This document shows positions 1-64,000 of a DNA stretch of 64,000 bases, one piece after another (the stretch's first letter is position 1; every line of letters begins with the position of its first letter). The notes beneath the pieces were generated by a model. The model saw only the letters and a program-made list of their open reading frames with translations. It had not been told where the DNA came from and searched no databases. Source of the DNA: Nocardioides coralli (GTDB lineage: Bacteria > Actinomycetota > Actinomycetes > Propionibacteriales > Nocardioidaceae); assembly GCF_019880385.1 (NCBI RefSeq), contig NZ_CP082273.1:1922001-1986000 (forward strand), written 5' to 3'. Made by a program: the position numbers and the translations under genes.

Positions 1-2
1 GA

Positions 3-407
3 GACACCTGGGCGCTGCTGTACCGGCCTGGAGGCGAGGGCGGGAGGCACTACTTGGCGTTGCTGGTGAACGGGGAAGAGCGCGAAAGCGGGTCCGGTTT
101 CGACATTCCTGACACGACCGAGATCGGGTTCGGAGGTGGGCTGACGCCAGGGCAGGGCAACTACTACCTGTACGGCCTCGTCACCTCCCGGATCCACACC
201 GTGCGCGCAGAGGGCCGCACGGGGCGTGGGCATTCTGACGTGATGACCACCGCCCTTTCCCGAGCATCGGCCAACGACGGAGGTGCCCTGCGCGTGTTCG
301 TTGTCGTTCGCCCGCCGGTCGAGGACGTGAGCGCCCTTGTGGGACTGGATCGAAAGGGGCGCACAGTTCAGCGAATCCCGTTCCCGGGGATCGATGATCG
401 TTCCTGA
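3..407 (+). CDS. C-terminal part of an unrecognised protein, cut by the left edge
   Basis: The reading frame is open from the first bases of the window and ends at a TGA at 405-407, so the start lies outside. About 134 residues are visible. They contain a hydrophobic stretch around the LALLVNG segment, a glycine-rich middle and a C-terminal part with a short beta-like run (LRVFVVVRPP). I do not recognise a family and no catalytic motif is evident. It is convergent with the lipoprotein gene on the other strand, about 120 bp away. A TTG at 54 could act as a start, but continuity to the left edge makes a longer protein more likely. Confidence 0.5.
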   Translation, partial: DTWALLYRPGGEGGRHYLALLVNGEERESGSGFDIPDTTEIGFGGGLTPGQGNYYLYGLVTSRIHTVRAEGRTGRGHSDVMTTALSRASANDGGALRVFVVVRPPVEDVSALVGLDRKGRTVQRIPFPGIDDRS

Positions 408-527
408 CGCCACGCCCGCTGCTTGGCAAAAGGCTGGTTCGCGTCAGGCACCACCGCGCCCGCCCCCTACGGTGCGCTGCGACTTTCCAAGAGGACGGAC
501 CAGAGCCCCGGGACGAAGCGGCGCGGT

Positions 528-1076
528 TCATGACACGTCGAGGACGATCCTTTGCTCCGGTCGCAGCTGCAGCTCGGCAGGGTTGCCAGCCACCCGGCGG
601 CCGTTGACAGTGACCGACACTCCGTTGTCGGTGGTGACGCCGCCGATCTGGTCCTCACTGAGCGGCACGTTCCACTGGGTGAAGAGTTGGCCGAGGGTGA
701 AGGTCTCACCGACGGTGTCGGCCTCGATGTGGATGGTGCCGTCGCTCTCATGCGTGTGGACGGCCGACATGGCGCCGGTGCTGGGGTCCACGCCGATGTT
801 GGGAGGGATGAGTACCTGCTCGCCGTCAACGACGATGCTGAGGGTGGGGTGGTAGTGCTCGGCGGTGCCCATCGGTCCGAGGTCGAGTCCCGCCGCCTCA
901 ACCAGGCCGGGGACGTCGTCGACCGGCGCCGGCCAGGGCGGCATCGTCGCGGCGGCGCCGCGCTCCTGCGCCACGGGGACTGAGCCGTCCCCGTCACCGG
1001 CACATCCGGCGAGGGCGAGCGTCGCGACGGTGGCCAGGCTCATCACCACGGTCGTCGATCGGATTCGCACGTTCAC
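528..1076 (-). CDS. exported lipoprotein with His-containing motifs
   Basis: This 182-residue protein begins with an Arg-containing signal peptide and a lipobox (LALAGC) near residue 25, so it should be a lipoprotein on the outer face of the membrane. The mature part carries HYHP and VHTHESDGTIHIE-like segments, whose clustered histidines could bind metal. The family is not one I can name. The GTG start at 1076 is chosen because it gives a full signal peptide. It also sits seven bases after a TAGCAT -10 hexamer (1084-1089), which suggests a leaderless transcript. It lies downstream of copA in the same orientation after a 214-bp gap with no gene, so it may have its own promoter. Metal binding is inferred from the histidines and the neighbourhood only. 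Confidence 0.7.
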   Translation of the reverse strand: MNVRIRSTTVVMSLATVATLALAGCAGDGDGSVPVAQERGAAATMPPWPAPVDDVPGLVEAAGLDLGPMGTAEHYHPTLSIVVDGEQVLIPPNIGVDPSTGAMSAVHTHESDGTIHIEADTVGETFTLGQLFTQWNVPLSEDQIGGVTTDNGVSVTVNGRRVAGNPAELQLRPEQRIVLDVS

Positions 1077-1290
1077 GACCCCGATGCTACGAGAGCGCTG
1101 GCCGGGGACGGTCGTCAGCACCGGTCGACACATCCCGGTGCGGAGACCGGACTCGGCTCGATTCTCGGGCCGGCATTCGCCTGCGTGCCTCGCGTGGTGA
1201 GCGATGCGACGGCGCATCGGGTGAGGCACCATCCCGCTGCCGCCAGCAGCCGCTTGAGCGGCACGCTTGGCGTCGTGCGTGTGAGGTCTC

Positions 1291-3693
<2,403 letters not shown>

Positions 3694-3746
3694 CGTCGTT
3701 CCTCCTGATTCCAGCGTGCCTCGCACGTGATGGGTGGTGCGCGCGT

Positions 3747-4793
3747 TCAGTGGGTGTGGTCGTCCTGGTCGCCGGACTCGCCTGCGGGGTCGTCCGACCC
3801 GCCTTGTACGTCGGCGGTCGCAGGGGTGGACGCAGAGAGGACGAACTCCGCGGTGCGGACCACGCCATCGAGCCGGAAGTCGAGGTAGAGGCGGTAGCTG
3901 CCAACGCTGGGGGCGGTGGCGGCGAATCCGACCGTGTTGCCGATGGCGTCCTCGCCGTCGGTGGGGTGGACGTGGAGGTAGGCCAGGTCACCCTCGCGCA
4001 GGGCGACCAGGTGTCCGCGGGCCCCGAGGTAGGGCTGCAGGTCCTTGATCGCTCGTCCGTCGCGGGTCACCTCGAAGGCCACGTCGCTCTCCTTGCCGGC
4101 GGTGAAGTCTCCGGTCAGTCCCACCCGGTAGCCGTCGACGATGTCGACCCGCTCGGACCTCGCCGCTTGGGCGGATGGTCTGCCGGTGGGTCCGGTCACC
4201 GTCAGGTCCGCGCCCAGGGTCAGCGGTACCGGGGCGTCGCCCTCGGGAGGTGCAGGGGTGAAGTCGGCGAAGAGCCGCCAGGTGCCGCCGGTGAGGTCGA
4301 CCGTCGTGCTCCAGGTGCCGTCGGCACCCAGCTCGGGGTGGACGTGCTGGAAGCCGGTGAAGTCGCGGCGGACGGCGATGAGGTGTAGTTCCTTCTCGTG
4401 CTCAACCTGGTAGTCGGTCACCGGGTCGCCGTCGGGGCCCTGGATCTCGAAGGCGATCTCCTGGTTGCCCGCCGGCAGAACGGTCCGTGCCGGGACCAGC
4501 GTGAAGCCTGCCTCGGAGACCTGCAGCCCGCCAGGCACCTCGACCGCGGCGGCGTCCTGGGAGTCGGCGTTCGAGTGCCCACCGTGTCCGTCACCGGCCG
4601 CATCGGCGTCGCTGACGCCGATAGCGGAGTGGTCGGAGCCTCCGCTGGAGTCGTGGTCGGCGGCGGCTGGCTCTCCCAGGGGGCCGACCTGGCCTCCGAG
4701 GAGCAGTGTCGCGAGGAAGACCGCGGCCAGTGCGGTCCCGAACCCGGCCAGCTTGACCGGGGTCGGGACCTCGCGAGTCGAGGGCGTGTTCAT
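3747..4793 (-). CDS. His-rich exported protein of copper operon
   Basis: A 348-residue protein with one N-terminal membrane segment (about residues 13-33) followed by a His- and Asp-rich region ([19 protein letters not shown]), then two beta-rich stretches containing HVHPELG and LHVHPTDGE, and a C-terminal acidic tail ending in HTH. The histidine clusters outside the membrane suggest extracytoplasmic copper binding or chaperoning. Proteins of this kind are commonly encoded beside copZ and copA in actinobacteria, but no enzyme function can be assigned. Its ATG overlaps the copZ stop (ATGA at 4790-4793), indicating translational coupling, and copA follows 53 bp later. Confidence 0.75.
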
Positions 4794-5074
4794 GCGACCT
4801 GGTAGCCGGCCTCCCGCACGGCCGTGGTGACGGCGTCGGCGGGGACAGGCTGGTCGGCGGTCACGGTGACCGCACCGGTGGTCAGGTCCACGGCGACGTC
4901 TCGGACGCCGTCGATCTGCTGGATCTCCTCGGTGACCGAGCTGACGCAGTGGCCGCAGGTCATCCCGATCACCGTGTACTGGCTGACCTCACCGGCGCTG
5001 GTGCTGGAGCCCGTGCCGGCGTCGGCGGTCGTGTCGGTCGTGGTGTCAGTGGAGCAGGAGCATGCGGTGCACAT
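4790..5074 (-). CDS. copZ: copper chaperone with heavy-metal-associated domain
   Basis: A 94-residue protein. Its C-terminal two thirds form a classic heavy-metal-associated fold with the MTCGHC motif, which binds Cu(I) and hands it to the ATPases. The N-terminal extension carries a Cys-rich MCTACSC segment followed by a Thr/Ser-rich linker, so it may add another metal site. The ATG at 5074 is preceded by a GAAAGGAAG ribosome binding site. It lies 70 bp after csoR and overlaps the next gene by four bases. A role as a cytosolic copper carrier between CsoR-sensed copper and CopA/CopB is inferred from the fold and the operon. Confidence 0.9.
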   Translation of the reverse strand: MCTACSCSTDTTTDTTADAGTGSSTSAGEVSQYTVIGMTCGHCVSSVTEEIQQIDGVRDVAVDLTTGAVTVTADQPVPADAVTTAVREAGYQVA

Positions 5075-5144
5075 GTGGGTGCTTCCTTTCGGTGGTGATC
5101 TTCTTCGGTGGGCCCGGATCGGGGTGGTCCGGGGGTCGTGGGGG

Positions 5145-5486
5145 TCAGGAGCGGACGAGCCTGGCGATGGCGTCGGACGCTTCGCTGACCTTGGCCTCGG
5201 CGGCGGGGCCGCCGAGGTGGGCGGCACCGGCGACGCAGTGCCGCAGGTGCTCGTCGAGCAGACCGAGGGCGACCGCTTCGAGGGCCTTGGTGGCGGCGGA
5301 GATCTGGGTGAGGATGTCGATGCAGTAGGCCTCCTGGTCCACCATCCGGGTGATGCCGCGAACCTGGCCCTCGACCCGGCGTAGCCGCCGCTGATAGTCG
5401 GCTTGTCGGGTCAGGTAGCCCGGCGTGGTCGTGTCGGTCTCGATCGCGGTGGCTGAGTCGACGGTGATGTGCGGGGTCGCGCTCAT
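5145..5486 (-). CDS. csoR: CsoR-family copper-sensing repressor
   Basis: A 113-residue all-helical repressor. The RRLRRVEGQVRGI segment and the metal ligands Cys55 (YCIDILTQ), His80 and Cys84 (EHLRHC) match the Cys-His-Cys site with H-x3-C spacing that binds Cu(I) in CsoR. Copper binding releases DNA in this family. The ATG at 5486 overlaps the stop of the upstream ATPase gene (ATGA), so it is co-translated with copB. The expected targets are the two GGGTATC-type dyads at 7647-7697 in front of the operon, giving autoregulation. Confidence 0.92.
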   Translation of the reverse strand: MSATPHITVDSATAIETDTTTPGYLTRQADYQRRLRRVEGQVRGITRMVDQEAYCIDILTQISAATKALEAVALGLLDEHLRHCVAGAAHLGGPAAEAKVSEASDAIARLVRS

Positions 5487-7621
5487 GCGTTCGCCTCGAT
5501 CCGGTCCGGGTCCTCGGTGTGTGAGCCGGCTGGCGTCTCGCTCAACGGCGCTGCGGCGTCGGGGCTGAGGTCGAGTCGGCGCAGCAGTTGTGCGTTGAGG
5601 GCGACCACGACCGTGGAGGCGGACATCAGGACCGCGCCGACCGACATGGGCAGCAGGAACCCGATGGGTGCCAGCACACCGGCGGCGAGGGGCACGGCGG
5701 CGAGGTTGTAGCCGGCGCCCCAGGCCAGATTCTGCAGGCTCTTGCGGTAGGTCGCCTTGGACAGGTCGATGAGCGAGATCACCGAGCGGGGGTCGTCGGA
5801 GGCGAGGATGATGCCGGCGGAGCCGATGGCGACGTCGGTGCCGGCGCCGATCGCGATGCCGACGTCGGCCTGGGCCAGGGCGGGGGCGTCGTTGACGCCG
5901 TCCCCGACCATCGCGACCTTGCGGCCTTCGGCCTGGAGTGCGGCGACCGTGGCGGACTTGTCCTCGGGTCGTACGCCGGCGTAGTAGCGGTCGATGCCGA
6001 GCTCGTCGGCGACCGAGGCGGCGACGGCCTCGGCGTCGCCGGTGATCATCACGACCTCGACGCCGCGGGTGTGCAGGGCCTCGACGGCGGCGCGGGACTC
6101 GGGTCGGATCTCGTCGGCGAGCCGGAGTGCGCCGGCGACGGTGCCGTCGACGACGACGTGCAGGATGATCGCGCCCTCGGTCCGCCACTGCTCGGCGACG
6201 TCGAGCTCGGTGCCGTCGACCTGGTCCAGCAGCGCCGGACCGCCGACATGCACCTTTGCTCCCTCGACGGTCGCGGAGACTCCGACCGCCGGGGATGAGC
6301 TGAAGTCGCTCCCGGCGTGCACGGTCAGGTGTTGCTCCTTCGCGGCGCGGACGATCGCGCGGGCAAGCGGGTGCTCGGAGTCCGACTCGGCAGCCGCGGC
6401 TAGTGCCAGCAAGGCATCCGCGTCGAGGTGGGCATCGTTGGCGGGCTCGACGGCAGTCACGGTGGGCTGACCCTTGGTCAGGGTGCCGGTCTTGTCGAAC
6501 AGGATGCTGTCGACGCTGCGCATCGACTCCATCTGCAGCCGATCCTTGACCAGCACTCCCCCACGTGCCGCGCGCTCGGTGGAGATCGAGATGACGAGCG
6601 GGATGGCCAGGCCGAGGGCGTGGGGGCAGGCGATGACCAGGACGGTGATGGTGCGGATGACGCCTTCGTCGGGCATTCCGATCAGGGTCCACACGACGGC
6701 GGTGATCAGGGCGGCGCCGAGGGCGAACCAGAACAGCCAACCAGCCGCGATGTCGGCCAGCCGCTGCGCCCGTGAACCGGAGGCCTGCGCGTCGGCGACC
6801 AGCTTCTGGATGCCGGCCAGAGCGGTCTCCTCCCCGATCGCGGTGACCTCGATCCGCAGGCCGGAGTCGGTGGCGACCGTGCCGGCGACCACGGCATCAC
6901 CGACGGTGCGGCGTACCGACTTGGACTCGCCGGTGATCATCGCCTCGTCCATCGACGCCGATCCCTCGACGACGCGTCCGTCGGCCGGGACGCTGCCGCC
7001 GGGTCGGACGATCACCACGTCGCCGAGGACGAGGTCGGCGGGGTTGACGGTGACGACCTCCTCGCCCTCGACCCGTTCGGCCTCGTCGGGCAGCAGCGCG
7101 GCGAGGGAGTCCAATGCGGAGGTGGTCCGGGCCAGGGACCGCATCTCGATCCAGTGGCCCAGCAGCATGATGACCACCAGCAGCGCCAGCTCCCACCAGA
7201 AGTCGAGGTGGTGGGCCAACAACCCGAGGGTGGCGCCCCAGGAGGCGGTAAACGCGACGGTGATTGCCAGGGCGACCAGCAGCATCATGCCGGGCTGTCG
7301 GGCTCGGATCTCCGAGACGGCGCCGGTCAGGAAGGGTCGGCCGTACCAGCCGTAGAGCACGGTACCCAGCGCCGGGGAGACCCAGTCGATCCCGGGCAGG
7401 TCGGGCAGGGAGTAGCCCAGCAGGTCGGCGAACATCGGCGAGAGCAGGACCGCGGGGACGGCCAGCACCAGCGATCCCCAGAACAGTCGGCGGAACATCG
7501 CGACGTGGTCCCCATGACCCGCGTGACCGTCGTGACCGCCGTGACTGTCCTGACTCCCATGTCCCTGGTGCGCGGCCTGGTGGTCGTGGGTGGTGGCTTC
7601 GGGCCCGTGGTCGGTCTGCAT
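5483..7621 (-). CDS. copB: P1B-type ATPase with CPH motif (CopB-like)
   Basis: A 712-residue heavy-metal ATPase and first gene of the copper operon. The N-terminus lacks a Cys-type metal domain but has a long His/Gly/Asp run (residues 5-40, many HG and HD pairs). The membrane metal site is CPH (ACPHALGLAIP) rather than CPC, the signature of subgroup P1B-3 (CopB). TGES, DKTGT, SEHP and GDGVND are all present. CopB-type pumps have been linked to Cu(II), Cu(I) or Ag(I) export, so the exact ion is not certain. The ATG at 7621 has an AGGAAGGAC ribosome site, and the leader contains two CsoR-like operators. Confidence 0.93.
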   Translation of the reverse strand: MQTDHGPEATTHDHQAAHQGHGSQDSHGGHDGHAGHGDHVAMFRRLFWGSLVLAVPAVLLSPMFADLLGYSLPDLPGIDWVSPALGTVLYGWYGRPFLTGAVSEIRARQPGMMLLVALAITVAFTASWGATLGLLAHHLDFWWELALLVVIMLLGHWIEMRSLARTTSALDSLAALLPDEAERVEGEEVVTVNPADLVLGDVVIVRPGGSVPADGRVVEGSASMDEAMITGESKSVRRTVGDAVVAGTVATDSGLRIEVTAIGEETALAGIQKLVADAQASGSRAQRLADIAAGWLFWFALGAALITAVVWTLIGMPDEGVIRTITVLVIACPHALGLAIPLVISISTERAARGGVLVKDRLQMESMRSVDSILFDKTGTLTKGQPTVTAVEPANDAHLDADALLALAAAAESDSEHPLARAIVRAAKEQHLTVHAGSDFSSSPAVGVSATVEGAKVHVGGPALLDQVDGTELDVAEQWRTEGAIILHVVVDGTVAGALRLADEIRPESRAAVEALHTRGVEVVMITGDAEAVAASVADELGIDRYYAGVRPEDKSATVAALQAEGRKVAMVGDGVNDAPALAQADVGIAIGAGTDVAIGSAGIILASDDPRSVISLIDLSKATYRKSLQNLAWGAGYNLAAVPLAAGVLAPIGFLLPMSVGAVLMSASTVVVALNAQLLRRLDLSPDAAAPLSETPAGSHTEDPDRIEANA

Positions 7622-7646
7622 CGGCTCGTCCTTCCTGCGTCGATCA

Positions 7647-7665
7647 GATACCCGTAGGGGGTATC
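7647..7665. promoter_or_regulatory. CsoR-like operator 1 of copper operon
   Basis: A 19-bp palindrome, GATACCC-N5-GGGTATC, with perfect 7-bp arms 26 bp upstream of the copB start. G-tract dyads with TACCC/GGGTA arms are the known target type of actinobacterial CsoR, and csoR is the second gene of this operon. Confidence 0.75.
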
Positions 7666-7680
7666 AACGAAGCCGACCTT

Positions 7681-7697
7681 ATACCCCCACTAGGTAT
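7681..7697. promoter_or_regulatory. CsoR-like operator 2 of copper operon
   Basis: A second dyad, ATACC-N7-GGTAT, 15 bp beyond the first. The arms are shorter but of the same TACC/GGTA type. Two sites suggest cooperative or stepwise copper control. Confidence 0.55.
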
Positions 7698-7912
7698 GCC
7701 GCAAGCCCGGGGGTGGTGGAGGGAGCGGGTCGCGAACCCTCCGCCCGGGTGGGGCTATCGCGGGTGCGGGGCGACGAAGGCGCTGCGTACCGAGGTGGCC
7801 ATCAGTTCGGGGACTTCCTCAGTAGCGAGGCGTCCAGCGGATGCCTCTTCGGCGGCGGCGTGCATGAGGGCGTGCATGACGGCGGTCGTGGCGCCAGCGC
7901 ACCGCCACCTCG

Positions 7913-8510
7913 CCGCTGATAGACCTCGGTCTGCTGACCCGTCGCCCCGTGTCCGCCGGGGTGTTCGTGATCGGCATCGCCACCGCGCTCATGGTCGCGG
8001 TGTTCTTCCTCGGCTCGTTCTACCTCCAGGATGTCGCCGACCTCGGACCTCTCGCGACCGGGCTGCTGTTCCTTCCCGTCGCGCTGTTCACGATGGCCGG
8101 CGCGAACCTCGGCGGTCGAATCATCGGGCGCACCGGCGGCGCACCCTCGGCGTGGCCGGACTGCTCGTCGCCGCGATCGGCCTCCCGTCCCGGTCTTCGC
8201 GCCCACCACCGTGGGTGTGGTGATCGGCATCAGCCTCGGCGCCGCCGGCATCGGGGGTCTCTTCGTGGTCGCCGCCGCCACGGCGCTGGGCAACGTCGCC
8301 CCACACGAAGCCGGCATCGCCTCCGGAGTGTTGTCCACCTTCCACGAGTTCGGCGCCTCACTGGGTGCCGCGGTCGTCTCCAGCGTCGCCGCGGCCAGCC
8401 TGGCCGCGCAGACCGTCGACGGGTACGCCGACGCGTTCACCACCGCCGCGATCGCCGCCGCCGTCTCCGAGCTCATCGCGGGAGCGGTCATCCCCGCTCG
8501 CCCGCGCTGA
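7913..8510 (+). pseudogene. remnant of DHA2-type MFS exporter (C-terminal half)
   Basis: Three successive reading frames read as the second half of an EmrB/QacA-type drug exporter. They are DLGLLTRRPVSAGVFVIGIA onward to GRIIGRTGG, then a short piece (TLGVAGLLVAAIGLP), then VPVFAPTTVGVVIGIS onward to the stop at 8510, which includes the typical ATALGNVAPHEAGIASGVLS segment. At least two frame changes between about 8130 and 8200, plus the missing N-terminal half, indicate a decayed gene. The 212 bp to its left holds nothing recognisable except the copper operators. Confidence 0.75.
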
Positions 8511-8631
8511 CCCGGCCCTCAGAGCGGACGACGAACCAGCGTCGGGGCCGCTCCACAGGGGTTGCCCCGACCTGTGCCGCGAAGCGGCTGTCATCAGCCG
8601 ATCCACCAGCCCAGTGACCCAGTCGGGTGGG

Positions 8632-8838
8632 TCACGCGAGTTGGTAGTCGGCTTCCTCCACGGCCGCACGAACAGAGTCGTCGGCCACGCCCTGGTCGCT
8701 GGAGACGGTCACCTCTCCGGTCTCCAGAACCACCGAAACCTCGCTGACGCAGGCGATCTCCCCCACCTCCTCGGTCACCGAGGCGACGCAGTGGCCGCAG
8801 GTCATCCCGGTCACGGTGTAGGTCTGGCTCTGTGGCAT
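8632..8838 (-). CDS. copZ: second heavy-metal-associated domain protein (CopZ-like)
   Basis: A 68-residue single heavy-metal-associated domain with MTCGHC, the standard Cu(I)-binding loop, and the usual beta-alpha-beta-beta-alpha-beta pattern. Unlike the copZ at 4790, it has no Cys-rich N-terminal extension. The ATG at 8838 has a GAGGAGAG ribosome site. It follows csoR2 by 49 bp and both are on the same strand, so it is most likely co-transcribed from the CsoR-regulated promoter at 9196. No ATPase follows it, and the chaperone presumably serves the pumps encoded at 1-7.6 kb. Confidence 0.88.
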   Translation of the reverse strand: MPQSQTYTVTGMTCGHCVASVTEEVGEIACVSEVSVVLETGEVTVSSDQGVADDSVRAAVEEADYQLA

Positions 8839-8887
8839 CGGTGGCTCTCCTCTTGTTGTCGGCTTGGTCGTGGGTGACGGTTGGGGA

Positions 8888-9184
8888 TCAGGATCGGACC
8901 AGGCGTGCGATGGCGTCGGAGGCCTCCTTGAGCTTGACCTCGGCCTCCGGCCCACCCTCTCGGACGGCGTCGGCGACGCAATGGGCGATGTGCTCGTCCA
9001 GCAGACCCAGAGCGACGGATTGCAGGGCTTTCGTCATCGCCGAGACCTGGGTGAGGATGTCGATGCAGTACTGCTCCTCCTCGACCATGCGTTGCAGACC
9101 GCGCGCCTGGCCCTCGATCCGGCGCAGCCGCTTCAGGTAGGCGTCCTTCTCGTGCAGGTAGCCGTGCTGGCTCTCCGACTCCAT
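8888..9184 (-). CDS. csoR: second CsoR-family metal-sensing repressor
   Basis: A 98-residue CsoR-type repressor with ligands Cys40 (YCIDILTQ), His65 and Cys69 (EHIAHC), the same Cys-His-Cys arrangement as the first CsoR. It lacks the 15-residue N-terminal extension of that copy. The ATG at 9184 sits seven bases after a TACGCT -10 hexamer (9192-9197) with no ribosome site, so the mRNA is probably leaderless. A TACCC-N5-GGGTA dyad overlaps this -10, which implies autoregulation. It is divergent from the DUF6153-like/DUF305 pair, which may share the operator. Confidence 0.9.
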   Translation of the reverse strand: MESESQHGYLHEKDAYLKRLRRIEGQARGLQRMVEEEQYCIDILTQVSAMTKALQSVALGLLDEHIAHCVADAVREGGPEAEVKLKEASDAIARLVRS

Positions 9185-9195
9185 GTTCGGGAGCG

Positions 9196-9210
9196 TACCC
9201 CCGAAGGGTA
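9196..9210. promoter_or_regulatory. CsoR-like operator between divergent copper genes
   Basis: TACCC-N5-GGGTA dyad. It overlaps the -10 hexamer of csoR2 and lies 46 bp upstream of the TAGCAT -10 hexamer of the divergent gene at 9257, so one site could control both directions. Confidence 0.65.
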
Positions 9211-9256
9211 TGGGGGTTGCGTGCGGGAGCCGCCCACCCGGCCCCTAGCATGGGTA

Positions 9257-9832
9257 ATGATGCGAGGCGCCTCGGCACGACACCAGCCGGACGGGCGGAC
9301 TCTCGAAACCGGGTCCGCGCCGCTGGCGAAGCGCGTCCGGTCGTCCCCGGACCGCACGGCGTCACGCCGCGGGCGAGGCTGGTGGATGGTCTTCGCCGTC
9401 GTTGCCGGGCTGTTCGCGATGCACGGCCTGGGAATGCACGGTGTGCACTCCATGGAGGCGTCCTCCGCGGAGCACTCAGGGTCATCCACGTCCGCTCAGC
9501 AAATGGTCGCGATGGATCGTGGTCCTGACGGAGACGATGCAACCTCCGTTGTGGTGACGGATGCAGGCGACCGGACCGGCGCCGTGTCGAATGAGCACGG
9601 CATCAAGCTGGCGCCCACACCGGAGCAGTCGCCCTCGCCGGGGGCGGGTCTCCTTGGAATGTGCCTCGCTCTGCTGGCCCTCGGACTGCTGTGGCGTCTG
9701 ACCCTGGCAGGTCGCCGACTCGCATGGACGATCCCGCGTGGCGCGCTTCTCGATCGTGTCGTCGCGCTGATGGTGACGGCTCGCGGGCCTGGTCCTCCTC
9801 TGCGGGCGCAACTCTCCATCTGGAGGTGCTGA
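9257..9832 (+). CDS. DUF6153-like small membrane protein
   Basis: A 191-residue protein with a cytosolic basic N-terminus, a membrane segment ending in MHGLGMHG (around residue 50), a Ser- and Met-containing loop, and a second hydrophobic stretch (GMCLALLALGLLWRLTLAG) near residue 140. The MHGLGMHG signature resembles actinobacterial DUF6153 proteins, which often neighbour DUF305 genes. Metal handling is plausible but unproven. The ATG at 9257 lies five bases after TAGCAT (9246-9251), and a second ATG follows at 9260, consistent with a leaderless transcript. A later ATG at the membrane segment is a possible alternative start. It is followed 74 bp later by the DUF305 gene. Confidence 0.6.
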   Translation: MMRGASARHQPDGRTLETGSAPLAKRVRSSPDRTASRRGRGWWMVFAVVAGLFAMHGLGMHGVHSMEASSAEHSGSSTSAQQMVAMDRGPDGDDATSVVVTDAGDRTGAVSNEHGIKLAPTPEQSPSPGAGLLGMCLALLALGLLWRLTLAGRRLAWTIPRGALLDRVVALMVTARGPGPPLRAQLSIWRC

Positions 9833-9906
9833 GCGGCACCCGTGCGGACACCCATAGGTGTCCGGATGGTTCTGCCTGCCCACACCAAACCCTGAAGGAG
9901 AACACC

Positions 9907-10509
9907 ATGAACAACGCCAAGACCCTGAAGCTCGCCGCTCCCCTGCTCGCACTCGGGCTCGCCTTGACCGCATGCGGCGGAACAGACAGCGACACCGAGG
10001 CGGCTCCGGCCGACCACAATGACCAGGACGTCGCTTTCGCAACCGAGATGATCCCGCACCACGCCCAAGCCGTGGAGATGTCCGAGATCGCCGCCGCCAA
10101 CGCCGAGTCCCCAGAGGTCAGGGACCTGGCCGAGGACATCAGTGCCGCTCAGGGCCCGGAGATCGAGGTGATGAGCTCCTGGCTCGACGCCTGGGGTGAG
10201 GACGTGCCCGACACCGACGGCGGTATGGGCGGCATGAACCATGGCGGGTCGGACGACATGGGAGGCATGGAGGACATGCCGGGAATGATGTCCTCGGACG
10301 AGATGGGCGACTTGGAGTCCGCCTCCGGCTCAGAGTTCGACACGATGTTCCTGACCATGATGATCGAGCACCACGAGGGAGCGATCGAGATGGCTCAGAC
10401 CCAGCAGGACGAGGGCGAGTACCCCGAAGCCGTCGACCTCGCCGAGACCATCGAAGAGACCCAGACCGAGGAAATCCAGACGATGGAGGACCTGCTCGAG
10501 TCGCGATAG
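9907..10509 (+). CDS. DUF305 lipoprotein
   Basis: A 200-residue DUF305 protein with a lipoprotein signal (ALTACGG). Two DUF305 halves each carry a His-His motif (EMIPHHAQAVEMS and MMIEHHEGAIEMA), separated by a Met/Gly/Asp-rich loop with many methionines and MGGMNHGG. The family folds as a ferritin-like helical bundle and is frequently copper-linked. Methionine- and histidine-rich loops suit Cu(I) binding outside the membrane. The ATG at 9907 has an AAGGAGAA ribosome site. It is followed by a strong hairpin. A decayed copy of the C-terminal part of such a gene is present at 30157-30318. Confidence 0.9.
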   Translation: MNNAKTLKLAAPLLALGLALTACGGTDSDTEAAPADHNDQDVAFATEMIPHHAQAVEMSEIAAANAESPEVRDLAEDISAAQGPEIEVMSSWLDAWGEDVPDTDGGMGGMNHGGSDDMGGMEDMPGMMSSDEMGDLESASGSEFDTMFLTMMIEHHEGAIEMAQTQQDEGEYPEAVDLAETIEETQTEEIQTMEDLLESR

Positions 10510-10555
10510 GGATCTCGCGCTCCTCATCGCGGAGCATGAAAGAATCCACCAGATG

Positions 10556-10596
10556 GCTGGTCCCGGGTCGGGAACGCCGCCTGGTCCGGGACCAGC
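10556..10596. terminator. hairpin between convergent DUF305 and cydB genes
   Basis: Perfect 11-bp stem, GCTGGTCCCGG with CCGGGACCAGC, and a 19-base loop, located between two convergent genes. There is no U tract, as often in high-GC actinobacteria, so terminator function is inferred from position and stem strength. Confidence 0.55.
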
Positions 10597-10624
10597 TATC
10601 GACTCGCCGCCCCGTTCGGCTGCC

Positions 10625-11626
10625 TCAGTGGTTCGCCCACGCCTCGCTCTGGGTGAGTCGCAGCAGGTAGATCAACGGCGGGAGGACCAGGACCACCGCG
10701 ACGCTCACGGCGACGAGCAGCCCCTGCAGTGTCGCCGGAGCACCGGCGGCCTCGCTAATGGTCACCTCGCCGACGAGCAGCCACGGGTACTGACCGACTC
10801 CCCACCCCGAGACCACCGCGGCGACCGCGACGACCGCCGGCCCGCGAGCCACCGAATAGCGCCGACGCCACAGCAGCACCACCGTGGCGACCCCCGCAAC
10901 CGCCGAGAGCACCACCAGCGGAGCGGCGCGGCCGGTCAGTCCTTCACTCAGGACCGGAGCGTCCTGGAGGATGGGCACCAGTGCTGCGAACACCACCGCG
11001 CCCGTGGCCAGGCCCACGGCGAGGGCCCGTGTCCGCAGTTCCTCGGTGAGCCGGATACGACGGCTGCGGTGTGCGTCGGCGGCGAGGAAGACGCCCGCCA
11101 GGAACGCGCAGGTGCCGACGGCGATCACACCGCCGAACACCGAGGTCGGGTTGAGCCACGACGACCACCGGTCACCCGTCCCGTCCGCGGGCACCCGGCC
11201 CGAGGCGATGGCACCAGCGACCGTCCCAAGGAAGAACGGGGTGATGATCGAGGACACGGCGAAGATGACGCCGAACAGCCGGGCCTGACCGAGCGTGGCG
11301 GAGTACTTGCGGAAGGCGAAGCTGGCGCCGCGAAGCACGATGCCGAGCAGCGCGATCAGTAGCGGTAGTGCGAGGGTCGACATTGCGGCGGCGAACGACT
11401 CCGGGAAGCCGGTCCACCAGATGACCAGCACGTAGATCAACCACACGTGGTTGGCCTCCCACACCGGCCCGATGCTGTGGTCCACCAGGGTTCGGAGCTC
11501 GGCACCGCGGCGACTGTTGCCGGCCGTCAGGTCGAAGAAGCCCGACCCGAAGTCGGCGCCACCCAGCACGGCGTAGGCGATGACGCCAGCGAACATCGCG
11601 GCGGCGACCCCGACCTCCAGGCTCAC
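10625..11626 (-). CDS. cydB: cytochrome bd-type quinol oxidase subunit II
   Basis: A 333-residue multi-pass membrane protein with the CydB N-terminal motif AYAVLGGADFGSGFFDL and the conserved GPVWEANHVWLIY segment. It partners CydA in quinol oxidation with oxygen reduction to water. The GTG at 11626 overlaps the cydA stop (GTGA) and has an AGGAGG ribosome site. Length is normal for the family. No cydDC transporter genes follow within the window. A bd oxidase beside copper genes fits a role as a copper-independent terminal oxidase when haem-copper oxidases are compromised. This link is inference. Confidence 0.95.
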   Translation of the reverse strand: MSLEVGVAAAMFAGVIAYAVLGGADFGSGFFDLTAGNSRRGAELRTLVDHSIGPVWEANHVWLIYVLVIWWTGFPESFAAAMSTLALPLLIALLGIVLRGASFAFRKYSATLGQARLFGVIFAVSSIITPFFLGTVAGAIASGRVPADGTGDRWSSWLNPTSVFGGVIAVGTCAFLAGVFLAADAHRSRRIRLTEELRTRALAVGLATGAVVFAALVPILQDAPVLSEGLTGRAAPLVVLSAVAGVATVVLLWRRRYSVARGPAVVAVAAVVSGWGVGQYPWLLVGEVTISEAAGAPATLQGLLVAVSVAVVLVLPPLIYLLRLTQSEAWANH

Positions 11627-13029
11627 TGGCTCGCCTCCTGCGCCTCGGGGGCGTACGGGCTGGGTAGGTCGGTCTCGCCGCCTCGCCATCGGCGGGCCAT
11701 CGACCTCAACACCACGACGGCACCGACGGTCATCGCTGTGTAGATGACCGTCGAGATGCCGAGCAGCCACCACAGGGCCGAGGTGTAGTCGCCGACGGCC
11801 TCGGGCGTGCGCATCACGCCGTACACGACCCAGGGTTGTCGGCCGACCTCCGTGGCCACCCATCCGGCCTCGAGGGCGATCACGGCGAGCGGTCCCGCGG
11901 CCGCCGCGGCACGCAGGAACCACTTCTTCCTCAGGAGGTCGTGCCCGCGCCGCCGCTGCATCCAGAACCAGGCGACTCCGGCAGCGAGCAGCGTGCCGAT
12001 CCCGACCATGGTCTGAAAGGCGAGATGGGTGATGTTGACTGGTGGCCGGTCCTCCTCGGGGATCGTGTCGAGGCCGGGCACCGGCTCGTCCAGCGAGTTC
12101 ATGGCGATCAGCGAGCCAAGGACCGGGATGTCGAGCGCACCCACGACCTCGCCGTCGACCAGCACGCCGCCGAGCCGTAGCGGTGACGGACTCTCCGTCG
12201 TCTCCGCGAGCTCGAACGCCGCCAGCTTCGCGGGTTGCCGCTCATCGAGACCAGCGCCGAGGACGTGTCCGACGAACGGCTGAGTGACCGCGGCAACGGA
12301 GGCGAACACGAACGGCACCATGAATCCCAGCCGGTGGTGGCTGTCGCGACGCCCGCGCAGCATCCCGACCGCGTAGACGCCGGCGACGCTGAACCCCGCC
12401 ACCATGTAGGCGCCGACCCACATGTGGGCGAACTGGAGGAAGGCGTGCTGGTTGAACAGCACCGCCCACGGCTGGACGTCGGTGACCTCGCCGCCGGCGA
12501 TCCGGAAGCCGGTCGGCACGTTCATCCAGGCGTTGACGGCGACCACGCAGTAGGCGCCGACGATGCCGGTCACCGCCATCGGCAGGACCATCAGGACGTG
12601 TCGACCAGGCGGCATCCGACCCCAGCCGTAGAGGTAGATGCCCAGGAAGATCGCCTCGAGGAAGAAGGCCAGGCCTTCGAAGGCGAAGGGCAGGCCGAGC
12701 ACGTCGCCGTAGGTGCCCATCAGCCCGGGCCACAACAACCCCATCTCGAAGCTGAGGACCGTGCCCGATACCGCGCCGATCGCGAACAGGACCGCCGACA
12801 CCTTCGCCCATCTCTGAGCGAGGGTGAGCGACACCTGATCCTGTCGTCGAATTCCCCGCAGGTGCATCACAAAGATCATCGCCGGGAATGCGACGCCAAA
12901 GCAGGCCAGCACGATGTGCCACCCCAGCGACAGCGCCATCTGCTGCCGGGCCGGGAGCAGCCCTGCGGGTTCGGCTGCAGAAGGCGCGGCTTGGACGACG
13001 GCGTCGAGGACAAGCTCGGGGGTCAGCAC
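11623..13029 (-). CDS. cydA: cytochrome bd-type quinol oxidase subunit I
   Basis: A 468-residue haem-binding subunit. It has the N-terminal quinol oxidase helices (LGWHIVLACFGVAFP), the haem-ligand histidine region, the FNQHAFLQFAHMWVGAYM segment, a short Q-loop region around residues 245-300 and the GRQPWVVYGVMRT signature. The short Q loop resembles the form lacking the long insertion of E. coli CydA. The GTG start at 13029 sits seven bases after a TAGCGT hexamer (13037-13042) without a clear ribosome site, so leaderless transcription is likely. It is co-transcribed with cydB through a GTGA overlap. Confidence 0.95.
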   Translation of the reverse strand: MLTPELVLDAVVQAAPSAAEPAGLLPARQQMALSLGWHIVLACFGVAFPAMIFVMHLRGIRRQDQVSLTLAQRWAKVSAVLFAIGAVSGTVLSFEMGLLWPGLMGTYGDVLGLPFAFEGLAFFLEAIFLGIYLYGWGRMPPGRHVLMVLPMAVTGIVGAYCVVAVNAWMNVPTGFRIAGGEVTDVQPWAVLFNQHAFLQFAHMWVGAYMVAGFSVAGVYAVGMLRGRRDSHHRLGFMVPFVFASVAAVTQPFVGHVLGAGLDERQPAKLAAFELAETTESPSPLRLGGVLVDGEVVGALDIPVLGSLIAMNSLDEPVPGLDTIPEEDRPPVNITHLAFQTMVGIGTLLAAGVAWFWMQRRRGHDLLRKKWFLRAAAAAGPLAVIALEAGWVATEVGRQPWVVYGVMRTPEAVGDYTSALWWLLGISTVIYTAMTVGAVVVLRSMARRWRGGETDLPSPYAPEAQEASQ

Positions 13030-13123
13030 GGCATCAACGCTATGGAGCGGCTCCGCTCACACCATCGTTTGTGAAAAGCTTCACGAAGACGTCCGGGGCC
13101 GCTGCCTGACTGCTCGCGCGAGA

Positions 13124-14023
13124 TCACCAGGTTGCCTCATGACACTCGCGGGAGGGATCCACCTCGACCTGAAGGGTCGCGTGCTCGATGCCGTGCGCGT
13201 CACGCAGTGCCGCCTGGGCACCGGTGAGCACTGTTTGGGTGTCGGCGCCGTCTGTCACCACGAGATGGGCCGTGGCGACGTTCATGCCCGAGGTAAGCGT
13301 CCAGGCGTGAAGATCGTGGACCTCCGCGACGCCGGGCAGCCCCTCAAGGTCCTCCACAATCGCGTCGAGGTCGACGTCGTGGGGTGCATGCTGGCCCAGA
13401 ACGGCGAGTACCTCCCGGCCGAGGATGACGGCACGGACGGCAACGAAGAGGCCAATGGCCACAGCCACCACGGTGTCCCACACCCCCGCGCCGGTGAGCC
13501 CAACGAGCAGCCCGGCGACGAGAACGCCGACGCTGCCTGCAGCGTCGGCCATCACCTCGAGGTAGGCCCCCTTGACGTTGATCGACTCCCGAGCACCGCC
13601 ACGCAAGAGAAACAGGCAGACGAGGTTGATGATCAGGCCGAGGGCACCGACGACCATCATCGGCCCGAAGGAGATCTCGATGGTCTCTCCGATCCGGCCG
13701 ATGGCCTCGAGCACCACATAGACCGACACTCCGAGCATGATCAGGACGGTCAGTCCCGAGGCGAAGACCTCGGCGCGGTAGGAGCCGTAGGTGCGACGTC
13801 CCGTCGCATCGGGGCGGGTCGCGATCTTGGTGGCAACAAGTGCTGCCCCCAGGGCCACCACATCAGCTGCCATGTGACCAGCGTCGGAGATCAGCGCCAA
13901 CGAGCCGCTGATGAGTCCGACGGCCAGCTCGACCCCGAAGAAGCTCGCGACCAGACCGAACGCCAACGCGAGGCGCCACCGGTGACGCCCGCCGGCGTGT
14001 CCGTGTCCGTGGCCGGCGCCCAT
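13124..14023 (-). CDS. cation diffusion facilitator (Zn/Cd/Co efflux)
   Basis: A 299-residue CDF transporter. The N-terminus is His-rich (GHGHGHAGGRH), six transmembrane segments follow with the SDAGHMAAD metal-site motif in helix 2 and a second Asp-containing site in helix 5 (EVMADAAGS), and a cytoplasmic C-terminal domain ends the protein. CDF pumps export divalent metals such as zinc in exchange for protons. The ATG at 14023 shares one base with the stop of the upstream ArsR gene (TGATG), so it is translationally coupled to its regulator. This makes it a metal-inducible efflux gene, with Zn, Cd or Co as candidate substrates. Confidence 0.93.
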   Translation of the reverse strand: MGAGHGHGHAGGRHRWRLALAFGLVASFFGVELAVGLISGSLALISDAGHMAADVVALGAALVATKIATRPDATGRRTYGSYRAEVFASGLTVLIMLGVSVYVVLEAIGRIGETIEISFGPMMVVGALGLIINLVCLFLLRGGARESINVKGAYLEVMADAAGSVGVLVAGLLVGLTGAGVWDTVVAVAIGLFVAVRAVILGREVLAVLGQHAPHDVDLDAIVEDLEGLPGVAEVHDLHAWTLTSGMNVATAHLVVTDGADTQTVLTGAQAALRDAHGIEHATLQVEVDPSRECHEATW

Positions 14024-14395
14024 CAGAGGACACCCCCGGCCGTCGGGCAATCGGTGACAGCCTCGCCGGTGGTCGCGAGGACCCGATCTGCGGCCAGCAG
14101 CACGTCGCGCACGGGGACCCCCGGGGTCAACGAGAAGACGGACGCACGTCCGCGGGGCCGTGACTGCACCAGACCACAGTCGCGCAGGCACGCCAGGTGC
14201 TTGGACACGGTGGACTGCGCGAGGCCGAGGTGATCCACGAGGTCGACCACGCGGTGGGGGGCCGAGGTGGAGGTGGGCCAGGATCGCCAGCCGCGATGGA
14301 TCACCGAGGGCACGGAAGAGCGCGGCTGATGCCTCCGTGGCCTGCTGGCACACGGCTGGAGCCATAGCATCGCTCAATGGCGACATCATCGTCAT
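14023..14395 (-). pseudogene. ArsR/SmtB-family regulator with a frameshift at a G6 run
   Basis: The first part reads MTMMSPLSDAMAP through ALGDPSRLAILAHLHLG in one frame. The winged-helix part (VVDLVDHLGLAQSTVSKHLACLRDCGLV) and C-terminus are in another frame that ends at 14023. Removing one base from the six-G run at 14256-14261 joins them into a normal ArsR-family protein of about 123 residues with HLACLRDC cysteines suited to metal sensing. The ATG at 14395 is six bases after a TAGTAT hexamer (14402-14407), a leaderless start. The stop overlaps the CDF start, so a premature frame exit could also affect its translation. A true mutation, slippage or a sequencing error are all possible. Confidence 0.75.
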
Positions 14396-14448
14396 AGGGC
14401 GATACTAAGGTCGCTTCTCGCCGATGTCCAGCCACCCGGACGCAATTG

Positions 14449-14467
14449 CTACTATCGCACATAGTAG
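14449..14467. promoter_or_regulatory. palindromic operator, BlaI-type candidate, before dsbA-like operon
   Basis: CTACTAT-N5-ATAGTAG, a 19-bp palindrome with perfect 7-bp arms, 22 bp before the GTG at 14489. Almost the same palindrome lies before resB at 23868. The BlaI-family gene at 18172 is the best candidate to bind both. Known BlaI/MecI operators are short TAC/GTA dyads. Confidence 0.65.
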
Positions 14468-14488
14468 ACCGATGAGAGGTGGAGGCCA

Positions 14489-15151
14489 GTGCGTAAGCAG
14501 ACCAAGGGAGCCCTCGGGGCCGGCGCGATCGTGGTGGCCGTGCTGGCAACCCTGCTGCTCGTGGGGCAGGCCGGTGAGGACGACGGCGGCGCAGCCGCGG
14601 TGGACACGCCGGCCCAGGAGAGCGCCGTTGTTCGCGAGGACAGCCGCATCCTCGGCGAGGAGGGGACCAGCGACGTCACGTTCGTCGAGTTCCTCGACTT
14701 CGAGTGTGAGGCCTGCCGGGCGGCTTATCCGGTGGTCGAGGACCTACGTGCGCAGTACGCGGGCGAGGTCACGTTCGTCATCCGCTACTTCCCGTTGCCG
14801 GGGCACTTCAACTCCGAGCGTGCCGCGCGGGCCGTCGAGTCCGCGGCTCGGCAGGGCGAGCTCGAGGCGATGTACAGCAAGATGTACGAGACGCAGGAGA
14901 GCTGGGGCGAGTCACAGGAACCGCAGGACGAGCTCTTCCGCAGCTTCGCGGAAGACATCGGACTCGACATGGAGCAGTACGACGCCGACTACACCTCCGA
15001 CGAGGTCGCCGACCGGGTGGCCCGCGACCTCGAGGACGGCACCACGCTCGGCGTGCAGGGGACGCCGACCTTCTACGTCGACGGCGAGCTCTTCCAGCCG
15101 GAGACGGTGGAGGACTTCTCGACCGCCCTCGACGACGCGCTCGCCGAGTGA
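14489..15151 (+). CDS. membrane-anchored DsbA-like thiol oxidoreductase
   Basis: A 220-residue protein with an N-terminal membrane anchor (residues 9-26), then a thioredoxin fold with an active site CEAC (Cys73, Cys76) followed by the DsbA-type helical insert, and the cis-Pro loop GTPTFYVDGE. It should form disulfides in exported proteins and be re-oxidised by the VKOR encoded next. The GTG at 14489 has a GAGGTGGAGG ribosome site, and the stop overlaps the VKOR start (GTGA). First gene of a four-gene operon behind the BlaI-type palindrome. Confidence 0.9.
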   Translation: MRKQTKGALGAGAIVVAVLATLLLVGQAGEDDGGAAAVDTPAQESAVVREDSRILGEEGTSDVTFVEFLDFECEACRAAYPVVEDLRAQYAGEVTFVIRYFPLPGHFNSERAARAVESAARQGELEAMYSKMYETQESWGESQEPQDELFRSFAEDIGLDMEQYDADYTSDEVADRVARDLEDGTTLGVQGTPTFYVDGELFQPETVEDFSTALDDALAE

Positions 15152-15735
15152 CCCAGGATCGCAGGCTCCCCGCAGGCCTCATCCTCGGCGGCCTGGTGGG
15201 CCTGATCGCCTCGGCGGTGCTGTTGATCGAGCGGATCCGGGTGGGCGAGGACAGCGATTACGTCCCCACCTGCAGCATCAACCCGATCATCAGCTGCGGC
15301 TCGATCATGGAGTCGGCACAGGCTTCCCTGCTCGGCTTCCCGAACCCGATCATCGGGGTGGCCGCCTTCCCGGTCGTGGTGGCCACCGGCGCCGCATTGC
15401 TGGGCGGCGCACGACTCCCCCGCTGGTACTGGCTCGGCCTCCAAGTCGGCGTGACCGCGGCGCTGGGACTGGTGGCGTGGCTCGTGTTCCAGAGCCTCTA
15501 CCGGATTGGGGCGTTGTGCCCCTACTGCATGGTCGTGTGGGTGGTGGTGATTCCCACGTTCTGGTACGTGACGCTGCGCAACCTCGCGAGCGGGGCGTTC
15601 GGGCAGAAGGCAGCGTCAGCCCCCGGGACCACCGTGATGCGGGAGTGGCACGCGCCGGTCTTGCTGGCGGCCTACCTGCTGGTGGGCGTCCTCATCACGG
15701 TCCGGTTCTGGTCCTACTGGTCCACGCTGCTGTGA
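15148..15735 (+). CDS. vitamin K epoxide reductase (VKOR) family protein
   Basis: A 195-residue integral membrane protein of the VKOR family. The loop cysteines (CSINPIISCG) and the active-site pair CPYC in a transmembrane helix (IGALCPYCMVVW) are both visible, with a Ser residue in CGSIM as usual. In actinobacteria VKOR re-oxidises DsbA-like proteins and passes electrons to quinone. The GTG start overlaps the preceding DsbA-like gene by four bases, supporting a functional pair. A 16-bp gap separates it from ccdA. Confidence 0.93.
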   Translation: MTQDRRLPAGLILGGLVGLIASAVLLIERIRVGEDSDYVPTCSINPIISCGSIMESAQASLLGFPNPIIGVAAFPVVVATGAALLGGARLPRWYWLGLQVGVTAALGLVAWLVFQSLYRIGALCPYCMVVWVVVIPTFWYVTLRNLASGAFGQKAASAPGTTVMREWHAPVLLAAYLLVGVLITVRFWSYWSTLL

Positions 15736-15751
15736 CGGCTGGGGACCGATC

Positions 15752-16534
15752 ATGATCGGCGATCTGCAGGGGACTGTCCTTGACGGCTCTCTGTTGGCCG
15801 CGCTGCCCGTCGCACTCGCCGCGGGACTCCTGTCCTTCTTCACCCCGTGCTCCCTGCCGCTGGTGCCGGGGTATCTCTCCTACGTCGCGGGGATGGCCGG
15901 CGCGGAGTCCGAGGTGACGCGCGAGTTGCGTGGGGGTCGTCCGGCGCGCCGTTCCAGGACGGTGCTCGGCGCGGCCCTGTTCGTGTTGGGGTTCGCCGTG
16001 GTGTTCACCAGCTACGGGGTGGCGTTCGGCTCATTGGGATCGCTGCTGTTGGCCCACCAGGAGACGATCTGGCGGGTCGCAGGCGGGTTCACAATCGTCT
16101 TGGGGCTGCTGTTTGCCGGCGGCGCGGGTCGGCTTCCGTTGCTCGGCCGCACGGCGCGGCCGCGAGTGACCCCGCAACTCGGGCTGGCCGGCGCGCCACT
16201 GCTGGGTGCGGTGTTCGCGGTCGGCTGGACCCCGTGTATCGGTCCCGCCCTGGCTGCCGTGCTGACCCTCTCCACGACGTCGGCCACCGCCGAGAGGGGA
16301 GCCGTCCTGTCTCTCGCCTATGCCTTGGGGCTCGGGCTGCCCTTCCTGCTCGCCGCAGTCTCGCTGACGCGGGCGATGAGAGTGTTCGCCTGGGTGAGGC
16401 ACCGCTCCGTGTGGATCACCCGTGGCGGCGGCGCCATGTTGGTCGCCGTCGGCGTGCTGCAGGTCTCAGGCGTCTGGTCGGAACTCGTGGCCTCCATACA
16501 GACCCTGGTTGCCGGCTGGCAGGCCCCGCTTTGA
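15752..16534 (+). CDS. ccdA: cytochrome c biogenesis protein CcdA
   Basis: A 260-residue, six-helix membrane protein. It has both conserved half-site cysteine motifs, FFTPCSLPLVPGYLSY in helix 1 and GWTPCIGPALAAVL in helix 4. CcdA carries reducing power from cytoplasmic thioredoxin across the membrane to ResA-type proteins, keeping apocytochrome c cysteines reduced for haem attachment. The stop overlaps the TTG start of the ResA gene (TTGA). Its place beside an oxidising DsbA/VKOR pair means one operon encodes both oxidising and reducing thiol branches. Confidence 0.95.
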   Translation: MIGDLQGTVLDGSLLAALPVALAAGLLSFFTPCSLPLVPGYLSYVAGMAGAESEVTRELRGGRPARRSRTVLGAALFVLGFAVVFTSYGVAFGSLGSLLLAHQETIWRVAGGFTIVLGLLFAGGAGRLPLLGRTARPRVTPQLGLAGAPLLGAVFAVGWTPCIGPALAAVLTLSTTSATAERGAVLSLAYALGLGLPFLLAAVSLTRAMRVFAWVRHRSVWITRGGGAMLVAVGVLQVSGVWSELVASIQTLVAGWQAPL

Positions 16535-17151
16535 AGTCCATCAAGGGGTTCATCGTCCTTCTCGCCGCCATCGGCCTCACCCTCGCCGCAGTCGCGTGGT
16601 GGACGTCGTTGTCCCGATCCGGGACGTCTACCCCCGGCTCTACCAAAGGCAGCTTCGACGGCACTGACGTGGTCCAGCAGTACGAGCCGGAGGACCGCCG
16701 CCCGCTGACTCGCTTCACTGCGTCACTCTTGGACGGGAGCCAGTTCGACAGCGATGACCTGCTCGGTCGCCCGGCGGTGGTCAACGTGTGGGGTTCGTGG
16801 TGCGGGCCGTGCCGGGCCGAGGCGCCGGCCCTCGCCCGGGTCGCGCGCGACTTAGAGGGTCGGGTCCGCTTCCTCGGGCTCAACGTCCGCGACAGTCCCG
16901 ACGCGGCGCGCGCGTTCGAGCGTGCCTTTGAGGTCCCCTACCCAAGCGTGCACCCGGACGACAGTGCCCGTGCGATCCTCGCTTTCGGAGGCGCCCTCAC
17001 CGCCACGGCCGTGCCCACGACGGTCGTGCTCGACAGCGACGGCCGAATCGCCGCGCGAGTCGTGGGCCAGGTGGACTACTCCACCTTGAGCGGTCTCGTC
17101 ACCGACGTGCTCGAGCTGCCCACCGGGCCTGCCAACGGATCGAAGCGCTGA
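16531..17151 (+). CDS. resA: ResA/TlpA-like membrane-anchored thioredoxin
   Basis: A 206-residue protein with a short cytoplasmic start, a membrane anchor (residues 7-26) and a thioredoxin domain with WCGPC (Cys91, Cys94) and the cis-Pro AVPTTVVLD. It reduces the CXXCH cysteines of apocytochrome c using electrons from CcdA. The TTG at 16531 is chosen because it gives the complete anchor and overlaps the ccdA stop. Upstream in-frame extensions would fall inside ccdA. A hairpin directly after the stop probably ends the operon. Confidence 0.93.
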   Translation: MKSIKGFIVLLAAIGLTLAAVAWWTSLSRSGTSTPGSTKGSFDGTDVVQQYEPEDRRPLTRFTASLLDGSQFDSDDLLGRPAVVNVWGSWCGPCRAEAPALARVARDLEGRVRFLGLNVRDSPDAARAFERAFEVPYPSVHPDDSARAILAFGGALTATAVPTTVVLDSDGRIAARVVGQVDYSTLSGLVTDVLELPTGPANGSKR

Positions 17152-17152
17152 C

Positions 17153-17173
17153 GCGCCGGGAACCGCCCGGCGC
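17153..17173. terminator. hairpin between convergent resA and M56 genes
   Basis: GCGCCGGG-AACCG-CCCGGCGC, a perfect 8-bp GC stem starting two bases after the resA stop and 42 bp before the stop of the M56 gene. Position between convergent operons supports termination. No U run is seen. Confidence 0.6.
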
Positions 17174-17215
17174 AACGTCTGACCCACACAGGCCTGAGCG
17201 AGACAGAGGAGGCTG

Positions 17216-18175
17216 TCAGCCGCGAGCGGGAGGCGCGGCCAGGGAACAGCAATCCCTCGTGGCCGCCTCGATCGCCGGCGCCAGGGCGAGCCCCACCGGG
17301 ACCGACAGGGCAGCCACGGCCGCCGCACCCACCATCAGGCCCATCCCTCGGCGCCGCGGCTCGGGCGGGGCAGTCAGGCGCCGCACTCGTTGCAGGGCAG
17401 CGGTGTCGCTGGCAGCCATGGCGGCCTCGGGGCGTACACCCGTGCCGAGGGCTACCAAGGCATGTGCCAAGGATCGACGGTCGGCGGCGCCGGACGCCGC
17501 GTCGTCGGCCGTCATCTCCAGGAGCACGGTCACCTGGTCGTGGGCCTCGGCGAACAGCGGGACCCATCGGAACGTCCGCCGCAGCGCGTCGGCGTAGGCG
17601 ACCGCGAGGTGGTGCCGGGCACGCAGGTGTCGGTGCTCGTGACCGAGGACGAGCTCGCGCTCACGGTCGGTGAGGATCTCCAGGGCCGCCGTCGACAACA
17701 CGACCGTGCCCGAGCCACCGGGCAGGCAGTAGGCCACAGGAACGGCGTGGTCGACGACGGTGAATCCTTCGGGATGGCGGTTCCCGACCAGACGCAGCGC
17801 CGCGCGCTGGGATCGACGCAACTGGGCCGTCCGGCGGAAGGCTCGTGCCGTCGTGGCGGCCAGGAGTCCGGCGAGGACAGCGACCATGCCTAGGCCGGCG
17901 ACGCCCGGCCAGATCCCGAGCGGGGTCTCGTAGTGCTCGACGACGGTGATGGTGTGGGCGTTGAGCAGGTAGGAAAGCGAATACCTCATCGGCAGGAACG
18001 GCAAGGCCAGGGCCACCGCGGCGAGCAGGATCGCCAGGACGACGGAGGTGGACAACGCCTGCCAGCCCACGATCGCTGCTCGCGGCGCCCGCGAGGACCA
18101 CTCTCGGCGGAGAAGTCGCGCACCGAGACCAGCGACTGTCGAGGCGTAGGCGATGAGGAGCAGGGCCGCGATCAC
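17216..18175 (-). CDS. M56-family membrane metalloprotease (BlaR1-type, no sensor domain)
   Basis: A 319-residue membrane protein of the BlaR1/MecR1 peptidase family. Hydrophobic helices surround a cytosolic-side zinc site HEHRH (His179, Glu180, His183) with a downstream Glu in LLEMTADDA. There is no penicillin-binding sensor domain, and after the last helix the chain ends with a short extracytoplasmic tail carrying CC (RDCCSLA), which could sense metal or redox state. The GTG at 18175 overlaps the blaI stop (GTGA). In the known BlaR1/BlaI pairs the protease triggers BlaI cleavage. Here the signal is unknown, and copper or thiol stress is suggested only by the neighbours. Confidence 0.88.
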   Translation of the reverse strand: MIAALLLIAYASTVAGLGARLLRREWSSRAPRAAIVGWQALSTSVVLAILLAAVALALPFLPMRYSLSYLLNAHTITVVEHYETPLGIWPGVAGLGMVAVLAGLLAATTARAFRRTAQLRRSQRAALRLVGNRHPEGFTVVDHAVPVAYCLPGGSGTVVLSTAALEILTDRERELVLGHEHRHLRARHHLAVAYADALRRTFRWVPLFAEAHDQVTVLLEMTADDAASGAADRRSLAHALVALGTGVRPEAAMAASDTAALQRVRRLTAPPEPRRRGMGLMVGAAAVAALSVPVGLALAPAIEAATRDCCSLAAPPARG

Positions 18176-18537
18176 GAGGACTCGTCCGCCCGCTCGGTCA
18201 GCGCCGCGAGCAGCTCGGCTGCCTCCTCGGACTCCATCCGCCCGACCAGGTGCATGAGTGCGGCCGTGCGGTCATCGCTCTCGGCCAGCACTTCCTGCAA
18301 CATCGCGGCGGTGTGCTCCTCACGCGAGGAGACTGGCGCGTAGGCGTAGGCCTTTCCCACTTTCTCCCGCTGGACCAGCCCCTTGGAGTGCAGATTGTCC
18401 AGAACCGTCATCACCGTGGTGTAGGCCAACGGCCGGTCGTGCCTGATGTTCTCGAGCACTTCTCGCACTAGCGCGGGGTGATCCAGCCCCCACAGGTGCT
18501 GCATGACCGCTGTCTCGAGCTGGCCCAGCTGCCTCAC
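18172..18537 (-). CDS. BlaI/MecI-family transcriptional repressor
   Basis: A 121-residue BlaI-type winged-helix repressor (LGQLETAVMQHLW, then the recognition region AYTTVMTVLDNLHSKGLV and wing KAYAYAPV) with a helical C-terminal dimerisation part. It pairs with the M56 protease encoded next. Its GTG at 18537 overlaps the stop of copD-ctaG, so it is the sixth gene of the resB operon and would be autoregulated. The likely operators are TACTAT-N5-ATAGTA at 14449-14467 and 23868-23886. No beta-lactamase gene is present, so the regulon is something else. Confidence 0.92.
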   Translation of the reverse strand: MRQLGQLETAVMQHLWGLDHPALVREVLENIRHDRPLAYTTVMTVLDNLHSKGLVQREKVGKAYAYAPVSSREEHTAAMLQEVLAESDDRTAALMHLVGRMESEEAAELLAALTERADESS

Positions 18538-20624
18538 GAGCGGCCTCCCGGTTGTCCACTGTCTGAGTCGGTGTCGATGTTGCTACGAGGCACCATCGTA
18601 GGCGGCGTTGGTCGTCGCGTGGGAGCGGCGTTGCCGAGCTCGCGGAGATACTCGTTGTATGCCGTCAGCTGCCGATCCTGCTCGCGATCCTCACGTCGGT
18701 CGAATCGGCGCCGCTCCCGACCGTCGGCCTGCACCCACGACACCAACAGGGCCGCGGCCATCACGGCTAGTGGGTACTCCCCCAGCGCCCATCCCAGCGA
18801 GGCTCCGAGGTACTGGTCCTCGAGCAGGGCGACCTCACCTTCGCTGCGCAGCAGTGCGAACCAGTCCCGGGCCAGCACGGTCGTGCTGGCCATCAGGCTG
18901 ACGGCGAAGAGTGCGTGGAACCCGAAGGTCACCATCAGCAGCAGAGCCCTCAAGGGGTAGGCCGGGCGCTCAAGCCCGGGGTCTGCACCTACCACAACCT
19001 CCGCGAAGAGGTAGCCCGCGAACAGGAAGTGAAGCGTCATGAGGACATGGGCTGTGTGCGACTCCAGCGACGTCTCGAACAGCGAGGAGTAGTAGAACGC
19101 GACCATGCTCACGATGAACATGCCGGCCGCCACGATCGGGTGGCCGAGCAGCTGGACCGGCAGGGAATGCACCAGCCGCAGCAGCCACTCGCGTGGTCCG
19201 TCGGACCCGTCCGTTCGTCGGCGGAGCGTACGCAGAGCGAGAGTCACGGGCGTGCCCAGGACGAGGAAGACGGGCACGGCGGTGGCGATCGTCATGTGCT
19301 GGACCATGTGCATGCTGAACAGCACCCGACCGTAGGCACCCGGGGCACCGTTGGTCGCCCACAGGAACAGTAGACATCCCAGCACCCAGCACGCTGTGCG
19401 CAGCCACGGCCACGCCACTCCGCGCCGACGCAGCCGGCGGACCGACCAGAGGTACCACCCGAGACCGGCCAGTCCGAGCGGCAGGAACAGGGTGTCCGCC
19501 TCCCAGGACGTGAACCAGCCACCGGCGTCCAGGGGCCCCGGCAGCGGGCGTCCGATCAGCGACTCCGCCGTGGTGAGCGGACGTTGACTTCCCGGCGGTT
19601 CAGGAGGGGCCGTCCTGCTGAGCGCGACGCCCAGCCCCGCCGCGCCGAAAAGCACGACCAGCTCGACGCCGACGAGCCGCCAGAACGCGCCCGATGCACG
19701 ACCGTCCAGGCTCGCGAGCGTCCGGCGGCGGTGCCACCACCCGGCCCCGGCGAGAGCCACCACCGCAGCGACCTTCACCCCGATGACCAGCCCGTACGAC
19801 GAGACCACGGAGTCCCACGCGGGCAGCCGCAGCCAGGCCCCGGCCACACCCGACGCGGTCACGACGACGAGGCACCATCCGGCCAGGGTCGAATACCTGC
19901 CGACGGTGGGACCGAGCTGATTGCCCAAGTGCCGTCGTACCAGGACCAGCGCGAGCAGGCCGCCTGCCCACACGGCGATCGCGAGCAGATGGAACATCTG
20001 GAGGTTGACGGCCTCGTCGTGGTCGAGCGTGCCGGCCGCATGGCCCGTGAGAGCGATGGGCCACAGGCCGGCGAGGGCGAGGACGGTGGTGAGACCCAGC
20101 CCGGACGGGCGCGAGCTGAGAGCGCCGCTGAGGGCGACCAGCGCGGCAATACCGGCGCCCCAGAGGGCGTACCGACCGAGCTCGAAGCTGGTGCCGAAGT
20201 AGGTGACCTGCTCAAGGAAGCCGGAGGAGCCGAGCCCTGCCCCGGAGGCGTCGGAGTAGACCAGCGCCACCAGCGCTCCGCTGGTCACGGCCCAGACGGC
20301 AGCGGCGAGCTGAGCCAATGCCACGAGTCGAAGGCGAGCACCCGTTAGCCGCTTTACGTCGCTTCCGGGCGGCGGCGCGACACAGGTCGCGGCGAGCACG
20401 AGAGCACCGACCGTCGTCATCGCCGCCACATCCCGCAGGGCTTGGACGAGCGGCAGCCCCACCCGAGTCACAGGCCCGGGATCCGGGAGACCCTCGACGC
20501 CCAAGGGCGCCAGAGCACCGGTCAGGCCGGCGGCGAGCAGCGCCACCCCGATGGCCCACACCGGAGCGGCCAGCGCCACCATCGCGGCTGCTGGGGGTCG
20601 ACGGATCGCTTCCACGGTGCTCAC
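18534..20624 (-). CDS. fused CopD copper-transport domain and CtaG assembly domain
   Basis: A 696-residue polytopic membrane protein in two parts. Residues up to about 370 form a CopD-type copper import domain, with conserved His in GHAAGTLDHDEAVNLQMFHL. After the link GWFTSWEADTLFLPLG the second part is a caa3-type CtaG domain (HMVQHMTIATAVPVFLVLGTP, then LHFLFAGYLFAEVV). Together with CopC next door, it probably brings copper in for cytochrome oxidase assembly. The GTG at 20624 overlaps the copC stop (GTGA). Such CopD-CtaG fusions are known in actinobacteria. Confidence 0.92.
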   Translation of the reverse strand: MSTVEAIRRPPAAAMVALAAPVWAIGVALLAAGLTGALAPLGVEGLPDPGPVTRVGLPLVQALRDVAAMTTVGALVLAATCVAPPPGSDVKRLTGARLRLVALAQLAAAVWAVTSGALVALVYSDASGAGLGSSGFLEQVTYFGTSFELGRYALWGAGIAALVALSGALSSRPSGLGLTTVLALAGLWPIALTGHAAGTLDHDEAVNLQMFHLLAIAVWAGGLLALVLVRRHLGNQLGPTVGRYSTLAGWCLVVVTASGVAGAWLRLPAWDSVVSSYGLVIGVKVAAVVALAGAGWWHRRRTLASLDGRASGAFWRLVGVELVVLFGAAGLGVALSRTAPPEPPGSQRPLTTAESLIGRPLPGPLDAGGWFTSWEADTLFLPLGLAGLGWYLWSVRRLRRRGVAWPWLRTACWVLGCLLFLWATNGAPGAYGRVLFSMHMVQHMTIATAVPVFLVLGTPVTLALRTLRRRTDGSDGPREWLLRLVHSLPVQLLGHPIVAAGMFIVSMVAFYYSSLFETSLESHTAHVLMTLHFLFAGYLFAEVVVGADPGLERPAYPLRALLLMVTFGFHALFAVSLMASTTVLARDWFALLRSEGEVALLEDQYLGASLGWALGEYPLAVMAAALLVSWVQADGRERRRFDRREDREQDRQLTAYNEYLRELGNAAPTRRPTPPTMVPRSNIDTDSDSGQPGGRS

Positions 20625-21235
20625 TGCTCTTGGTCCCGCCTGAGCAGCCGCATCACGGCCACCACGGCCAGGGAGAGCACACCGAGCACGGTGACGGGGA
20701 TTGCGATCAGCAGCCACGGGACGCCGCCCTGGTCCTCGTCAGGCTCCGGGGTTGATTCTCTTGTCCCGGTTTCCGGAACCTGCGGCGTCGGCGTCGTACC
20801 GGCTTCCTGCCGCTCCGGGATGTCAGCGGAGCGCACGGTGAAGGAGGTCTCCCCTGCTACCGGGTGGCCGTCCGCGGACACCACACGGAACGCCGCGCGC
20901 CATCGCGAGGCCACGCCGGGCTCAGCCACCAAGGACGCCGGGACGGTCGCCACCAGCGTGGTGGGCGAGCGGCCAGTGGCCAGGTCCAGGTCCGTGGAGT
21001 CGCCACCGTCGATGCCGAGGGTCACGGTGCTGAGCCCGGGATCCATCTCCTCGGAGAACTCCAGGACGAGCTCGCGCGGCGCCCGGTCGAGCCGCGAGCC
21101 GTCGGCGGGGTCCACCGAGATCAGGTCGGTGTGGGCTGCCGCAGGCGCGCCGAAGAGGACGGCGCCCATCACGCCGCACACGATCGCCAGCCTCGCGGGC
21201 CACGCCGTCCACGAGCGAGTCTGTTCGCGGCTCAC
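20621..21235 (-). CDS. copC: CopC-like exported copper-binding protein
   Basis: A 204-residue protein with a signal peptide cleaved before AHTDLISVDPADGS. The mature N-terminal His is the usual copper ligand of CopC. The CopC beta-barrel domain continues to DGHPVAGETSFTV, whose His is another expected ligand. A Pro/Thr/Glu linker then leads to a C-terminal membrane segment (WLLIAIPVTVLGVLSLAVV) that anchors it outside the cell. The GTG at 21235 overlaps the stop of the 31-aa protein. It feeds copper to the CopD part of the next gene. Confidence 0.93.
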   Translation of the reverse strand: MSREQTRSWTAWPARLAIVCGVMGAVLFGAPAAAHTDLISVDPADGSRLDRAPRELVLEFSEEMDPGLSTVTLGIDGGDSTDLDLATGRSPTTLVATVPASLVAEPGVASRWRAAFRVVSADGHPVAGETSFTVRSADIPERQEAGTTPTPQVPETGTRESTPEPDEDQGGVPWLLIAIPVTVLGVLSLAVVAVMRLLRRDQEQ

Positions 21236-21327
21236 CAGCGTGCCCTCGAGATCAGGTACAGCGCCAGCAGCGTCGCGACCAGGGTGAAGAGCCCGATCAC
21301 GATCGTCGAGAGACCTGAGACGTCCAT
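21232..21327 (-). CDS. 31-residue single-pass membrane protein between ccsB and copC
   Basis: A short frame starting with ATG at 21327 and AGGGGTG nine bases upstream. It begins MDVSGLSTIVIGLFTL, continues with hydrophobic residues to one transmembrane helix, and ends in a basic SRARW. It starts four bases after the ccsB stop and its TGA overlaps the copC GTG, so it fills the operon exactly, which argues for a real gene. Small CcmD-like proteins support haem-handling complexes in other systems. A similar helper role here is only a guess. Confidence 0.6.
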   Translation of the reverse strand: MDVSGLSTIVIGLFTLVATLLALYLISRARW

Positions 21328-21330
21328 CGG

Positions 21331-22248
21331 TCACACCCCTGCGTACGAGTGAAGGCCCGGGATCCACAGGTTGACCCCGAAGAAGTTGAACAAGAACGCC
21401 AGGAAGCCGGCCACCGCGAGCAGCGACGCGCCACGACGCCACCCGACCGTCGACAACGCGTGGAGGTGGGCGGCGTAGAGCACCCAGGTGATGAAGGCCC
21501 ACGTCTCCTTGGGATCCCACCCCCAGTAACGTCCCCAGGCGTTCTCGGCCCACACCGCGCCCGCAATCACCGCGAACGTCCAGATCGGGAAGGCGACCAG
21601 GTGCACCGTGTGGGCCAGGTCAGCGAACGGGTCATCGTCCCCTGCACCGCGCCGGCGGCGCACCAGGTGGGCCAACGTGGCGACGGCCCCGACCGTGAAC
21701 AGAGCTCCTGAGACGATCGCCGCCGCCACGTGGACGACCAACCAGCGGGAGTTCAGCACGGGCACCAGGTCGTCGACCGGGGTGTAGAGGGAGGTGACCG
21801 ACACGCCCAGCAGCACCAGCACGACGGCGACGAGCCAAGCCGCGAGCCCGCCAACTTCGCGACCGCGCAGGTAGAGGAGGAAGGCGACGGAAACGGCCGC
21901 CGAGCCGGTCAGCCCGAACTCATACATGTTGCCCCACGGCGCCCGTCCGGCAGCGAGTCCGCGTGCCAGGACCGCGAGGCACACCAAGGCCGTGCCTAGC
22001 ATCACGAGGGCCAAGGCCGCGCGGCCGGTGCTGGTAGCGCGACCAGAGGTCGTCCTGGTCGGCCGACCCTGGTCATCGGCGTCTCTCGGCACGCCACCGA
22101 CCGGGGCGAGGACACGCGGACCGCGGGCGGCGCCGGTCCGTGCGAGGGCCGCGGCTGTGGCGTACAGGACGAGCGCCAGGGAGAGCACCGCCAAGGCGGA
22201 GGTGACCAGGACGTCGGAGACGCCGGCCAGGTCGAGTTGCTGCGTCAT
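21331..22248 (-). CDS. ccsB: System II cytochrome c synthase subunit CcsB/ResC
   Basis: A 305-residue polytopic protein of the CcsA/ResC haem-handling family. The tryptophan-rich WWD-type motif (ENAWGRYWGWDPKETW) and conserved histidines near HVAAAIV and YAAHLHAL are visible. They bind and present haem outside the membrane. Together with ResB it forms the System II haem lyase. The ATG at 22248 overlaps the resB stop (ATGA). Some annotations call this protein CcsA or ResC. Confidence 0.93.
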   Translation of the reverse strand: MTQQLDLAGVSDVLVTSALAVLSLALVLYATAAALARTGAARGPRVLAPVGGVPRDADDQGRPTRTTSGRATSTGRAALALVMLGTALVCLAVLARGLAAGRAPWGNMYEFGLTGSAAVSVAFLLYLRGREVGGLAAWLVAVVLVLLGVSVTSLYTPVDDLVPVLNSRWLVVHVAAAIVSGALFTVGAVATLAHLVRRRRGAGDDDPFADLAHTVHLVAFPIWTFAVIAGAVWAENAWGRYWGWDPKETWAFITWVLYAAHLHALSTVGWRRGASLLAVAGFLAFLFNFFGVNLWIPGLHSYAGV

Positions 22249-23861
22249 CGCTCCCCTTCTCGTCGTTTGTCTGTGCCGCCCGACAGGCCCACAGCGGTGG
22301 CCAGCATCACCAGCTCATCGGGGGGAAGTGGCCGGCGCGACAGTGAACGCCCGGCCAGCTCGAGCAAGCCGTCGTCGCCCCGCCGCACCCAGACCCGCCT
22401 GCGGCGTACCGCCAGTGACGTCGTCAGACCACCGAGCAACAGGATCGCGGCCACCAGCGATATCTCCTTGCCCGGGTCGCGGGCGACCTGGAAGTTGGCG
22501 AACGGGGACACCCCGTCGAACGTCACCGAGCCGAGTCCGTCAGGCAGCCGCACGGTCTGGCCGGGCGCGAGCGACGCTCGCCACGGCTCCCCATTGCGCT
22601 CGACGCGGTCGAGGTCGGTGAAGTCCAGGGTGAAGACCGACTGGGGGCTTCCGTCATCGAGGCCCAGGTCGCCGGTGTAGGCGCTGAGCTGGACGATCGG
22701 GTTGACCAGCCCCGGAAAGGCCGAGACGCCCATGCCCTCCGGCCCCTCGACCCCTGTAGGGAGGAACAGTCCCTGGAGCGCCAGCGACGTCGGTCGGGCA
22801 TCGGGCACTTTCACCACTCCGTCGGAGGTGAAGGTCTGGTCCACCGGGAGGAAGATCGTCGGTCCCGACGTGGCGACGTCGCCATTGCCGTCACGCACGG
22901 TCAGCTCCGGCGCATAGCCGTGACCGGTGAGGAAGAACTTCGTGCCGTCGATGTCCAAGGGCCGGTTGGGTCGGACGGAGAAGGTGCCCTCACCCTCGTC
23001 GGCGCTGCGGTAGGACACGGTGGCGTCGAAACCACGGGGCTCCCCGAACCGTGGGCCTCGGGTCTCATACTCGGCGGCGAAGTCCTCGAGGGTGAGATCC
23101 AGCGGCTCGAGGGCGTCGAGGTCGGCCCACGGCGCAGGCGTGAGCGCGTCGTACGACGAGGCGACGTTGGCGAAGGTGGACCCTTCGACCACCGCGACGC
23201 GCCCCTCGTAGCCGAAGAGGCGGCCGCCGGCGACGCCGACCAGCAGCACGAGCAGCGACAGGTGGAAGGCCAGGTTGCCCAGCTCGCGGACCTGCCCCTT
23301 CTCGGCGCGAACCTCGTCGCCGTGGCGCACCACCCTGAACCGTCGACGTCGAAGGTGGGTGACCGCCGCCTCAAGGGCGTCCGCGACCTCGTCCACCTCG
23401 CCGCGCCGGTGACCTTCCTCCTTGCTGAGGCGGCGTGGCGCTGGCGGTGGGGCGGCGCGGACCTCCCGCCACAGTCGGGCGCATCTGGGGACGACGCACC
23501 CGGTCATGGAGATCAGAAGCAACACGTAGATGGCGGCGAACCACGGTGCGCTGTAGACGTCGAAGAGGGAGAGGCGATCCAGCCACGGCGCCAGGTCGGC
23601 GTGCTCGCGATAGTAGTTGGGAACCGCGGAGGGATCACTGGCCACTCCGCGCTGCGGCAGGAGCGACCCCGGGATCGAGGCCGCGGCGAGCAGGATCAGC
23701 AGCACGACGGCCGTGCGCATCGCGGTCAGCCGGCGCCAAGCCCAGCGAACCCAGGCGACCGTCTCGGACCGCGGCCCCGACCGCGCACCGCGGTCGACGT
23801 CGGGCAGGGGACGCTCCGCGACGCCCTGGGCGCCCGATGCACCCGACTCGTGTGACTCCAC
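22245..23861 (-). CDS. resB: System II cytochrome c biogenesis protein ResB
   Basis: A 538-residue membrane protein of the ResB family. Three N-terminal membrane segments (TAVVLLILLAAASIPGSLLP first) are followed by a large extracytoplasmic domain from about residue 200 to 470 and a last membrane segment (ISLVAAILLLGGLTTSLAV). It is the partner of CcsB in haem attachment to cytochrome c. The GTG at 23861 is six bases after TAGTAT (23868-23873), a leaderless start. That hexamer is one arm of the BlaI-type palindrome, so repressor binding would cover the promoter. First gene of the seven-gene operon running to 17216. Confidence 0.95.
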   Translation of the reverse strand: MESHESGASGAQGVAERPLPDVDRGARSGPRSETVAWVRWAWRRLTAMRTAVVLLILLAAASIPGSLLPQRGVASDPSAVPNYYREHADLAPWLDRLSLFDVYSAPWFAAIYVLLLISMTGCVVPRCARLWREVRAAPPPAPRRLSKEEGHRRGEVDEVADALEAAVTHLRRRRFRVVRHGDEVRAEKGQVRELGNLAFHLSLLVLLVGVAGGRLFGYEGRVAVVEGSTFANVASSYDALTPAPWADLDALEPLDLTLEDFAAEYETRGPRFGEPRGFDATVSYRSADEGEGTFSVRPNRPLDIDGTKFFLTGHGYAPELTVRDGNGDVATSGPTIFLPVDQTFTSDGVVKVPDARPTSLALQGLFLPTGVEGPEGMGVSAFPGLVNPIVQLSAYTGDLGLDDGSPQSVFTLDFTDLDRVERNGEPWRASLAPGQTVRLPDGLGSVTFDGVSPFANFQVARDPGKEISLVAAILLLGGLTTSLAVRRRRVWVRRGDDGLLELAGRSLSRRPLPPDELVMLATAVGLSGGTDKRREGER

Positions 23862-23867
23862 TCCGAC

Positions 23868-23886
23868 ATACTATTCGACATAGTAG
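23868..23886. promoter_or_regulatory. palindromic operator, BlaI-type candidate, between resB and lnt
   Basis: TACTAT-N5-ATAGTA (23869-23885) plus flanking bases. The left arm is the -10 hexamer of resB in reverse. It matches the site at 14449-14467 in both arms and spacing. Confidence 0.65.
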
Positions 23887-23906
23887 ATGCCCGGTCAGGA
23901 GGTGGG

Positions 23907-25442
23907 ATGGTCACGCGAGGCGAGGCGATGGCCGCGGCTGTGGTGGGTGGGCTCACCCTCGCGGCGGCCTTCCCCCCATGGTCGGTCCCCCTAATGGCGC
24001 CGCTGGGGGTGGGCGCCTTCTTCCTCGCGGTGAACCGGCGCGGCGCTCGTAGTGGAGCGGTGACCGGGTTCGTCTTCGGCCTGGCGTTCTTCGGGCCCAC
24101 CTTGTGGTGGTTGAGCGCATCGATTGCCCCGGCGGCGTGGGCCGCCCTGGTGCTCCTTCAGAGTGGTTGGTTTGCCGTGCTGGGCGCCGGGACCGCGCTG
24201 GTCCGCCGACTGTCCTACTGGCCGGTCTGGGTGGCCTCACTGTGGACTCTGATCGAGGGTGCGCGATCCTCCGTCCCGTGGGGCGGCCTGCCGTGGGGGC
24301 GACTCGGCTACACGGCCGTGGACACACCCTGGGCCGTCTCGCTCGCCCTGGTGGGGGTGGCCGGCACCAGCGCCTTCGTAGCGTTGATCGGCGCCGCGGT
24401 CGCGGGAACCGTCGAGGCGGTCCGTGCGCGACGTCCCGTCGTGGTCGTGACCCGTCCGGTGGTCGTCGGCTGCGTCGTCGGTGGGGTCCTGCTGCTGATC
24501 TCCGTGTCATGGCTGCCGCTCGAGCCTGCTGAGGCTTCGCCATCCCGGCCGGGGTCGGTGAGCGTTGCCGTCGTCCAGGCAGAGGTGCCCGGTGCCGGCA
24601 CCGACGTCGCCGCCCACCACCGGGCGGTCACCAGCACCCTCCTCGACGAGACCCGGCGGCTGGCTCACACCTGGGGCGCCGACGGTCCGGTCGTAGACCT
24701 CGTCGTGTGGCCGGAGAACGCCACGGCCGTGGACCCTGCCGCGGATGCCACCGCGAGGGATGCGCTCCTGACCGCGGTGGCGGTCTCTGACGCCCCGGTC
24801 CTGGCAGGCTCGATCGTTGATGGTCCAACGGCCGACACAGCGCTCAACCAAGGCATCGCGTGGACCACCGACGGCCCCGGGGGCCGCTACACGAAGCAGC
24901 ATCTCGTGCCGTTCGGCGAGTACGTGCCGCTGCGCCCGCTCGCCGAGCGGATCTCCGCTCGCGTGGTCGATATCCAGCGGGACATGGTGCCCGGGATCCC
25001 GGCCCCGCCGCTCCGGGTGGACGACTTGGTGCTGGCCAACGCGTTGTGCTTCGACGTCGCCTACGACGACGTCCTGCGTGAGCAGGTGGCCCAGGGCGCT
25101 CAGCTGGCCGTCGTCCAGACCAGCAACGCTATGTTCCTGGGGACCGCGCAGCAGGAGCAGCAGTGGATGCTCAGCCGGGCCCGCGCGATCGAGCTGGGCC
25201 GGTCGGTCGTCGTGTCGTCGATGAACGGAATCTCCGGGGCGATCGCGCCCGACGGCAGCGTGATCGACCGGCTTCCCGCGGCTCGATCCGGGGCCACGGT
25301 GGTCTCCCTATCCGTCGAGGGGGGCACCACTCTCGCAGTCCGGCTGCGGGCGTGGCCGGCCCGCACCGCCTACGCCCTCGGTGTCGCGGGCGTGCTCGCG
25401 GCCGGTTGGCGTGCCCGCCGACAGCGGGCTAACGGAGCGTGA
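23907..25442 (+). CDS. lnt: apolipoprotein N-acyltransferase
   Basis: A 511-residue protein with six or more N-terminal membrane segments and a carbon-nitrogen hydrolase domain from about residue 220. The catalytic triad residues fall in WPENAT (Glu), YTKQHLVPFGEYVP (Lys) and NALCFDVAY (Cys). It transfers a third acyl chain to the N-terminal Cys of lipoproteins. The ATG at 23907 has a strong AGGAGG ribosome site. It is divergent from resB with the palindrome between them. Two lipoproteins (528-1076 and 9907-10509) in the window are possible substrates. Confidence 0.92.
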   Translation: MVTRGEAMAAAVVGGLTLAAAFPPWSVPLMAPLGVGAFFLAVNRRGARSGAVTGFVFGLAFFGPTLWWLSASIAPAAWAALVLLQSGWFAVLGAGTALVRRLSYWPVWVASLWTLIEGARSSVPWGGLPWGRLGYTAVDTPWAVSLALVGVAGTSAFVALIGAAVAGTVEAVRARRPVVVVTRPVVVGCVVGGVLLLISVSWLPLEPAEASPSRPGSVSVAVVQAEVPGAGTDVAAHHRAVTSTLLDETRRLAHTWGADGPVVDLVVWPENATAVDPAADATARDALLTAVAVSDAPVLAGSIVDGPTADTALNQGIAWTTDGPGGRYTKQHLVPFGEYVPLRPLAERISARVVDIQRDMVPGIPAPPLRVDDLVLANALCFDVAYDDVLREQVAQGAQLAVVQTSNAMFLGTAQQEQQWMLSRARAIELGRSVVVSSMNGISGAIAPDGSVIDRLPAARSGATVVSLSVEGGTTLAVRLRAWPARTAYALGVAGVLAAGWRARRQRANGA

Positions 25443-25901
25443 CCAGCCACCGTGGCACCCGCGAGGCATAGGCCTCGATACGGCGCGGAACCGCGACCGC
25501 AGGGCCGTCTCCTCGTCCGGGATCTGGACCCGGTCCATCCAGGCGACGAACCCGAACAGCCGAACGACGGCGCGGGCGCGTCCCAACCACAGCGCGTGCG
25601 CGAGCAGTACGCCGGCCATCCCGACGTACATCGGGTTGCGGGTGCGACCGTTCAGCCCGTCGGTGACCAGTGCGGAGGGTGCGGCGCCGGGGCGCGGGTC
25701 GACCGTCGTGCGCCGGGGACGGAACCGCAGCACCGGTGCGACGAGGACGCCCGCAGACGCGACGGCGGTGGCAGCCGCAACCGGGCGGCGCGCGCTGCGC
25801 CCATTGCGGGAGGTCGGTCGTCCGAGGAGGCGTTGCGCCAGCGCCGCCGCCAGACACAACCCCAGCGGTGGCACGCCAGCACGGACGTCAGCTCGGCTCA
25901 T
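25429..25901 (-). pseudogene. isoprenylcysteine methyltransferase-like membrane protein, frameshifted
   Basis: The N-terminal frame starts with ATG at 25901 (ATGA overlap with the ATPase stop). It carries the family signature RTRNPMYVGMAGVLLAHAL and a following WMDRVQIPDEETALRSRF. The expected ending EAYASRVPRWLVTLR is present only in another frame and stops at 25429. One missing base near 25478 accounts for the shift. The family includes isoprenylcysteine carboxyl methyltransferases and phospholipid methyltransferases, often with unknown substrates in bacteria. The reading-frame loss may be real or a sequencing error. It overlaps the end of lnt on the other strand by 14 bp. Confidence 0.65.
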
Positions 25902-27991
25902 CGCCGAGCACCACTGGTGGCCGCGCGTTGCGGGGCTCCGGGTGTTGGCATCGCCGGGGTCGTCGCAGCATCGCGGCGTACCCGGGCCGCGCGCAGTCCG
26001 TTGAGGATGACGAGCACCTCGGCGAGCTCGTGGACCAGGACGACCTCCGCCAACCCGAGGGCTCCCACCAGTGCCAGCGGGACCAGGACGACGATGATCG
26101 CCAGGGCGAGGCCGATGTTGCCGGTCATGATCCGGCGTCCGCGGCGGGCGTGGTCCAGGGCGAGCGGGATCTGGCGCAGGTCGTGACCGGTGAACGCCAC
26201 GTCGGCTGACTCGACCGCCGCCGCGGAGCCGGTCGCCCCCATCGCGATCCCGACGGTAGCGGCGGCGAGCGCTGGTGCGTCGTTGATGCCGTCGCCGATC
26301 ATCGCGGTCGGCGTACGGCTCGCGCGTGAGGCCACCTCGTCGGCCTTGTCCGCTGGGAGCTGCTCAGCCCGTACGTCGCAGATGCCGGCCTCATTCGCTA
26401 GCGCCCCGGCGGTCCGGCGGTTGTCGCCGGTGAGCATCAGCACCTCGATGCCGCGCGCACGCAACATGGAGACTGCCTCCGCGGCCTCAGGTCGCAGCTC
26501 GTCACGGACGCCGATCACACCAGCGACCTGCTCGTCGACCGCCAGAACGACGATGCTCATCCCCTGCGCGGCCATGTCGTCGGCCTCTCGCTGAAGGCCT
26601 CGGGGTGCGACCCAGCGGGCACTGCCCACCCGTACGGCCCGACCGTCGACGGTGCCGACTACCCCGTGCCCAGCGTGCTCTTCGACGCCGGTCGCCGGTG
26701 TGGCCGTGCTGCTGGCAGCTCGGACTGCCTCGGCGAGCGGGTGGGTGCTGGTCGCCTCGAGTGCCGCGGCGTAGCCGAGCACCTGGTCGCGCGAGAAGCC
26801 CTGTGTCGTGGCCACGGCCACGACCTCAGGCTGGTTTCGGGTCAGGGTGCCCGTCTTGTCCAGCGCCACCGTGGTGACGGTTCCCAGTTGCTCGAAGGCC
26901 TGTCCGGACTTGATGACCACACCGAGCCTGCTCGCCGAACCGATGGCCGAGATGACGGTGACCGGCACCGCGATGGCCATGGCGCACGGCGACGCCGCCA
27001 CCAGCACGACCAGCGCCCGTTCCAACCACATACCCGGGGCGTCGCTCAGCAGACCGAGGAGCGCGACGCTCGCTGAGAGGAAAAGCACTCCCGGGACCAG
27101 CGGCCGGGCGATGCGGTCGGCCAAGCGCGCTCGGTCACCCTTTCGGGCATGGGCCTGCTCGACCAGCCGCACGATCTGCGTCAGCGAGTTGTCCGTACCA
27201 GCGGCGGTGGCGCGGATCCGGAGCGTGCCGGAGCCGTTGACGGATCCGGCGGACACCTCGTCCCAAGGCCCGACCGCGACCGGGATCGACTCGCCGGTGA
27301 TGGCGGCGGTGTCGAGGCTCGAGGCGCCCTCCTCGACGATACCGTCCGTGGACACGCGCTCGCCCGCACCGACGACCAGAATGTCGCCCACCTGGAGGTC
27401 GACGGCCCTCACCAGGCCCTCGTGGCCGCGACGCTCGACCCGGGCCGTGTCGGGGATGAGTGCGAGCAGCGCGCGGAGGCCGTGCTGCGCCTTGTCCATC
27501 GCGCGTTCTTCGAGCGCCTCGGCGATGGAGAAGAGAAAGGCCAGGGCCGCCGCCTCCCCGAAGCGTCCCAACGCCACCGCGCCGACAGCCGCGATCGTCA
27601 TCAGGAGCCCGACCCCGAGTCGGCCACGGCGCAACCGACGCAGGGCCCCGGGCACGAATGTCCACGCCCCGGCGGCGAGAGATCCGATCTCGAGGACCAG
27701 GTGCACCCGCTCGGCGTCGAACCGACCGACCACCAGGCTGGCAGCGAGCAGCACGCCGGACAGGGCGGGAAGCAGGAGCGTCCGGTCACGCCACCACGGC
27801 GTGAGCTGCTCGTGGGCCAGGGGCACATCGGCCGGGACGGCCCGCGGTCCACAGCAGTCGTCGTCCGGGTCATGACCAGCCGGGACGTCGGCGCCCCCTG
27901 CACTCACGGGCGGCCCACCCAGCAGCGTCAACCTCTGCCGTGCGTCGCCGGAAGGCGTCGGCTCATCGGGACCGCAGCACTCGCGGCTCAC
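25898..27991 (-). CDS. SPC-type P1B ATPase (CtpG/CmtA-like metal exporter)
   Basis: A 697-residue metal ATPase with no classic Cys-X2-Cys domain but two N-terminal Cys-Cys pairs (ECCGPD and DDCCGPRA). The membrane site is SPC (AASPCAMAIAVP) and the late helix has HELAEVLVILNGLR, the P1B-4 pattern. TGES, DKTGT, STHP and GDGIND are intact. P1B-4 pumps move Co, Zn, Cd or Fe. Here the upstream sensor has CmtR cysteines, so Cd or Pb export is the best prediction. The GTG at 27991 overlaps the regulator stop (GTGA). Confidence 0.9.
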   Translation of the reverse strand: MSRECCGPDEPTPSGDARQRLTLLGGPPVSAGGADVPAGHDPDDDCCGPRAVPADVPLAHEQLTPWWRDRTLLLPALSGVLLAASLVVGRFDAERVHLVLEIGSLAAGAWTFVPGALRRLRRGRLGVGLLMTIAAVGAVALGRFGEAAALAFLFSIAEALEERAMDKAQHGLRALLALIPDTARVERRGHEGLVRAVDLQVGDILVVGAGERVSTDGIVEEGASSLDTAAITGESIPVAVGPWDEVSAGSVNGSGTLRIRATAAGTDNSLTQIVRLVEQAHARKGDRARLADRIARPLVPGVLFLSASVALLGLLSDAPGMWLERALVVLVAASPCAMAIAVPVTVISAIGSASRLGVVIKSGQAFEQLGTVTTVALDKTGTLTRNQPEVVAVATTQGFSRDQVLGYAAALEATSTHPLAEAVRAASSTATPATGVEEHAGHGVVGTVDGRAVRVGSARWVAPRGLQREADDMAAQGMSIVVLAVDEQVAGVIGVRDELRPEAAEAVSMLRARGIEVLMLTGDNRRTAGALANEAGICDVRAEQLPADKADEVASRASRTPTAMIGDGINDAPALAAATVGIAMGATGSAAAVESADVAFTGHDLRQIPLALDHARRGRRIMTGNIGLALAIIVVLVPLALVGALGLAEVVLVHELAEVLVILNGLRAARVRRDAATTPAMPTPGAPQRAATSGARR

Positions 27992-28344
27992 CGCTGGACC
28001 TCTGCGCCGCAGCAGCCGAGAGGGCACGCCTCGCCCAGGCACCCGGAACCGTCGTCGACGGCGACCACCACGTCGAGCAGCAGCGAAATGGCCTCACCCA
28101 GGTGGGGATCGGCGATGCGGTAGCTGGTGCGCCTGCCCTCCGGCTCGGCGACCACGAGTCCACAGCCCAGGAGGCAGGCGAGGTGATTGGACACGTTGGT
28201 CCTCGTCAAGTCCAGCTCCTGCGCCAACAGCGCCGGGTAGCCGGGCTTTCCAACGAGTTTCATCAGTATCCGGGCACGCGTTGGGTCGGCCATGGCTCGT
28301 CCCAGACGAGTCATCACCTCAACCCGCGAAGCAATGGTCAGCAC
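27988..28344 (-). CDS. cmtR: CmtR-type ArsR/SmtB metal sensor
   Basis: A 118-residue winged-helix repressor. Cysteines fall at 57 and 61 in the recognition helix (NHLACLLGC) and at 102 (GSGC), exactly the three positions that bind Cd(II)/Pb(II) in Mycobacterium tuberculosis CmtR. An extra Cys cluster follows (GEACPLGCC). The GTG at 28344 is six bases after a TATGGT hexamer (28351-28356), so translation is probably leaderless. A GGTCAGC-type palindrome spans the start and -10, consistent with autorepression. The SPC-type ATPase is the target gene. Confidence 0.93.
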   Translation of the reverse strand: MLTIASRVEVMTRLGRAMADPTRARILMKLVGKPGYPALLAQELDLTRTNVSNHLACLLGCGLVVAEPEGRRTSYRIADPHLGEAISLLLDVVVAVDDGSGCLGEACPLGCCGAEVQR

Positions 28345-28376
28345 AGGCTGACCATAACTCTGACGGGACTAGTCAG
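28336..28376. promoter_or_regulatory. two TGAC-type dyads at the cmtR promoter
   Basis: GGTCAGC-N4-GCTGACC (28336-28353) overlaps the start codon and -10 hexamer. CTGAC-N7-GTCAG (28360-28376) lies just upstream. Both are probable CmtR operators, giving metal-inducible expression. Confidence 0.65.
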
Positions 28377-28466
28377 CAAGCGCTGACCTGTTCGGCGAGG
28401 GGCGCTTCAACGGCGGAGCCCCTGCGCGGGCCGGTTCGTCGCGCCATCGCACGGGCCGCGTCGGCG

Positions 28467-28889
28467 CTACTGCGTGACGAACTCGGTGAAGTAGATGTCC
28501 ATGAGCTCCCCCTCGTACAGCTCCAGGATCCGCTCCTTCAGCTCCGACTTGAGGGCGTCTCGGGACTTGGTGTTGGCGACCTCGTCGACGGGCAGTCCCG
28601 AGAAGACCTCGATGGCGGCGTCGAGGGCACGGCTGCCGTCGACCTCCTCCTCCACGTCCAAGGTGGCCTGGAGAGCGATCGCCACTCGCAGGTAGTGACC
28701 ATCCGCCAGGTTGACCTGGATCGGTTCCAAGGCGACCACTTCGCCTGGCTCGGGGACCACTTGTGGAGTCGGCCTGAGCAGAAACCAGTAGGCGGCTCCC
28801 CCAATGAGGGCAACTAGCGCGACGACGATGATCAGCTTCCTCCGAGAGGTGCCCCTTCGGCGGTCAGATGCATCCTCCGTTGTGTCCAC
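28467..28889 (-). CDS. orphan FliL-like membrane protein
   Basis: A 140-residue protein with one N-terminal membrane segment (KLIIVVALVALIGGAAYWFLL) and an extracytoplasmic domain of the FliL type (VALEPIQVNLADGHYLRVAIALQ, ending ELMDIYFTEFVTQ). FliL normally supports the flagellar stator, but no flagellar gene is nearby, and FliL-like stomatin-type domains may scaffold other membrane complexes. The GTG at 28889 is preferred over an upstream ATG because GCAGGAGA lies just before it. It is divergent from the exported SH3/peptidase-like gene, 214 bp apart. Confidence 0.75.
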   Translation of the reverse strand: MDTTEDASDRRRGTSRRKLIIVVALVALIGGAAYWFLLRPTPQVVPEPGEVVALEPIQVNLADGHYLRVAIALQATLDVEEEVDGSRALDAAIEVFSGLPVDEVANTKSRDALKSELKERILELYEGELMDIYFTEFVTQ

Positions 28890-28983
28890 GTCTCTCCTGC
28901 TTTCAACAGACTCTCTGGGATGCGTCATCCCGACGGTCACGACGCACGTCAAATCGGCCTCGAATCGCCGAACCTGAGGCATC

Positions 28984-29000
28984 TACTACCAGGCATAGTT
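28984..29000. promoter_or_regulatory. weak TACTAT-N5-ATAGTA-like site
   Basis: TACTAC-N5-ATAGTT differs from the two better palindromes at two of twelve arm positions with identical spacing. It lies between the divergent FliL-like and exported SH3/peptidase-like genes, so the BlaI-type regulator might act here too. It also falls in the loop of a longer inverted repeat, CTGAGGC (28974-28980) and GCCTCAG (29004-29010). Confidence 0.3.
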
Positions 29001-29043
29001 GACGCCTCAGCTCGGTCGATGCTTCACTCGGTCACCTCTCGGG

Positions 29044-29067
29044 CGTCGAGGGCCGTAAGCCTCGACG
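29044..29067 (+). promoter_or_regulatory. 5' leader hairpin before exported SH3/peptidase-like gene
   Basis: CGTCGAGG-N8-CCTCGACG, a perfect 8-bp stem followed by TTT, 37 bases before the start codon. It could be an attenuator or mRNA stabiliser. It does not resemble a c-di-AMP riboswitch that I can confirm. Confidence 0.4.
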
Positions 29068-29103
29068 TTTACCCCCGCCGGCAACCGCAAAGGATTCAGC
29101 GCT

Positions 29104-30000
29104 GTGGCTGAGCACCGCCACAAGCGGGAGACCAATGCCCGCAAGTTCCGTGTCCGCGTCCCGAAGGCACCTTTCGTGGCCGCCCCTCTCGCCCTCGTGG
29201 CGACCCTGTCTACCGTCGGTGCAGGCGTCCTCGTCGCCAGTCCCGAGACACAGGACCTACTGGCCTCGAGCAGCTCCACCACCACGAGCAGCGGCTCACA
29301 GTCACTCGGTGCCGCCGTCGACCTCTCCGACCGCGCCCGGGTCGTAAGCCGCTCCGGGAGCCGGATCGAGCCCCTGAGTGAGATCGAGAAGATGATCACC
29401 GTCCAGGCGACGGCCAAGGCGATCCGCCGGGCCGACACCCAGCTCTGGACCACCACCACCCTGAACCTGTGGACGACCCCGCAGGAGGCGACCGCCGAGA
29501 AACTCGGCGAGCTCGACGCCGGCAAGAAGGTCCTGGTCACCGGCCGCTCGGCCGCCGGACGGATCGAGATCGTCCTCGATGGCAAGTCACGCTGGGTGAC
29601 GTCCGGCTACCTGTCGGACGAGAAGCCCGACGCCAGCCCACCGGGCCTGGGTGGCACGTGCACCAATGGCACCTCTGTGCCCAGCGGGGTGAGCCCAAAC
29701 ATCGCGGCAGTGCATCAGGCCGTGTGCGCCAACTTCCCGGAGATCACGACTTACGGCACCCTCCGTGACGATGGCGAGCACTCTCAAGGCATCGCCGTCG
29801 ACATCATGGTGAGCGGCGCGCGGGGACAGGAGGTCGCCGACTTCGTGCGGGCCAACTTCTCCGACCTCGGAGTGAACTATGTGATCCACGCGCAGCAAAT
29901 CTGGTCAGTGGATCGTTCCAGCGAGGGCTGGCGCTACATGGAAGATCGTGGCTCCGTCACGGCCAACCACTACGACCACGTCCACGTCACGACCTACTGA
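29104..30000 (+). CDS. exported SH3-like and peptidase-like cell-wall protein
   Basis: A 298-residue protein with a basic start, a membrane/signal segment (APLALVATLSTVGAGVLVAS), a Ser/Thr linker, an SH3-like region (TLNLWTTPQE to SRWVTSGYLS) and a C-terminal domain with HSQGIAVDIMV and NHYDHVHVTTY. The spaced His/Asp motifs resemble the metal site of peptidoglycan peptidases and of the related actinobacterial ARB_07466-like C-terminal domain. It probably acts on or binds the cell wall. The GTG at 29104 has AAAGGA ten bases upstream. The substrate is unknown. Confidence 0.75.
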   Translation: MAEHRHKRETNARKFRVRVPKAPFVAAPLALVATLSTVGAGVLVASPETQDLLASSSSTTTSSGSQSLGAAVDLSDRARVVSRSGSRIEPLSEIEKMITVQATAKAIRRADTQLWTTTTLNLWTTPQEATAEKLGELDAGKKVLVTGRSAAGRIEIVLDGKSRWVTSGYLSDEKPDASPPGLGGTCTNGTSVPSGVSPNIAAVHQAVCANFPEITTYGTLRDDGEHSQGIAVDIMVSGARGQEVADFVRANFSDLGVNYVIHAQQIWSVDRSSEGWRYMEDRGSVTANHYDHVHVTTY

Positions 30001-30156
30001 TTCCGCTCTGCCGATTCGACCCTTTAGCCCTCGGACCAGATCGACGCCGAGAGCGCACGACCGAAGTTCTAGGATCCCCTCCGGACATCTCGGGATGGTT
30101 GCTCGTCGGTTCTGATGCCCTTTTGATGACCAAGTGAGGCGGGCCATTGGCGGCTC

Positions 30157-30318
30157 CTGACGACGATGATCGAACACCACGAGGGCGCGATCGAGACGGC
30201 GCAGACCGAGGCAGGCCGAAGGCGACTAACCCCGACGCCACCGAACTGGTCGAGACCAACGAGATGGCGCAGACCGAGGAGAGCCAGACCCATGGAAGAC
30301 CTGATCGCGTTGCAGTAG
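30157..30318 (+). pseudogene. decayed C-terminal end of a DUF305 gene
   Basis: LTTMIEHHEGAIETAQTEAG in one frame, then NPDATELVETNEMAQTEE in a second, then TMEDLIALQ and a stop in a third. Together they match the last part of the intact DUF305 protein at 9907-10509 (MMIEHHEGAIEMAQTQ to TMEDLLESR). At least two indels and no 5' half are present. Confidence 0.75.
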
Positions 30319-30549
30319 TGAAATCCCTCAGCGAACCTGACGCCGAGAACGAGAACGGGTTTGAGCTCTACTACGACATCTGATTCCGGGGTCTCTCTCA
30401 CCTGCGCATAGGTGCCTGAAACGGCGTCTGAGCTGCGAGAACGTCTTTCAACGTCTTTTAGCGTCAGGCGCCGTTTCTCGTTCTTGTGCGTACCCAGTGC
30501 ACCCCACGGCGCGGTGGCATCAGGCCGAACTCAGGACGTCCGGGGCATG

Positions 30550-30867
30550 CTCAACGTGGTGGGTCATCGGGAACACACCTGCGACGTTACGCGGGATTGC
30601 GAACCGCTGCGGCCGACTGCGGTCAACGGCCGAAAGTGGCCGCTGACCTGCAGCAATGCCGAGTTCAGGCATTGCTGGCGTCGGGGACAGGTTGCGGTCT
30701 GTTGCGACTCAAAGCGCGCCCAAACCGCGCCCTGCTGCCAGCAGGCTCCGACCATCGCAAACGCGCGCAAGCACAGGTCCGTACGCGACTCCCGGCCGGG
30801 CGTCCCGGTCAGCACACCTGAAGGTCATGAAGCTCTCCATACACTCCCCCGACGAGCTGGTCGCGGC
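30550..30867 (+). repeat. left copy of diverged direct repeat (DUF4192 5' region)
   Basis: About 318 bp that aligns throughout with 59119-59434 in the same orientation, with many scattered substitutions and a few indels. The last 30 bases are identical in both. The surrounding 30319-30940 holds no intact gene. The tail contains the first 13-14 codons of the DUF4192 gene. Confidence 0.85.
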
Positions 30868-30925
30868 GCCGGTAGGCAGCGCCGGTTACCAATGCCGCAA
30901 CCGACAGCGGTGGAGATCTGCCTAG
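30827..30925 (+). pseudogene. truncated start of a DUF4192 gene
   Basis: The frame begins MKLSIHSPDELVAA, nearly identical to the first 14 residues of the DUF4192 protein at 59394, then changes abruptly to an unrelated PVGSAGYQC stretch and stops after 32 codons. The sequence leaves the repeat at 30867, so this is a junction where the original gene was cut. Confidence 0.75.
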
Positions 30926-30940
30926 GACCGCTTCAGACGA

Positions 30941-31333
30941 CTACTTCGTTCCAGTCGCGGGATTTCCGCCCCTGAGTGACTCCGTCTTGGCGGATGGGTC
31001 CTCGGGAGTCCATTCCGCAGCCCAGAGGGCGATGGCATCGATCACCGGTTCGAGGGCCCGCCCCTTTGCGGTGAGCTGATAGCGGGGAGCTCCAGAGACG
31101 CCGGAGCAGCGCCTTGACACCAGTCCCTCCCCTTCCAGCTCTCGCAGGCGTTCAGCGAGCAGCCGGTCGGACAACCCGGGGATTACCGCGCGGATCTCGC
31201 CGAACCGTCCCGCAGTTCCCATGAGGGTGTGCAAGATGACGCCGTTCCAGCGGCGTCCAAGCAATTCGACGGTGTGATGGAACGACGGGCAATACCGGCG
31301 ACACTCGCCTGATTCGTTCGCCGAGCTCGTCAC
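30941..31333 (-). CDS. HxlR-family transcriptional regulator
   Basis: A 130-residue HxlR-type winged-helix protein. CRRYCPSFHHTVELLGRRWNG provides the usual N-terminal Cys plus helix, then RFGEIRAVIPGLSDRLLAERLRELE forms the recognition part and RYQLTAKGRAL the wing. Such proteins often sense thiol-reactive or electrophilic compounds through Cys. The GTG at 31333 is used, with a weak GGGAG upstream. It is divergent from the DoxX gene, and the ACTTAC-N5-GTAAGT dyad between them is the likely operator. Confidence 0.88.
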   Translation of the reverse strand: MTSSANESGECRRYCPSFHHTVELLGRRWNGVILHTLMGTAGRFGEIRAVIPGLSDRLLAERLRELEGEGLVSRRCSGVSGAPRYQLTAKGRALEPVIDAIALWAAEWTPEDPSAKTESLRGGNPATGTK

Positions 31334-31401
31334 CTCGCACTCCCATCACTTCGCGCCGAATGAATGGTTGACCGAGTCACAGGCTACTGCTATACCTCGT
31401 T

Positions 31402-31418
31402 ACTTACCGAAAGTAAGT
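31402..31418. promoter_or_regulatory. HxlR-type operator before doxX-like gene
   Basis: ACTTAC-N5-GTAAGT, perfect 6-bp arms, 19 bp before the DoxX start and 69 bp before the HxlR start. Such TTAC/GTAA dyads are typical of HxlR-family sites. Confidence 0.6.
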
Positions 31419-31436
31419 GACGAGGATGGAGGAGTC

Positions 31437-31856
31437 ATGGACGTGCTGGTGCTGGCCGGAAGGGTGCTCTTCGCGTTGCTCTTCCTGGGGTCGGGCTTCG
31501 GACACCTCACGCAACGGCAGATGATGGCGGGCTATGCGGCCTCGAAGGGCGTTCCGGCCCCGCAGGTGATGGTCGTGTTGACCGGCCTGCAGATCCTGGC
31601 GGGTGCCATCATGGTGGCGGTGGGAGTCTGGCCCGATGTGGGGGCCTTGCTCCTCGTGGCGTTCCTGGTGCCGACGGCCTTCATCATGCATGGCTTCTGG
31701 GGAGAGACCGACCCTCAGTCCAAGGTCATGGAGCAGACCCAGTTCCTCAAGGACATGTCCCTGGCCGGCGCGGCACTGGTGATGTTCGCGGTGTTCGCAT
31801 ACCTCGGGGACGACCTCGGCCTGGTTCTCCTCGGCCCGCTCTTCGACTTGTCATGA
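31437..31856 (+). CDS. DoxX-family membrane protein
   Basis: A 139-residue four-helix membrane protein with the DoxX pattern (RVLFALLFLGSGFGHLT, then helix 2 VVLTGLQILAGAIMV, AFLVPTAFIMHGFW and ending LGPLFDLS). DoxX proteins are redox-associated membrane proteins of uncertain chemistry, often under HxlR or similar control. The ATG at 31437 has GGAGGAG upstream, which is better than an in-frame extension from 31368. The stop overlaps the next start (ATGA). Confidence 0.88.
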   Translation: MDVLVLAGRVLFALLFLGSGFGHLTQRQMMAGYAASKGVPAPQVMVVLTGLQILAGAIMVAVGVWPDVGALLLVAFLVPTAFIMHGFWGETDPQSKVMEQTQFLKDMSLAGAALVMFAVFAYLGDDLGLVLLGPLFDLS

Positions 31857-32335
31857 GTAGGCCGTCGCTGTCGGATCTGCCGCCTCGCCGTGGACCCCGT
31901 CCCACCACGACCCCGACCAACCCCCACACCCAGCTGGACCAGCAGCCCGGTGACCACTACCCACGACAGCGGCTCATGGCCGAGTTGGCCGCTCTGGACG
32001 TCGTCTGGACCGAATCGATGATCTCCGTTCCCGGCGCCGAGGCGCTCACCCTGAGCCGCGGCGCAGTTGCTCGAGACCCGGACGCGTTCATGATCGGCAC
32101 CGAGTTCGCCCACCTTCACCCAGCCCCCGACCATTCGCTCCACATGGTCTTGCCGCCGAAGGCAGCACGCGCGGCCATTGAGGCCGGTTGGGCCGAACAA
32201 CACCCGATGGCTCGACTCGGAGTGGTCTCCCCCGGCGCAGTCATGGTCTACGCACCCCGCGACGCGCGGGAGGCAGACATCGTCGCCAAGCTCGTCGCGA
32301 CCTCCTACGCCTACGCGGGCGGCACCCTGTCGTGA
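31853..32335 (+). CDS. DUF5519-like (luciferase-family) small protein
   Basis: A 160-residue protein. A Pro-rich N-terminus is followed by a compact alpha/beta part with GAEALTLSRGA, FMIGTEFAHLHPAPDHSLHMVLP and ending AGWAEQHPMARLGVVSPGAVMVYAPRD. The HLHP and HSLHM motifs match the DUF5519 family, sometimes annotated luciferase-domain, with no established reaction. It overlaps DoxX by four bases, so the two are co-translated under HxlR control, suggesting a joint stress-response role. That role is inference. Confidence 0.65.
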   Translation: MSRPSLSDLPPRRGPRPTTTPTNPHTQLDQQPGDHYPRQRLMAELAALDVVWTESMISVPGAEALTLSRGAVARDPDAFMIGTEFAHLHPAPDHSLHMVLPPKAARAAIEAGWAEQHPMARLGVVSPGAVMVYAPRDAREADIVAKLVATSYAYAGGTLS

Positions 32336-32498
32336 GGCGCCTCGGGCGAGGCCACACGAGGTTTCCGCTGCGCCTGGCCCATCGGCCATAACCGATCAGT
32401 CACACCGATCTCACGAAGGGGCGTTGATCCCACTCAAGGGTGGAGTCATGCTGGGCGGATCGACGAACTCGCGGTTGTTTCGTCGGAATGGCCTGGAC

Positions 32499-32897
32499 CT
32501 ACTCCGGCGGTGCGCTTCCGTGCCGGTGAGCCACCTTCCACTCCCCATCCTCGCGCCGGTAGGTCTGGGTGACGCGAAGGGTGTAGGTCTGAGGCGCGCC
32601 GTTGACAGACGTCGAGGTGTGTTCGAAGCCGACGGTGTAAGCGGTGTCCGCATGCACCTCGGCTTCAAGAAGTTCGAACTCGTAGGAAGTGCATTCCGAG
32701 AAGCTCCCTGCGAGATGGGTGAAGAGCTCGTCGAGCTCCTGCTGCCCGCTCGCGTTCCTCCAGGCGCCGAGCACGCTGACGGGGTCGTTCCGTGACCAAA
32801 TGGCGCGGCGCGGCCCAGCGTCACCGTTGTGGGCGGCGATTTCCGCGTCCTTGAGAACCGACTGCACCCAGGCGAGGAACTCCTGACGTTCGGTCAT
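32499..32897 (-). CDS. SnoaL/NTF2-like protein
   Basis: A 132-residue protein with an NTF2-like fold pattern. Helices carry MTERQEFLAWVQSVLKDAEIAAHNGD, then the acidic GPRRAIWSRNDPVSVLG and a beta sheet ending YRREDGEWKVAHRHGS. This matches nuclear transport factor 2/DUF4440-like proteins, used as isomerases, ketosteroid-type enzymes or binding proteins. No specific substrate can be named. The ATG at 32897 has no strong ribosome site. About 258 bp to its right holds no recognisable gene. Confidence 0.75.
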   Translation of the reverse strand: MTERQEFLAWVQSVLKDAEIAAHNGDAGPRRAIWSRNDPVSVLGAWRNASGQQELDELFTHLAGSFSECTSYEFELLEAEVHADTAYTVGFEHTSTSVNGAPQTYTLRVTQTYRREDGEWKVAHRHGSAPPE

Positions 32898-33155
32898 GAG
32901 GTGATTAGTCGCACTTCGGTCAAAGGCATCGGCAGTGGGCGATCCTTGCTCGACGACAGTCAGGGCTCCTCCTCGATGTTCGAGGGGAGACGGCCGAGGG
33001 CTGGTCGCCTCGTTGCGGCTGACGCGGGTAGCGGCAAGTCGTGAGTGCTGGCCCGCATTCCGGAGGAGACCCCGGACTTGCAGCAGCAGCGGGACTGCTC
33101 GCGCTGAAACGCCCCGGGATATCCGGAAGCTCCGGTCCTTGGGAAGGATGGAGTC

Positions 33156-33412
33156 ATGTCGGGGAGTACGTCGACGAGGTACCCGGGCGAGCTGAGTAGG
33201 CGGGCGGTTCGGATGGTCAGCGAGATCCGTACCGATCATGAGTGGGAGTCGGCGGCGATGACCGGGCTCGCTGAGCTGCTCGGGGTTGCACCCCGGAGAC
33301 CGTGCGTGAATGGTGTCGGCAGGCCGGGGTCGACCCCGGCCTGCGGCCGGGAGTGAACCCTCCGGGGGAAGTGCACGGAGTTGAAGCGGGTGAAGTGGGA
33401 GAACGCCGAGCG
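33156..33412 (+). pseudogene. remnant of IS3-family OrfA
   Basis: MSGSTSTRYPGELSRRAVRM through LAELLGVA in one frame, then TPETVREWCRQAGVD in a second and LKRVKWENAER in a third. Together they match IS3 OrfA (helix-turn-helix and leucine-zipper start). Frame changes occur near 33290 and 33380. No OrfB and no terminal repeats are visible, so this is a relic. It differs from the intact element at 62371. Confidence 0.7.
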
Positions 33413-33781
33413 CACGCGCCACGTGCACGACCACGGGCTCACGCAGGGCGGGCGTACTCGAGGGCGTCCCAGTGCAGCGGCCGGTCCGACTCAAGTGCTT
33501 CATACAGCGGCAGCTCACCGCCGGTCAGGATCGCTCGTTTGGGCATCGACGCACGCGTTCGACCCGGCGGCTGGGTGGCAGGCGCAGGGTCAGCCGCCCT
33601 CACAGCCCTGACCCTCAAATCGGACGGATCCTCGGCGAAGCGACGAGGAGGCTCGCCGAGGCGCCGACAACCTGAGCCCTACGAGTAGGACGCGCTCCAT
33701 CCCTTACGCAGGGTCGTAGGCGACCTCGCGACATACCGGCGCGCCGCGTCTTCACTGCGATGTGACACCGTCGTCTACTCT
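33413..33781. other. gene-poor stretch before MMPL gene
   Basis: No frame in this stretch shows a recognisable domain, and the short open frames on both strands look like GC-rich noise. It may be residual IS sequence. The only structured element is the operator just beyond its right end. Confidence 0.4.
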
Positions 33782-33796
33782 TTGCCCGTTGGGCAA
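33782..33796. promoter_or_regulatory. TGCCC-N3-GGGCA operator before MMPL gene
   Basis: TTGCCC-GTT-GGGCAA, a perfect 15-bp palindrome 47 bp before the MMPL start, directly following a TACTCT possible -10 hexamer. The same TGCCC/GGGCA motif occurs at 36789 and 40510. Confidence 0.65.
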
Positions 33797-33843
33797 CGAA
33801 AGGGCGTCCGCTCGGTGTTGCGCCGTCGTCTCCAGGGAGTCCC

Positions 33844-36198
33844 GTGTCCACTTTTCTTTACCGCTTGGGGGGCGTCGCATTCCGGCGCCGCGGGGTACTC
33901 GTCGTGCTGTGGCTCATCGCCTTGGCCGTCCCCATCGTGGGCGTGGCTGCCAACGGAGTCCAGGTCAGCTCGGAACTGAAGATCGACAACACCCAGGCAC
34001 AGGCTGTCCTGGATCGCGTCGAGCAGGAGCTGCCGTCAGCGTCGGGTGGTCAGGTGAGCGCGGTGTTCGTGGCCTCGGACGGGAGGCTGGACGATCCGGC
34101 GGCCACCGAGGCGGTGACGTCGGCGATCGAGGAGGTCTACGCGCTCGACCTCGTGGCAGAACCTGCGTCGCCGCAGCAAGGCGCCGGTCAGCAGCCGGGC
34201 GGACCCGGCGATGGTGCCGAAGGACAATCAGGGTCGCCTTCCTCAGCCCCGGTCGGCCCCCTGATGGGCCCTGATGGTCGGCCCGTCCCGGGCGTCCTGG
34301 TTGCTGAAGACGGCAAGGTGGCGCTCTTCCAGTTCCAGACGACGGTCCAGCCCACCTCGCTCACCGAGGACGAGATCACGACCATTGTCGACGCGTTGAA
34401 GTCCGTCGAGGACGGAACCAGCATCGAGGCACTTCCGAGTGACTCGCTGAAGGCGTTCGAACCCCCCGTCGGCGTCGGCGAGGTCATCGGGGTGATCGTC
34501 GCGGCCGTCGTTCTGGTGCTGACGCTCGGGTCCCTGGTGGCGGCCGGACTCCCGTTGCTCACCGCCCTGTTCGGGGTCGGGATCGGCGTCGGCGGTGCGT
34601 ATGCCCTGTCCGAGTTCATCACCATGAACTCGGCGACCCCGGTCCTGGGCCTCATGATCGGCCTCGCCGTCGGGATCGACTACGCGCTGTTCATCGTCAA
34701 CCGGCAACGACGGCTCATCCTGGATCATCAGCTCACGGCCGAGGAGGCCGCGGCGAGGGCGGTCGGCACAGCCGGCAGCGCGGTCTTCTTCGCCGGCATG
34801 ACCGTGGTGATCGCCCTGGCGTCGCTGAGCATCATCGGCATCTCGTTCCTGACCGTCATGGCCCTGGTCGCGGCGACCACGGTCATCCTTGCGGTCTTGA
34901 TCGCGTTGACGTTGTTGCCGGCGCTGCTGGGTTTCGTCGGAGAACGCGTCGTGAGTCGTCGGGCCCGCGAGCGTCGGGCTGGGCGCGGCGAGGAGGCGCA
35001 CGGGGTTGCGCACCGCTTCGTACGGCCCGTCGTCGCCGGTCGATGGCTCGTGTCCTTCGGTGTGGTCGGCCTGTTGGTACTTGCGGCCGTGCCCGTGCTC
35101 GACATCCGACTGGGCATCCCCACAGGCGCCACGGCCAACACCGACACCGATGCCAGGAAGAGCTATGAAGCGATCTCCACGTCGTTCGGTGAAGGCTTCA
35201 ACGGTCCCCTGCTGGTGACCGTGGAGCCGAGCGGTTCGGCCCCCCTCGACGCGGAACGCGCCGCAGCTCTGATCGGAGACCTGAGCGCGCAGGACGACAT
35301 CGCCACCGTGGCACCCGTCGGGGCCACCCCGGACGGACAGTTCCAGGTGCTGAGCGTCATCCCGGAGTCCGGACCCGACGAGACCGCGACCACGGACCTC
35401 GTGCGAGACCTCCGGTCCCCAGACAGTGCGGTAGCCAGCACCAACGACGTCACACTGGGCGTCACCGGTCTGACCGCGATCAACATCGACATGTCGGAGA
35501 AGCTGTCCGACGCACTACCTCTGTACCTCGCGCTGATCATCGTGCTGTCCATGGTCGTGCTGACGCTGGTGTTCCGGTCCCTCGTCGTCCCCGTGATGGC
35601 CACCCTGGGATTCGTGCTCTCGATCCTCGCGACGTTCGGCGCCACCACCGCGGTGTTCCAGTGGGGCTGGGGCAAGGAGCTGTTCGGGTTCGACACCGGG
35701 GGCCCGCTGGTCAGCTTCATGCCGATCATGGTGACCGGCATCCTCTACGGCCTGGCCATGGACTACCAGGTGTTCCTGGTGTCCTCCATGCGGGAGGCCT
35801 ACGTGCACGGGCGCCACGGGCGGGACGCGGTCATCTACGGGTTCGACCAGGCCAGCCGCGTCGTGGTCGCAGCTGCGATCATCATGATCGCCGTCTTCTC
35901 GGGCTTCATCTTCAGCCACGACGTGATGATCAAGCAGATCGGCTTCGCTCTGGCCATCGGCGTGTTGATCGACGCATTCGTGGTCCGCGTCACCCTGATC
36001 CCCGCCGCGATGGCCGTCTTCGGCGATCGCGCCTGGTGGTTGCCGCGATGGCTCGACCGGCTGCTACCCGACCTCGACGTCGAGGGAGACAAGCTGGCCG
36101 ATCGGCTCCACGTGGAGAGCGGGCAGACGGCAGAGGCGGCGGACACGTCGGTGAGCGCTGGAGTGTCGCCTCGCGCCGGGAAGGACAGCCGGGACTGA
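33844..36198 (+). CDS. MMPL-family RND transporter
   Basis: A 784-residue inner-membrane exporter of the MMPL/RND type. One N-terminal helix (GVLVVLWLIALAVPIVGVA) is followed by a first periplasmic domain with a Gly/Pro/Gln-rich insert (around residues 110-140), two blocks of transmembrane helices (GVIVAAVVLVLTLGSLVA and ILYGLAMDYQVFLVSSMRE) and a second periplasmic domain. MMPL exporters move lipids or drugs. The GTG at 33844 is used, as it gives a full first helix. Its stop shares a base with the downstream thioesterase start (TGATG), suggesting lipid-linked export. Confidence 0.92.
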   Translation: MSTFLYRLGGVAFRRRGVLVVLWLIALAVPIVGVAANGVQVSSELKIDNTQAQAVLDRVEQELPSASGGQVSAVFVASDGRLDDPAATEAVTSAIEEVYALDLVAEPASPQQGAGQQPGGPGDGAEGQSGSPSSAPVGPLMGPDGRPVPGVLVAEDGKVALFQFQTTVQPTSLTEDEITTIVDALKSVEDGTSIEALPSDSLKAFEPPVGVGEVIGVIVAAVVLVLTLGSLVAAGLPLLTALFGVGIGVGGAYALSEFITMNSATPVLGLMIGLAVGIDYALFIVNRQRRLILDHQLTAEEAAARAVGTAGSAVFFAGMTVVIALASLSIIGISFLTVMALVAATTVILAVLIALTLLPALLGFVGERVVSRRARERRAGRGEEAHGVAHRFVRPVVAGRWLVSFGVVGLLVLAAVPVLDIRLGIPTGATANTDTDARKSYEAISTSFGEGFNGPLLVTVEPSGSAPLDAERAAALIGDLSAQDDIATVAPVGATPDGQFQVLSVIPESGPDETATTDLVRDLRSPDSAVASTNDVTLGVTGLTAINIDMSEKLSDALPLYLALIIVLSMVVLTLVFRSLVVPVMATLGFVLSILATFGATTAVFQWGWGKELFGFDTGGPLVSFMPIMVTGILYGLAMDYQVFLVSSMREAYVHGRHGRDAVIYGFDQASRVVVAAAIIMIAVFSGFIFSHDVMIKQIGFALAIGVLIDAFVVRVTLIPAAMAVFGDRAWWLPRWLDRLLPDLDVEGDKLADRLHVESGQTAEAADTSVSAGVSPRAGKDSRD

Positions 36199-36731
36199 TG
36201 CCGGCACACGATGAAGCCCCAGAGCGGACGGGCAAGGGCGATCGAGTCGACCTCGAGGAGATGACCCAGCGTCTGAGCCAGCTGAGGCAGACGCCGCTGG
36301 CCGACGGCCCGCTCCCACCCCACCACCCGCAGTGCCTGGGATGTGGGCCGGACAACCCGCACGGCCACCAACTGCACGCTCGGCGCTCCGGGGACCACAT
36401 CGTCGCCGAGCACATCTTCGACACGCGACACGTCGGCGCCCCCGGCATCGCGCACGGCGGCGCCGTCGCCACCGTGTTCGACGACCTGTTCGGCTTCACC
36501 CTCTACCTGGTCGGCGAACCCGCCGTCACGCGCAGGCTCACAGTCAACTACTCCCGTCCCGTGCTGCTCGGCATTGAGTACGCCCTGAAGGCCTGGGTGG
36601 TCACGCGGAACGGACGCGCAGTCGAACTCTCAGCACACCTGCGCCCAGTCGACGAGGAGCGCCCCGTTGCGCGGGCCGACGCCGAATTCGCCATCGTCGG
36701 GCTGGAGCACTTCGTCCAAGCCGGGAACTAG
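36198..36731 (+). CDS. PaaI-type hotdog thioesterase
   Basis: A 177-residue hotdog-fold protein. The motif GAPGIAHGGAVATVFDDLFGF is the PaaI-type active-site helix with the conserved Gly-Gly and Asp. Before it a Cys-X2-Cys motif (QCLGCGPDNPHG) is present. It should hydrolyse an acyl-CoA thioester. It is coupled to the MMPL gene by a TGATG overlap, so the exporter and thioesterase may act on the same acyl group. A paralogue with the same layout is at 47236. Confidence 0.85.
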   Translation: MPAHDEAPERTGKGDRVDLEEMTQRLSQLRQTPLADGPLPPHHPQCLGCGPDNPHGHQLHARRSGDHIVAEHIFDTRHVGAPGIAHGGAVATVFDDLFGFTLYLVGEPAVTRRLTVNYSRPVLLGIEYALKAWVVTRNGRAVELSAHLRPVDEERPVARADAEFAIVGLEHFVQAGN

Positions 36732-36788
36732 AGCCCGGAGACCCATGTCGCCTGCCCGGCCCACCGCGGCGCCACCGTGCAACCCTCA

Positions 36789-36803
36789 TTGCCCATCAGG
36801 CAT
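36789..36803. promoter_or_regulatory. TGCCC-N3-(A/G)GGCA operator before MarR gene
   Basis: TTGCCC-ATC-AGGCAT, a near copy of the sites at 33782 and 40510 with one arm mismatch. It lies 44 bp before the regulator start at 36847, so autoregulation is likely. Confidence 0.6.
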
Positions 36804-36846
36804 CTAAAGTGTGTATGCGGAACAGGACCACTCACGGGGGCAACCC

Positions 36847-37380
36847 ATGACCCACCCGGAGCAGCAGGCGCAGCCAGGTGACTTCGAGCCGACCAACCCG
36901 CCGACAGACCTGCCGACCCAGCCGTCGGTCGAGCAGCGACTGGTGGAACGGTGCGCCCGGATGTTCCATCAGACTGGCCTCTCCCTGATGGCCGGACGGG
37001 TCCTCGCCTTTACCATGCTCGACGACGCCGGGGCGCACACCGCACAGGAGTTCGCCCTCGGGCTGGGTGTCAGCACGTCAGCCGTTTCGGGTGCCGTGCG
37101 CGAACTGGAGCGGCTGGGACTGTTGGAGAGGTCGCGAGCATCCGGGGTCCGCGCCGTCCAGTACACCCCGCGCGTGGTTCGGGAGGACGTATGGGTTCGC
37201 CTGCTGGCCGCGCAGACAGACCGTCTGCGACTGGCTCACGAGCAGGCACTGGCCTTCGGCACCCGGGCCCTCGGGCACGACCATCGGATGCTGCGCAGGC
37301 TCGGGGAGGCCGGAGTCCCTCTTGCCCGTCACAACTATCAGGTCGCCCACCTAGATCTGCCAGCCACGTCAAGGAAATGA
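36847..37380 (+). CDS. MarR/GbsR-family transcriptional regulator
   Basis: A 177-residue regulator. A Pro/Gln/Thr-rich N-terminus precedes a MarR-type winged helix (MAGRVLAFTMLDDAGAHTAQEFALGLGVSTSAVSGAVRELERLGLLERSRASG-type region at about 45-110). The C-terminus forms a helical dimer arm. The ATG at 36847 follows a GGGGG ribosome-like run. A GTG at 36811 is an alternative. The TGCCC-N3-GGGCA sites at 33782, 36789 and 40510 are the proposed targets, giving control of MMPL export, itself and DHA2 efflux. Confidence 0.85.
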   Translation: MTHPEQQAQPGDFEPTNPPTDLPTQPSVEQRLVERCARMFHQTGLSLMAGRVLAFTMLDDAGAHTAQEFALGLGVSTSAVSGAVRELERLGLLERSRASGVRAVQYTPRVVREDVWVRLLAAQTDRLRLAHEQALAFGTRALGHDHRMLRRLGEAGVPLARHNYQVAHLDLPATSRK

Positions 37381-37383
37381 TCC

Positions 37384-38034
37384 GTGAGCAGACCGCCGGC
37401 GGGTAGACGTCCTGGCCGTCCGGACACGCGCCAGCAGATCGTGAGCGCTGCCACCACCGCTTTTGCCGCCGACGGCTACTCCAACTCCTCGATGCGCGGG
37501 ATCGCGGCACGCGCGGGCGTCGACCCAGCGTTGCTCCACCACTACTTCGGCAGCAAGCGACTGCTCTTCGAGGCAGTCATCCAGCCGGCGTATGCCATCC
37601 GGGAGCGCTTGGTGGCGATGGCCGACCGCGGGGCCAGCGTCGAGGACCTGTTGGAGGTCCTGCTGTCCTCGTGCGAGGACCCCACCGTCGGTCCAGCCGT
37701 CATGGCGGCCGCCCGGAGCGTCTCTGACTCCAAGGCACCATCGTGTGAGGCCATCCCACGTCACCGCACACCTCACCCCGCGTGCGCACCCCCAGAAACG
37801 TCAGCATCGTCACGACCCGACCACCAGCACGAGCCCACCGACTCCGACCACGCGCTGCGTCGCAGCCTGCTCGCCGCCGATGTCCTCGGGCTCGTCCTGG
37901 CACGGTACGTCCTGCGAGTCGATCCGCTGGCCACCGCGCCGCATGATGAGGTCATCAGCGCGTTCGCACCGGTCCTCGCCGACCACCTGTGCGACCGCCG
38001 GTCCCCACGCCCCAGTGCGTCGCTCACGGAGTGA
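37384..38034 (+). CDS. TetR-family regulator with unusual middle
   Basis: A 216-residue TetR-type regulator. The DNA-binding domain is normal (GRRPGRPDTRQQIVSAAT, then MRGIAARAGVDPALLHHYFGSKRLLFEAVI). The sensing domain begins normally, but residues about 115-160 are a Pro/Ser/His-rich stretch (SDSKAPSCEAIPRHRTPHP onward) not expected of a helix bundle. The final helices (LRRSLLAADVLGLVLARYVLRVDP) look normal again. Compensating frameshifts or an insertion could explain this. The GTG at 37384 is three bases after the MarR stop, so the two are co-transcribed. Confidence 0.75.
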   Translation: MSRPPAGRRPGRPDTRQQIVSAATTAFAADGYSNSSMRGIAARAGVDPALLHHYFGSKRLLFEAVIQPAYAIRERLVAMADRGASVEDLLEVLLSSCEDPTVGPAVMAAARSVSDSKAPSCEAIPRHRTPHPACAPPETSASSRPDHQHEPTDSDHALRRSLLAADVLGLVLARYVLRVDPLATAPHDEVISAFAPVLADHLCDRRSPRPSASLTE

Positions 38035-38245
38035 GATGCGGTGGCGAGCACGAGGTGTCTCGGAGGGCCACGGCGCAGTTCACCGTTCCCTGGGTTCTCG
38101 CGCCACCTGAGGACCAGGGCTGTCGTTAGTGTGTGTCCCTCACGGCCCAGGGCAGGAGCGAGCGCGCCGGTCTCTGCCGTCACCGTCGCGGGCCACGCCG
38201 TGACACAGGCCGAATAGTTGAGACATGGGTACTTCAGGAGGGGTC

Positions 38246-38842
38246 ATGCTGGGGGTCCGCGAGACCAGGCGGCTCGAGACTGAACGACGTCTGTCGCAAG
38301 CCGCGTTCGACTTGGCTGTTGAGCGCGGGGTTGACGGATTCACGATCGATGACGTCGTAGCGGCCGCGGGGTACTCGCGGCGAACCTTCGCGAATCACTT
38401 CTCGTGCAAGGAGGAGGCGGTTGCGGCCTCCGTTCTGCAGTACGACACCGACGCCCAGGGGGTCCTCGACGCGCTCGACCCCTCTACCCCGGTGGTCGAG
38501 GCCCTACACGCGGTGATGGCCCAACAGTTCACCGCAGACATGCTCGAGAAGCTGCGGGCGGTCTACCGGCTCTCGTCCGATTACCCCTCGGTGAGACCGT
38601 ACGTGCTGGCCACGCTGGAGGAACTGCGTCACCGTGCGCTTCGCGCCCTGAGCATCTGGACCGACGACCAACGTCCCACGCTCTACCTGCCCCTACTGTT
38701 CGGTGCTGTCTACGGTGCCGCCTCCGCGGTCCTGGAGGGCCAGGTCGACGTCGCGCTCACCAGCGGTGAGGACCGCTCGGACGCCATGGCCTACGAGGAC
38801 TTCGTGGACCTGGTCTTCGCGTACGTGAAGACAGGATTCTGA
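38246..38842 (+). CDS. TetR-family regulator
   Basis: A 198-residue TetR-type repressor with the helix-turn-helix (VDGFTIDDVVAAAGYSRRTFANHFSCKEEAVAASV) and a helical ligand-binding domain. The ATG at 38246 is chosen over 38225 because AGGAGGGG lies just upstream. It is convergent with the DHA2 efflux gene, only 46 bp away, and may regulate it or neighbours. The ligand is not predictable. Confidence 0.85.
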   Translation: MLGVRETRRLETERRLSQAAFDLAVERGVDGFTIDDVVAAAGYSRRTFANHFSCKEEAVAASVLQYDTDAQGVLDALDPSTPVVEALHAVMAQQFTADMLEKLRAVYRLSSDYPSVRPYVLATLEELRHRALRALSIWTDDQRPTLYLPLLFGAVYGAASAVLEGQVDVALTSGEDRSDAMAYEDFVDLVFAYVKTGF

Positions 38843-38888
38843 ACCTGCTCGTGGGCCCTGCCAGCCACTCGCTACCGGACCCGGGGAC

Positions 38889-40469
38889 TCAGGCGGCCCT
38901 CAACGGCTCGCGTTCTCCCTGCTCCGCTCGGTCGCGTCGTCCCTGCGAGCCTTCGGGTGGTGTGAGCATGGCGCACACCACCGCACCGACGGCCATCACC
39001 GCCGCGGCCAGCCATAGTGCCGCTCCGTATCCATCGGAGAAGGAGCTGAGGGCGGCCGAGGCCAGAGCCTGTCCGTCGGCGCCGAGGCGGGTCGACACCT
39101 CGAGAGCCTGGGTGACGCCGTCGCGTGCGGCGGCTGCCGCCGGGGCAGGCAGCGCCGCGGTCGCCGGTGACAGGCGGTCCTCGTAGACGGCCAGCAGCAC
39201 GGAGGCCGCGATGGCACCGCCAAGCGCTCCGCCGACCTCGCGGGTGACGTCGTTGACCGCGGCTGACAGGGTCCGTCGGTCCTCGGGGAGTCCGTCGATG
39301 ATGAGGCTGGTGCCCGGTGTGATCGCCAGCCCGAACGCTGCGCCGAACAGGACGAGCGTCCCTGCGAACACCCACATCGGCTGCTCGCCGTCCGCCTGAA
39401 TGGCGAACTGCGCGTAGCAGACTGCCATCAGCGCCATGCCGCTCGTAGCGACCCGGCGTACGCCGAGACGCGACAGGAGCGCTGGCCCAAATCTGGATGC
39501 GGGAGCGATGCCGACAGCCATGGGCAGCAACCACAGGGCGGACTCGAGTGGGCTCAGGCTCCTCACGTATTGCAGCCACTGCGGCGCCAGGAAGAAGAAG
39601 CCGAACGCCGCGAAGAACTGCACGAAGATCAGCAGGCTCCCCGCCGAGACGCCGCGCCCACGGAACAGTCGGACATCGAGCATCGGCGACTGGCTGCGGA
39701 GCTCGTGAACCACAAAGGCGATCAGGAGCAGTGCCCCCAGCACAAGGCCACCCACCGTGGCGATGTCGGTCCACCCACGCTCGGGGCCCTCGATGACCCC
39801 ATAGACCACCCCGCCGAGTCCAGCCGCCGAGAGCAGCCCTCCGAGCGGATCCTGCGCCAGTCCGACGTTGCGCGACACAGGCGCGACCAGGAACGACGCC
39901 AGGGCGGCAGCGAGTCCGGCCGCGCCGTACACCAGTTGCACGCTGGACCAGGAGAATGCCTCCAGCAGCACGCCGGCGACCACGATGCCGAGCATCGCGC
40001 CGGCACCCGACACCCCCGCCCAGACGGACACCGCCATGGCGCGGCGCTCCGCGGGGAACGCGTCCACCAGCACCGAGAGGGTCGCAGGCATCACCGCCGC
40101 CGCGCCCACCCCGGCCAGTCCACGCAGGAGGATGATCACGGTGGGATCCTCGACGAGGCTGGAGCTCAAGCTGGCCACACCGAAGACGACCAGCCCGCCA
40201 ACGAGGAACAGCCGCCGGCCGTACCGGTCCGCAGCAAAACCAACCGGCAGCAGCATCCCGGCAAAGACGAGGGCGTAGGAGTTGACCACCCACGTCAGCT
40301 CTGTCTGCGTGGCCCCGGTGCGTTGCGCGAGATCCGGCAGCGCCAGCGAGAGAGACGACGCGGCCCCGATCACCAGAGCAAGGCCGAGACACATCACCGT
40401 GAGCAGGACGCCCAGGTGCGCGCCCGCGTGAGCCTCATCCCGCGACCGGCGTTCGTCCCAATTCGCCAT
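38889..40469 (-). CDS. DHA2-type MFS drug exporter
   Basis: A 526-residue major facilitator with 14 predicted transmembrane segments. Motifs for the DHA2 group are visible (LPDLAQRTGATQTELTWVVNSYAL, LLPVGFAADRYGRRLFLVGG and the antiporter motif GLAGVGAAAVMPATLSVL). It should export hydrophobic compounds with protons. The ATG at 40469 has AAAGGACC upstream, better than upstream in-frame extension. TGCCC-N3-GGGCA sits 41 bp upstream of the start, so the MarR regulator at 36847 is a likely repressor. Confidence 0.9.
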   Translation of the reverse strand: MANWDERRSRDEAHAGAHLGVLLTVMCLGLALVIGAASSLSLALPDLAQRTGATQTELTWVVNSYALVFAGMLLPVGFAADRYGRRLFLVGGLVVFGVASLSSSLVEDPTVIILLRGLAGVGAAAVMPATLSVLVDAFPAERRAMAVSVWAGVSGAGAMLGIVVAGVLLEAFSWSSVQLVYGAAGLAAALASFLVAPVSRNVGLAQDPLGGLLSAAGLGGVVYGVIEGPERGWTDIATVGGLVLGALLLIAFVVHELRSQSPMLDVRLFRGRGVSAGSLLIFVQFFAAFGFFFLAPQWLQYVRSLSPLESALWLLPMAVGIAPASRFGPALLSRLGVRRVATSGMALMAVCYAQFAIQADGEQPMWVFAGTLVLFGAAFGLAITPGTSLIIDGLPEDRRTLSAAVNDVTREVGGALGGAIAASVLLAVYEDRLSPATAALPAPAAAAARDGVTQALEVSTRLGADGQALASAALSSFSDGYGAALWLAAAVMAVGAVVCAMLTPPEGSQGRRDRAEQGEREPLRAA

Positions 40470-40509
40470 GATCCAGGTCCTTTCAGTCCGCCGGCCGGGG
40501 TACACTTCC

Positions 40510-40522
40510 TGCCCATCGGGCA
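40510..40522. promoter_or_regulatory. TGCCC-N3-GGGCA operator before DHA2 efflux gene
   Basis: TGCCC-ATC-GGGCA, perfect arms, 41 bp upstream of the MFS start. Third copy of the motif seen at 33782 and 36789. Confidence 0.65.
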
Positions 40523-40532
40523 TTCTACACAG

Positions 40533-40558
40533 ATACCTACACAAGACTGTTTAGGTAT
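40533..40558. promoter_or_regulatory. MerR-type dyad before MerR-DICT gene
   Basis: ATACCTA-N12-TAGGTAT, perfect 7-bp arms with partial continuation (CACA/TGTT) inward, 31 bp before the MerR start. It fits the promoter-spanning dyads bound by MerR-family activators. The adjacent TGCCC site belongs to the divergent MFS gene. Confidence 0.55.
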
Positions 40559-40588
40559 GTAGGGGCGGGCGACGACGAGAGGCCTTCG

Positions 40589-41452
40589 GTGCAGGATGAG
40601 GAAGACGGCGACGACACCCTGTCGATCGGGCAGTTGGCCGCACAAGCCGGTGTCACACCCCAGCTGATCCGGACCTGGGAGTCGCGCTTCGGCTTCCCCC
40701 ACCCGCGACGCCTGGCCAGCGGTCACCGCCGCTACGCGCGCGCCGACATCGCCGCCGTCCGCGCGGTGCTCGAGGCCCGGAGCCGGGGCGTCGACCTGCA
40801 AACGGCCGTTCACAGCGCCACGACGCGCGCCACGGCCGCCGTCCGAGGTTCCCTGTTCGCCGGCTTCGCTGCAGGGCACGGCCTGCAGCGGTACCGGCTG
40901 CACAAGTCGACCCTCCTGGCGATGTCGTGGGCCATCGAGGACGAGGTCCTGGCGGGCGCCCAGCGCGGGCTCTTGATCGGGACCTTCCAAGAGGTCCGCC
41001 ACTTCCGCGCATCACGGGCGCGGTGGCACGACCTGGCGGCGGCGTCCGAGCACGCGCTCGCGATGGCGGACTTCTCCCGCCACGACGACGATGCGGTCCC
41101 TGCCGAGGTCGCGCTTCCCCGCCACTACCCACTGCTGCGCGAGTGGGCGCTGTTGCACGAGTCTCCTTCGCTCACGGTGGCGCTCGTAGCTCGTGAGGCT
41201 GCCGGCCAGGGCCAGGTCCGCGACGCAGACCGCGTGTTCGAGGCCGCGTGGAGCTTCGACGGAGCCGTGGTTCGAGAGTGCCTGACGAACTGCATCGCCA
41301 TCGCCTCACACCTCGGCTCACACGCGGCGCTACGCCTCGGCTCCGCGTTGGAGCAACAGCCGCTGCCTCCCTCGACGTCTGTGGTAGTGGCGCACCAGAT
41401 CTTCAGTCGCGCCATCGAGTTCATGGACCAGGCCTCGCAGCAGCGCCCCTGA
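40589..41452 (+). CDS. MerR-type regulator with DICT sensory domain
   Basis: A 287-residue protein. Residues about 10-75 form a MerR helix-turn-helix (LSIGQLAAQAGVTPQLIRTWESRFGF then GHRRYARADIAAVRAVLEA). The rest matches a DICT sensory domain (HKSTLLAMSWAIEDEVLAG, FQEVRHFRASRARWHDLA, FDGAVVRECLTNCIAIASHLG). DICT domains are linked to light or stress sensing in actinobacteria. The GTG at 40589 has GAGAGG upstream. It is divergent from the DHA2 exporter with an ATACCTA-type dyad between. The signal is unknown. Confidence 0.85.
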   Translation: MQDEEDGDDTLSIGQLAAQAGVTPQLIRTWESRFGFPHPRRLASGHRRYARADIAAVRAVLEARSRGVDLQTAVHSATTRATAAVRGSLFAGFAAGHGLQRYRLHKSTLLAMSWAIEDEVLAGAQRGLLIGTFQEVRHFRASRARWHDLAAASEHALAMADFSRHDDDAVPAEVALPRHYPLLREWALLHESPSLTVALVAREAAGQGQVRDADRVFEAAWSFDGAVVRECLTNCIAIASHLGSHAALRLGSALEQQPLPPSTSVVVAHQIFSRAIEFMDQASQQRP

Positions 41453-41526
41453 CGGTCCTTCCGGTGCTGTGCCACCGAACCTCACCGGCGCGCAGACGAG
41501 ATCCGTCCAGCGTTGCGCCGCGATCG

Positions 41527-41847
41527 TCATCCAGGCGAGCCAGAACTCGCCTGATGCTCCAAGAACTCCTCGATCTGTCGCACACCGCGCCGAGCTTCGC
41601 GGCGCACATGGTCCCGAGGCTGGCGTCGCCGGACCGGGGGACCGTTCGACTGCCACTGACGCAGCGCCTCGGCCGCAGCGACTCCGCCGCACCACACAGT
41701 TCCCATGGCGATGAAGCCACCGACACACCACCACATGATGTAGCGCAGGACATCGCCGAGATAGCCGTTAAGCAGACTCCAGGCCATCGAGCTGTCGTGC
41801 ACCCCACCCACCTCCCCTTCGGCAGTTTCGGAGGCCGTGTCGATCAA
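41527..41847 (-). CDS. small membrane protein of unknown function
   Basis: A 106-residue protein with one or two hydrophobic segments (YLGDVLRYIMWWCVGGFIAMGTVWCGGVAAAEAL) and a basic, charged C-terminus (RRRQPRDHVRREARRGVRQIEEFLEH). Start chosen as TTG at 41847, because GAGGAGAGAA lies just upstream. A longer form from an ATG at about 41883 would run through the palindrome and is less likely. I do not recognise a family. It is divergent from the TetR gene at 41909, and the ATACATGC palindrome between them suggests it is the TetR target. Confidence 0.5.
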   Translation of the reverse strand: MIDTASETAEGEVGGVHDSSMAWSLLNGYLGDVLRYIMWWCVGGFIAMGTVWCGGVAAAEALRQWQSNGPPVRRRQPRDHVRREARRGVRQIEEFLEHQASSGSPG

Positions 41848-41865
41848 ATTCTCTCCTCGTCCAAG

Positions 41866-41887
41866 ATACATGCAGTCATGCATGTAT
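41866..41887. promoter_or_regulatory. 22-bp palindromic operator between small membrane gene and TetR gene
   Basis: ATACATGC-N6-GCATGTAT, perfect 8-bp arms. It lies 22 bp from the TetR start and 19 bp from the membrane-protein start. Most likely bound by the TetR at 41909. Confidence 0.7.
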
Positions 41888-41908
41888 GTCACTACGTAGG
41901 ATGCCTTT

Positions 41909-42556
41909 GTGCCGACAGCAGCCTCCCGACAGGACCTTCGCTCCGCCGCCACCCGGCGGACCCTGCTGGACGCAACCGTTGCCTGCCTGGTCGAGGACGG
42001 CTACGTCGGGACGACTGGTCCAGCCATCGCCCGGCGTGCGGGTCTCTCCCGCGGGGCCCAGCTCCACCACTTCGGCACCCGCGACCAGATGGTGGTGGCC
42101 GCCGTGGAACACCTGGGACAGCTGCGTCTTGCGGAGGTGAGAGCGAGTCTTGAAGAACTGCAGGCCGACGACCGAGGAGCCTCCGAAACGGGTGTGGTCG
42201 CGCTGGAGCTGCTGGCGGCAGCACTCTCCGGGCCCTTGTACGCGGCGACGCTCGAGCTCTGGGTCGCTGCCCGCTCCCACGAGTCCCTGAGGTCAGAACT
42301 CGTACCGGCTGAACGGCGGGTCAGGGCCGAACTCGAGAGTGTGTGCCGGGACTTCGTCACCCAGGACCCACGCAATATCCAGGCGACTCTCGACCTCCTG
42401 CTGGGCCAGGGAGTCTCAGGGCTCTTCGAGGACGACCACACGTCCCGCAAGAGCGCCCGAGAACACTGGCACTCGCTGCTGACCAAGCATGACGAGACGC
42501 CCGCCACATCAACCGGCGAGGCGCCCAACACTCCCACCCCGGCGAGCCCCCGATGA
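41909..42556 (+). CDS. TetR-family regulator
   Basis: A 215-residue TetR-type repressor. The helix-turn-helix is VACLVEDGYVGTTGPAIARRAGLSRGAQLHHFGTRDQM-like (about 25-65), followed by a helical sensing domain. The GTG at 41909 is six bases after TAGGAT (41897-41902) without a ribosome site, so leaderless. Its stop overlaps the next gene (ATGA), so the DinB-like protein at 42553 is co-translated. The palindrome at 41866 is the expected autoregulatory operator. Ligand unknown. Confidence 0.85.
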   Translation: MPTAASRQDLRSAATRRTLLDATVACLVEDGYVGTTGPAIARRAGLSRGAQLHHFGTRDQMVVAAVEHLGQLRLAEVRASLEELQADDRGASETGVVALELLAAALSGPLYAATLELWVAARSHESLRSELVPAERRVRAELESVCRDFVTQDPRNIQATLDLLLGQGVSGLFEDDHTSRKSAREHWHSLLTKHDETPATSTGEAPNTPTPASPR

Positions 42557-43140
42557 CCCCCATCGACCTACGAGAACGGCACCAGCTCTGCGACCTGCTG
42601 CTCGAAGTCGGGCCCGCGGCCCCCACCCTCTGCGAGGGGTGGGACACGATGGATCTGGCGACCCATCTCTACGTGCGCGAGCGGCACCCCCTGCGTCCGA
42701 CCCGGGGCACGCCCAGGGCTTTGCACAACGGGTTCGAATGGGTGGTGGGCCAACTACGCGCCGGGCCGCCGCTGCCGTGGCGAACACCAGTGCTGCGCGA
42801 CTTGGCAAACGGGCTGGAGTACTTCATCCACCACGAGGATGTGCGCCGCACAAACGGGCTCGAGCTCCGGCCACGATCCGAGGACCTGGAGCGGCTCGCG
42901 TGGCGCGCCGACAGACTGCTGGCGCGAAGACTGCCCAAGCGCCTCGGTCCGCACTCCTTGCGGCTCGAATCCGACGACGGGGGCGTCGCCGAATACGGAT
43001 CCGGACCCACGGTCATGCTGAGCGGCCGGCCCACCGAGATGCTCCTCTTCCTCAGCGGCCGTCCCGCCGGCAGCGCCTTGGTCATCAGCGGATCCGCAGC
43101 AGCCCAAGACGCCCTCCACGCTTCCCAACGACGCTTCTGA
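42553..43140 (+). CDS. TIGR03085-like (mycothiol-dependent/DinB-like) protein
   Basis: A 195-residue protein whose layout resembles actinobacterial TIGR03085 and related maleylpyruvate isomerase/DinB-like proteins. LCDLLLEVGPAAPTLCEGWDTMDLATHLYVRERHP is the first helix bundle with a His in THLYVRERH, and YFIHHEDVRR gives a second His cluster, as expected for a metal site. A C-terminal beta part follows (VMLSGRPTEMLLFLSGR). Such proteins are presumed metal-dependent and possibly mycothiol-linked. It overlaps TetR by four bases and is followed five bases later by MarR. Confidence 0.75.
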   Translation: MTPIDLRERHQLCDLLLEVGPAAPTLCEGWDTMDLATHLYVRERHPLRPTRGTPRALHNGFEWVVGQLRAGPPLPWRTPVLRDLANGLEYFIHHEDVRRTNGLELRPRSEDLERLAWRADRLLARRLPKRLGPHSLRLESDDGGVAEYGSGPTVMLSGRPTEMLLFLSGRPAGSALVISGSAAAQDALHASQRRF

Positions 43141-43145
43141 CGACC

Positions 43146-43619
43146 ATGGCCCCCGACGGACTGTCGTGCGTGCCCCCGGCACACGGACCCAACGAAGCGA
43201 ACCACCACAACACCCTTGAACTGCTCCAAGGGCTGCTCGACACGGCCCAGCGCGCCGAGCCGGTGCTTGCTGGTCGTGCCCAGCTGTCCCCCAACGAGCT
43301 CAAGGCACTCCAACAACTTGCACGCCATCGGTGGGGACCTGCCGAGCTCGCCCGGCATCTCGGAGTCTCGACACCAGCGGCAACCGGCATCGTTGACCGC
43401 CTCGTTGCACGAGGCCACGCCACGCGGGTACCACACCCAACCGACCGCCGCCGCGTCCAGATCGAACTGACCCCGCTCGCGCACGCCAGCACGCTGCCAT
43501 TGCGGACACCCATGCTGTCCGCACTCGCCGAGATCGACATGGCGTTGACGGACACCGAGAGGGCCGCAGTCGACCAGTTCCTCGCTCACACAATCCAAGC
43601 GATCAAACAAGTTCTGTGA
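43146..43619 (+). CDS. MarR-family regulator
   Basis: A 157-residue MarR-type winged helix. A helical start (NTLELLQGLLDTAQRAEPV) is followed by LSPNELKALQQLARH, the recognition region GPAELARHLGVSTPAATGIVDRLVARGHATRV, and the wing DRRRVQIELTPLA, then a helical end. The ATG at 43146 is five bases after the previous stop, so it is co-transcribed with TetR and the TIGR03085-like gene. A longer in-frame extension upstream lies within the previous gene and is not expected to be used. Confidence 0.8.
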   Translation: MAPDGLSCVPPAHGPNEANHHNTLELLQGLLDTAQRAEPVLAGRAQLSPNELKALQQLARHRWGPAELARHLGVSTPAATGIVDRLVARGHATRVPHPTDRRRVQIELTPLAHASTLPLRTPMLSALAEIDMALTDTERAAVDQFLAHTIQAIKQVL

Positions 43620-43743
43620 ACATCGAGACCGCACTATGCGCTGCAGACGATGAGACTCCTCGTGTCGATGATCGACGCGCCATCCGCGCCCGACCAGAGG
43701 CACGGCCGTCACAAGGGTGGTCACATGGCGGAACATCATCGGC

Positions 43744-43785
43744 GTTTTCGCAGGTCAACGTGGGTCAATCAGTCGGTACTACGAC
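43744..43785. repeat. 42-bp repeat shared with 58976
   Basis: GTTTT-CGCAGGTCA...GTACTACGAC-type stretch, very similar to 58976-59018 in the same orientation, with a small number of substitutions and one indel. In one frame it reads FSQVNVGQSVGTTT, parallel to FAQVSMGHSVSTTT in the other copy. This resembles the end of tyrosine recombinases (MGHSSVSTT). Confidence 0.5.
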
Positions 43786-43791
43786 CTGTAA

Positions 43792-44451
43792 TCACTTGTC
43801 ACGAATTGCTCGAACTCGCTCTTGGGAAACAGACCTTGGCAATGGCGTCACCGAGAGTCCGAGGTACCTCAGTCCCACTTCGGTGATTTTTCGCGACGTC
43901 TCCGGGCGCGTCCAGGTGGGAAGGGCCAGGTGACTAACCGTGAGCCGGACCAGGGTGTCCGCGGCGTCGGAGACCTCCTCCGTCACCAGGTCAGGGAAGT
44001 TGGTGGTTACCCAGTTGGCCAGCGACCTCGTCGCCAGGTCCAGCAGCTGCGCTGACGTTGTGAGCAACGGCAGAATCCCGGTCGCCGACTGCGAGGAGAG
44101 CTCGCCGTTGGAGATCAGGACGGCCCTGAGGAGAGGGCTGCGTTCGGCTTCCTCCAGCGTGAAGTCGACGGCAGCTGCAAGCCCTTGACCGGCATCGGCG
44201 CGGTGATGGGCCAGCACCTCCTCGATTCCATCGATGAATCGCGACGCCTCCCGGAGGACCACGGCCTCGCCCAACCCGGGCTTGTCCTTGAACTCCTTGT
44301 ACAGCAGGGCACGTGAGACGCCGACGGCGTCGGCGATCTCTCCCATGCGGACTCGTTCCCATCCACGCTCGACGATCAGGTCGTGGGCGGTCTCGAGGAC
44401 CGCGGCGCGGACGTGTTCGCGGTACCGGTCGCGCATCGTTGGAGGTGCCAC
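43792..44451 (-). CDS. TetR-family regulator
   Basis: A 219-residue TetR-type repressor (VERGWERVRMGEIADAVGVSRALLYKEFKDKPGLGEAVV near the start, about residues 25-70) with a helical sensing domain. The GTG at 44451 lies seven bases after TAGTCT (44459-44464), so it is likely leaderless. The longer frame reaching to 44574 would extend into the neighbouring promoter. It is divergent from the BtrH-like gene, so it probably represses that operon. Ligand unknown. Confidence 0.85.
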   Translation of the reverse strand: MAPPTMRDRYREHVRAAVLETAHDLIVERGWERVRMGEIADAVGVSRALLYKEFKDKPGLGEAVVLREASRFIDGIEEVLAHHRADAGQGLAAAVDFTLEEAERSPLLRAVLISNGELSSQSATGILPLLTTSAQLLDLATRSLANWVTTNFPDLVTEEVSDAADTLVRLTVSHLALPTWTRPETSRKITEVGLRYLGLSVTPLPRSVSQERVRAIRDK

Positions 44452-44572
44452 ACCGAACAGACTAGCCAGAATGTCACTCTCTGGACTGGTGTCACGATCG
44501 CACAAGGTGACAGATAGCTTCCCAGCATCCGTTTTCGGACAACTTCCACTTTCTGTCTCTAGGATGAGGTCC

Positions 44573-45655
44573 ATGGCTAGCTCTCAGCAACGCGTCGTCA
44601 GCCCCTACCCCCACCGCCTGGGCGGTCATTGCGGCTCCGGCGCGATGCGGGACCTGCTGGAATGGGCCGGACTTGGGTGGAGCGGCCCTCCTGACGAAGG
44701 ACTCGTATTCGCACTGAGCGGGTCCCTGGACCTCGCCTACGTCCGGGACACCGAGCTCATGCCCCCGATCTACCTCGTGGGCCGCGGAGGCGACCTGGAG
44801 ACAGACCTGCCGATGCGCCTGGGGGCAACGGTCTCGGTGCACGCCACCGACGACCCGAGCGAGGGATGGGCTTGGGTGCGGGACTCCATCCAGCGTGGCC
44901 GCCCAGCGCTCGTGTGGGCGGACATCGCCGAGCTGCCGTACCTGCGGGTCCAGCTCCAGATGAGCAGGCACGACATCGTGGTCATCGGCTACGACGACGA
45001 GCATCAGTTCGCGCACGTCATCGACAACGACCGCGACGACGTGCAGATCGTGCCCTACGAAGCGCTGGCCAAGGCGCGGTCCTCACAGGGCTTCCCGGTC
45101 CCGACGCGTCACACCTTCTTCGACATCGAGTGGCCCCAGAAGCTCCCCGACCTGACGGTCGCCAGCCGTGCCGCGTTCGCCCAGGCGGCCGCTGCCATGA
45201 CCGCCTCGGACGGACCGTCGATCGTCTCTGGCAGCGACACGGCGGTGGGAGCCACCGGACTCGCCGCCGTCGACCTGTTCGCCGACGATCTCCCGCGATG
45301 GCCCGAAGTATTCCCCGACGACGTGCTGCACCTGCTCCTGCTCGGCCTGAGCGCGTTCGTCGAGAAGGCAGGTACGGGCGGCGGACTCTTCCGCAAGCTG
45401 CTGGCCAGTGGCGCGCACGACATTGCCCGGCTGACCGACGACCCTGGGGCCGCGGCGGTGTCCGACAGTGCCCGCCGCTGCGCCGCGACCTGGTCGCAGG
45501 TCGCGTCCCAGGCGCGCCGCGACGGGGCACCGGCCCGCGAGCGTGCCCGGCAGGCAGCCCGGGTCGCTGCCACACTCCCAAGAATGGAGCGGGAGCTCGT
45601 GCGCGCGCTCGAGGACGCCGGGGCTGCCACGCACACCCGGACCGTCGTCCGGTGA
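44573..45655 (+). CDS. BtrH-like acyltransferase with DUF4872 domain
   Basis: A 360-residue protein. The N-terminal part resembles the butirosin BtrH N-terminal domain, with the catalytic Cys in GGHCGSGAMRDLLEW (about 15-30) and a His/Asp region in SRHDIVVIGYDDEH. The C-terminal half is a helical DUF4872-type domain. BtrH transfers an acyl group from a carrier protein to an amino sugar in butirosin synthesis. Here the acceptor is unknown. The ATG at 44573 is seven bases after TAGGAT (44560-44565), a leaderless start. An in-frame ATG at 44564 is an alternative. It is coupled to the transglutaminase-like gene by GTGA. Confidence 0.75.
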   Translation: MASSQQRVVSPYPHRLGGHCGSGAMRDLLEWAGLGWSGPPDEGLVFALSGSLDLAYVRDTELMPPIYLVGRGGDLETDLPMRLGATVSVHATDDPSEGWAWVRDSIQRGRPALVWADIAELPYLRVQLQMSRHDIVVIGYDDEHQFAHVIDNDRDDVQIVPYEALAKARSSQGFPVPTRHTFFDIEWPQKLPDLTVASRAAFAQAAAAMTASDGPSIVSGSDTAVGATGLAAVDLFADDLPRWPEVFPDDVLHLLLLGLSAFVEKAGTGGGLFRKLLASGAHDIARLTDDPGAAAVSDSARRCAATWSQVASQARRDGAPARERARQAARVAATLPRMERELVRALEDAGAATHTRTVVR

Positions 45656-46326
45656 GCGGCCAGCACGAGCCGAGCGATGCGGTGGCCTCCGGGTACTTCG
45701 TCGACAGCGACCACCCGGCCATCCGTCGGTTCGCCTCCTCAGTGGTGGAGGGGGCGGACGACCCACACGAGCGTGTCCGGCGGCTCTTCGCGGAGATCCG
45801 CGAACGCCTTCGCTACAACCCGTACCGCGTCACGCCCGATCGCGACCACTACAAGGCCAGCTCCATCTTGAACGGCGGCCCCACCTGGTGTGTGCCGAAG
45901 GCGGTGCTGCTTACCGCCAGCTTGCGCGCGGTCGGGATTCCGGCCCTCCTCGGCTTCTCCGACGTGCGCAACCACTTGAGCAGCGAACAACTGCTGTCGG
46001 TGATGGGCACCGATCTCTTCGTCTACCACGGGTGGACCGCGGTGCACTTCGACGGTCAATGGCACAAGGGCTCGCCGGCCTTCAACACCGAGCTGTGTGA
46101 GCGGTTCGGCGTTCCCCCGCTGGACTTCGACGGGACCCAAGACGCGCTGCTCCACGCCGCAGACGGCGCCGGCCGTCGACACATGGAGTACGTACGCGAG
46201 AGAGGCATGTACCTAGACCTCCCGTACGACGACATCATGCGGACCCTGCACGAGACCTACGGGTCCCGCCTGGCACAGCGCGGCGCCGCGGGACCGGTCC
46301 GCCAGGATCCCGCCTTCGAACCGTGA
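45652..46326 (+). CDS. transglutaminase-like cysteine protein
   Basis: A 224-residue protein with a papain-like transglutaminase fold. The catalytic Cys is in NGGPTWCVPKAVLLTASLR, with the expected His in YHGWTAVHFDGQWHKGSP and an Asp further on. It ends in a long helix (HMEYVRERGMYLDLPYDDIM). Bacterial members are proteases, amide synthases or acyl transfer enzymes. It follows the BtrH-like gene with a GTGA overlap, so the two probably act on one acyl or amide product. The final reaction is not predictable. Confidence 0.8.
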   Translation: MSGQHEPSDAVASGYFVDSDHPAIRRFASSVVEGADDPHERVRRLFAEIRERLRYNPYRVTPDRDHYKASSILNGGPTWCVPKAVLLTASLRAVGIPALLGFSDVRNHLSSEQLLSVMGTDLFVYHGWTAVHFDGQWHKGSPAFNTELCERFGVPPLDFDGTQDALLHAADGAGRRHMEYVRERGMYLDLPYDDIMRTLHETYGSRLAQRGAAGPVRQDPAFEP

Positions 46327-46378
46327 GAGCCGGCATCGGCGACCACACCGCTCGAACGTGGCTGCCATGGGGCATGCG

Positions 46379-47083
46379 TCACCGATCCGCCGGAACTCCT
46401 GCTAGCTGATCGACCATCGCGGTGATGGCTGCCTCCAAACGCCGACACCCATCCTTCACCGCCCGGGTCTCCCCCAGCTCGTGGAGGTCGTCGAGAGGGA
46501 CCGGGGGCCCGACGACGATACTCACCCGTCGACGCCAGCCCAAGCGAAGACGCCCACTGTAGGGAGGGAGGATCTCCTGCGCTCCCCACTGCGCCACCGG
46601 GAGAAGGGGAACAGACGTCGCCAAAGCGATGCGGACGGCGCCGGACTTCATCGCCATCGGCAGTCCGTCCTCTCGCTTTGTGATGGAACCCTCCGGGTAC
46701 ACCAGGACCAGTTGACCTCGCGCCACGGCTCCCACGGCACTGCGATAGCCAGCCTGTCCAGCCGACCGGTCGACCTCGACGTGACCCGCGGAGCGGAACC
46801 ACCACCCCACGACCGGGACCGCGAAGAGGCCGTCCTTCGCCAGGAACCGAGGCATCCGTCGCCGGGCAAGGATCATCTCCGCGACCAGCAGGGGGTCGAT
46901 GTGCGACACATGGTTCGCGGCGAGCACCGCGCCGCCGACCCTCGGGACGTGCTCGACACCACGCCAATCCGGGCGCCGCAGCACAAGCAGGAACGGCTTG
47001 CACACCAGAATCGCAAGCCACCACGCCAAGCCCCTGGGCTCGGTACCGAGGCGTTGATCAGTCCTGAGCACCTCTCGGATCAC
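46379..47083 (-). CDS. PlsC-type lysophospholipid acyltransferase
   Basis: A 234-residue acyltransferase of the PlsC family. One N-terminal membrane segment is followed by the NHVSHIDPL catalytic motif (NHX3-4D type) and the glycerol-phosphate-binding VLVYPEGSITKRED. It should move an acyl chain onto a lysophospholipid or similar alcohol. The GTG at 47083 is six bases after TACAAT (47090-47095), so it is leaderless. It converges with the transglutaminase-like gene and diverges from the thioesterase, in a lipid-flavoured cluster. Confidence 0.9.
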   Translation of the reverse strand: MIREVLRTDQRLGTEPRGLAWWLAILVCKPFLLVLRRPDWRGVEHVPRVGGAVLAANHVSHIDPLLVAEMILARRRMPRFLAKDGLFAVPVVGWWFRSAGHVEVDRSAGQAGYRSAVGAVARGQLVLVYPEGSITKREDGLPMAMKSGAVRIALATSVPLLPVAQWGAQEILPPYSGRLRLGWRRRVSIVVGPPVPLDDLHELGETRAVKDGCRRLEAAITAMVDQLAGVPADR

Positions 47084-47126
47084 CCGACGATTGTAGACAT
47101 ATGCCGGGTGAATGTCCCGGATGCAG

Positions 47127-47166
47127 ACAAACTAGAGTTTGTGTCACCGTCCGTCCGTCCGTCCGT
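47127..47166. promoter_or_regulatory. dyad and CCGT tetranucleotide repeat before thioesterase
   Basis: ACAAAC-N4-GTTTGT (47127-47142) is a 16-bp palindrome. Five copies of CCGT follow at 47147-47166. The dyad may be an operator for the thioesterase or acyltransferase promoters. Short tandem repeats in promoters can slip and change expression. Confidence 0.5.
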
Positions 47167-47188
47167 CGTGATCCTCGAGGAGCCGATC

Positions 47189-47239
47189 ATGAGCGACCTT
47201 CCCGACACTTCGACCACGCAGCCGAGCCGCTCCTCATGA
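47189..47239 (+). CDS. 16-residue leader peptide before thioesterase
   Basis: Short frame MSDLPDTSTTQPSRSS with GAGGAG seven bases upstream. Its TGA overlaps the thioesterase ATG (ATGA at 47236-47239), so it could deliver ribosomes to the next gene. A relic of a longer gene is the alternative. Confidence 0.4.
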   Translation: MSDLPDTSTTQPSRSS

Positions 47240-47760
47240 GCGGCCACCACGAGCACGACCCCGCTGCGCCGACGACGCTGGAGGCGTGGATCAGTGCCAT
47301 GTCACGACCACAGCCATCCAAATCCGGCCGCCTCCCCTCACACTCCCCCACCTGCGCGGGATGCGGCACGGAGAACCCCGCCGGGCTCGCCCTGCAGGTC
47401 GACGCAACCGAGGCCGGCGTGCGCTGTGTGCACCGCTTCGACCACCGCCAGGAGGGCGCACCCGGGATCACCCACGGCGGTCTGGTGGCGGCGGCGTTCG
47501 ACGACCTCTTCGGATTCCTCCTCTACCGCGTCGGAGAGCTCGCCGTGACCCGGTCACTCACCATCGAGTACCTCCGGCCGGTCCTGCTGGGCACCGACTA
47601 CGAGTTCACCGCCCGCGTCCGCGACCATGCGGGACGACGACTGCACGTGGACGCCGACGCGGTCGACCAAATCGGCGACAAGGTCGCCACCGCGCACGCG
47701 ACGTTCATCGTCGTCGACCTCCAGCACTTCGAGCAGGGCACGGCCACCACCGGCCCCTGA
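47236..47760 (+). CDS. PaaI-type hotdog thioesterase (paralogue)
   Basis: A 174-residue hotdog-fold protein with the same architecture as the one at 36198. It has Cys-X2-Cys (TCAGCGTENPAG), GAPGITHGGLVAAAFDDLFGF and a C-terminal sheet ending in VDLQHFEQ. The two share most of the core segment, so they are paralogues. It should hydrolyse an acyl-CoA. The ATG at 47236 overlaps the short leader peptide. It ends six bases before the stop of the TetR gene on the other strand. Confidence 0.85.
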   Translation: MSGHHEHDPAAPTTLEAWISAMSRPQPSKSGRLPSHSPTCAGCGTENPAGLALQVDATEAGVRCVHRFDHRQEGAPGITHGGLVAAAFDDLFGFLLYRVGELAVTRSLTIEYLRPVLLGTDYEFTARVRDHAGRRLHVDADAVDQIGDKVATAHATFIVVDLQHFEQGTATTGP

Positions 47761-47765
47761 CATCC

Positions 47766-48443
47766 TCACTCCGCGACGAACGGCTCCAGCTCGACCGCAG
47801 GGTCGAGCGGGATCCCACGGCCGGCCAGCGCATCCTGGAGCACGAGGGTGACGTGACCAGCGAGCCGCCCGACCATGACGTCCAGGGACTCGTCTCGCTG
47901 GTCGAGCCACCAGATGACGGTGGCATCCACCATCCCCATCACCCCGACCAGAATGCCTTCGGGAAAGGTCGCCACACCCGACTTGGTGTACCCGCGGGCA
48001 GCCGCAGCGATCTCGTCGAGGACGCGCGACCGCCCCATCCGGGCACGATGCAGAGTCCGACTCTGCCCACGGGCTGCCAGGAAGCGGTAGAGATGCGGAT
48101 GCTCGTCGGCCCAGGTGGCGGAGGCGCGCACCAACCCCTCGACGACCTGCCGAGGCGTGCCTCGTCGAGTCAGGTGCGGGCGCACCCGCACGATCAAGTC
48201 CTGCGCAGCCCGCCTGGCCACCTGCTCGTCCAGGTCGTCTCGGCTGGTGAAGTAGCGGTAGACGTGCGGCCTGGGGATGCCAGCCCGCTCCGCGATGAGA
48301 GCGGTGCCGGCGCCGATCCCGATCTCATCGATGACCTGCATCGCGACCTGGACCACGCGCTCCCGCTTCTCGTCGCGATCCAGCTCGTCGCGCGACGACC
48401 GCCGTCGGACGGTCGAGTCAGCCCAACGTCTCACTTCGACCAC
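47766..48443 (-). CDS. TetR-family regulator of acyl-CoA dehydrogenase
   Basis: A 225-residue TetR-type repressor. A basic N-terminal extension precedes the helix-turn-helix (IGIGAGTALIAERAGIPRPHVYRYFTSRDDL) and a sensing domain with WWLDQRDESLDVMVG. The GTG at 48443 lies six bases after TAGGCT (48450-48455), leaderless. It is divergent from the acyl-CoA dehydrogenase, and two GTACCC-type dyads lie between. Control of the dehydrogenase by a fatty acyl-CoA ligand is plausible. Confidence 0.88.
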   Translation of the reverse strand: MVEVRRWADSTVRRRSSRDELDRDEKRERVVQVAMQVIDEIGIGAGTALIAERAGIPRPHVYRYFTSRDDLDEQVARRAAQDLIVRVRPHLTRRGTPRQVVEGLVRASATWADEHPHLYRFLAARGQSRTLHRARMGRSRVLDEIAAAARGYTKSGVATFPEGILVGVMGMVDATVIWWLDQRDESLDVMVGRLAGHVTLVLQDALAGRGIPLDPAVELEPFVAE

Positions 48444-48518
48444 CCTCGCAGCCTACAGGCGCTGGGCGACGGCTCCGCTGGGTGCCGCACAACCCCGGGC
48501 ACCGCCCAACGCCCGACG

Positions 48519-48578
48519 TGGGACACCTTGTACCCAGCCCGAACGCCGTGATCTCATGGGGTACACCCTGTACCCCAT
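48519..48578. promoter_or_regulatory. two TGGG...CCCA dyads before acyl-CoA dehydrogenase
   Basis: ATGGGGTAC-N5-GTACCCCAT (48556-48578) has perfect 9-bp arms, 15 bp before the start. TGGGACACCTTGTACCCA (48519-48536) is a weaker relative. Two sites of this strength fit TetR-type control of the divergent genes. Confidence 0.75.
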
Positions 48579-48593
48579 GATCCGGAGGCTCCC

Positions 48594-49739
48594 ATGACCA
48601 CGCGCCGTTCCCCTTGGATGGACGACGACCTCGAGGACCTGCGTGACCTGGCCCGCACTTTCTGCGAGAAGGAGATCAGGCCGCACATCGAGACCTTCAT
48701 CGCCGACAAGCACGTCGACCGAGACCTGTGGAACCGCGCCGGAGCGGTGGGTCTGCTGTGCCTCTCCATCCCCGAGGAGTACGGCGGCGGCGGCGGGACC
48801 TTCGCTCACGAAGCCATCCTCATCGAGGAGCAGGCACGAGTCGGCGACAGCTCGTGGGGCGCCTCCCTGCACAACGGCATCGTCGCGCACTACCTGCTCG
48901 CCTACGGCACCGAGGACCAGAAAACCCAGTGGCTGCCGAAGATGGCGTCCGGCGAGGTCGTCGGAGCGATCGCGATGACCGAGCCCGGTACCGGGTCGGA
49001 CCTGCAGAACATCAAGACCAAGGCGATCCGTGAAGGCGAGGAGTACGTCGTCAGCGGCTCGAAGACCTTCATCACCAACGGTTCCCAGGCCGATCTAGTC
49101 CTCACCGTCGTCAAGACCAATCCCGACGACAAGGCGGCCGGGATCTCGCTGATGCTGGTGCCCACCGCGACTGAGGGATTCTCGAGGGGGCGGGTCCTCG
49201 ACAAGATCGGGATGAAGGGACAGGACACCTCCGAACTCTTCTTCGACAACGTCCGCGTCCCCGCCACCAGCCTGCTCGGCCACACCGAAGGACAGGGCTT
49301 CGTCCAGCTCATGGAACAGCTTCCCCAGGAGCGACTGCTCGTCGCCGTGTCGAACGTAGCGGCCATGGAGCTGTGCTTGGCCGAGACACTGCGCTACGTA
49401 CGCGACCGCAGCGCCTTCGGACGCCCGATCTGGGGTTTCCAGAACACCAAGTTCAAGATGGCAGAGGTCGCCACCGAGGCGCGGGTCGCGCGCGCCTTCG
49501 TCGACGAATGCATCGAACTGCACCTCGACCGGGAACTGGATATCCCCACCGCAGCCATGGCGAAGTTGTGGTGCTCCGAGCGCGCCCAGCGAGTCGCCGA
49601 TGCCTGCCTGCAGCTGCACGGCGGGTATGGCTACATGAACGAGTACCCTATCGCCCGCGCCTGGGCCGACCTGCGCGTCTCCCAGATCTACGCAGGCAGC
49701 TCCGAGATCATGAAGGAGATCATCAGCCGCTCCCTGTGA
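48594..49739 (+). CDS. acyl-CoA dehydrogenase
   Basis: A 381-residue FAD-dependent acyl-CoA dehydrogenase, catalysing the first beta-oxidation step. The family segments TEPGTGSDLQNIKTKA and SGSKTFITNGSQADL (FAD/substrate region) and LQLHGGYGYMNEYPIARAWADLRVSQIYAGSSEIMKEII at the end are all present, with the Glu/Gly catalytic area near the C-terminus. The ATG at 48594 has GGAGG upstream. It is divergent from its likely TetR regulator. About 830 bp with no intact gene follow. Confidence 0.95.
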   Translation: MTTRRSPWMDDDLEDLRDLARTFCEKEIRPHIETFIADKHVDRDLWNRAGAVGLLCLSIPEEYGGGGGTFAHEAILIEEQARVGDSSWGASLHNGIVAHYLLAYGTEDQKTQWLPKMASGEVVGAIAMTEPGTGSDLQNIKTKAIREGEEYVVSGSKTFITNGSQADLVLTVVKTNPDDKAAGISLMLVPTATEGFSRGRVLDKIGMKGQDTSELFFDNVRVPATSLLGHTEGQGFVQLMEQLPQERLLVAVSNVAAMELCLAETLRYVRDRSAFGRPIWGFQNTKFKMAEVATEARVARAFVDECIELHLDRELDIPTAAMAKLWCSERAQRVADACLQLHGGYGYMNEYPIARAWADLRVSQIYAGSSEIMKEIISRSL

Positions 49740-50571
49740 GCCCATCCGCGACCGACCATCCCAGGCTTGGGGGGCGGGTTCCCTCGACGGGCGTCGAGCA
49801 TTGGCGCGTCGCCGGCCGTCGCTGCCTCGGGGATCGAGCGGGGGCACAAGACGCCGCCGCCGAGGATGTCGGACGTTGCCGACATGCCAACCCGCCCCCA
49901 GGACAAGAGGTCCGTGAACCAGCGTGTCGTCCTCATCGAGAGGGTCTGCCTCGCCGCGGAGCCCCCACGTCATGCTCCACATGGGCGGCGCTGCTGCGCC
50001 TCTCACCCCCGCCCGAACCTCGGGTGGCGCACAACCTTGTCGAACTGGTAGACGAAAAGCACCCAGGTCGCAGTCGCCCGCTCGTGGAACCTCAAGCCGG
50101 GCTCACCCGGTGCTCGGTCCCGGAGCGTTGCAGCACTGGGTCGCCGACGACGACATCGCCATGGCCACGCCCGACGCTGGGCGCCTGCGTCTCCGGGCTG
50201 CACGGTCGCCAGGCCGACATGCCCGGCATACCCGGGGCAGAGGCACCCACCGAGGGTCTCGACGATGGCTTCGGCATGTCTGCCACGATGCACCCAACAC
50301 TCGTGGACGGGTACACCGCGATGAAGCTGCTCCAGCGCAGCCTCTCCACCAGCCCCAACTACCGTTGAGTCCCCGCCCCTCCTCGCCGCCGGTTCCCGAT
50401 CGCGCCGAACAAAGGACCGGGCACCGACGGCCCCGGCCGCGAATGCGGGGACCACGGTGCTCGACAACCTGCTGGGCGAGGAGTGGGAGGCCAGGTCGGC
50501 GCAATGACGCTGCGCTGTGGTCTCCCCCTCCGCGGATCCTGCTCGGGCCCGTCGCAGCGGTGCCCGCCTGC
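49740..50571. other. gene-poor stretch after acyl-CoA dehydrogenase
   Basis: No intact gene was recognised. One short frame near 50270-50368 ends FGMSATMHPTLVDGYTAMKL and a stop, which looks like the tail of a lost protein. Long frames on both strands otherwise look like GC-rich noise. Two G/C-rich inverted segments near 49768 and 49880 are present. An old deletion between the dehydrogenase and the CYP153 operon is possible. Confidence 0.4.
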
Positions 50572-51399
50572 TCAGCTCCTGCTGACCCGCTCCAGGTAGG
50601 CCTGCCGAGCAGCCGCGTCCACGCGGTCGAGGAACACCGTGTCGGTCCCGAGCATCGCGCCGAGCCGGGTCGCGATCCTTTCGGGCACGAACTTCATCGC
50701 CGCCACCATGGAACCCGCCACCCGCGTCACCCTCACGTACGGCTGTGGCCGCTCAATCAGCGCCGCCGTCGCGCGCGCGATCTCCTGCGGCTCGGCGTTT
50801 CGCATGCCCTTGGCCCCACTCGTCCCGGACACCAGCTCGGTGTTGGTGAAGGTGGGCCGCACCGTGGACAGCGTGACACCCGACTTCCGGTACTCCAACC
50901 TGGCCGCCTCGGTGAACCCGATGACGGCGAACTTGGTGCCGCAATAGGTCGCCAGACCCGGCACCGGCAGCTCCCCGGCCAGCGAGGCCGTGTTGATGAT
51001 GTGCCCCTGCTGCCGCGGCAGCATCCTCTGCAGCGCGAGCCTCGTGCCGAAAATGACACCCAGGACGTTGATCTCGACCTGTCGACGGGTGACCTCGTCC
51101 GGCTCCTGGTGGACATGCCCGGTCGGCATCACCCCCGCGTTGTTGATGAGCACATCGATGGGACCGAGCGCGTCCTCGGTGGCGTCGAGGAAAGCGCTGA
51201 TCGACTTCGGGTCCGTCACGTCGAGTCGGACCGCCACCTCGACGCCGAGGTCCTCGGCCGCGGACTTGAGCTGGATCTCGTCGATGTCGCCGATCGCCAC
51301 CTGGTGGCCGCATCTGATCAGCTCCTGCGCGGTATGGAAGCCGATTCCTCGGGCGCCGCCGGTGATGGCGACCACCCGTGATCTCGTCGTTGTCGTCAT
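50572..51399 (-). CDS. SDR-family dehydrogenase
   Basis: A 275-residue short-chain dehydrogenase. TGGARGIG (about 12-20) binds NAD(P), and NNAGVMPTG, the catalytic Ser in NTASLAG and Tyr-Lys in YCGTKFAV are all intact. It likely oxidises the alcohol made by the P450 of this operon. The ATG at 51399 has AAAGGAAC upstream. It is the last gene of a six-gene operon, 14 bp after the aldehyde dehydrogenase. A role on other alcohols is possible. Confidence 0.88.
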   Translation of the reverse strand: MTTTTRSRVVAITGGARGIGFHTAQELIRCGHQVAIGDIDEIQLKSAAEDLGVEVAVRLDVTDPKSISAFLDATEDALGPIDVLINNAGVMPTGHVHQEPDEVTRRQVEINVLGVIFGTRLALQRMLPRQQGHIINTASLAGELPVPGLATYCGTKFAVIGFTEAARLEYRKSGVTLSTVRPTFTNTELVSGTSGAKGMRNAEPQEIARATAALIERPQPYVRVTRVAGSMVAAMKFVPERIATRLGAMLGTDTVFLDRVDAAARQAYLERVSRS

Positions 51400-51413
51400 G
51401 GTGCCTGTTCCTT

Positions 51414-52922
51414 TCAGAGGCCGAGCCGCTGTCGCAGGCCGCGTCCCGCGGCCAAGCGCAGCACTCGGCCGGCGATGGCCGCACGCCGGGCGGAGTACGG
51501 GTACCAGGTGAGCTCCTTGGTGGTCAGCGGGATGCGCGGCTCGGTGATGGCCTGCACGCGGCAGTACTTTCGCAGGCCCTGCGCCCCGCCCAGCCGTGCC
51601 CCCAGGCCCGAGGACTTCCAGCCGCTGTGCGGCAGCCCGACGGCGAACAGGTTGCTGAAGACGTCGTTGAGGTTGACCGCCCCGACGTCGAGCCGGTCGG
51701 CAATCCGCCGTCCGCGTTCGACGTCGCGCGTCCACACCGTCGCGGAGAGCCCGTACTCGGAGTCGTTGGCCAGGCGCACCGCCTCCTCCTCGTCCGCCAC
51801 TCTCATAACCGGCAGCGTCGGACCGAAGGTCTCCTCGGTCATGCAGGCCATGCGGTGGTCGACGTCGACGAGCAGGGTGGGTGCAAAGAAGTTCCCCTGC
51901 GCACCACGGGCGCCACCGACCAGAACCCGTGCGCCCGACTCCCGGGCGTCCTCCACGTGCCGCTCCACCGTGTCCACCTGCACCCGGGTCACCATCGCGC
52001 CCACGTCGTCGCGTGTCCCCGACCCCTGCCGGAGCGATCCGAGCGCGGTGGCCAGCTTCTCCACAAACCGGTCGTAGACCTGGTCCACCACGTAGACGCG
52101 CTCCACGGAGATGCACACCTGACCGGAGTTGAACATGCCACCCCACGCGATGCCGTGCGCGGCTCGGTCCAGATCGGCGTCCTCCAGCACGATCGCCGCA
52201 TCCTTGCCCCCCAGCTCCAGGCTGACCGGCTTCAACAGCTCGGCGCAGCGCGTGGCCACCCGACGCCCGGTGGCCGTCGAACCGGTGAACTGGACGAAGT
52301 CGACGGCCTCGAGCAGGGCCGCTCCCGTCTCGCCGGCACCCGCCACAAGGGCGAGCACGGGTGGCGCGCCGATCTCGTGCCATCCCTCGATGACGCGCGC
52401 GCAGGTCAGCGGCGTCATCTCCGAGGACTTCGTCAACACGGCACAGCCGGCCGCCAGCGCAGGTGCGGCATCCATGAGAAAGAGAGTGATCGGGAAGTTC
52501 CACGGGATGATGAGTCCCACGACCGGGTAGGGGCGATAGGTGCGCGTCAGCCTCTTCGGGAGGTTCAGCAGCCCTCCGGACCCGACGCGTTCGGGAGCGA
52601 GGAACGCCTTCGTGTGGTCGGCGTAATAGGAGATGAACTCGCACGAGGCCGTCGTCTCCACCAGGGCGTCGGGCCGCACCTTGCCGGTCTCGGCCACGAG
52701 TAGATCCGTCAGCTCGTCGGTGTGCTCGAGGATCCAGGTCCGCCAGCGGCGCAGCCACACCGCACGGGCAGCCGGCCCGATGTCACGCCACTCGGTTTGG
52801 GCGGCACGGAGATCGGCCGTGACGGCTTGCACACGAGTGGCGTCGGCGACCGGTACCGAGGCAACGACCGTCCCGTCGACGGGTCGACGGATGTCGAGGG
52901 TGGGCGCGGACGGGGCGTTCAT
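51414..52922 (-). CDS. aldehyde dehydrogenase
   Basis: A 502-residue NAD(P)-dependent aldehyde dehydrogenase. NAD-binding and catalytic motifs include FTGSTATG, the general base LELGGKDA and nucleophile Cys in GQVCISVERVYV. It converts aldehyde to acid and fits the third step of the operon pathway. The ATG at 52922 has AGGAG upstream. It follows the ligase by 63 bp and precedes the SDR by 14 bp. Sequence looks like the succinate-semialdehyde/benzaldehyde type, but the substrate is unproven. Confidence 0.92.
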   Translation of the reverse strand: MNAPSAPTLDIRRPVDGTVVASVPVADATRVQAVTADLRAAQTEWRDIGPAARAVWLRRWRTWILEHTDELTDLLVAETGKVRPDALVETTASCEFISYYADHTKAFLAPERVGSGGLLNLPKRLTRTYRPYPVVGLIIPWNFPITLFLMDAAPALAAGCAVLTKSSEMTPLTCARVIEGWHEIGAPPVLALVAGAGETGAALLEAVDFVQFTGSTATGRRVATRCAELLKPVSLELGGKDAAIVLEDADLDRAAHGIAWGGMFNSGQVCISVERVYVVDQVYDRFVEKLATALGSLRQGSGTRDDVGAMVTRVQVDTVERHVEDARESGARVLVGGARGAQGNFFAPTLLVDVDHRMACMTEETFGPTLPVMRVADEEEAVRLANDSEYGLSATVWTRDVERGRRIADRLDVGAVNLNDVFSNLFAVGLPHSGWKSSGLGARLGGAQGLRKYCRVQAITEPRIPLTTKELTWYPYSARRAAIAGRVLRLAAGRGLRQRLGL

Positions 52923-52985
52923 GGGAGCTCCTGTCGAGGGGCGCGGACTAGCTGGATGAGCGAGGTTCCGAGCTGATGAGCCGTA

Positions 52986-54614
52986 TCAGATGTCGATGAC
53001 GTCAAGATCGCCGTCGGCGTGGAGGGCGCGAAGACGCTTCTTGTCGAACTTGCCGACCGAGGTCTTGGGTACCTCGGGGACGAAGCACCACCGCTCGGGT
53101 AGCCACCACTTGGCGACCTTGCCCTCGAGGAAGTCGCGCAACTGGCCGGGCGCCACCTCGTTGCCCTCGCGGACGACGACCACGGCGAGGGGTCGCTCCT
53201 GCCACTTCTCGTCCGGCACCCCGATCACCGAAACCTCCAGCACGTCCGGGTGACCAGCGAGCAGCAGCTCGAGTTCGACCGAGGAGATCCACTCCCCACC
53301 GGACTTGATCACATCCTTGGCGCGGTCGGTCAGGGTGACGAAGCTGCGCTCATCGATGCGGCCCACGTCGCCGGTACGCAGCCAGCCGTCCTGGAACTTC
53401 TCGCCGTCCTCCTCGCCGACGTAGGCACCGGTGATCCACGGGCCACGCACCTGCAGCTCGCCCACGGACTCGCCGTCGTGGGGCAGCTCCTTGCCCTCGT
53501 CATCGACCAGCCGCAGCTCCACACCAGCCACCGGACGACCTTGGGTGGCGCGCAGCGCCCACTGCTCGTCGGGAGCCAGGGAGGCAGGCGGCCTGGCGAT
53601 CGCGGCCAGCGGGGACGTCTCGGTCATGCCCCATGCCTGGACTATGTGCACGCCGTGCTTCTCCTCGAATGCCTGCATCAGGTGGAGCGGCACGGCCGAA
53701 CCCCCGCAGGCGACCAGACCCAGGGACGACACGTCCTGGCCGGGATGGGCCTCGAGGTAGTTCAGCACGTCGCTCCAGATCGTGGGGACTGCCCCGGCGA
53801 TGGTCGGCCTCTCCGTGGCGATGAGCCGAACCAAGGGATCGGCCTGGAGGAATCGATCGGGCATCAGCAGGTCGGCCCCCGCCATCAGCGCCGCGTAGAC
53901 CAGCCCCCAAGCGTTCGCATGGAACATCGGCACGATTGCCAGGATGCAGTCGTCACCGGTGACGCTGAGTCCGTCGGCGGCGCAGGCGGCCATCGAGTGC
54001 AGGTACGTCGAGCGGTGGCTGTACGCCACACCCTTGGGGTTGCCGGTCGTGCCCGAGGTGTAGCACATGGCCGACGCGGACAGCTCGTCGATCTCGGGCC
54101 AGTCGAACGTCTCCGGGTGGCCGGCGATGAAGTCTTCGTACCCGACGACCGAGACGCCGTCGTGACGCAGTGGTGCCGGGTCGACCTCCCCGGTGACCAC
54201 GACCGTGTGGACGCCGGCGATCTGGGGCAGCACGGGCGCCAACAGCGGCGCCAGGCTACCGTCCACGATGACGACCCGGTCCTCGGCGTGGTTCCCGATG
54301 TAGGCGAGCTGCTCGGCGCTCAGACGAGGGTTCAGGGTGTGGAGCACGGCACCCATCGAGGGTACGGCGCAGTAGGCCTCAACGTGCTCCTGGTTGTTCC
54401 ACATCAAGGTCGCGACCCGGTCGTCGCCGGCAACGCCACAAGCGCGCAGCGCATGGGCCAGTTGGGCAGATCGGCGTCCCACCTCCGCGAACGTCGCCCC
54501 GCTGACGGCACCGTCTGGCTGCAAGGTCCGCACGCGCGCCGCGCCGTGAACGCTCGCACCGTGGCGCAGGATCGCTGCCGTCGTCAGTTGGACGTTCATC
54601 ATCGTGCTCTGCAT
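52986..54614 (-). CDS. AMP-forming acyl-CoA ligase
   Basis: A 542-residue acyl-CoA synthetase of the ANL superfamily. The AMP-binding motif YTSGTTGNPKGV, then QAWGMTETSPLA, the GWLRTGDVG segment, and the C-terminal lysine region TSVGKFDKKRLR are all intact. It activates a fatty acid to acyl-CoA, completing the alkane pathway of this operon and feeding beta-oxidation. The ATG at 54614 has GAAGGAAC upstream. It lies 82 bp after the reductase gene. Confidence 0.93.
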   Translation of the reverse strand: MQSTMMNVQLTTAAILRHGASVHGAARVRTLQPDGAVSGATFAEVGRRSAQLAHALRACGVAGDDRVATLMWNNQEHVEAYCAVPSMGAVLHTLNPRLSAEQLAYIGNHAEDRVVIVDGSLAPLLAPVLPQIAGVHTVVVTGEVDPAPLRHDGVSVVGYEDFIAGHPETFDWPEIDELSASAMCYTSGTTGNPKGVAYSHRSTYLHSMAACAADGLSVTGDDCILAIVPMFHANAWGLVYAALMAGADLLMPDRFLQADPLVRLIATERPTIAGAVPTIWSDVLNYLEAHPGQDVSSLGLVACGGSAVPLHLMQAFEEKHGVHIVQAWGMTETSPLAAIARPPASLAPDEQWALRATQGRPVAGVELRLVDDEGKELPHDGESVGELQVRGPWITGAYVGEEDGEKFQDGWLRTGDVGRIDERSFVTLTDRAKDVIKSGGEWISSVELELLLAGHPDVLEVSVIGVPDEKWQERPLAVVVVREGNEVAPGQLRDFLEGKVAKWWLPERWCFVPEVPKTSVGKFDKKRLRALHADGDLDVIDI

Positions 54615-54696
54615 TGGTGTTCCTTCGGTGGTGGGTAACGAGCCGGTGTCGACGGCTCCCCGAGCGGTTCGGACGGCTCCGTGGTCCAGCTGACGC

Positions 54697-55899
54697 TCAG
54701 GTCGCTGCGACGCCCAGGAGCGCGTCTCGGTCGACGGGGAGTCGCTGGGCGATCGTCCGCTTGCTGGAGGCGAAGTCGCGCGGCCGGTTGACGCAGTCTG
54801 CGGCAATGAGTTCCCCTGCGCGCAGGTAGAAGCAGGTGAAGTCGCGATCACAGCTCGGGTCACCACTGAGCACGACCTCGTCGTAGCCGGTGTTCAGTCC
54901 CGCGATCTGGAGCTTGAGATCGTACTGATCCGACCAGAACCACGGCAGCGCTGCGATGGTCTTGTCCTTTCCGCACAGGGTCGCGGCTGCGACCTTCGCC
55001 TGTTCCCCCGCGCTCGGCACGGACTCGAGCCGGATGCGTCGCCCGTACCGCGCCATCAGGTGGCTGGTGCAGTCGCCAGCGGCCACGATGTCGTGATCGC
55101 TGGTGCGGGCCCGGTCGTCGATCACGACGCCGTCATCGACGAGGAGACCCGCAGCGGCTGCGAGCTCGGTGTTGGGTTGGATCCCGACACCGACGACGAC
55201 GAGGTCGGCCGGGAGTTCGTCACCACCGGCCAGCCGGACCTCTCGGACCCGGTCGTCGCCACCCAGAGCCTCGACAAGGGCTCCGGTGCGGACGGTCACT
55301 CCCGCCTCGCGGTGGAGGCGCTCGTAGAACGCCGACACCTCCGGGGCGGTGACCCGCTCGAGCACCCGGTCGGCGGCCTCGAGGACGGTGACGTCCAGTC
55401 CGAGCGCACGCAGGGAGGCAGCGGTCTCCAGTCCGATGTAGCCGCCGCCGACGATGACCGCTCGCCGACCCGGTTGCGCCGACTCGCGAATCTGCTCCAC
55501 GTCGGTGAACGTGCGCAGGTAGTGGACGCCCGGGAGGTCGGCTCCCGGCACGGGGAGCCGCCGTGCCCGGCCACCCGTGCACAGCGCGAGCTTGTCGTAG
55601 GACATGCTCTCGCCGCCGGCCAGCACCACCCGCCGGTCTGTGCGCTCGATCGACTCCACGCGCGCATCGACCAACCGGATCTGCTGCTTGGCGTAGAAGT
55701 CCGCCTTCCGGATCGCCAGCTCCTCCAACGTGCTCTTGCCGGCAAGGTAGGCCTTCGACAGCGGCGGTCGCTGGTAGGGCAGGGCCCCCTCGTCACCGAC
55801 CACGACGACCTCGCCGGCCCAGCCTTCCTGACGGAGGCTGGCCGCCAGTTGAGCCCCGGCGTGACTGGCTCCGACCACGAGCGCAGTCCCCTGGGTCAT
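54697..55899 (-). CDS. ahpI: ferredoxin reductase of CYP153 system
   Basis: A 400-residue FAD-dependent NAD(P)H reductase. The first nucleotide motif ALVVGASHAGAQLAASLR binds FAD, the second AVIVGGGYIGLETAASLR binds NAD(P)H, and the PYQRPPLSKAYL and SVPSAGEQAKVAA segments match ferredoxin reductases of the oxygenase-coupled type. It passes electrons to the ferredoxin encoded at 57311. Its ATG at 55899 overlaps the P450 stop (ATGA). Order ferredoxin-P450-reductase matches ahpGHI of Mycobacterium strains that grow on alkanes. Confidence 0.92.
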   Translation of the reverse strand: MTQGTALVVGASHAGAQLAASLRQEGWAGEVVVVGDEGALPYQRPPLSKAYLAGKSTLEELAIRKADFYAKQQIRLVDARVESIERTDRRVVLAGGESMSYDKLALCTGGRARRLPVPGADLPGVHYLRTFTDVEQIRESAQPGRRAVIVGGGYIGLETAASLRALGLDVTVLEAADRVLERVTAPEVSAFYERLHREAGVTVRTGALVEALGGDDRVREVRLAGGDELPADLVVVGVGIQPNTELAAAAGLLVDDGVVIDDRARTSDHDIVAAGDCTSHLMARYGRRIRLESVPSAGEQAKVAAATLCGKDKTIAALPWFWSDQYDLKLQIAGLNTGYDEVVLSGDPSCDRDFTCFYLRAGELIAADCVNRPRDFASSKRTIAQRLPVDRDALLGVAAT

Positions 55900-57290
55900 G
55901 CGTCCTGCTTCGGGGTCAGGCGCACCATGAGCTTGCTGATACCCCTGACGAAGTTGGACTGGACGTACTCCGGCTCGCCGACGACCTCGATGTCCTCGAA
56001 CCGAGGAAGCAGCTCCTCCCAAAGAATCCTCAGCTGGAGCTCGGCCAGCCGGTTGCCCATGCACCGGTGCACCCCGAACCCGAAGGAGATGTGGTTGCGC
56101 GCGTTCTTGCGGTCGATGATCAACTCGTCAGGTCGTTCGAAGACACGCTCGTCCCGGTTCCCCGATGCGTACCACATGACCACCTTGTCCCCCTCGCGGA
56201 TGAACTGCCCATTCAGCACGGTGTCCTTCTTCGCGACCCGGCGCATGTACGCAAGCGGCGTCTGCCAACGAATGATCTCCGAGACCATGTTCGGGATCAG
56301 GTCCGGATTCGCCTTGAGCTTCTCGAACTGGTCGGGGAACTGGTTGAGGGCCAGCACACCGCCACTCATCGAGTTGCGGGTGGTGTCGTTGCCTCCGACG
56401 ATCAGCAGGATCAAGTTGCCCAGGAACTCCATCGGGCGGTCGATCAGGTCCTTGGTGTCCTCGTTGCTCTGCAACATGGTGATCAGGTCGAAACCGGGCT
56501 CCTCGCCGGCCGCGAGCCGAGCCGCCTTGTCGTGCCAGTGCGTACTGAGGCCTCGCGCCGCGTCGACGAAGCCGCGGAAGATCTCGTCGTTGTCGGAGGG
56601 TCCGCCGTTGGCCTGTTCCATCGCGGTGGCGAGGTCGGACCACTCGGTCAGCTTGCGTCGTTGGTCGTAGGGGAAGTCCAGCAGCGTCGCGAGCATCCGC
56701 GCCGTGAGCTCGATGGACACCCGGTCGACCCAGTTGAACGGCTCACCGGTCGGGAGCTCGTCCAGCACCTCCTGGACCCGCGAACGGATGAGACCTTCCA
56801 TCTCGCGAAGGTTCTTCGGCGCGACGACCCCTTGAACGGCGGCCCGCTGCTCGTCGTGCTTCGGGGGGTCCATGGCGATGAACATCGCGACGTCCATGAA
56901 CCGGGGTGGTTGGCCGATGATGATGAAAGGCTCGGCAGAGAAGACCTCGTGATTCTTGTCAACCGCGATGATGTCGGCGTGCCGAGTGACCGACCAGAAC
57001 GGGCCGAACGGGCTGTGGGGCTGGTAGTGCACGGGCGCTTCGTTGCGCACACGCTCGAAGTACGACTGCCACCGCCCCTGGCGGTACAGGAACGGGTTGC
57101 TCAGGTCGATGTCGGTCAGCTCGACCTCGTCCACCGGCGGGATCGGGGTCTCGACGAAGATCTTCTGCCCGTTCGTCCCGGTCACCCAACGACGAGTCTT
57201 GTCGTAGAGATGGGCGCCCCGGATCTGCAGCTCCATCGGGAGGGTCGACTGGACCTTCTCGCTCAGCGTGTCCGCAATGTTCATGATCAT
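55896..57290 (-). CDS. ahpH: CYP153A-type alkane hydroxylase (cytochrome P450)
   Basis: A 464-residue class I P450. The segment AMDPPKHDEQRAAVQGVVAP and I-helix motif LLIVGGNDTTRNSMSGG, and the heme loop FGFGVHRCMGNRLAE with proximal Cys, are close to CYP153A6 of Mycobacterium. CYP153 hydroxylates the terminal carbon of medium-chain alkanes. The ATG at 57290 has AAAGGAGAAG upstream. It follows ferredoxin by 20 bp and overlaps the reductase, so all three electron-transfer components are encoded in one operon. Confidence 0.95.
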   Translation of the reverse strand: MIMNIADTLSEKVQSTLPMELQIRGAHLYDKTRRWVTGTNGQKIFVETPIPPVDEVELTDIDLSNPFLYRQGRWQSYFERVRNEAPVHYQPHSPFGPFWSVTRHADIIAVDKNHEVFSAEPFIIIGQPPRFMDVAMFIAMDPPKHDEQRAAVQGVVAPKNLREMEGLIRSRVQEVLDELPTGEPFNWVDRVSIELTARMLATLLDFPYDQRRKLTEWSDLATAMEQANGGPSDNDEIFRGFVDAARGLSTHWHDKAARLAAGEEPGFDLITMLQSNEDTKDLIDRPMEFLGNLILLIVGGNDTTRNSMSGGVLALNQFPDQFEKLKANPDLIPNMVSEIIRWQTPLAYMRRVAKKDTVLNGQFIREGDKVVMWYASGNRDERVFERPDELIIDRKNARNHISFGFGVHRCMGNRLAELQLRILWEELLPRFEDIEVVGEPEYVQSNFVRGISKLMVRLTPKQDA

Positions 57291-57310
57291 CGATCCACTT
57301 CTCCTTTCGA

Positions 57311-57631
57311 TCACATCTGGAACTCGGGCAGCTGAACGACCAGGCCGTCCCACTCCTGCGACACCGCCATCTGGCAAGACAGCCGGGAGGTCGGCTGCCG
57401 CTCAGGATTCATCGACAGCATCTCCTCCTCGACGGGACCGGAGAGACCCACCACCTCAGACCACTGCGGGTCGACGATCACGTGACAGGTGCCGCACGCG
57501 GCCTCTCCCCCACAGTCACCGTCGATGCCCGGCACCATGTTGTCGACCGCGACCTGCATGAGCGACCGGCCCTCGTCCACCGGCGCCTCATGTTTCACGC
57601 CGTCGTAGGAAACAAAGGTGACTACACCCAT
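57311..57631 (-). CDS. ahpG: 2Fe-2S ferredoxin of CYP153 system
   Basis: A 106-residue adrenodoxin-type ferredoxin. Cluster ligands Cys40, Cys46, Cys49 and Cys86 follow the C-X5-C-X2-C-X36-C pattern (GDCGGEAACGTCH, then LSCQMA). It carries electrons from the reductase to the P450. The ATG at 57631 has AGGAG upstream. It is the first gene of the six-gene operon and is divergent from the AraC gene. Confidence 0.95.
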   Translation of the reverse strand: MGVVTFVSYDGVKHEAPVDEGRSLMQVAVDNMVPGIDGDCGGEAACGTCHVIVDPQWSEVVGLSGPVEEEMLSMNPERQPTSRLSCQMAVSQEWDGLVVQLPEFQM

Positions 57632-57672
57632 TGGCTTGACTCCTCACGATCGAAAACGTGATGAAAAGTCTT

Positions 57673-57703
57673 GTGACCCTGGGGAGCGTGTGGCTATGGT
57701 CAC
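57673..57703. promoter_or_regulatory. inverted repeat between CYP153 operon and AraC gene
   Basis: GTGACC (57673-57678) and GGTCAC (57698-57703), 19 bases apart, in the divergent promoter region. AraC proteins often use direct repeats, so binding by the AraC regulator is only a candidate role. Confidence 0.3.
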
Positions 57704-57745
57704 CTCAGTCAGAATGTTGTGATTTCGGCTCAAGGGATGCATTCG

Positions 57746-58834
57746 ATGCGTGTGGACGAACCCGGCGTCCCGCCTCTCGCCTTCACGCAGATGCTCAACA
57801 GCTCCGTAATCGACCGTGAAGCTGCCGCCCGGTTCCGCACGGTGATGGCGCGGGAAGGGACCGACGAGACCGCACTTCTCGCCCGGGACCAGCAGGCACC
57901 AGTGCGCTGGTTCCGCGAGGTGTACCCGGACCTGGACACTGCCGAGGCGACCCAGTTGGGTTTCGCCTTTGCCGAGCACTCCCAACTGACCTCCTTCGGG
58001 CCGTTGAGCGTGCCGCTGGTGAGCGCAGGCTCGGTCGCAGAAATCGTTGAACTGCTCGCCTTTCTGCCCTTGATCTCCACCGCCCTGCACCCCCAGTTCC
58101 ACCCGAGCGAACACGGACTCAGCATTGGGCTCACCGGACACACCCGCGACCCGGACTTGGACTGCCTCGTCGTTGCCTATGGCGGGTCCACGGTGCTGCG
58201 CCTGCTGGACCTGCTCGCAGGGGCCCTGCCCTCGGTCACGCTGTACCTGGAGTGGCCAGCGCCGGCGTCTGCGGCGGAGTGGGAGCAGTCTCGAGGTGGG
58301 CGCGTGGTCTTCGACGCGCCCACCTCGTACGTGCAGGTCCCTCAGGACGCGCTCGAGGAGGTGTGCCGCTTCGCGGACCCTGTTGCCTACCGCGTCGCGA
58401 TCGCGGACCTCCGCTCAGCGCTGAAGCGGCGCCACGGCACGATCTCCTTCGCAGAGCGCGTGCGGCTCCTGCTCGAGGACGACCCCGGACAGGCTCACAG
58501 CGCCCGCGTTGCTGACAAGCTCTCGGTCTCGACCAGCACCCTGAAGAGAAGACTCGCCGAGGAGGGCACGACCTTCCGTGACGTCCGCGAGTCCTGGCTG
58601 CGCGAACAGGCGATCGCACGCCTGCTCGACCCGACCACAACGATCAGCCAAGTGGCCGCGGATCTCGCGTACAGCGATCTCAGCAACTTCTCACATGCGT
58701 TCAAGCGATGGACCGGGCTGTCCCCGAGGGAGTTTCGACACACGACGGGCCGCCCGCCGGACGACTTGTCACGCGCGTCCCCCGGGTCGGCCACGGCGCA
58801 CACACAACGCTCGACCGACCGAACATCGTCATGA
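57746..58834 (+). CDS. AraC-family regulator (probable CYP153 activator)
   Basis: A 362-residue AraC-type activator. The N-terminal half matches the arabinose-binding-type domain seen in alkane and lipid regulators (PLAFTQMLNSSVIDREAAARFR to the SGRVVF-like middle). The C-terminal helix-turn-helix pair is ARVADKLSVSTSTLKRRLAEEGTTFRDV and SQVAADLAYSDLSNFSHAFKRWTGLSPREFR. Start chosen as ATG at 57746 with AAGGG upstream. GTG at 57719 and ATG at 57737 are alternatives. It is divergent from the CYP153 operon, and AraC proteins regulate CYP153 genes in other alkane degraders. Confidence 0.88.
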   Translation: MRVDEPGVPPLAFTQMLNSSVIDREAAARFRTVMAREGTDETALLARDQQAPVRWFREVYPDLDTAEATQLGFAFAEHSQLTSFGPLSVPLVSAGSVAEIVELLAFLPLISTALHPQFHPSEHGLSIGLTGHTRDPDLDCLVVAYGGSTVLRLLDLLAGALPSVTLYLEWPAPASAAEWEQSRGGRVVFDAPTSYVQVPQDALEEVCRFADPVAYRVAIADLRSALKRRHGTISFAERVRLLLEDDPGQAHSARVADKLSVSTSTLKRRLAEEGTTFRDVRESWLREQAIARLLDPTTTISQVAADLAYSDLSNFSHAFKRWTGLSPREFRHTTGRPPDDLSRASPGSATAHTQRSTDRTSS

Positions 58835-58975
58835 GCGTCTTCCCCGCTCGCGCTCGACACCTACCGGCCCTTGACACCGCGCCGGACTCGACCCCCCTGA
58901 CGAATGAACTCGTCGCAGTCGCCAGACCGTCGTTCGTTACCAAGCGTGTGGCACAAATGGTCGAAAGTCCTCGAC

Positions 58976-59018
58976 GTTTTGCGCAGGTCAGCATGGGTCA
59001 CTCAGTGAGTACTACGAC
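58976..59018. repeat. 43-bp repeat shared with 43744
   Basis: Second copy of the GTTTT...GTACTACGAC repeat. One frame reads through RRFAQVSMGHSVSTTT, like the C-terminal end of a tyrosine recombinase. The whole stretch 58835-59118 holds no intact gene. The core has an ACTCA-G-TGAGT inverted repeat. Confidence 0.5.
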
Positions 59019-59118
59019 ATCTACTCTCGGAGCGTTCTCGCCCGAACAGTCCCCGTTTGCTGCTGCTCAGCATGAGACCCGCCAAGGCTCAGCTGCCTTT
59101 CGACAACAACGCCACAAC

Positions 59119-59434
59119 CTCAACATGTGAAGTCATCGGGAACACACCGGCGACGTTACGCGGGACTGCGGATCTGTGCGCTGCACTGCGATCGGCGGCC
59201 AAATGTGGCCGCTAACCTGCAACGATGCCGACTTCAGGCGTTGCTGGCGCCAGGGGCCGGTTGCGGGCCTTTGCGAAGCAAAGCGCGCCCAAACCGCGCC
59301 CCGCGCACAGCAGGCTCAGACGATCGCAAACGCGCGCAAGGACAGGTCCGTACGCGACTCCCGGCGGCGTCGCGGCCAGCACACCTGAAGGGCATGAAGC
59401 TCCCCATACACTCCCCCGACGAGCTGGTCGCGGC
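59119..59434 (+). repeat. right copy of diverged direct repeat (DUF4192 5' region)
   Basis: About 316 bp matching 30550-30867 in the same orientation. It spans the promoter region and first codons of the intact DUF4192 gene at 59394. The 28.5 kb between the copies contain the regulator-rich and CYP153 cargo. Confidence 0.85.
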
Positions 59435-60392
59435 CATCCCGCACCTGCTTGGCTTCCAACCCGAAGCGTCGATCGTGCTCCTCCCATTGCGATCCGACCT
59501 CCCCGTCGCCCGTGTTGACATCCCGACCACCGCCCGCGACCGCGACGGCGTCTGGCACTCCATCAGCGACGCGTTCCGCCGCTATGCCCAGCCCGACTCG
59601 AACGTCGCCATCGTCTGTCTCAGCGCCGACCGGGAGCAGGCCCACGTCGTCGGCCAGGACTTCGCCGCCCGGCTCGGGACCATCGGCATCGGTACGCCGA
59701 TCCTGCTCTGGGCCGACGAGACCCGGTGGGCCGACCTCGACACCGGCGATATGGGGCTGCTCACCGACGTGGCCCGCGAGACCGTCGCAGCGGCCACCGT
59801 GCTCAGCGGACGCGCCCAGCCGGCCGCGAGCCGTGAGTCGCTGGCCGAGTCGCTTGTCGCCGACCGCGAGCCAGTAGCAGCGTTGCTCCCGGAGACTCGT
59901 GCGGCTGCCCGGGAGAGCACGGCCAAGGCGGAGGGCCACTGGGCGCTCGCCCGGATGCAGCGGTTCCAGCGCGACGGCATCCGGCTCTCCGACGCCGACG
60001 CAGCCCGCCTCCTCGTCGCCATCGAGTCCACCCCGACCCGAGACCGGCTCTGGCTCGACATGAACCGGGGCAACGCCGGCTCTCACGTCGCGCTGTGGAC
60101 CGACATGACCAAGCGGGCGCCGGACGAGGTCCGCGCCGCCCCGGCGTCGCTGCTCGGGTTCGCGAGCTGGCTGAGCGGCCACGGCGCGCTGGCGTGGTGC
60201 GCCCTGGACCAGGTGCCCCAGGACAAGCCCTACGCGCTCGCCAACCTCGTCGCCGCCGCCGTCCAGAGCGGCATGCACCCACGCGAATGGGAGGCATCCA
60301 AGACCCTCACCGCGGATCGCGGCACAGAAGCGCTCGCCCCGACCCGGACGACCGCCCCGCAGGGCGCTGTGCGCCCCGCACACGGGATGTGA
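59394..60392 (+). CDS. DUF4192 protein
   Basis: A 332-residue protein of the actinobacterial DUF4192 family, function unknown. The N-terminal segment PDELVAAIPHLLGFQPEASIVLL and the C-terminal LLGFASWLSGHGALAWCALDQV are typical. The ATG at 59394 is inside the conserved direct repeat, which also includes its leader. GAAGGG sits very close upstream. DUF4192 genes occur on actinobacterial plasmids and integrative elements and near sigma factors, as here. The role is not established. Confidence 0.85.
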   Translation: MKLPIHSPDELVAAIPHLLGFQPEASIVLLPLRSDLPVARVDIPTTARDRDGVWHSISDAFRRYAQPDSNVAIVCLSADREQAHVVGQDFAARLGTIGIGTPILLWADETRWADLDTGDMGLLTDVARETVAAATVLSGRAQPAASRESLAESLVADREPVAALLPETRAAARESTAKAEGHWALARMQRFQRDGIRLSDADAARLLVAIESTPTRDRLWLDMNRGNAGSHVALWTDMTKRAPDEVRAAPASLLGFASWLSGHGALAWCALDQVPQDKPYALANLVAAAVQSGMHPREWEASKTLTADRGTEALAPTRTTAPQGAVRPAHGM

Positions 60393-60399
60393 GGGCAAC

Positions 60400-60561
60400 A
60401 TGGACATCTCGTACCGTCGCACTCCCCCGAACCTCTTGGAACGCGCCCTTCGCCGCCTCTTGAAGGGTCAGCGCAATCCGGCCCGGTCGGCTGACCGGCT
60501 CGACATCTCTCTCAACCCGGGGATCGAGTTCACGCCGTCGCCTCAAACGTCGGCTCACTAA
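60400..60561 (+). CDS. small basic protein after DUF4192
   Basis: A 53-residue frame starting with ATG at 60400, with GAGGG upstream and only seven bases after the DUF4192 stop. It begins MDISYRRTPPNLLERALRRL, Arg-rich in the first half. I do not recognise a family. Spacing to the previous gene supports translation, but its short length leaves doubt. Confidence 0.45.
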   Translation: MDISYRRTPPNLLERALRRLLKGQRNPARSADRLDISLNPGIEFTPSPQTSAH

Positions 60562-60631
60562 CTCGCCACGCCTCTACCTCGACTACCTGATACCGACGGC
60601 GGTCGCCGGTAGGTTCAGAGGAGTGGGAGAC

Positions 60632-61165
60632 GTGACCGAAGTTCCGCCACCAGATTGGGCGGCCCTGTATCAGAAGCATCGCGAGGCGATGTACAGGGTC
60701 GCCGCGCGCACCCTGCGGGGTGCCGGCCGGGAGGCCGAGGCGGGTGACGTCGTCATGGCAGCGATGGAGTCGCTGATGAGGAAGCCGCCACGAAATGTGA
60801 AGAACTGGGAAGCCATGATGGTGAAGACGACCGCACGGCGTGCCCTGGACCTCATGAAGTCCGCTGAGGTCAAGCATTCATCCGGGGTCGAGTTGCTCGA
60901 CCAAGACGCCACCTTGCCCGGAAGCCTCGAAGTCGACATAGCCGAGGCCGTCGACCGGCAGCGAAACGCCGCCGCGGCCTGGGACAAACTGTCGATCCTC
61001 GACGCCCGTCACCGTCAGGTCGTGTGGGAGTACGTCGCCAAGGAACGCCCGCGCGACGAGGTCGCCGCAGAGCTCGGCGTCTCCCCCGCACGGGTCAGCC
61101 AGATGGCAACCAAGGCACTGAAGCAACTGAAGGAAGTCCTAGAGAAGGAGGGAGTGACACCATGA
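60632..61165 (+). CDS. sigma-70 family RNA polymerase sigma factor
   Basis: A 177-residue ECF-like sigma factor. Region 2 is visible as ALYQKHREAMYRVAARTLRG to WEAMMVKTTARRALDLMKS, and region 4 as LDARHRQVVWEYVAKERPRDEVAAELGVSPARVSQMATKALKQL. The GTG at 60632 is preferred over 60623, since GAGGAG lies nine bases upstream of it. The stop overlaps the next start (ATGA). It heads a tight operon with an HTH-like protein and an ImmA/IrrE peptidase, suggesting proteolysis-controlled sigma activity. Confidence 0.88.
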   Translation: MTEVPPPDWAALYQKHREAMYRVAARTLRGAGREAEAGDVVMAAMESLMRKPPRNVKNWEAMMVKTTARRALDLMKSAEVKHSSGVELLDQDATLPGSLEVDIAEAVDRQRNAAAAWDKLSILDARHRQVVWEYVAKERPRDEVAAELGVSPARVSQMATKALKQLKEVLEKEGVTP

Positions 61166-61830
61166 CGGATGACCGCTGGGAGGAAGAACTTTCCAAGCTA
61201 GTCGACTACCACATCGCCGGCATCAAGCACTCCCGAGAGAACGTTGACCCCACCACGGCACGCGAAGCGGTCGAACTGCTCGACATCGCCGATCTGCTCT
61301 GGGAGGAAGCTCACGGCGCACCGCCGCTGGAGCAGGACCCCGTGGCAGCCATACTTGGACTGGTGCCAGACAGTGCCCATTCGTTGGATGGCGCAGCCCT
61401 GAAGCAGGCGATGAAAGGGGCGGGGCTAAAGACGAGTGACCTCGCCGAGAAACTCTCGAACCGCGGGTGGGAAGTCGCGAACCGCGATGTCTTCAACTGG
61501 CAGACCCGAAGCGACGCCATCGTGCCCCCAGCTCTCATCCAGGCGATTGCCGAAATCACCGGGACGGCGGCAGACAAGCTGACGGTGGACCGTGGCGATT
61601 CGCCCACCCACCAGGCGTTCAAGTCGGTGACCGCGTCGCCGGCCTTCAAGTCGTTGGCCGAACGCTGGGCGCGACTTCGCGGCACCACGTTGAGCCTCGG
61701 GGCCTCGGCACTGGAATCCCAACTCGCCACATCCGTCTTCCGAGGTAGCCACCCGAGCGAAGAACAGATGCTCGCATCGCTCGAAGCGCTGGTCGAAGCA
61801 CTGGAGTCACGAAGTGACGAGGATCGTTGA
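61162..61830 (+). CDS. HTH-like protein between sigma factor and ImmA
   Basis: A 222-residue soluble protein. A helical N-terminus (WEEELSKLVDYHIAGIKHSR) is followed by a helix-turn-helix-like central part, ALKQAMKGAGLKTSDLAEKL to ALIQAIAEITGTAADKL, about 90-150, and a helical C-terminus. It overlaps sigma by four bases and ImmA by 17 bases. By analogy with ImmR-ImmA pairs it could be a repressor or anti-sigma factor cleaved by the metallopeptidase. The family itself is not one I can name, so this is inference from order. Confidence 0.7.
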   Translation: MTDDRWEEELSKLVDYHIAGIKHSRENVDPTTAREAVELLDIADLLWEEAHGAPPLEQDPVAAILGLVPDSAHSLDGAALKQAMKGAGLKTSDLAEKLSNRGWEVANRDVFNWQTRSDAIVPPALIQAIAEITGTAADKLTVDRGDSPTHQAFKSVTASPAFKSLAERWARLRGTTLSLGASALESQLATSVFRGSHPSEEQMLASLEALVEALESRSDEDR

Positions 61831-62383
61831 CGACTGCGCCGCGATCGCCCTCGCAGGGCTCGCGGACGACATCGCCACTCATTTCGCAGACGATCCTCTC
61901 GGCACCCTTCGACACGACCTGAACCTGACGGTCCGGGCAGTCGGTCACCTCGACGACTCCCGGGCCGACGGCGGGGTCTGCGACGGAGTCTCCTACCTCA
62001 GCGACGGCGTCATCCTCTACCGAACAACAGGGAACCGTCGTGAGAACTTCACGCTCGCCCACGAGCTTGGACACTGGCTGGTCGACCAGGCCGACGACGT
62101 CTACGACAGGCTCGCTGACCTGGACGACGCCGCCAAACTCCTTGAGTCTGTGTGCGACCAAATCGCCCGCCTGCTTCTCCTCCCCGACAGCCGACTCGCG
62201 AGTGTGGTCCCCTCCACGGTTGTCGAAGCGAAGCACGTCACCGACCTGTATGACGCCACCAACGCCAGCATCCACGCATGCGTGATCGCCCTGAAGGACC
62301 GACTGCCCAACATGGGCGCCGTCCTGGTCATCAGACACCGCGAGGATGAAGTCGGGTCTGCTGCATGGATAGGTGACATCTGA
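61814..62383 (+). CDS. ImmA/IrrE-type metallopeptidase, C-terminus altered by IS3
   Basis: A 189-residue protein of the ImmA/IrrE family with zinc motif HELGH (His83, Glu84, His87) in NFTLAHELGHWLVDQ and a downstream acidic helix. ImmA proteins cleave repressors of mobile elements, and IrrE controls stress responses. The IS element inserted at 62371 replaces the last codons. Joining across the element restores SAAWIVQQTRPLREHSAR and a stop at 63662-63664, so only about 13 terminal residues are lost. The catalytic part is intact, so the enzyme may still work. The GTG at 61814 overlaps the previous gene. Confidence 0.88.
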   Translation: MTRIVDDCAAIALAGLADDIATHFADDPLGTLRHDLNLTVRAVGHLDDSRADGGVCDGVSYLSDGVILYRTTGNRRENFTLAHELGHWLVDQADDVYDRLADLDDAAKLLESVCDQIARLLLLPDSRLASVVPSTVVEAKHVTDLYDATNASIHACVIALKDRLPNMGAVLVIRHREDEVGSAAWIGDI

Positions 62384-62422
62384 TCTGTGGCGCCGCGAGG
62401 TGTCGCTGGAAGGATGTGCACT

Positions 62423-62716
62423 GTGCCGAAGCCGTATCCCAGGGAGTTCCGCGACGATGTCGTGCGGGTTGCTCGGGGCCGTGATCCGAAGACGCCGTTG
62501 AAGCAGATCGCCGATGACTTCGGGATCGGGGAGTCGTGTCTGCGGAACTGGCTGCGTGCCGCCGATGTCGAGGAGGGCAGCCAATCGGGCGTGAGCTCCG
62601 ACCAGGCCGCCGAGCTGCGTGAGCTGCGGCGACGCAACCGGCTACTTGAGCAGGAGAACGAGGTGTTGCGGCGGGCGGCCGCGTACCTGTCGCAGGCTCA
62701 CCTGCCGGGAAAATGA
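62423..62716 (+). CDS. IS3-family transposase OrfA
   Basis: A 97-residue helix-turn-helix protein (PKPYPREFRDDVVRVARGR, then IADDFGIGESCLRNWLRAADVE) with a leucine-zipper end (LRELRRRNRLLEQENEVLRRAAAYL). It binds the element ends and provides the N-terminal part of the fusion transposase. The GTG at 62423 has GGAAGG upstream. Its end, GGGAAAATGATG, allows reading on into orfB in the -1 frame. Confidence 0.92.
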   Translation: MPKPYPREFRDDVVRVARGRDPKTPLKQIADDFGIGESCLRNWLRAADVEEGSQSGVSSDQAAELRELRRRNRLLEQENEVLRRAAAYLSQAHLPGK

Positions 62717-63603
62717 TGTACCCGCTCGTCCGCGAGCTGGCCGACAAGGACGCCCCGATCCGGGTGCCTGTGACGGTGACGTGCCGGGTGCTCGGGCTGG
62801 CCCGTCAGCCTTACTACCGCTGGTTGGCGCAGCCGGTCACCCCAGCTGAGCTCAAGGAGGCCTACCGGGCCAACGCGTTGTTCGACGCGCACCGCGACGA
62901 TCCTGAGTTCGGCTACCGGTTCCTGCTCGACGAGGCCCGCGACGCCGGCGAGGCGATGGCGGAACGGACCGCGTGGCGGATCTGCTCTGAGAACGGCTGG
63001 TGGAGCTCGTTTGGGAAGAAGAACGCCCGCGGGAAGGGCAAGAAGCCCGGTCCGCCGGTCCACGACGACCTCGTCCGGCGTGCGTTCAGCGCGGATGCGC
63101 CGAACCGGTTGTGGCTCACCGACATCACCGAGCACCGCACCGGCGAGGGCAAGCTCTACCTGTGCGCGGTCAAGGACGTCTACTCCAACCGGATCGTGGG
63201 CTACTCGATCAGTGACCGGATGAAGTCAAGGATCGCGGTCAGCGCCATCGAGTCGGCTGTGGCTCGGCGCGGTCAGGTGGCCGGCTGCATCGTTCACTCC
63301 GACCGGGGCAGCCAGTTCCGCAGCCGCAAGGCCCAACGTGCGTTGAAGCGGCACGCCCTGGTCGGATCGATGGGCCGTGTCGGCGCGGCCGGTGACAACG
63401 CCGCCATGGAGAGCTTCTTCAGCCTGCTGCAAAAGAACGTCTTGAACCGGCGATCCTGGGAGACCCGCGAGGAGCTGCGGATCGCGATCGTGACCTGGAT
63501 CGAACGCACCTACCACCGCCGACGGCGCCAAGACGCCCTCGGCCGATTGACCCCCATCGAGTACGAGACCATCATGACCGCACCAGCCACTCAGGCTGCG
63601 TGA
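62713..63603 (+). CDS. IS3-family transposase OrfB (DDE integrase)
   Basis: A 296-residue DDE catalytic protein. Acidic residues fall in LTDITEHRTGEGKLYL, IVHSDRGSQFRS and DNAAMESFFSLLQ, the D-D-E triad of the retroviral-integrase fold, followed by a C-terminal YHRRRRQDALGRLTPIEYE motif. It overlaps orfA in the -1 frame at the A4 run (62710-62713). OrfAB should be made by programmed frameshifting and OrfB may also start at the ATG. No disruption is seen, so the element looks active. Confidence 0.94.
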   Translation: MMYPLVRELADKDAPIRVPVTVTCRVLGLARQPYYRWLAQPVTPAELKEAYRANALFDAHRDDPEFGYRFLLDEARDAGEAMAERTAWRICSENGWWSSFGKKNARGKGKKPGPPVHDDLVRRAFSADAPNRLWLTDITEHRTGEGKLYLCAVKDVYSNRIVGYSISDRMKSRIAVSAIESAVARRGQVAGCIVHSDRGSQFRSRKAQRALKRHALVGSMGRVGAAGDNAAMESFFSLLQKNVLNRRSWETREELRIAIVTWIERTYHRRRRQDALGRLTPIEYETIMTAPATQAA

Positions 63604-63620
63604 CCCAACCTGTCACCTGA

Positions 63621-64000
63621 TCGTGCAGCAGACCCGTCCTCTACGCGAGCATTCGGCCAGATGACGAGCTCGGCTGGCCCAAGGTCTATCCGTGGCCCGG
63701 CCAAACGCTTCCTTCGGGACACCCGCTCCGAAGCCTCCGCGCTGGCCGCACCCTCCGTGAGCGATCCTTCTGGACGATGCCTTGGGGTGATCGCGCCGAC
63801 TTCTACCTCGACGCCGTAGCTGACTCGCGCAGGACGATCGCGATCCTCTCCGCCGATGACCTGTGGCAGGCCGAACAGTTCCATCCGGCCGACAAGCGCG
63901 ACTACGACCAGCGCCCCGAGCTGGAGGTCTACTGCTGCGGCGAACTGCGCAAGTTCCGGGGTTGGCCATGCTCCACCTGCGGCAAGGGATACTGCCCGAT
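63621..64000 (+). pseudogene. zinc-ribbon-like protein, beheaded by IS3 and cut by the right edge
   Basis: An open frame runs from the IS boundary to the right edge. It contains DDELGWPKVYPWPGQTLPSGH, WTMPWGDRADFYLDAVADS and YCCGELRKFRGWPCSTCGKG, with cysteines spaced like a zinc ribbon. Rejoining across the IS puts it in frame with an ATG at 62346 (MKSGLLHGSCSRPVLYAS), so the element removed the first eight codons. An internal ATG at 63777 could still start a shorter protein. The original start overlapped the ImmA gene end. Family unknown. Confidence 0.6.

Follow-up and report, generated by a model that had tools for sequence, protein, structure and literature searches.

Gene content of the locus

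The window, a 64,000-nucleotide stretch of the Nocardioides coralli genome (NZ_CP082273.1, positions 1,922,001 to 1,986,000), contains two convergent operons that lie 64 bp apart and in which adjacent genes mostly overlap by 1-4 bp. An earlier note on this DNA had described DsbA-VKOR-CcdA-ResA and ResB-CcsB-small TM-CopC-CopD/CtaG-BlaI-M56, each headed by a palindrome, with the BlaI/M56 pair encoded within the second operon. Open reading frames and Pfam matches confirmed this arrangement, with the first operon on the forward strand, the second on the reverse strand and the small TM protein 31 aa long. The features were as follows:

14449..14467, no strand: operator 1 (predicted), CTACTATCGCACATAGTAG; 21 bp upstream of the dsbA start; matrix score 32.0
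14489..15151, +: DsbA-like thioredoxin-fold protein (Pfam Thioredoxin_4/DSBA)
15148..15735, +: VKOR-family membrane oxidase, DsbA partner (Pfam VKOR); no second VKOR was found in the genome
15752..16534, +: CcdA (DsbD_TM) electron carrier, second copy (Pfam DsbD_TM); 51% identity to the housekeeping copy
16534..17151, +: ResA/TlpA-like thioredoxin, second copy, start uncertain (Redoxin/AhpC-TSA); 45% identity to the housekeeping copy
17216..18175, -: M56/M48-type membrane metalloprotease with HEHRH, E220xxxD and tail C309 C310, without a penicillin-binding domain
18172..18537, -: BlaI/MecI-family repressor (Pfam Penicillinase_R, 86.7 bits, cut-off 22.6), without cysteine
18534..20717, -: CopD-CtaG fusion (copper transport/Cu delivery to oxidase); the genome encodes one further CtaG
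18583..18601, no strand: weak operator-like site upstream of blaI, within the 3' part of copD/ctaG; score 10.5; two core mismatches
20621..21235, -: CopC (Pfam CopC)
21232..21327, -: 31-aa single-TM protein; similar ORF in 4/4 relatives read
21331..22248, -: CcsB (CcsA) haem lyase subunit, second copy (TIGR03144, 190.7 bits, cut-off 187.6); 46% identity to the housekeeping copy
22245..23861, -: ResB, second copy (Pfam ResB PF05140, 414.6 bits); 47% identity to the housekeeping copy at genome position 359399
23868..23886, no strand: operator 2 (predicted), ATACTATTCGACATAGTAG; between divergent resB (-) and lnt (+); score 27.2
23907..25442, +: Lnt (apolipoprotein N-acyltransferase), divergent from resB (Pfam LNT_N, 99.6 bits; CN_hydrolase)
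28983..29001, no strand: probable operator 3, CTACTACCAGGCATAGTTG; upstream of a FliL-domain gene; score 19.4

The ResA-like protein matched a DsbE/ResA-like profile below the cut-off, and the other CtaG of the genome lies at genome position 2268090. The BlaI at 18172..18537 is the only one in the genome. The Pfam scan identified no beta-lactamase family among ten proteins of the two operons, in agreement with the earlier observation that neither a beta-lactamase nor a PBP sensor is present.

Predicted operators

Scanning the window located CTACTAT-N5-ATAGTAG at 14449-14467 and (A)TACTAT-N5-ATAGTAG at 23868-23886, and the two palindromes with common arms and spacing were thus both present where they had been reported. 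TACTAT-N5-ATAGTA had three window matches at up to two mismatches, against a mean of 0.01 in 100 shuffles, and the exact 17-mer occurs at these two places only in the whole 3.53-Mb genome. At two mismatches, the 17-mer is found at two further genome places, which is chance level because the backward-read control gives three. Measured against the refined core CTACTA-N7-TAGTAG, operator 1 is the sole genome place without any mismatch. Three places have at most one, all inside 14.5 kb of the 3.53-Mb genome; the 22 additional places with two carry no weight, since the control totals 280. Operator 2 was also found in relatives.

The site at 28983-29001 differs from the refined core at one position, which weakens its dismissal as a chance two-mismatch site. 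Its arms are retained, with an altered spacer, in a relative (locus L052). The FliL-domain neighbour is off theme, and the site is therefore kept as a probable operator. Both strong sites sit between divergent genes, on the arsR/CDF side for operator 1 and on the lnt side for operator 2.

The sequence TACTAT fits the TAnnnT consensus of a -10 element. The promoter scan returned no promoter at operator 1 or operator 2. Operator 2 heads the ResB operon as previously claimed; that it also covers the -10 of this operon is plausible.

The element and blaI in related genomes

The exact motif was present in 17 of 149 family genomes, compared with 2 of 149 for a control motif. All 17 also have a blaI match, and 26 of the 27 exact-motif places lie within 20 kb of blaI. 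The exact site is absent from 60 of the 77 family genomes that hold blaI, and 57 of 80 named blaI loci have no site at up to one mismatch. Across the phylum, the exact 19-mer was no more frequent than its control (2/296 genomes each).

An unguided dyad search was performed in 28 other blaI neighbourhoods, which represent the better BlaI matches among the 77 genomes, weaker matches being left out. The same element ranked first (20/28), followed by an unrelated dyad in 6/28; the neighbourhoods included near-relative pairs (L059/L060, L063/L064 and L054/L055). Together with a score matrix, this search gave the refined consensus CTACTA(T)-N5-(A)TAGTAG. The matrix, trained on 44 sites from neighbourhoods later counted (a bias of which the dyad search is free), gave 107 matches compared with none in a Markov shuffle; at score 10, it also picks up TACTAC-N5-GTAGTA words.

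With gene starts estimated from alignments, the site precedes dsbA in 12/14, blaI in 18/28, resB in 7/11, lnt in 8/13 and copC in 6/12 cases, 6 to 12 times the expectation for random placement. It is rare before operon-internal genes (vkor 0/10, M56 0/28). Gene order is shuffled among the relatives, and the site still stands at operon heads. The earlier note had proposed this search and had regarded its reading as refuted if relatives with a retained blaI lacked the motif ahead of these operons; the motif was found there. Forty-one of 102 sites are near none of the 14 gene families tested. None of 16 blaI-less genomes showed a site within 1.5 kb of its best ResB. One weak DsbA-like locus (L209) in a genome lacking blaI has a site-like word (score 12.3).

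BlaI/M56 pairs occur in many Actinomycetota. The site precedes blaI in 7 of 9 loci of other families, these loci having been selected for having sites. In a sister BlaI clade, a CydA-like gene is present in 8/9 loci and TACTAC-N5-GTAGTA precedes blaI in 6/9.

A second System II set

ResB and CcsB are both present in the reverse-strand operon (PF05140; TIGR03144 above the cut-off), and a housekeeping ResA/CcdA/ResB/CcsB operon, without the palindrome, is found at a separate genome locus. The palindrome-headed ResA/CcdA/ResB/CcsB genes are a second System II set, a point that is new here. The 15 genomes of the duplication survey were selected because ResB or CcsB had already been seen beside blaI. 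A further 15 blaI genomes of the same type were picked for showing no complete ResB next to blaI, and 11 of them had a single ResB copy. The idea that all such blaI genomes possess a second ResB is thereby rejected, and ResB is a common but not an invariable target. Two loci (L232 and L242) have the regulated ResB type, yet are without the site.

The M56 protease

The M56 residues H179, E180, H183, E220 and D224 are invariant in 25 aligned proteins, and HEHE is present in 91/91. The N. coralli protein missed the Pfam cut-off for Peptidase_M56 (20.9 vs 31.0 bits) and passed that for Peptidase_M48 (36.0 vs 20.3). Foldseek alone gave no match for this protein at E below 0.001; in the structural ranking, BlaR1 chains share first place with other proteases of the M48 type. 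The 25 aligned proteins are 287-344 residues long with short tails, and the N. coralli chain ends 9 residues past C310, leaving no room for a penicillin-binding domain. The M56 partner has the catalytic residues of BlaR1 and no penicillin-binding domain, which is likewise new here. A plasmid search with the M56 protein returned eight distant records, each below 60% identity.

At least two cysteines are present in the presumed outer loop and tail of 26/28 M56 proteins, with one outer cysteine each in L063 and L064; no M56 sequence was obtained for L067 or L069. None of the nine sister-clade partners, mostly beside cydA, has an outer cysteine. Within this family, the cysteines therefore follow the target set. 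One locus (L144) has the exact site, but no outer cysteine was found in its M56. The cysteines could be structural.

Proposed mechanism and alternatives

The earlier note read the palindromes and operons as a BlaI-type regulon, and the motif tracking blaI and preceding operon heads supports this. We put at roughly 0.78 the probability that the palindrome is the BlaI operator, and that BlaI and M56 control a cleavage-released regulon of thiol, cytochrome c and copper genes. BlaI (18172-18537) would bind the palindrome and repress both convergent operons; lnt and the third unit at 28983 are probably also repressed. The repressed set would comprise inducible second cytochrome c maturation proteins (ResA, CcdA, ResB and CcsB), the disulfide-forming DsbA-VKOR pair and the copper-delivery proteins CopC and CopD/CtaG. 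The co-transcribed M56 would cut BlaI in the cytoplasm, as BlaR1 does, and lift repression. We infer BlaI binding, repression and cleavage, and the M56 topology, by homology.

Outer-face cysteines, in the loop after TM2 and the tail after TM4, may read the signal; that this signal is thiol redox state or copper is a tentative proposal, somewhat short of even odds. Copper reportedly damages cytochrome c assembly, which is not used as evidence here. Only a little nearer to even odds is a wider class of Actinomycetota BlaI/M56 pairs, in which an outer-face switch built from a loop Cys and a tail Cys, or from a tail Cys-Cys, would replace the penicillin sensor, read thiol redox or copper, and turn on a spare cytochrome c/disulfide/copper set when the housekeeping pathway fails, while the cysteine-less sister clade would use a one-letter-changed operator arm beside cydA.

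The palindromes could be chance words, as AT-poor genomes of this kind have short AT-rich words in their intergenic regions, the pattern is not above control at two mismatches and the phylum count of the exact 19-mer equals its control. This is scarcely credible against the family counts (17/149 vs 2/149, always with blaI), the 107 matrix matches against none and the unguided recovery of the same element (20/28). Another regulator might own the palindrome, with blaI merely a target; an ArsR-type gene adjoins operator 1, and 5/11 arsR genes carry the site. We consider this highly unlikely, as the element tracks blaI (17/17 exact-site genomes), ArsR was detected in 9/40 neighbourhoods, the palindrome precedes blaI in 7/9 picked loci of other families, and ArsR was seen at none of the sister-clade loci, six of nine of which have TACTAC-N5-GTAGTA before blaI.

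A disguised beta-lactam response, with M56 sensing cell-wall damage and these targets secondary, would fit the BlaI/M56 kinship and the presence of lnt beside several sites. It is more improbable still, given the lack of room for a penicillin-binding domain in the 25 M56 proteins and of any beta-lactamase family among the ten operon proteins scanned. Alternatively, BlaI could be the regulator and respond to a respiratory or energetic cue (quinone, haem or membrane state), with the cysteines being structural. The CydA-like gene in 8/9 sister-clade loci, the cysteine-less L144 with its exact site, and the parts seen of reports naming ATP synthase as a mycobacterial BlaI target (PMC8265638, PMC12565901) point this way; the distribution of outer cysteines (0/9 in the sister clade vs 26/28 in the thiol/copper-linked group) makes it, on balance, unlikely.

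If the BlaI/M56 regulon is real, one group of pairs that carry a penicillin-resistance name would sense envelope redox state or copper, and a single short operator would allow regulons to be read straight from genomes. It would also offer testable routes by which Gram-positive bacteria sense failed extracytoplasmic thiol chemistry and change over to a second pathway of cytochrome c assembly, and by which a BlaR1-type protease is driven without a large sensor domain. Among the open-licence titles and abstract openings listed, none reports that BlaI controls ResB/CcsB, Dsb or CopCD.

Comparison with known systems

The usual System II (Ccs) ResA-CcdA-ResB-CcsB operon has the same four gene families, whereas the second set of N. 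coralli is split over two operons with predicted BlaI operators. The BlaI-BlaR1 and MecI-MecR1 systems of staphylococci and Bacillus licheniformis likewise have a repressor of the BlaI family next to a membrane-bound zinc metalloprotease that contains HExxH and ExxxD, the BlaR1 protease features being those in the part seen of PMC9834060. In contrast to BlaR1/MecR1, the M56 partners have cysteines in the presumed outer loop and tail instead of a penicillin-binding sensor; the predicted operator is CTACTAT-N5-ATAGTAG, and genes for thiol chemistry, cytochrome c and copper take the place of beta-lactamase or PBP2a among the predicted targets. The known BlaI/MecI operator contains TACA-N2-TGTA, according to the part seen of PMC7253601, and this is not in the consensus found here.

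The CopY/CopR copper repressors belong to the same DNA-binding family and have copper-related targets. In CopY, a C-terminal Cys-x-Cys of the repressor itself binds the metal, and the operator is RNYKACANNTGTMRNY (PMC7253601, same part), whereas the N. coralli BlaI has no cysteine and a different operator; it scored 33.1 bits against the CopY_TcrY profile (cut-off 121.95), the C-terminal Cys-x-Cys being missing.

The nearest, and only, solved chain matched by the N. coralli BlaI in a sequence search was 2g9w, which we take to be Mycobacterium tuberculosis BlaI (Rv1846c). Among the literature matches listed, seen in part, no cytochrome c maturation, Dsb or copper-delivery targets are reported for that protein. 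Its targets, according to the parts seen of PMC8265638 and PMC12565901, are blaC, ATP synthase genes and sigC; on these sources, the likeness to the N. coralli repressor is that of an actinobacterial BlaI with bioenergetic targets.

Predicted operators and operons of the window

The two palindromes reported in the earlier note were confirmed at their positions, as was the gene content assigned to the two operons. Operon 1, on the plus strand, comprises DsbA, VKOR, CcdA and ResA; operon 2, on the minus strand, comprises ResB, CcsB, a 31-aa one-helix protein, CopC, CopD/CtaG, BlaI and M56. The operons are convergent and lie 64 bp apart. The features of the region are:

11623-13029, minus: cytochrome bd oxidase subunit I, near the regulon
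13124-14395, minus: long CDF ORF
14026-14370: ArsR-like HTH, in a different frame from the CDF ORF
14449-14467: predicted operator 1, before dsbA
17216-18175, minus: M56 membrane metalloprotease
18172-18537, minus: BlaI
18583-18601: weak operator-like site, directly upstream of blaI
21232-21327, minus: protein of 31 residues with a single helix, flanked by CcsB and CopC
23868-23886: predicted operator 2, between divergent resB (minus) and lnt (plus)
25898-28042, minus: P-type ATPase for heavy metals, cysteine-rich at its N-terminus, between operator 2 and the third site
28467-28982, minus: FliL-domain single-helix protein, directly downstream of the third site
28983-29001: third operator-like site

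The M56 protein ended shortly past its last helix, and no penicillin-binding domain was present in it. A small ORF resembling the 31-residue protein was seen at the equivalent position in four loci of relatives (L052, L053, L056, L057). The HTH_5 match of the ArsR-like region begins at profile position 14, and the ArsR-like ORF of L052 is separate (123 aa); a frameshift in the window at 13124-14395 is possible.

The 17-mer TACTAT-N5-ATAGTA has exactly two exact copies in the 3.53-Mb genome, both in the window, and a Pfam search found a single BlaI. The refined core, CTACTA-N7-TAGTAG, matched 25 places with up to two mismatches. Three had at most one mismatch, namely operators 1 and 2 and the third site, all inside 14.5 kb. 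The remaining 22, including 18583-18601, had two mismatches each and carry no weight, because 280 places matched the backward-read control at the same setting. The bd oxidase subunit I gene had no adjoining site at a matrix score of at least 8.

The site in relatives

Inverted 6-mers with spacers of 0-12 were counted in 28 blaI neighbourhoods, with the window and its closest relative left out. CTACTA-N7-TAGTAG ranked first (20/28) and TACTAT-N5-ATAGTA second (15/28), followed by dyads found in 7 (TCTACT-N9, which overlaps the same element) and 6; the maximum in five shuffled sets was 8. A score matrix built from 44 sites returned, at score 10, 107 sites in 494 kb, compared with none in a Markov shuffle.

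Among 149 family genomes, 77 had a BlaI match and 17 the exact TACTAT-N5-ATAGTA site; all 17 were among the 77, and the exact site was absent from the other 60. The backward-read control pattern matched 2/149. A blaI was present within 20 kb of 26 of the 27 site places, with distances down to 38-39 bp; the 27th was on a short contig (G045) without blaI. Across the phylum, the exact 19-mer was found in 2/296 genomes, one being the window genome, and its control likewise in 2/296; a search within 1.5 kb of the second genome's site (L255) found no counterpart of M56 or of the window genes. The element is thus a feature of family blaI loci and some relatives, and is not phylum-wide.

The 80 named BlaI loci included 14 with the exact site, nine more with a one-mismatch site and 57 with neither. 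Nine loci were selected for having sites, each belonging to another family or to an unplaced MAG; in seven, the site stood directly before blaI (two Cryobacterium, two Arthrobacter, and Micromonosporaceae, Sporichthya and Actinomycetes MAGs). Six of ten site-adjacent proteins at these selected loci had a Pfam family: two ResA-like proteins, CopC-CopD, cupredoxin- and HMA-type P-type ATPases, and CtaG.

Genes bearing the site

The earlier note had proposed a search for the motif upstream of the same operons in related genomes, and in blaI-holding relatives it does precede dsbA, resB, copC and blaI (table). On these sequences, dsbA is the steadiest predicted target.

Table. Genes with a site from -300 to +60 of the estimated gene start; expectation from random placement.
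Gene; with site; expected
dsbA; 12/14; 1.0
blaI; 18/28; 2.7
resB; 7/11; 0.8
lnt; 8/13; 1.1
copC; 6/12; 0.9
arsR; 5/11; 0.9
CDF; 4/12; 0.9
resA; 8/22; 1.6
ccdA; 4/18; 1.6
vkor (usually operon-internal); 0/10; 0.8
M56 (usually operon-internal); 0/28; 2.6
ccsB (usually operon-internal); 1/13; 1.1
copD/ctaG (usually operon-internal); 1/15; 0.9

Neither of two cydA genes bore a site. Sixty-one of the 102 sites were near a tested family and 41 near none; 14 of 20 site-adjacent proteins outside the tested families had a Pfam family, including SCO1, pyridine-nucleotide oxidoreductases, DUF3152, DUF3093 and an AraC-type regulator. Gene order in the blaI neighbourhoods varies widely, and the site has thus stayed with, or followed, the genes. 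In L053, L056 and L057, blaI lies inside the resB operon without a site at this threshold, and resB and dsbA each have one.

A second System II set

The window genome holds a housekeeping ResA-CcdA-ResB-CcsB operon 1.6 Mb away, with 45-51% identity to the BlaI-linked set and no site within 1.5 kb of its ResB. It has two copies of CtaG and one of VKOR. At least two ResB were present in each of 15 genomes that share the window BlaI type and had been selected because ResB or CcsB lay near blaI. One ResB each was found in five genomes holding only cyd-linked BlaI and in 16 blaI-less genomes (one with an additional fragment). A second ResB in every genome of the window BlaI type was rejected, as 11 of 15 further genomes, picked for lacking a complete ResB beside blaI, had one ResB; the duplicate is therefore frequent, not universal.

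Regulated-type ResB (at least 59% identity) had a site within 1.5 kb at 14/16 loci. No site was found for lower-identity copies in 14/14 cases and in a further 20/20 (one of these 20 a fragment), nor for the ResB of blaI-less genomes, also of lower identity, in 16/16; the exception was a lower-identity copy at blaI locus L247, which had a site. Among six weak DsbA-like loci scanned in blaI-less genomes, one (L209) had a site-like word (score 12.3).

Sister clade and comparison with known BlaI systems

Nine BlaI/M56 loci (L083-L091) form a single clade with support of 100/99. A CydA-like gene was found in eight, and TACTAC-N5-GTAGTA occurred within 500 bp before blaI in six, in one to three copies (three in four of these). 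The sister-clade BlaI/M56 is probably a bd-oxidase regulator.

About 29 residues ahead of HExxH, 90 of 91 collected M56 proteins, from both clades, keep the cysteine of an AYC(L/V)P motif (C150). An outer-loop pattern like H-x-H...x-C, possibly a metal site, was seen in 15 of 53 named-locus M56 proteins (15 loci, L113 to L170; Streptomyces and Kitasatospora); no TACTAT site with up to one mismatch was found at those loci.

None of the matches listed from the open-licence literature describes the regulon, the operator or an M56 with a cysteine-bearing tail. Two papers describe mycobacterial BlaI as controlling blaC, ATP synthase genes and sigC (PMC8265638, PMC12565901); a BlaI with bioenergetic targets therefore has some precedent.
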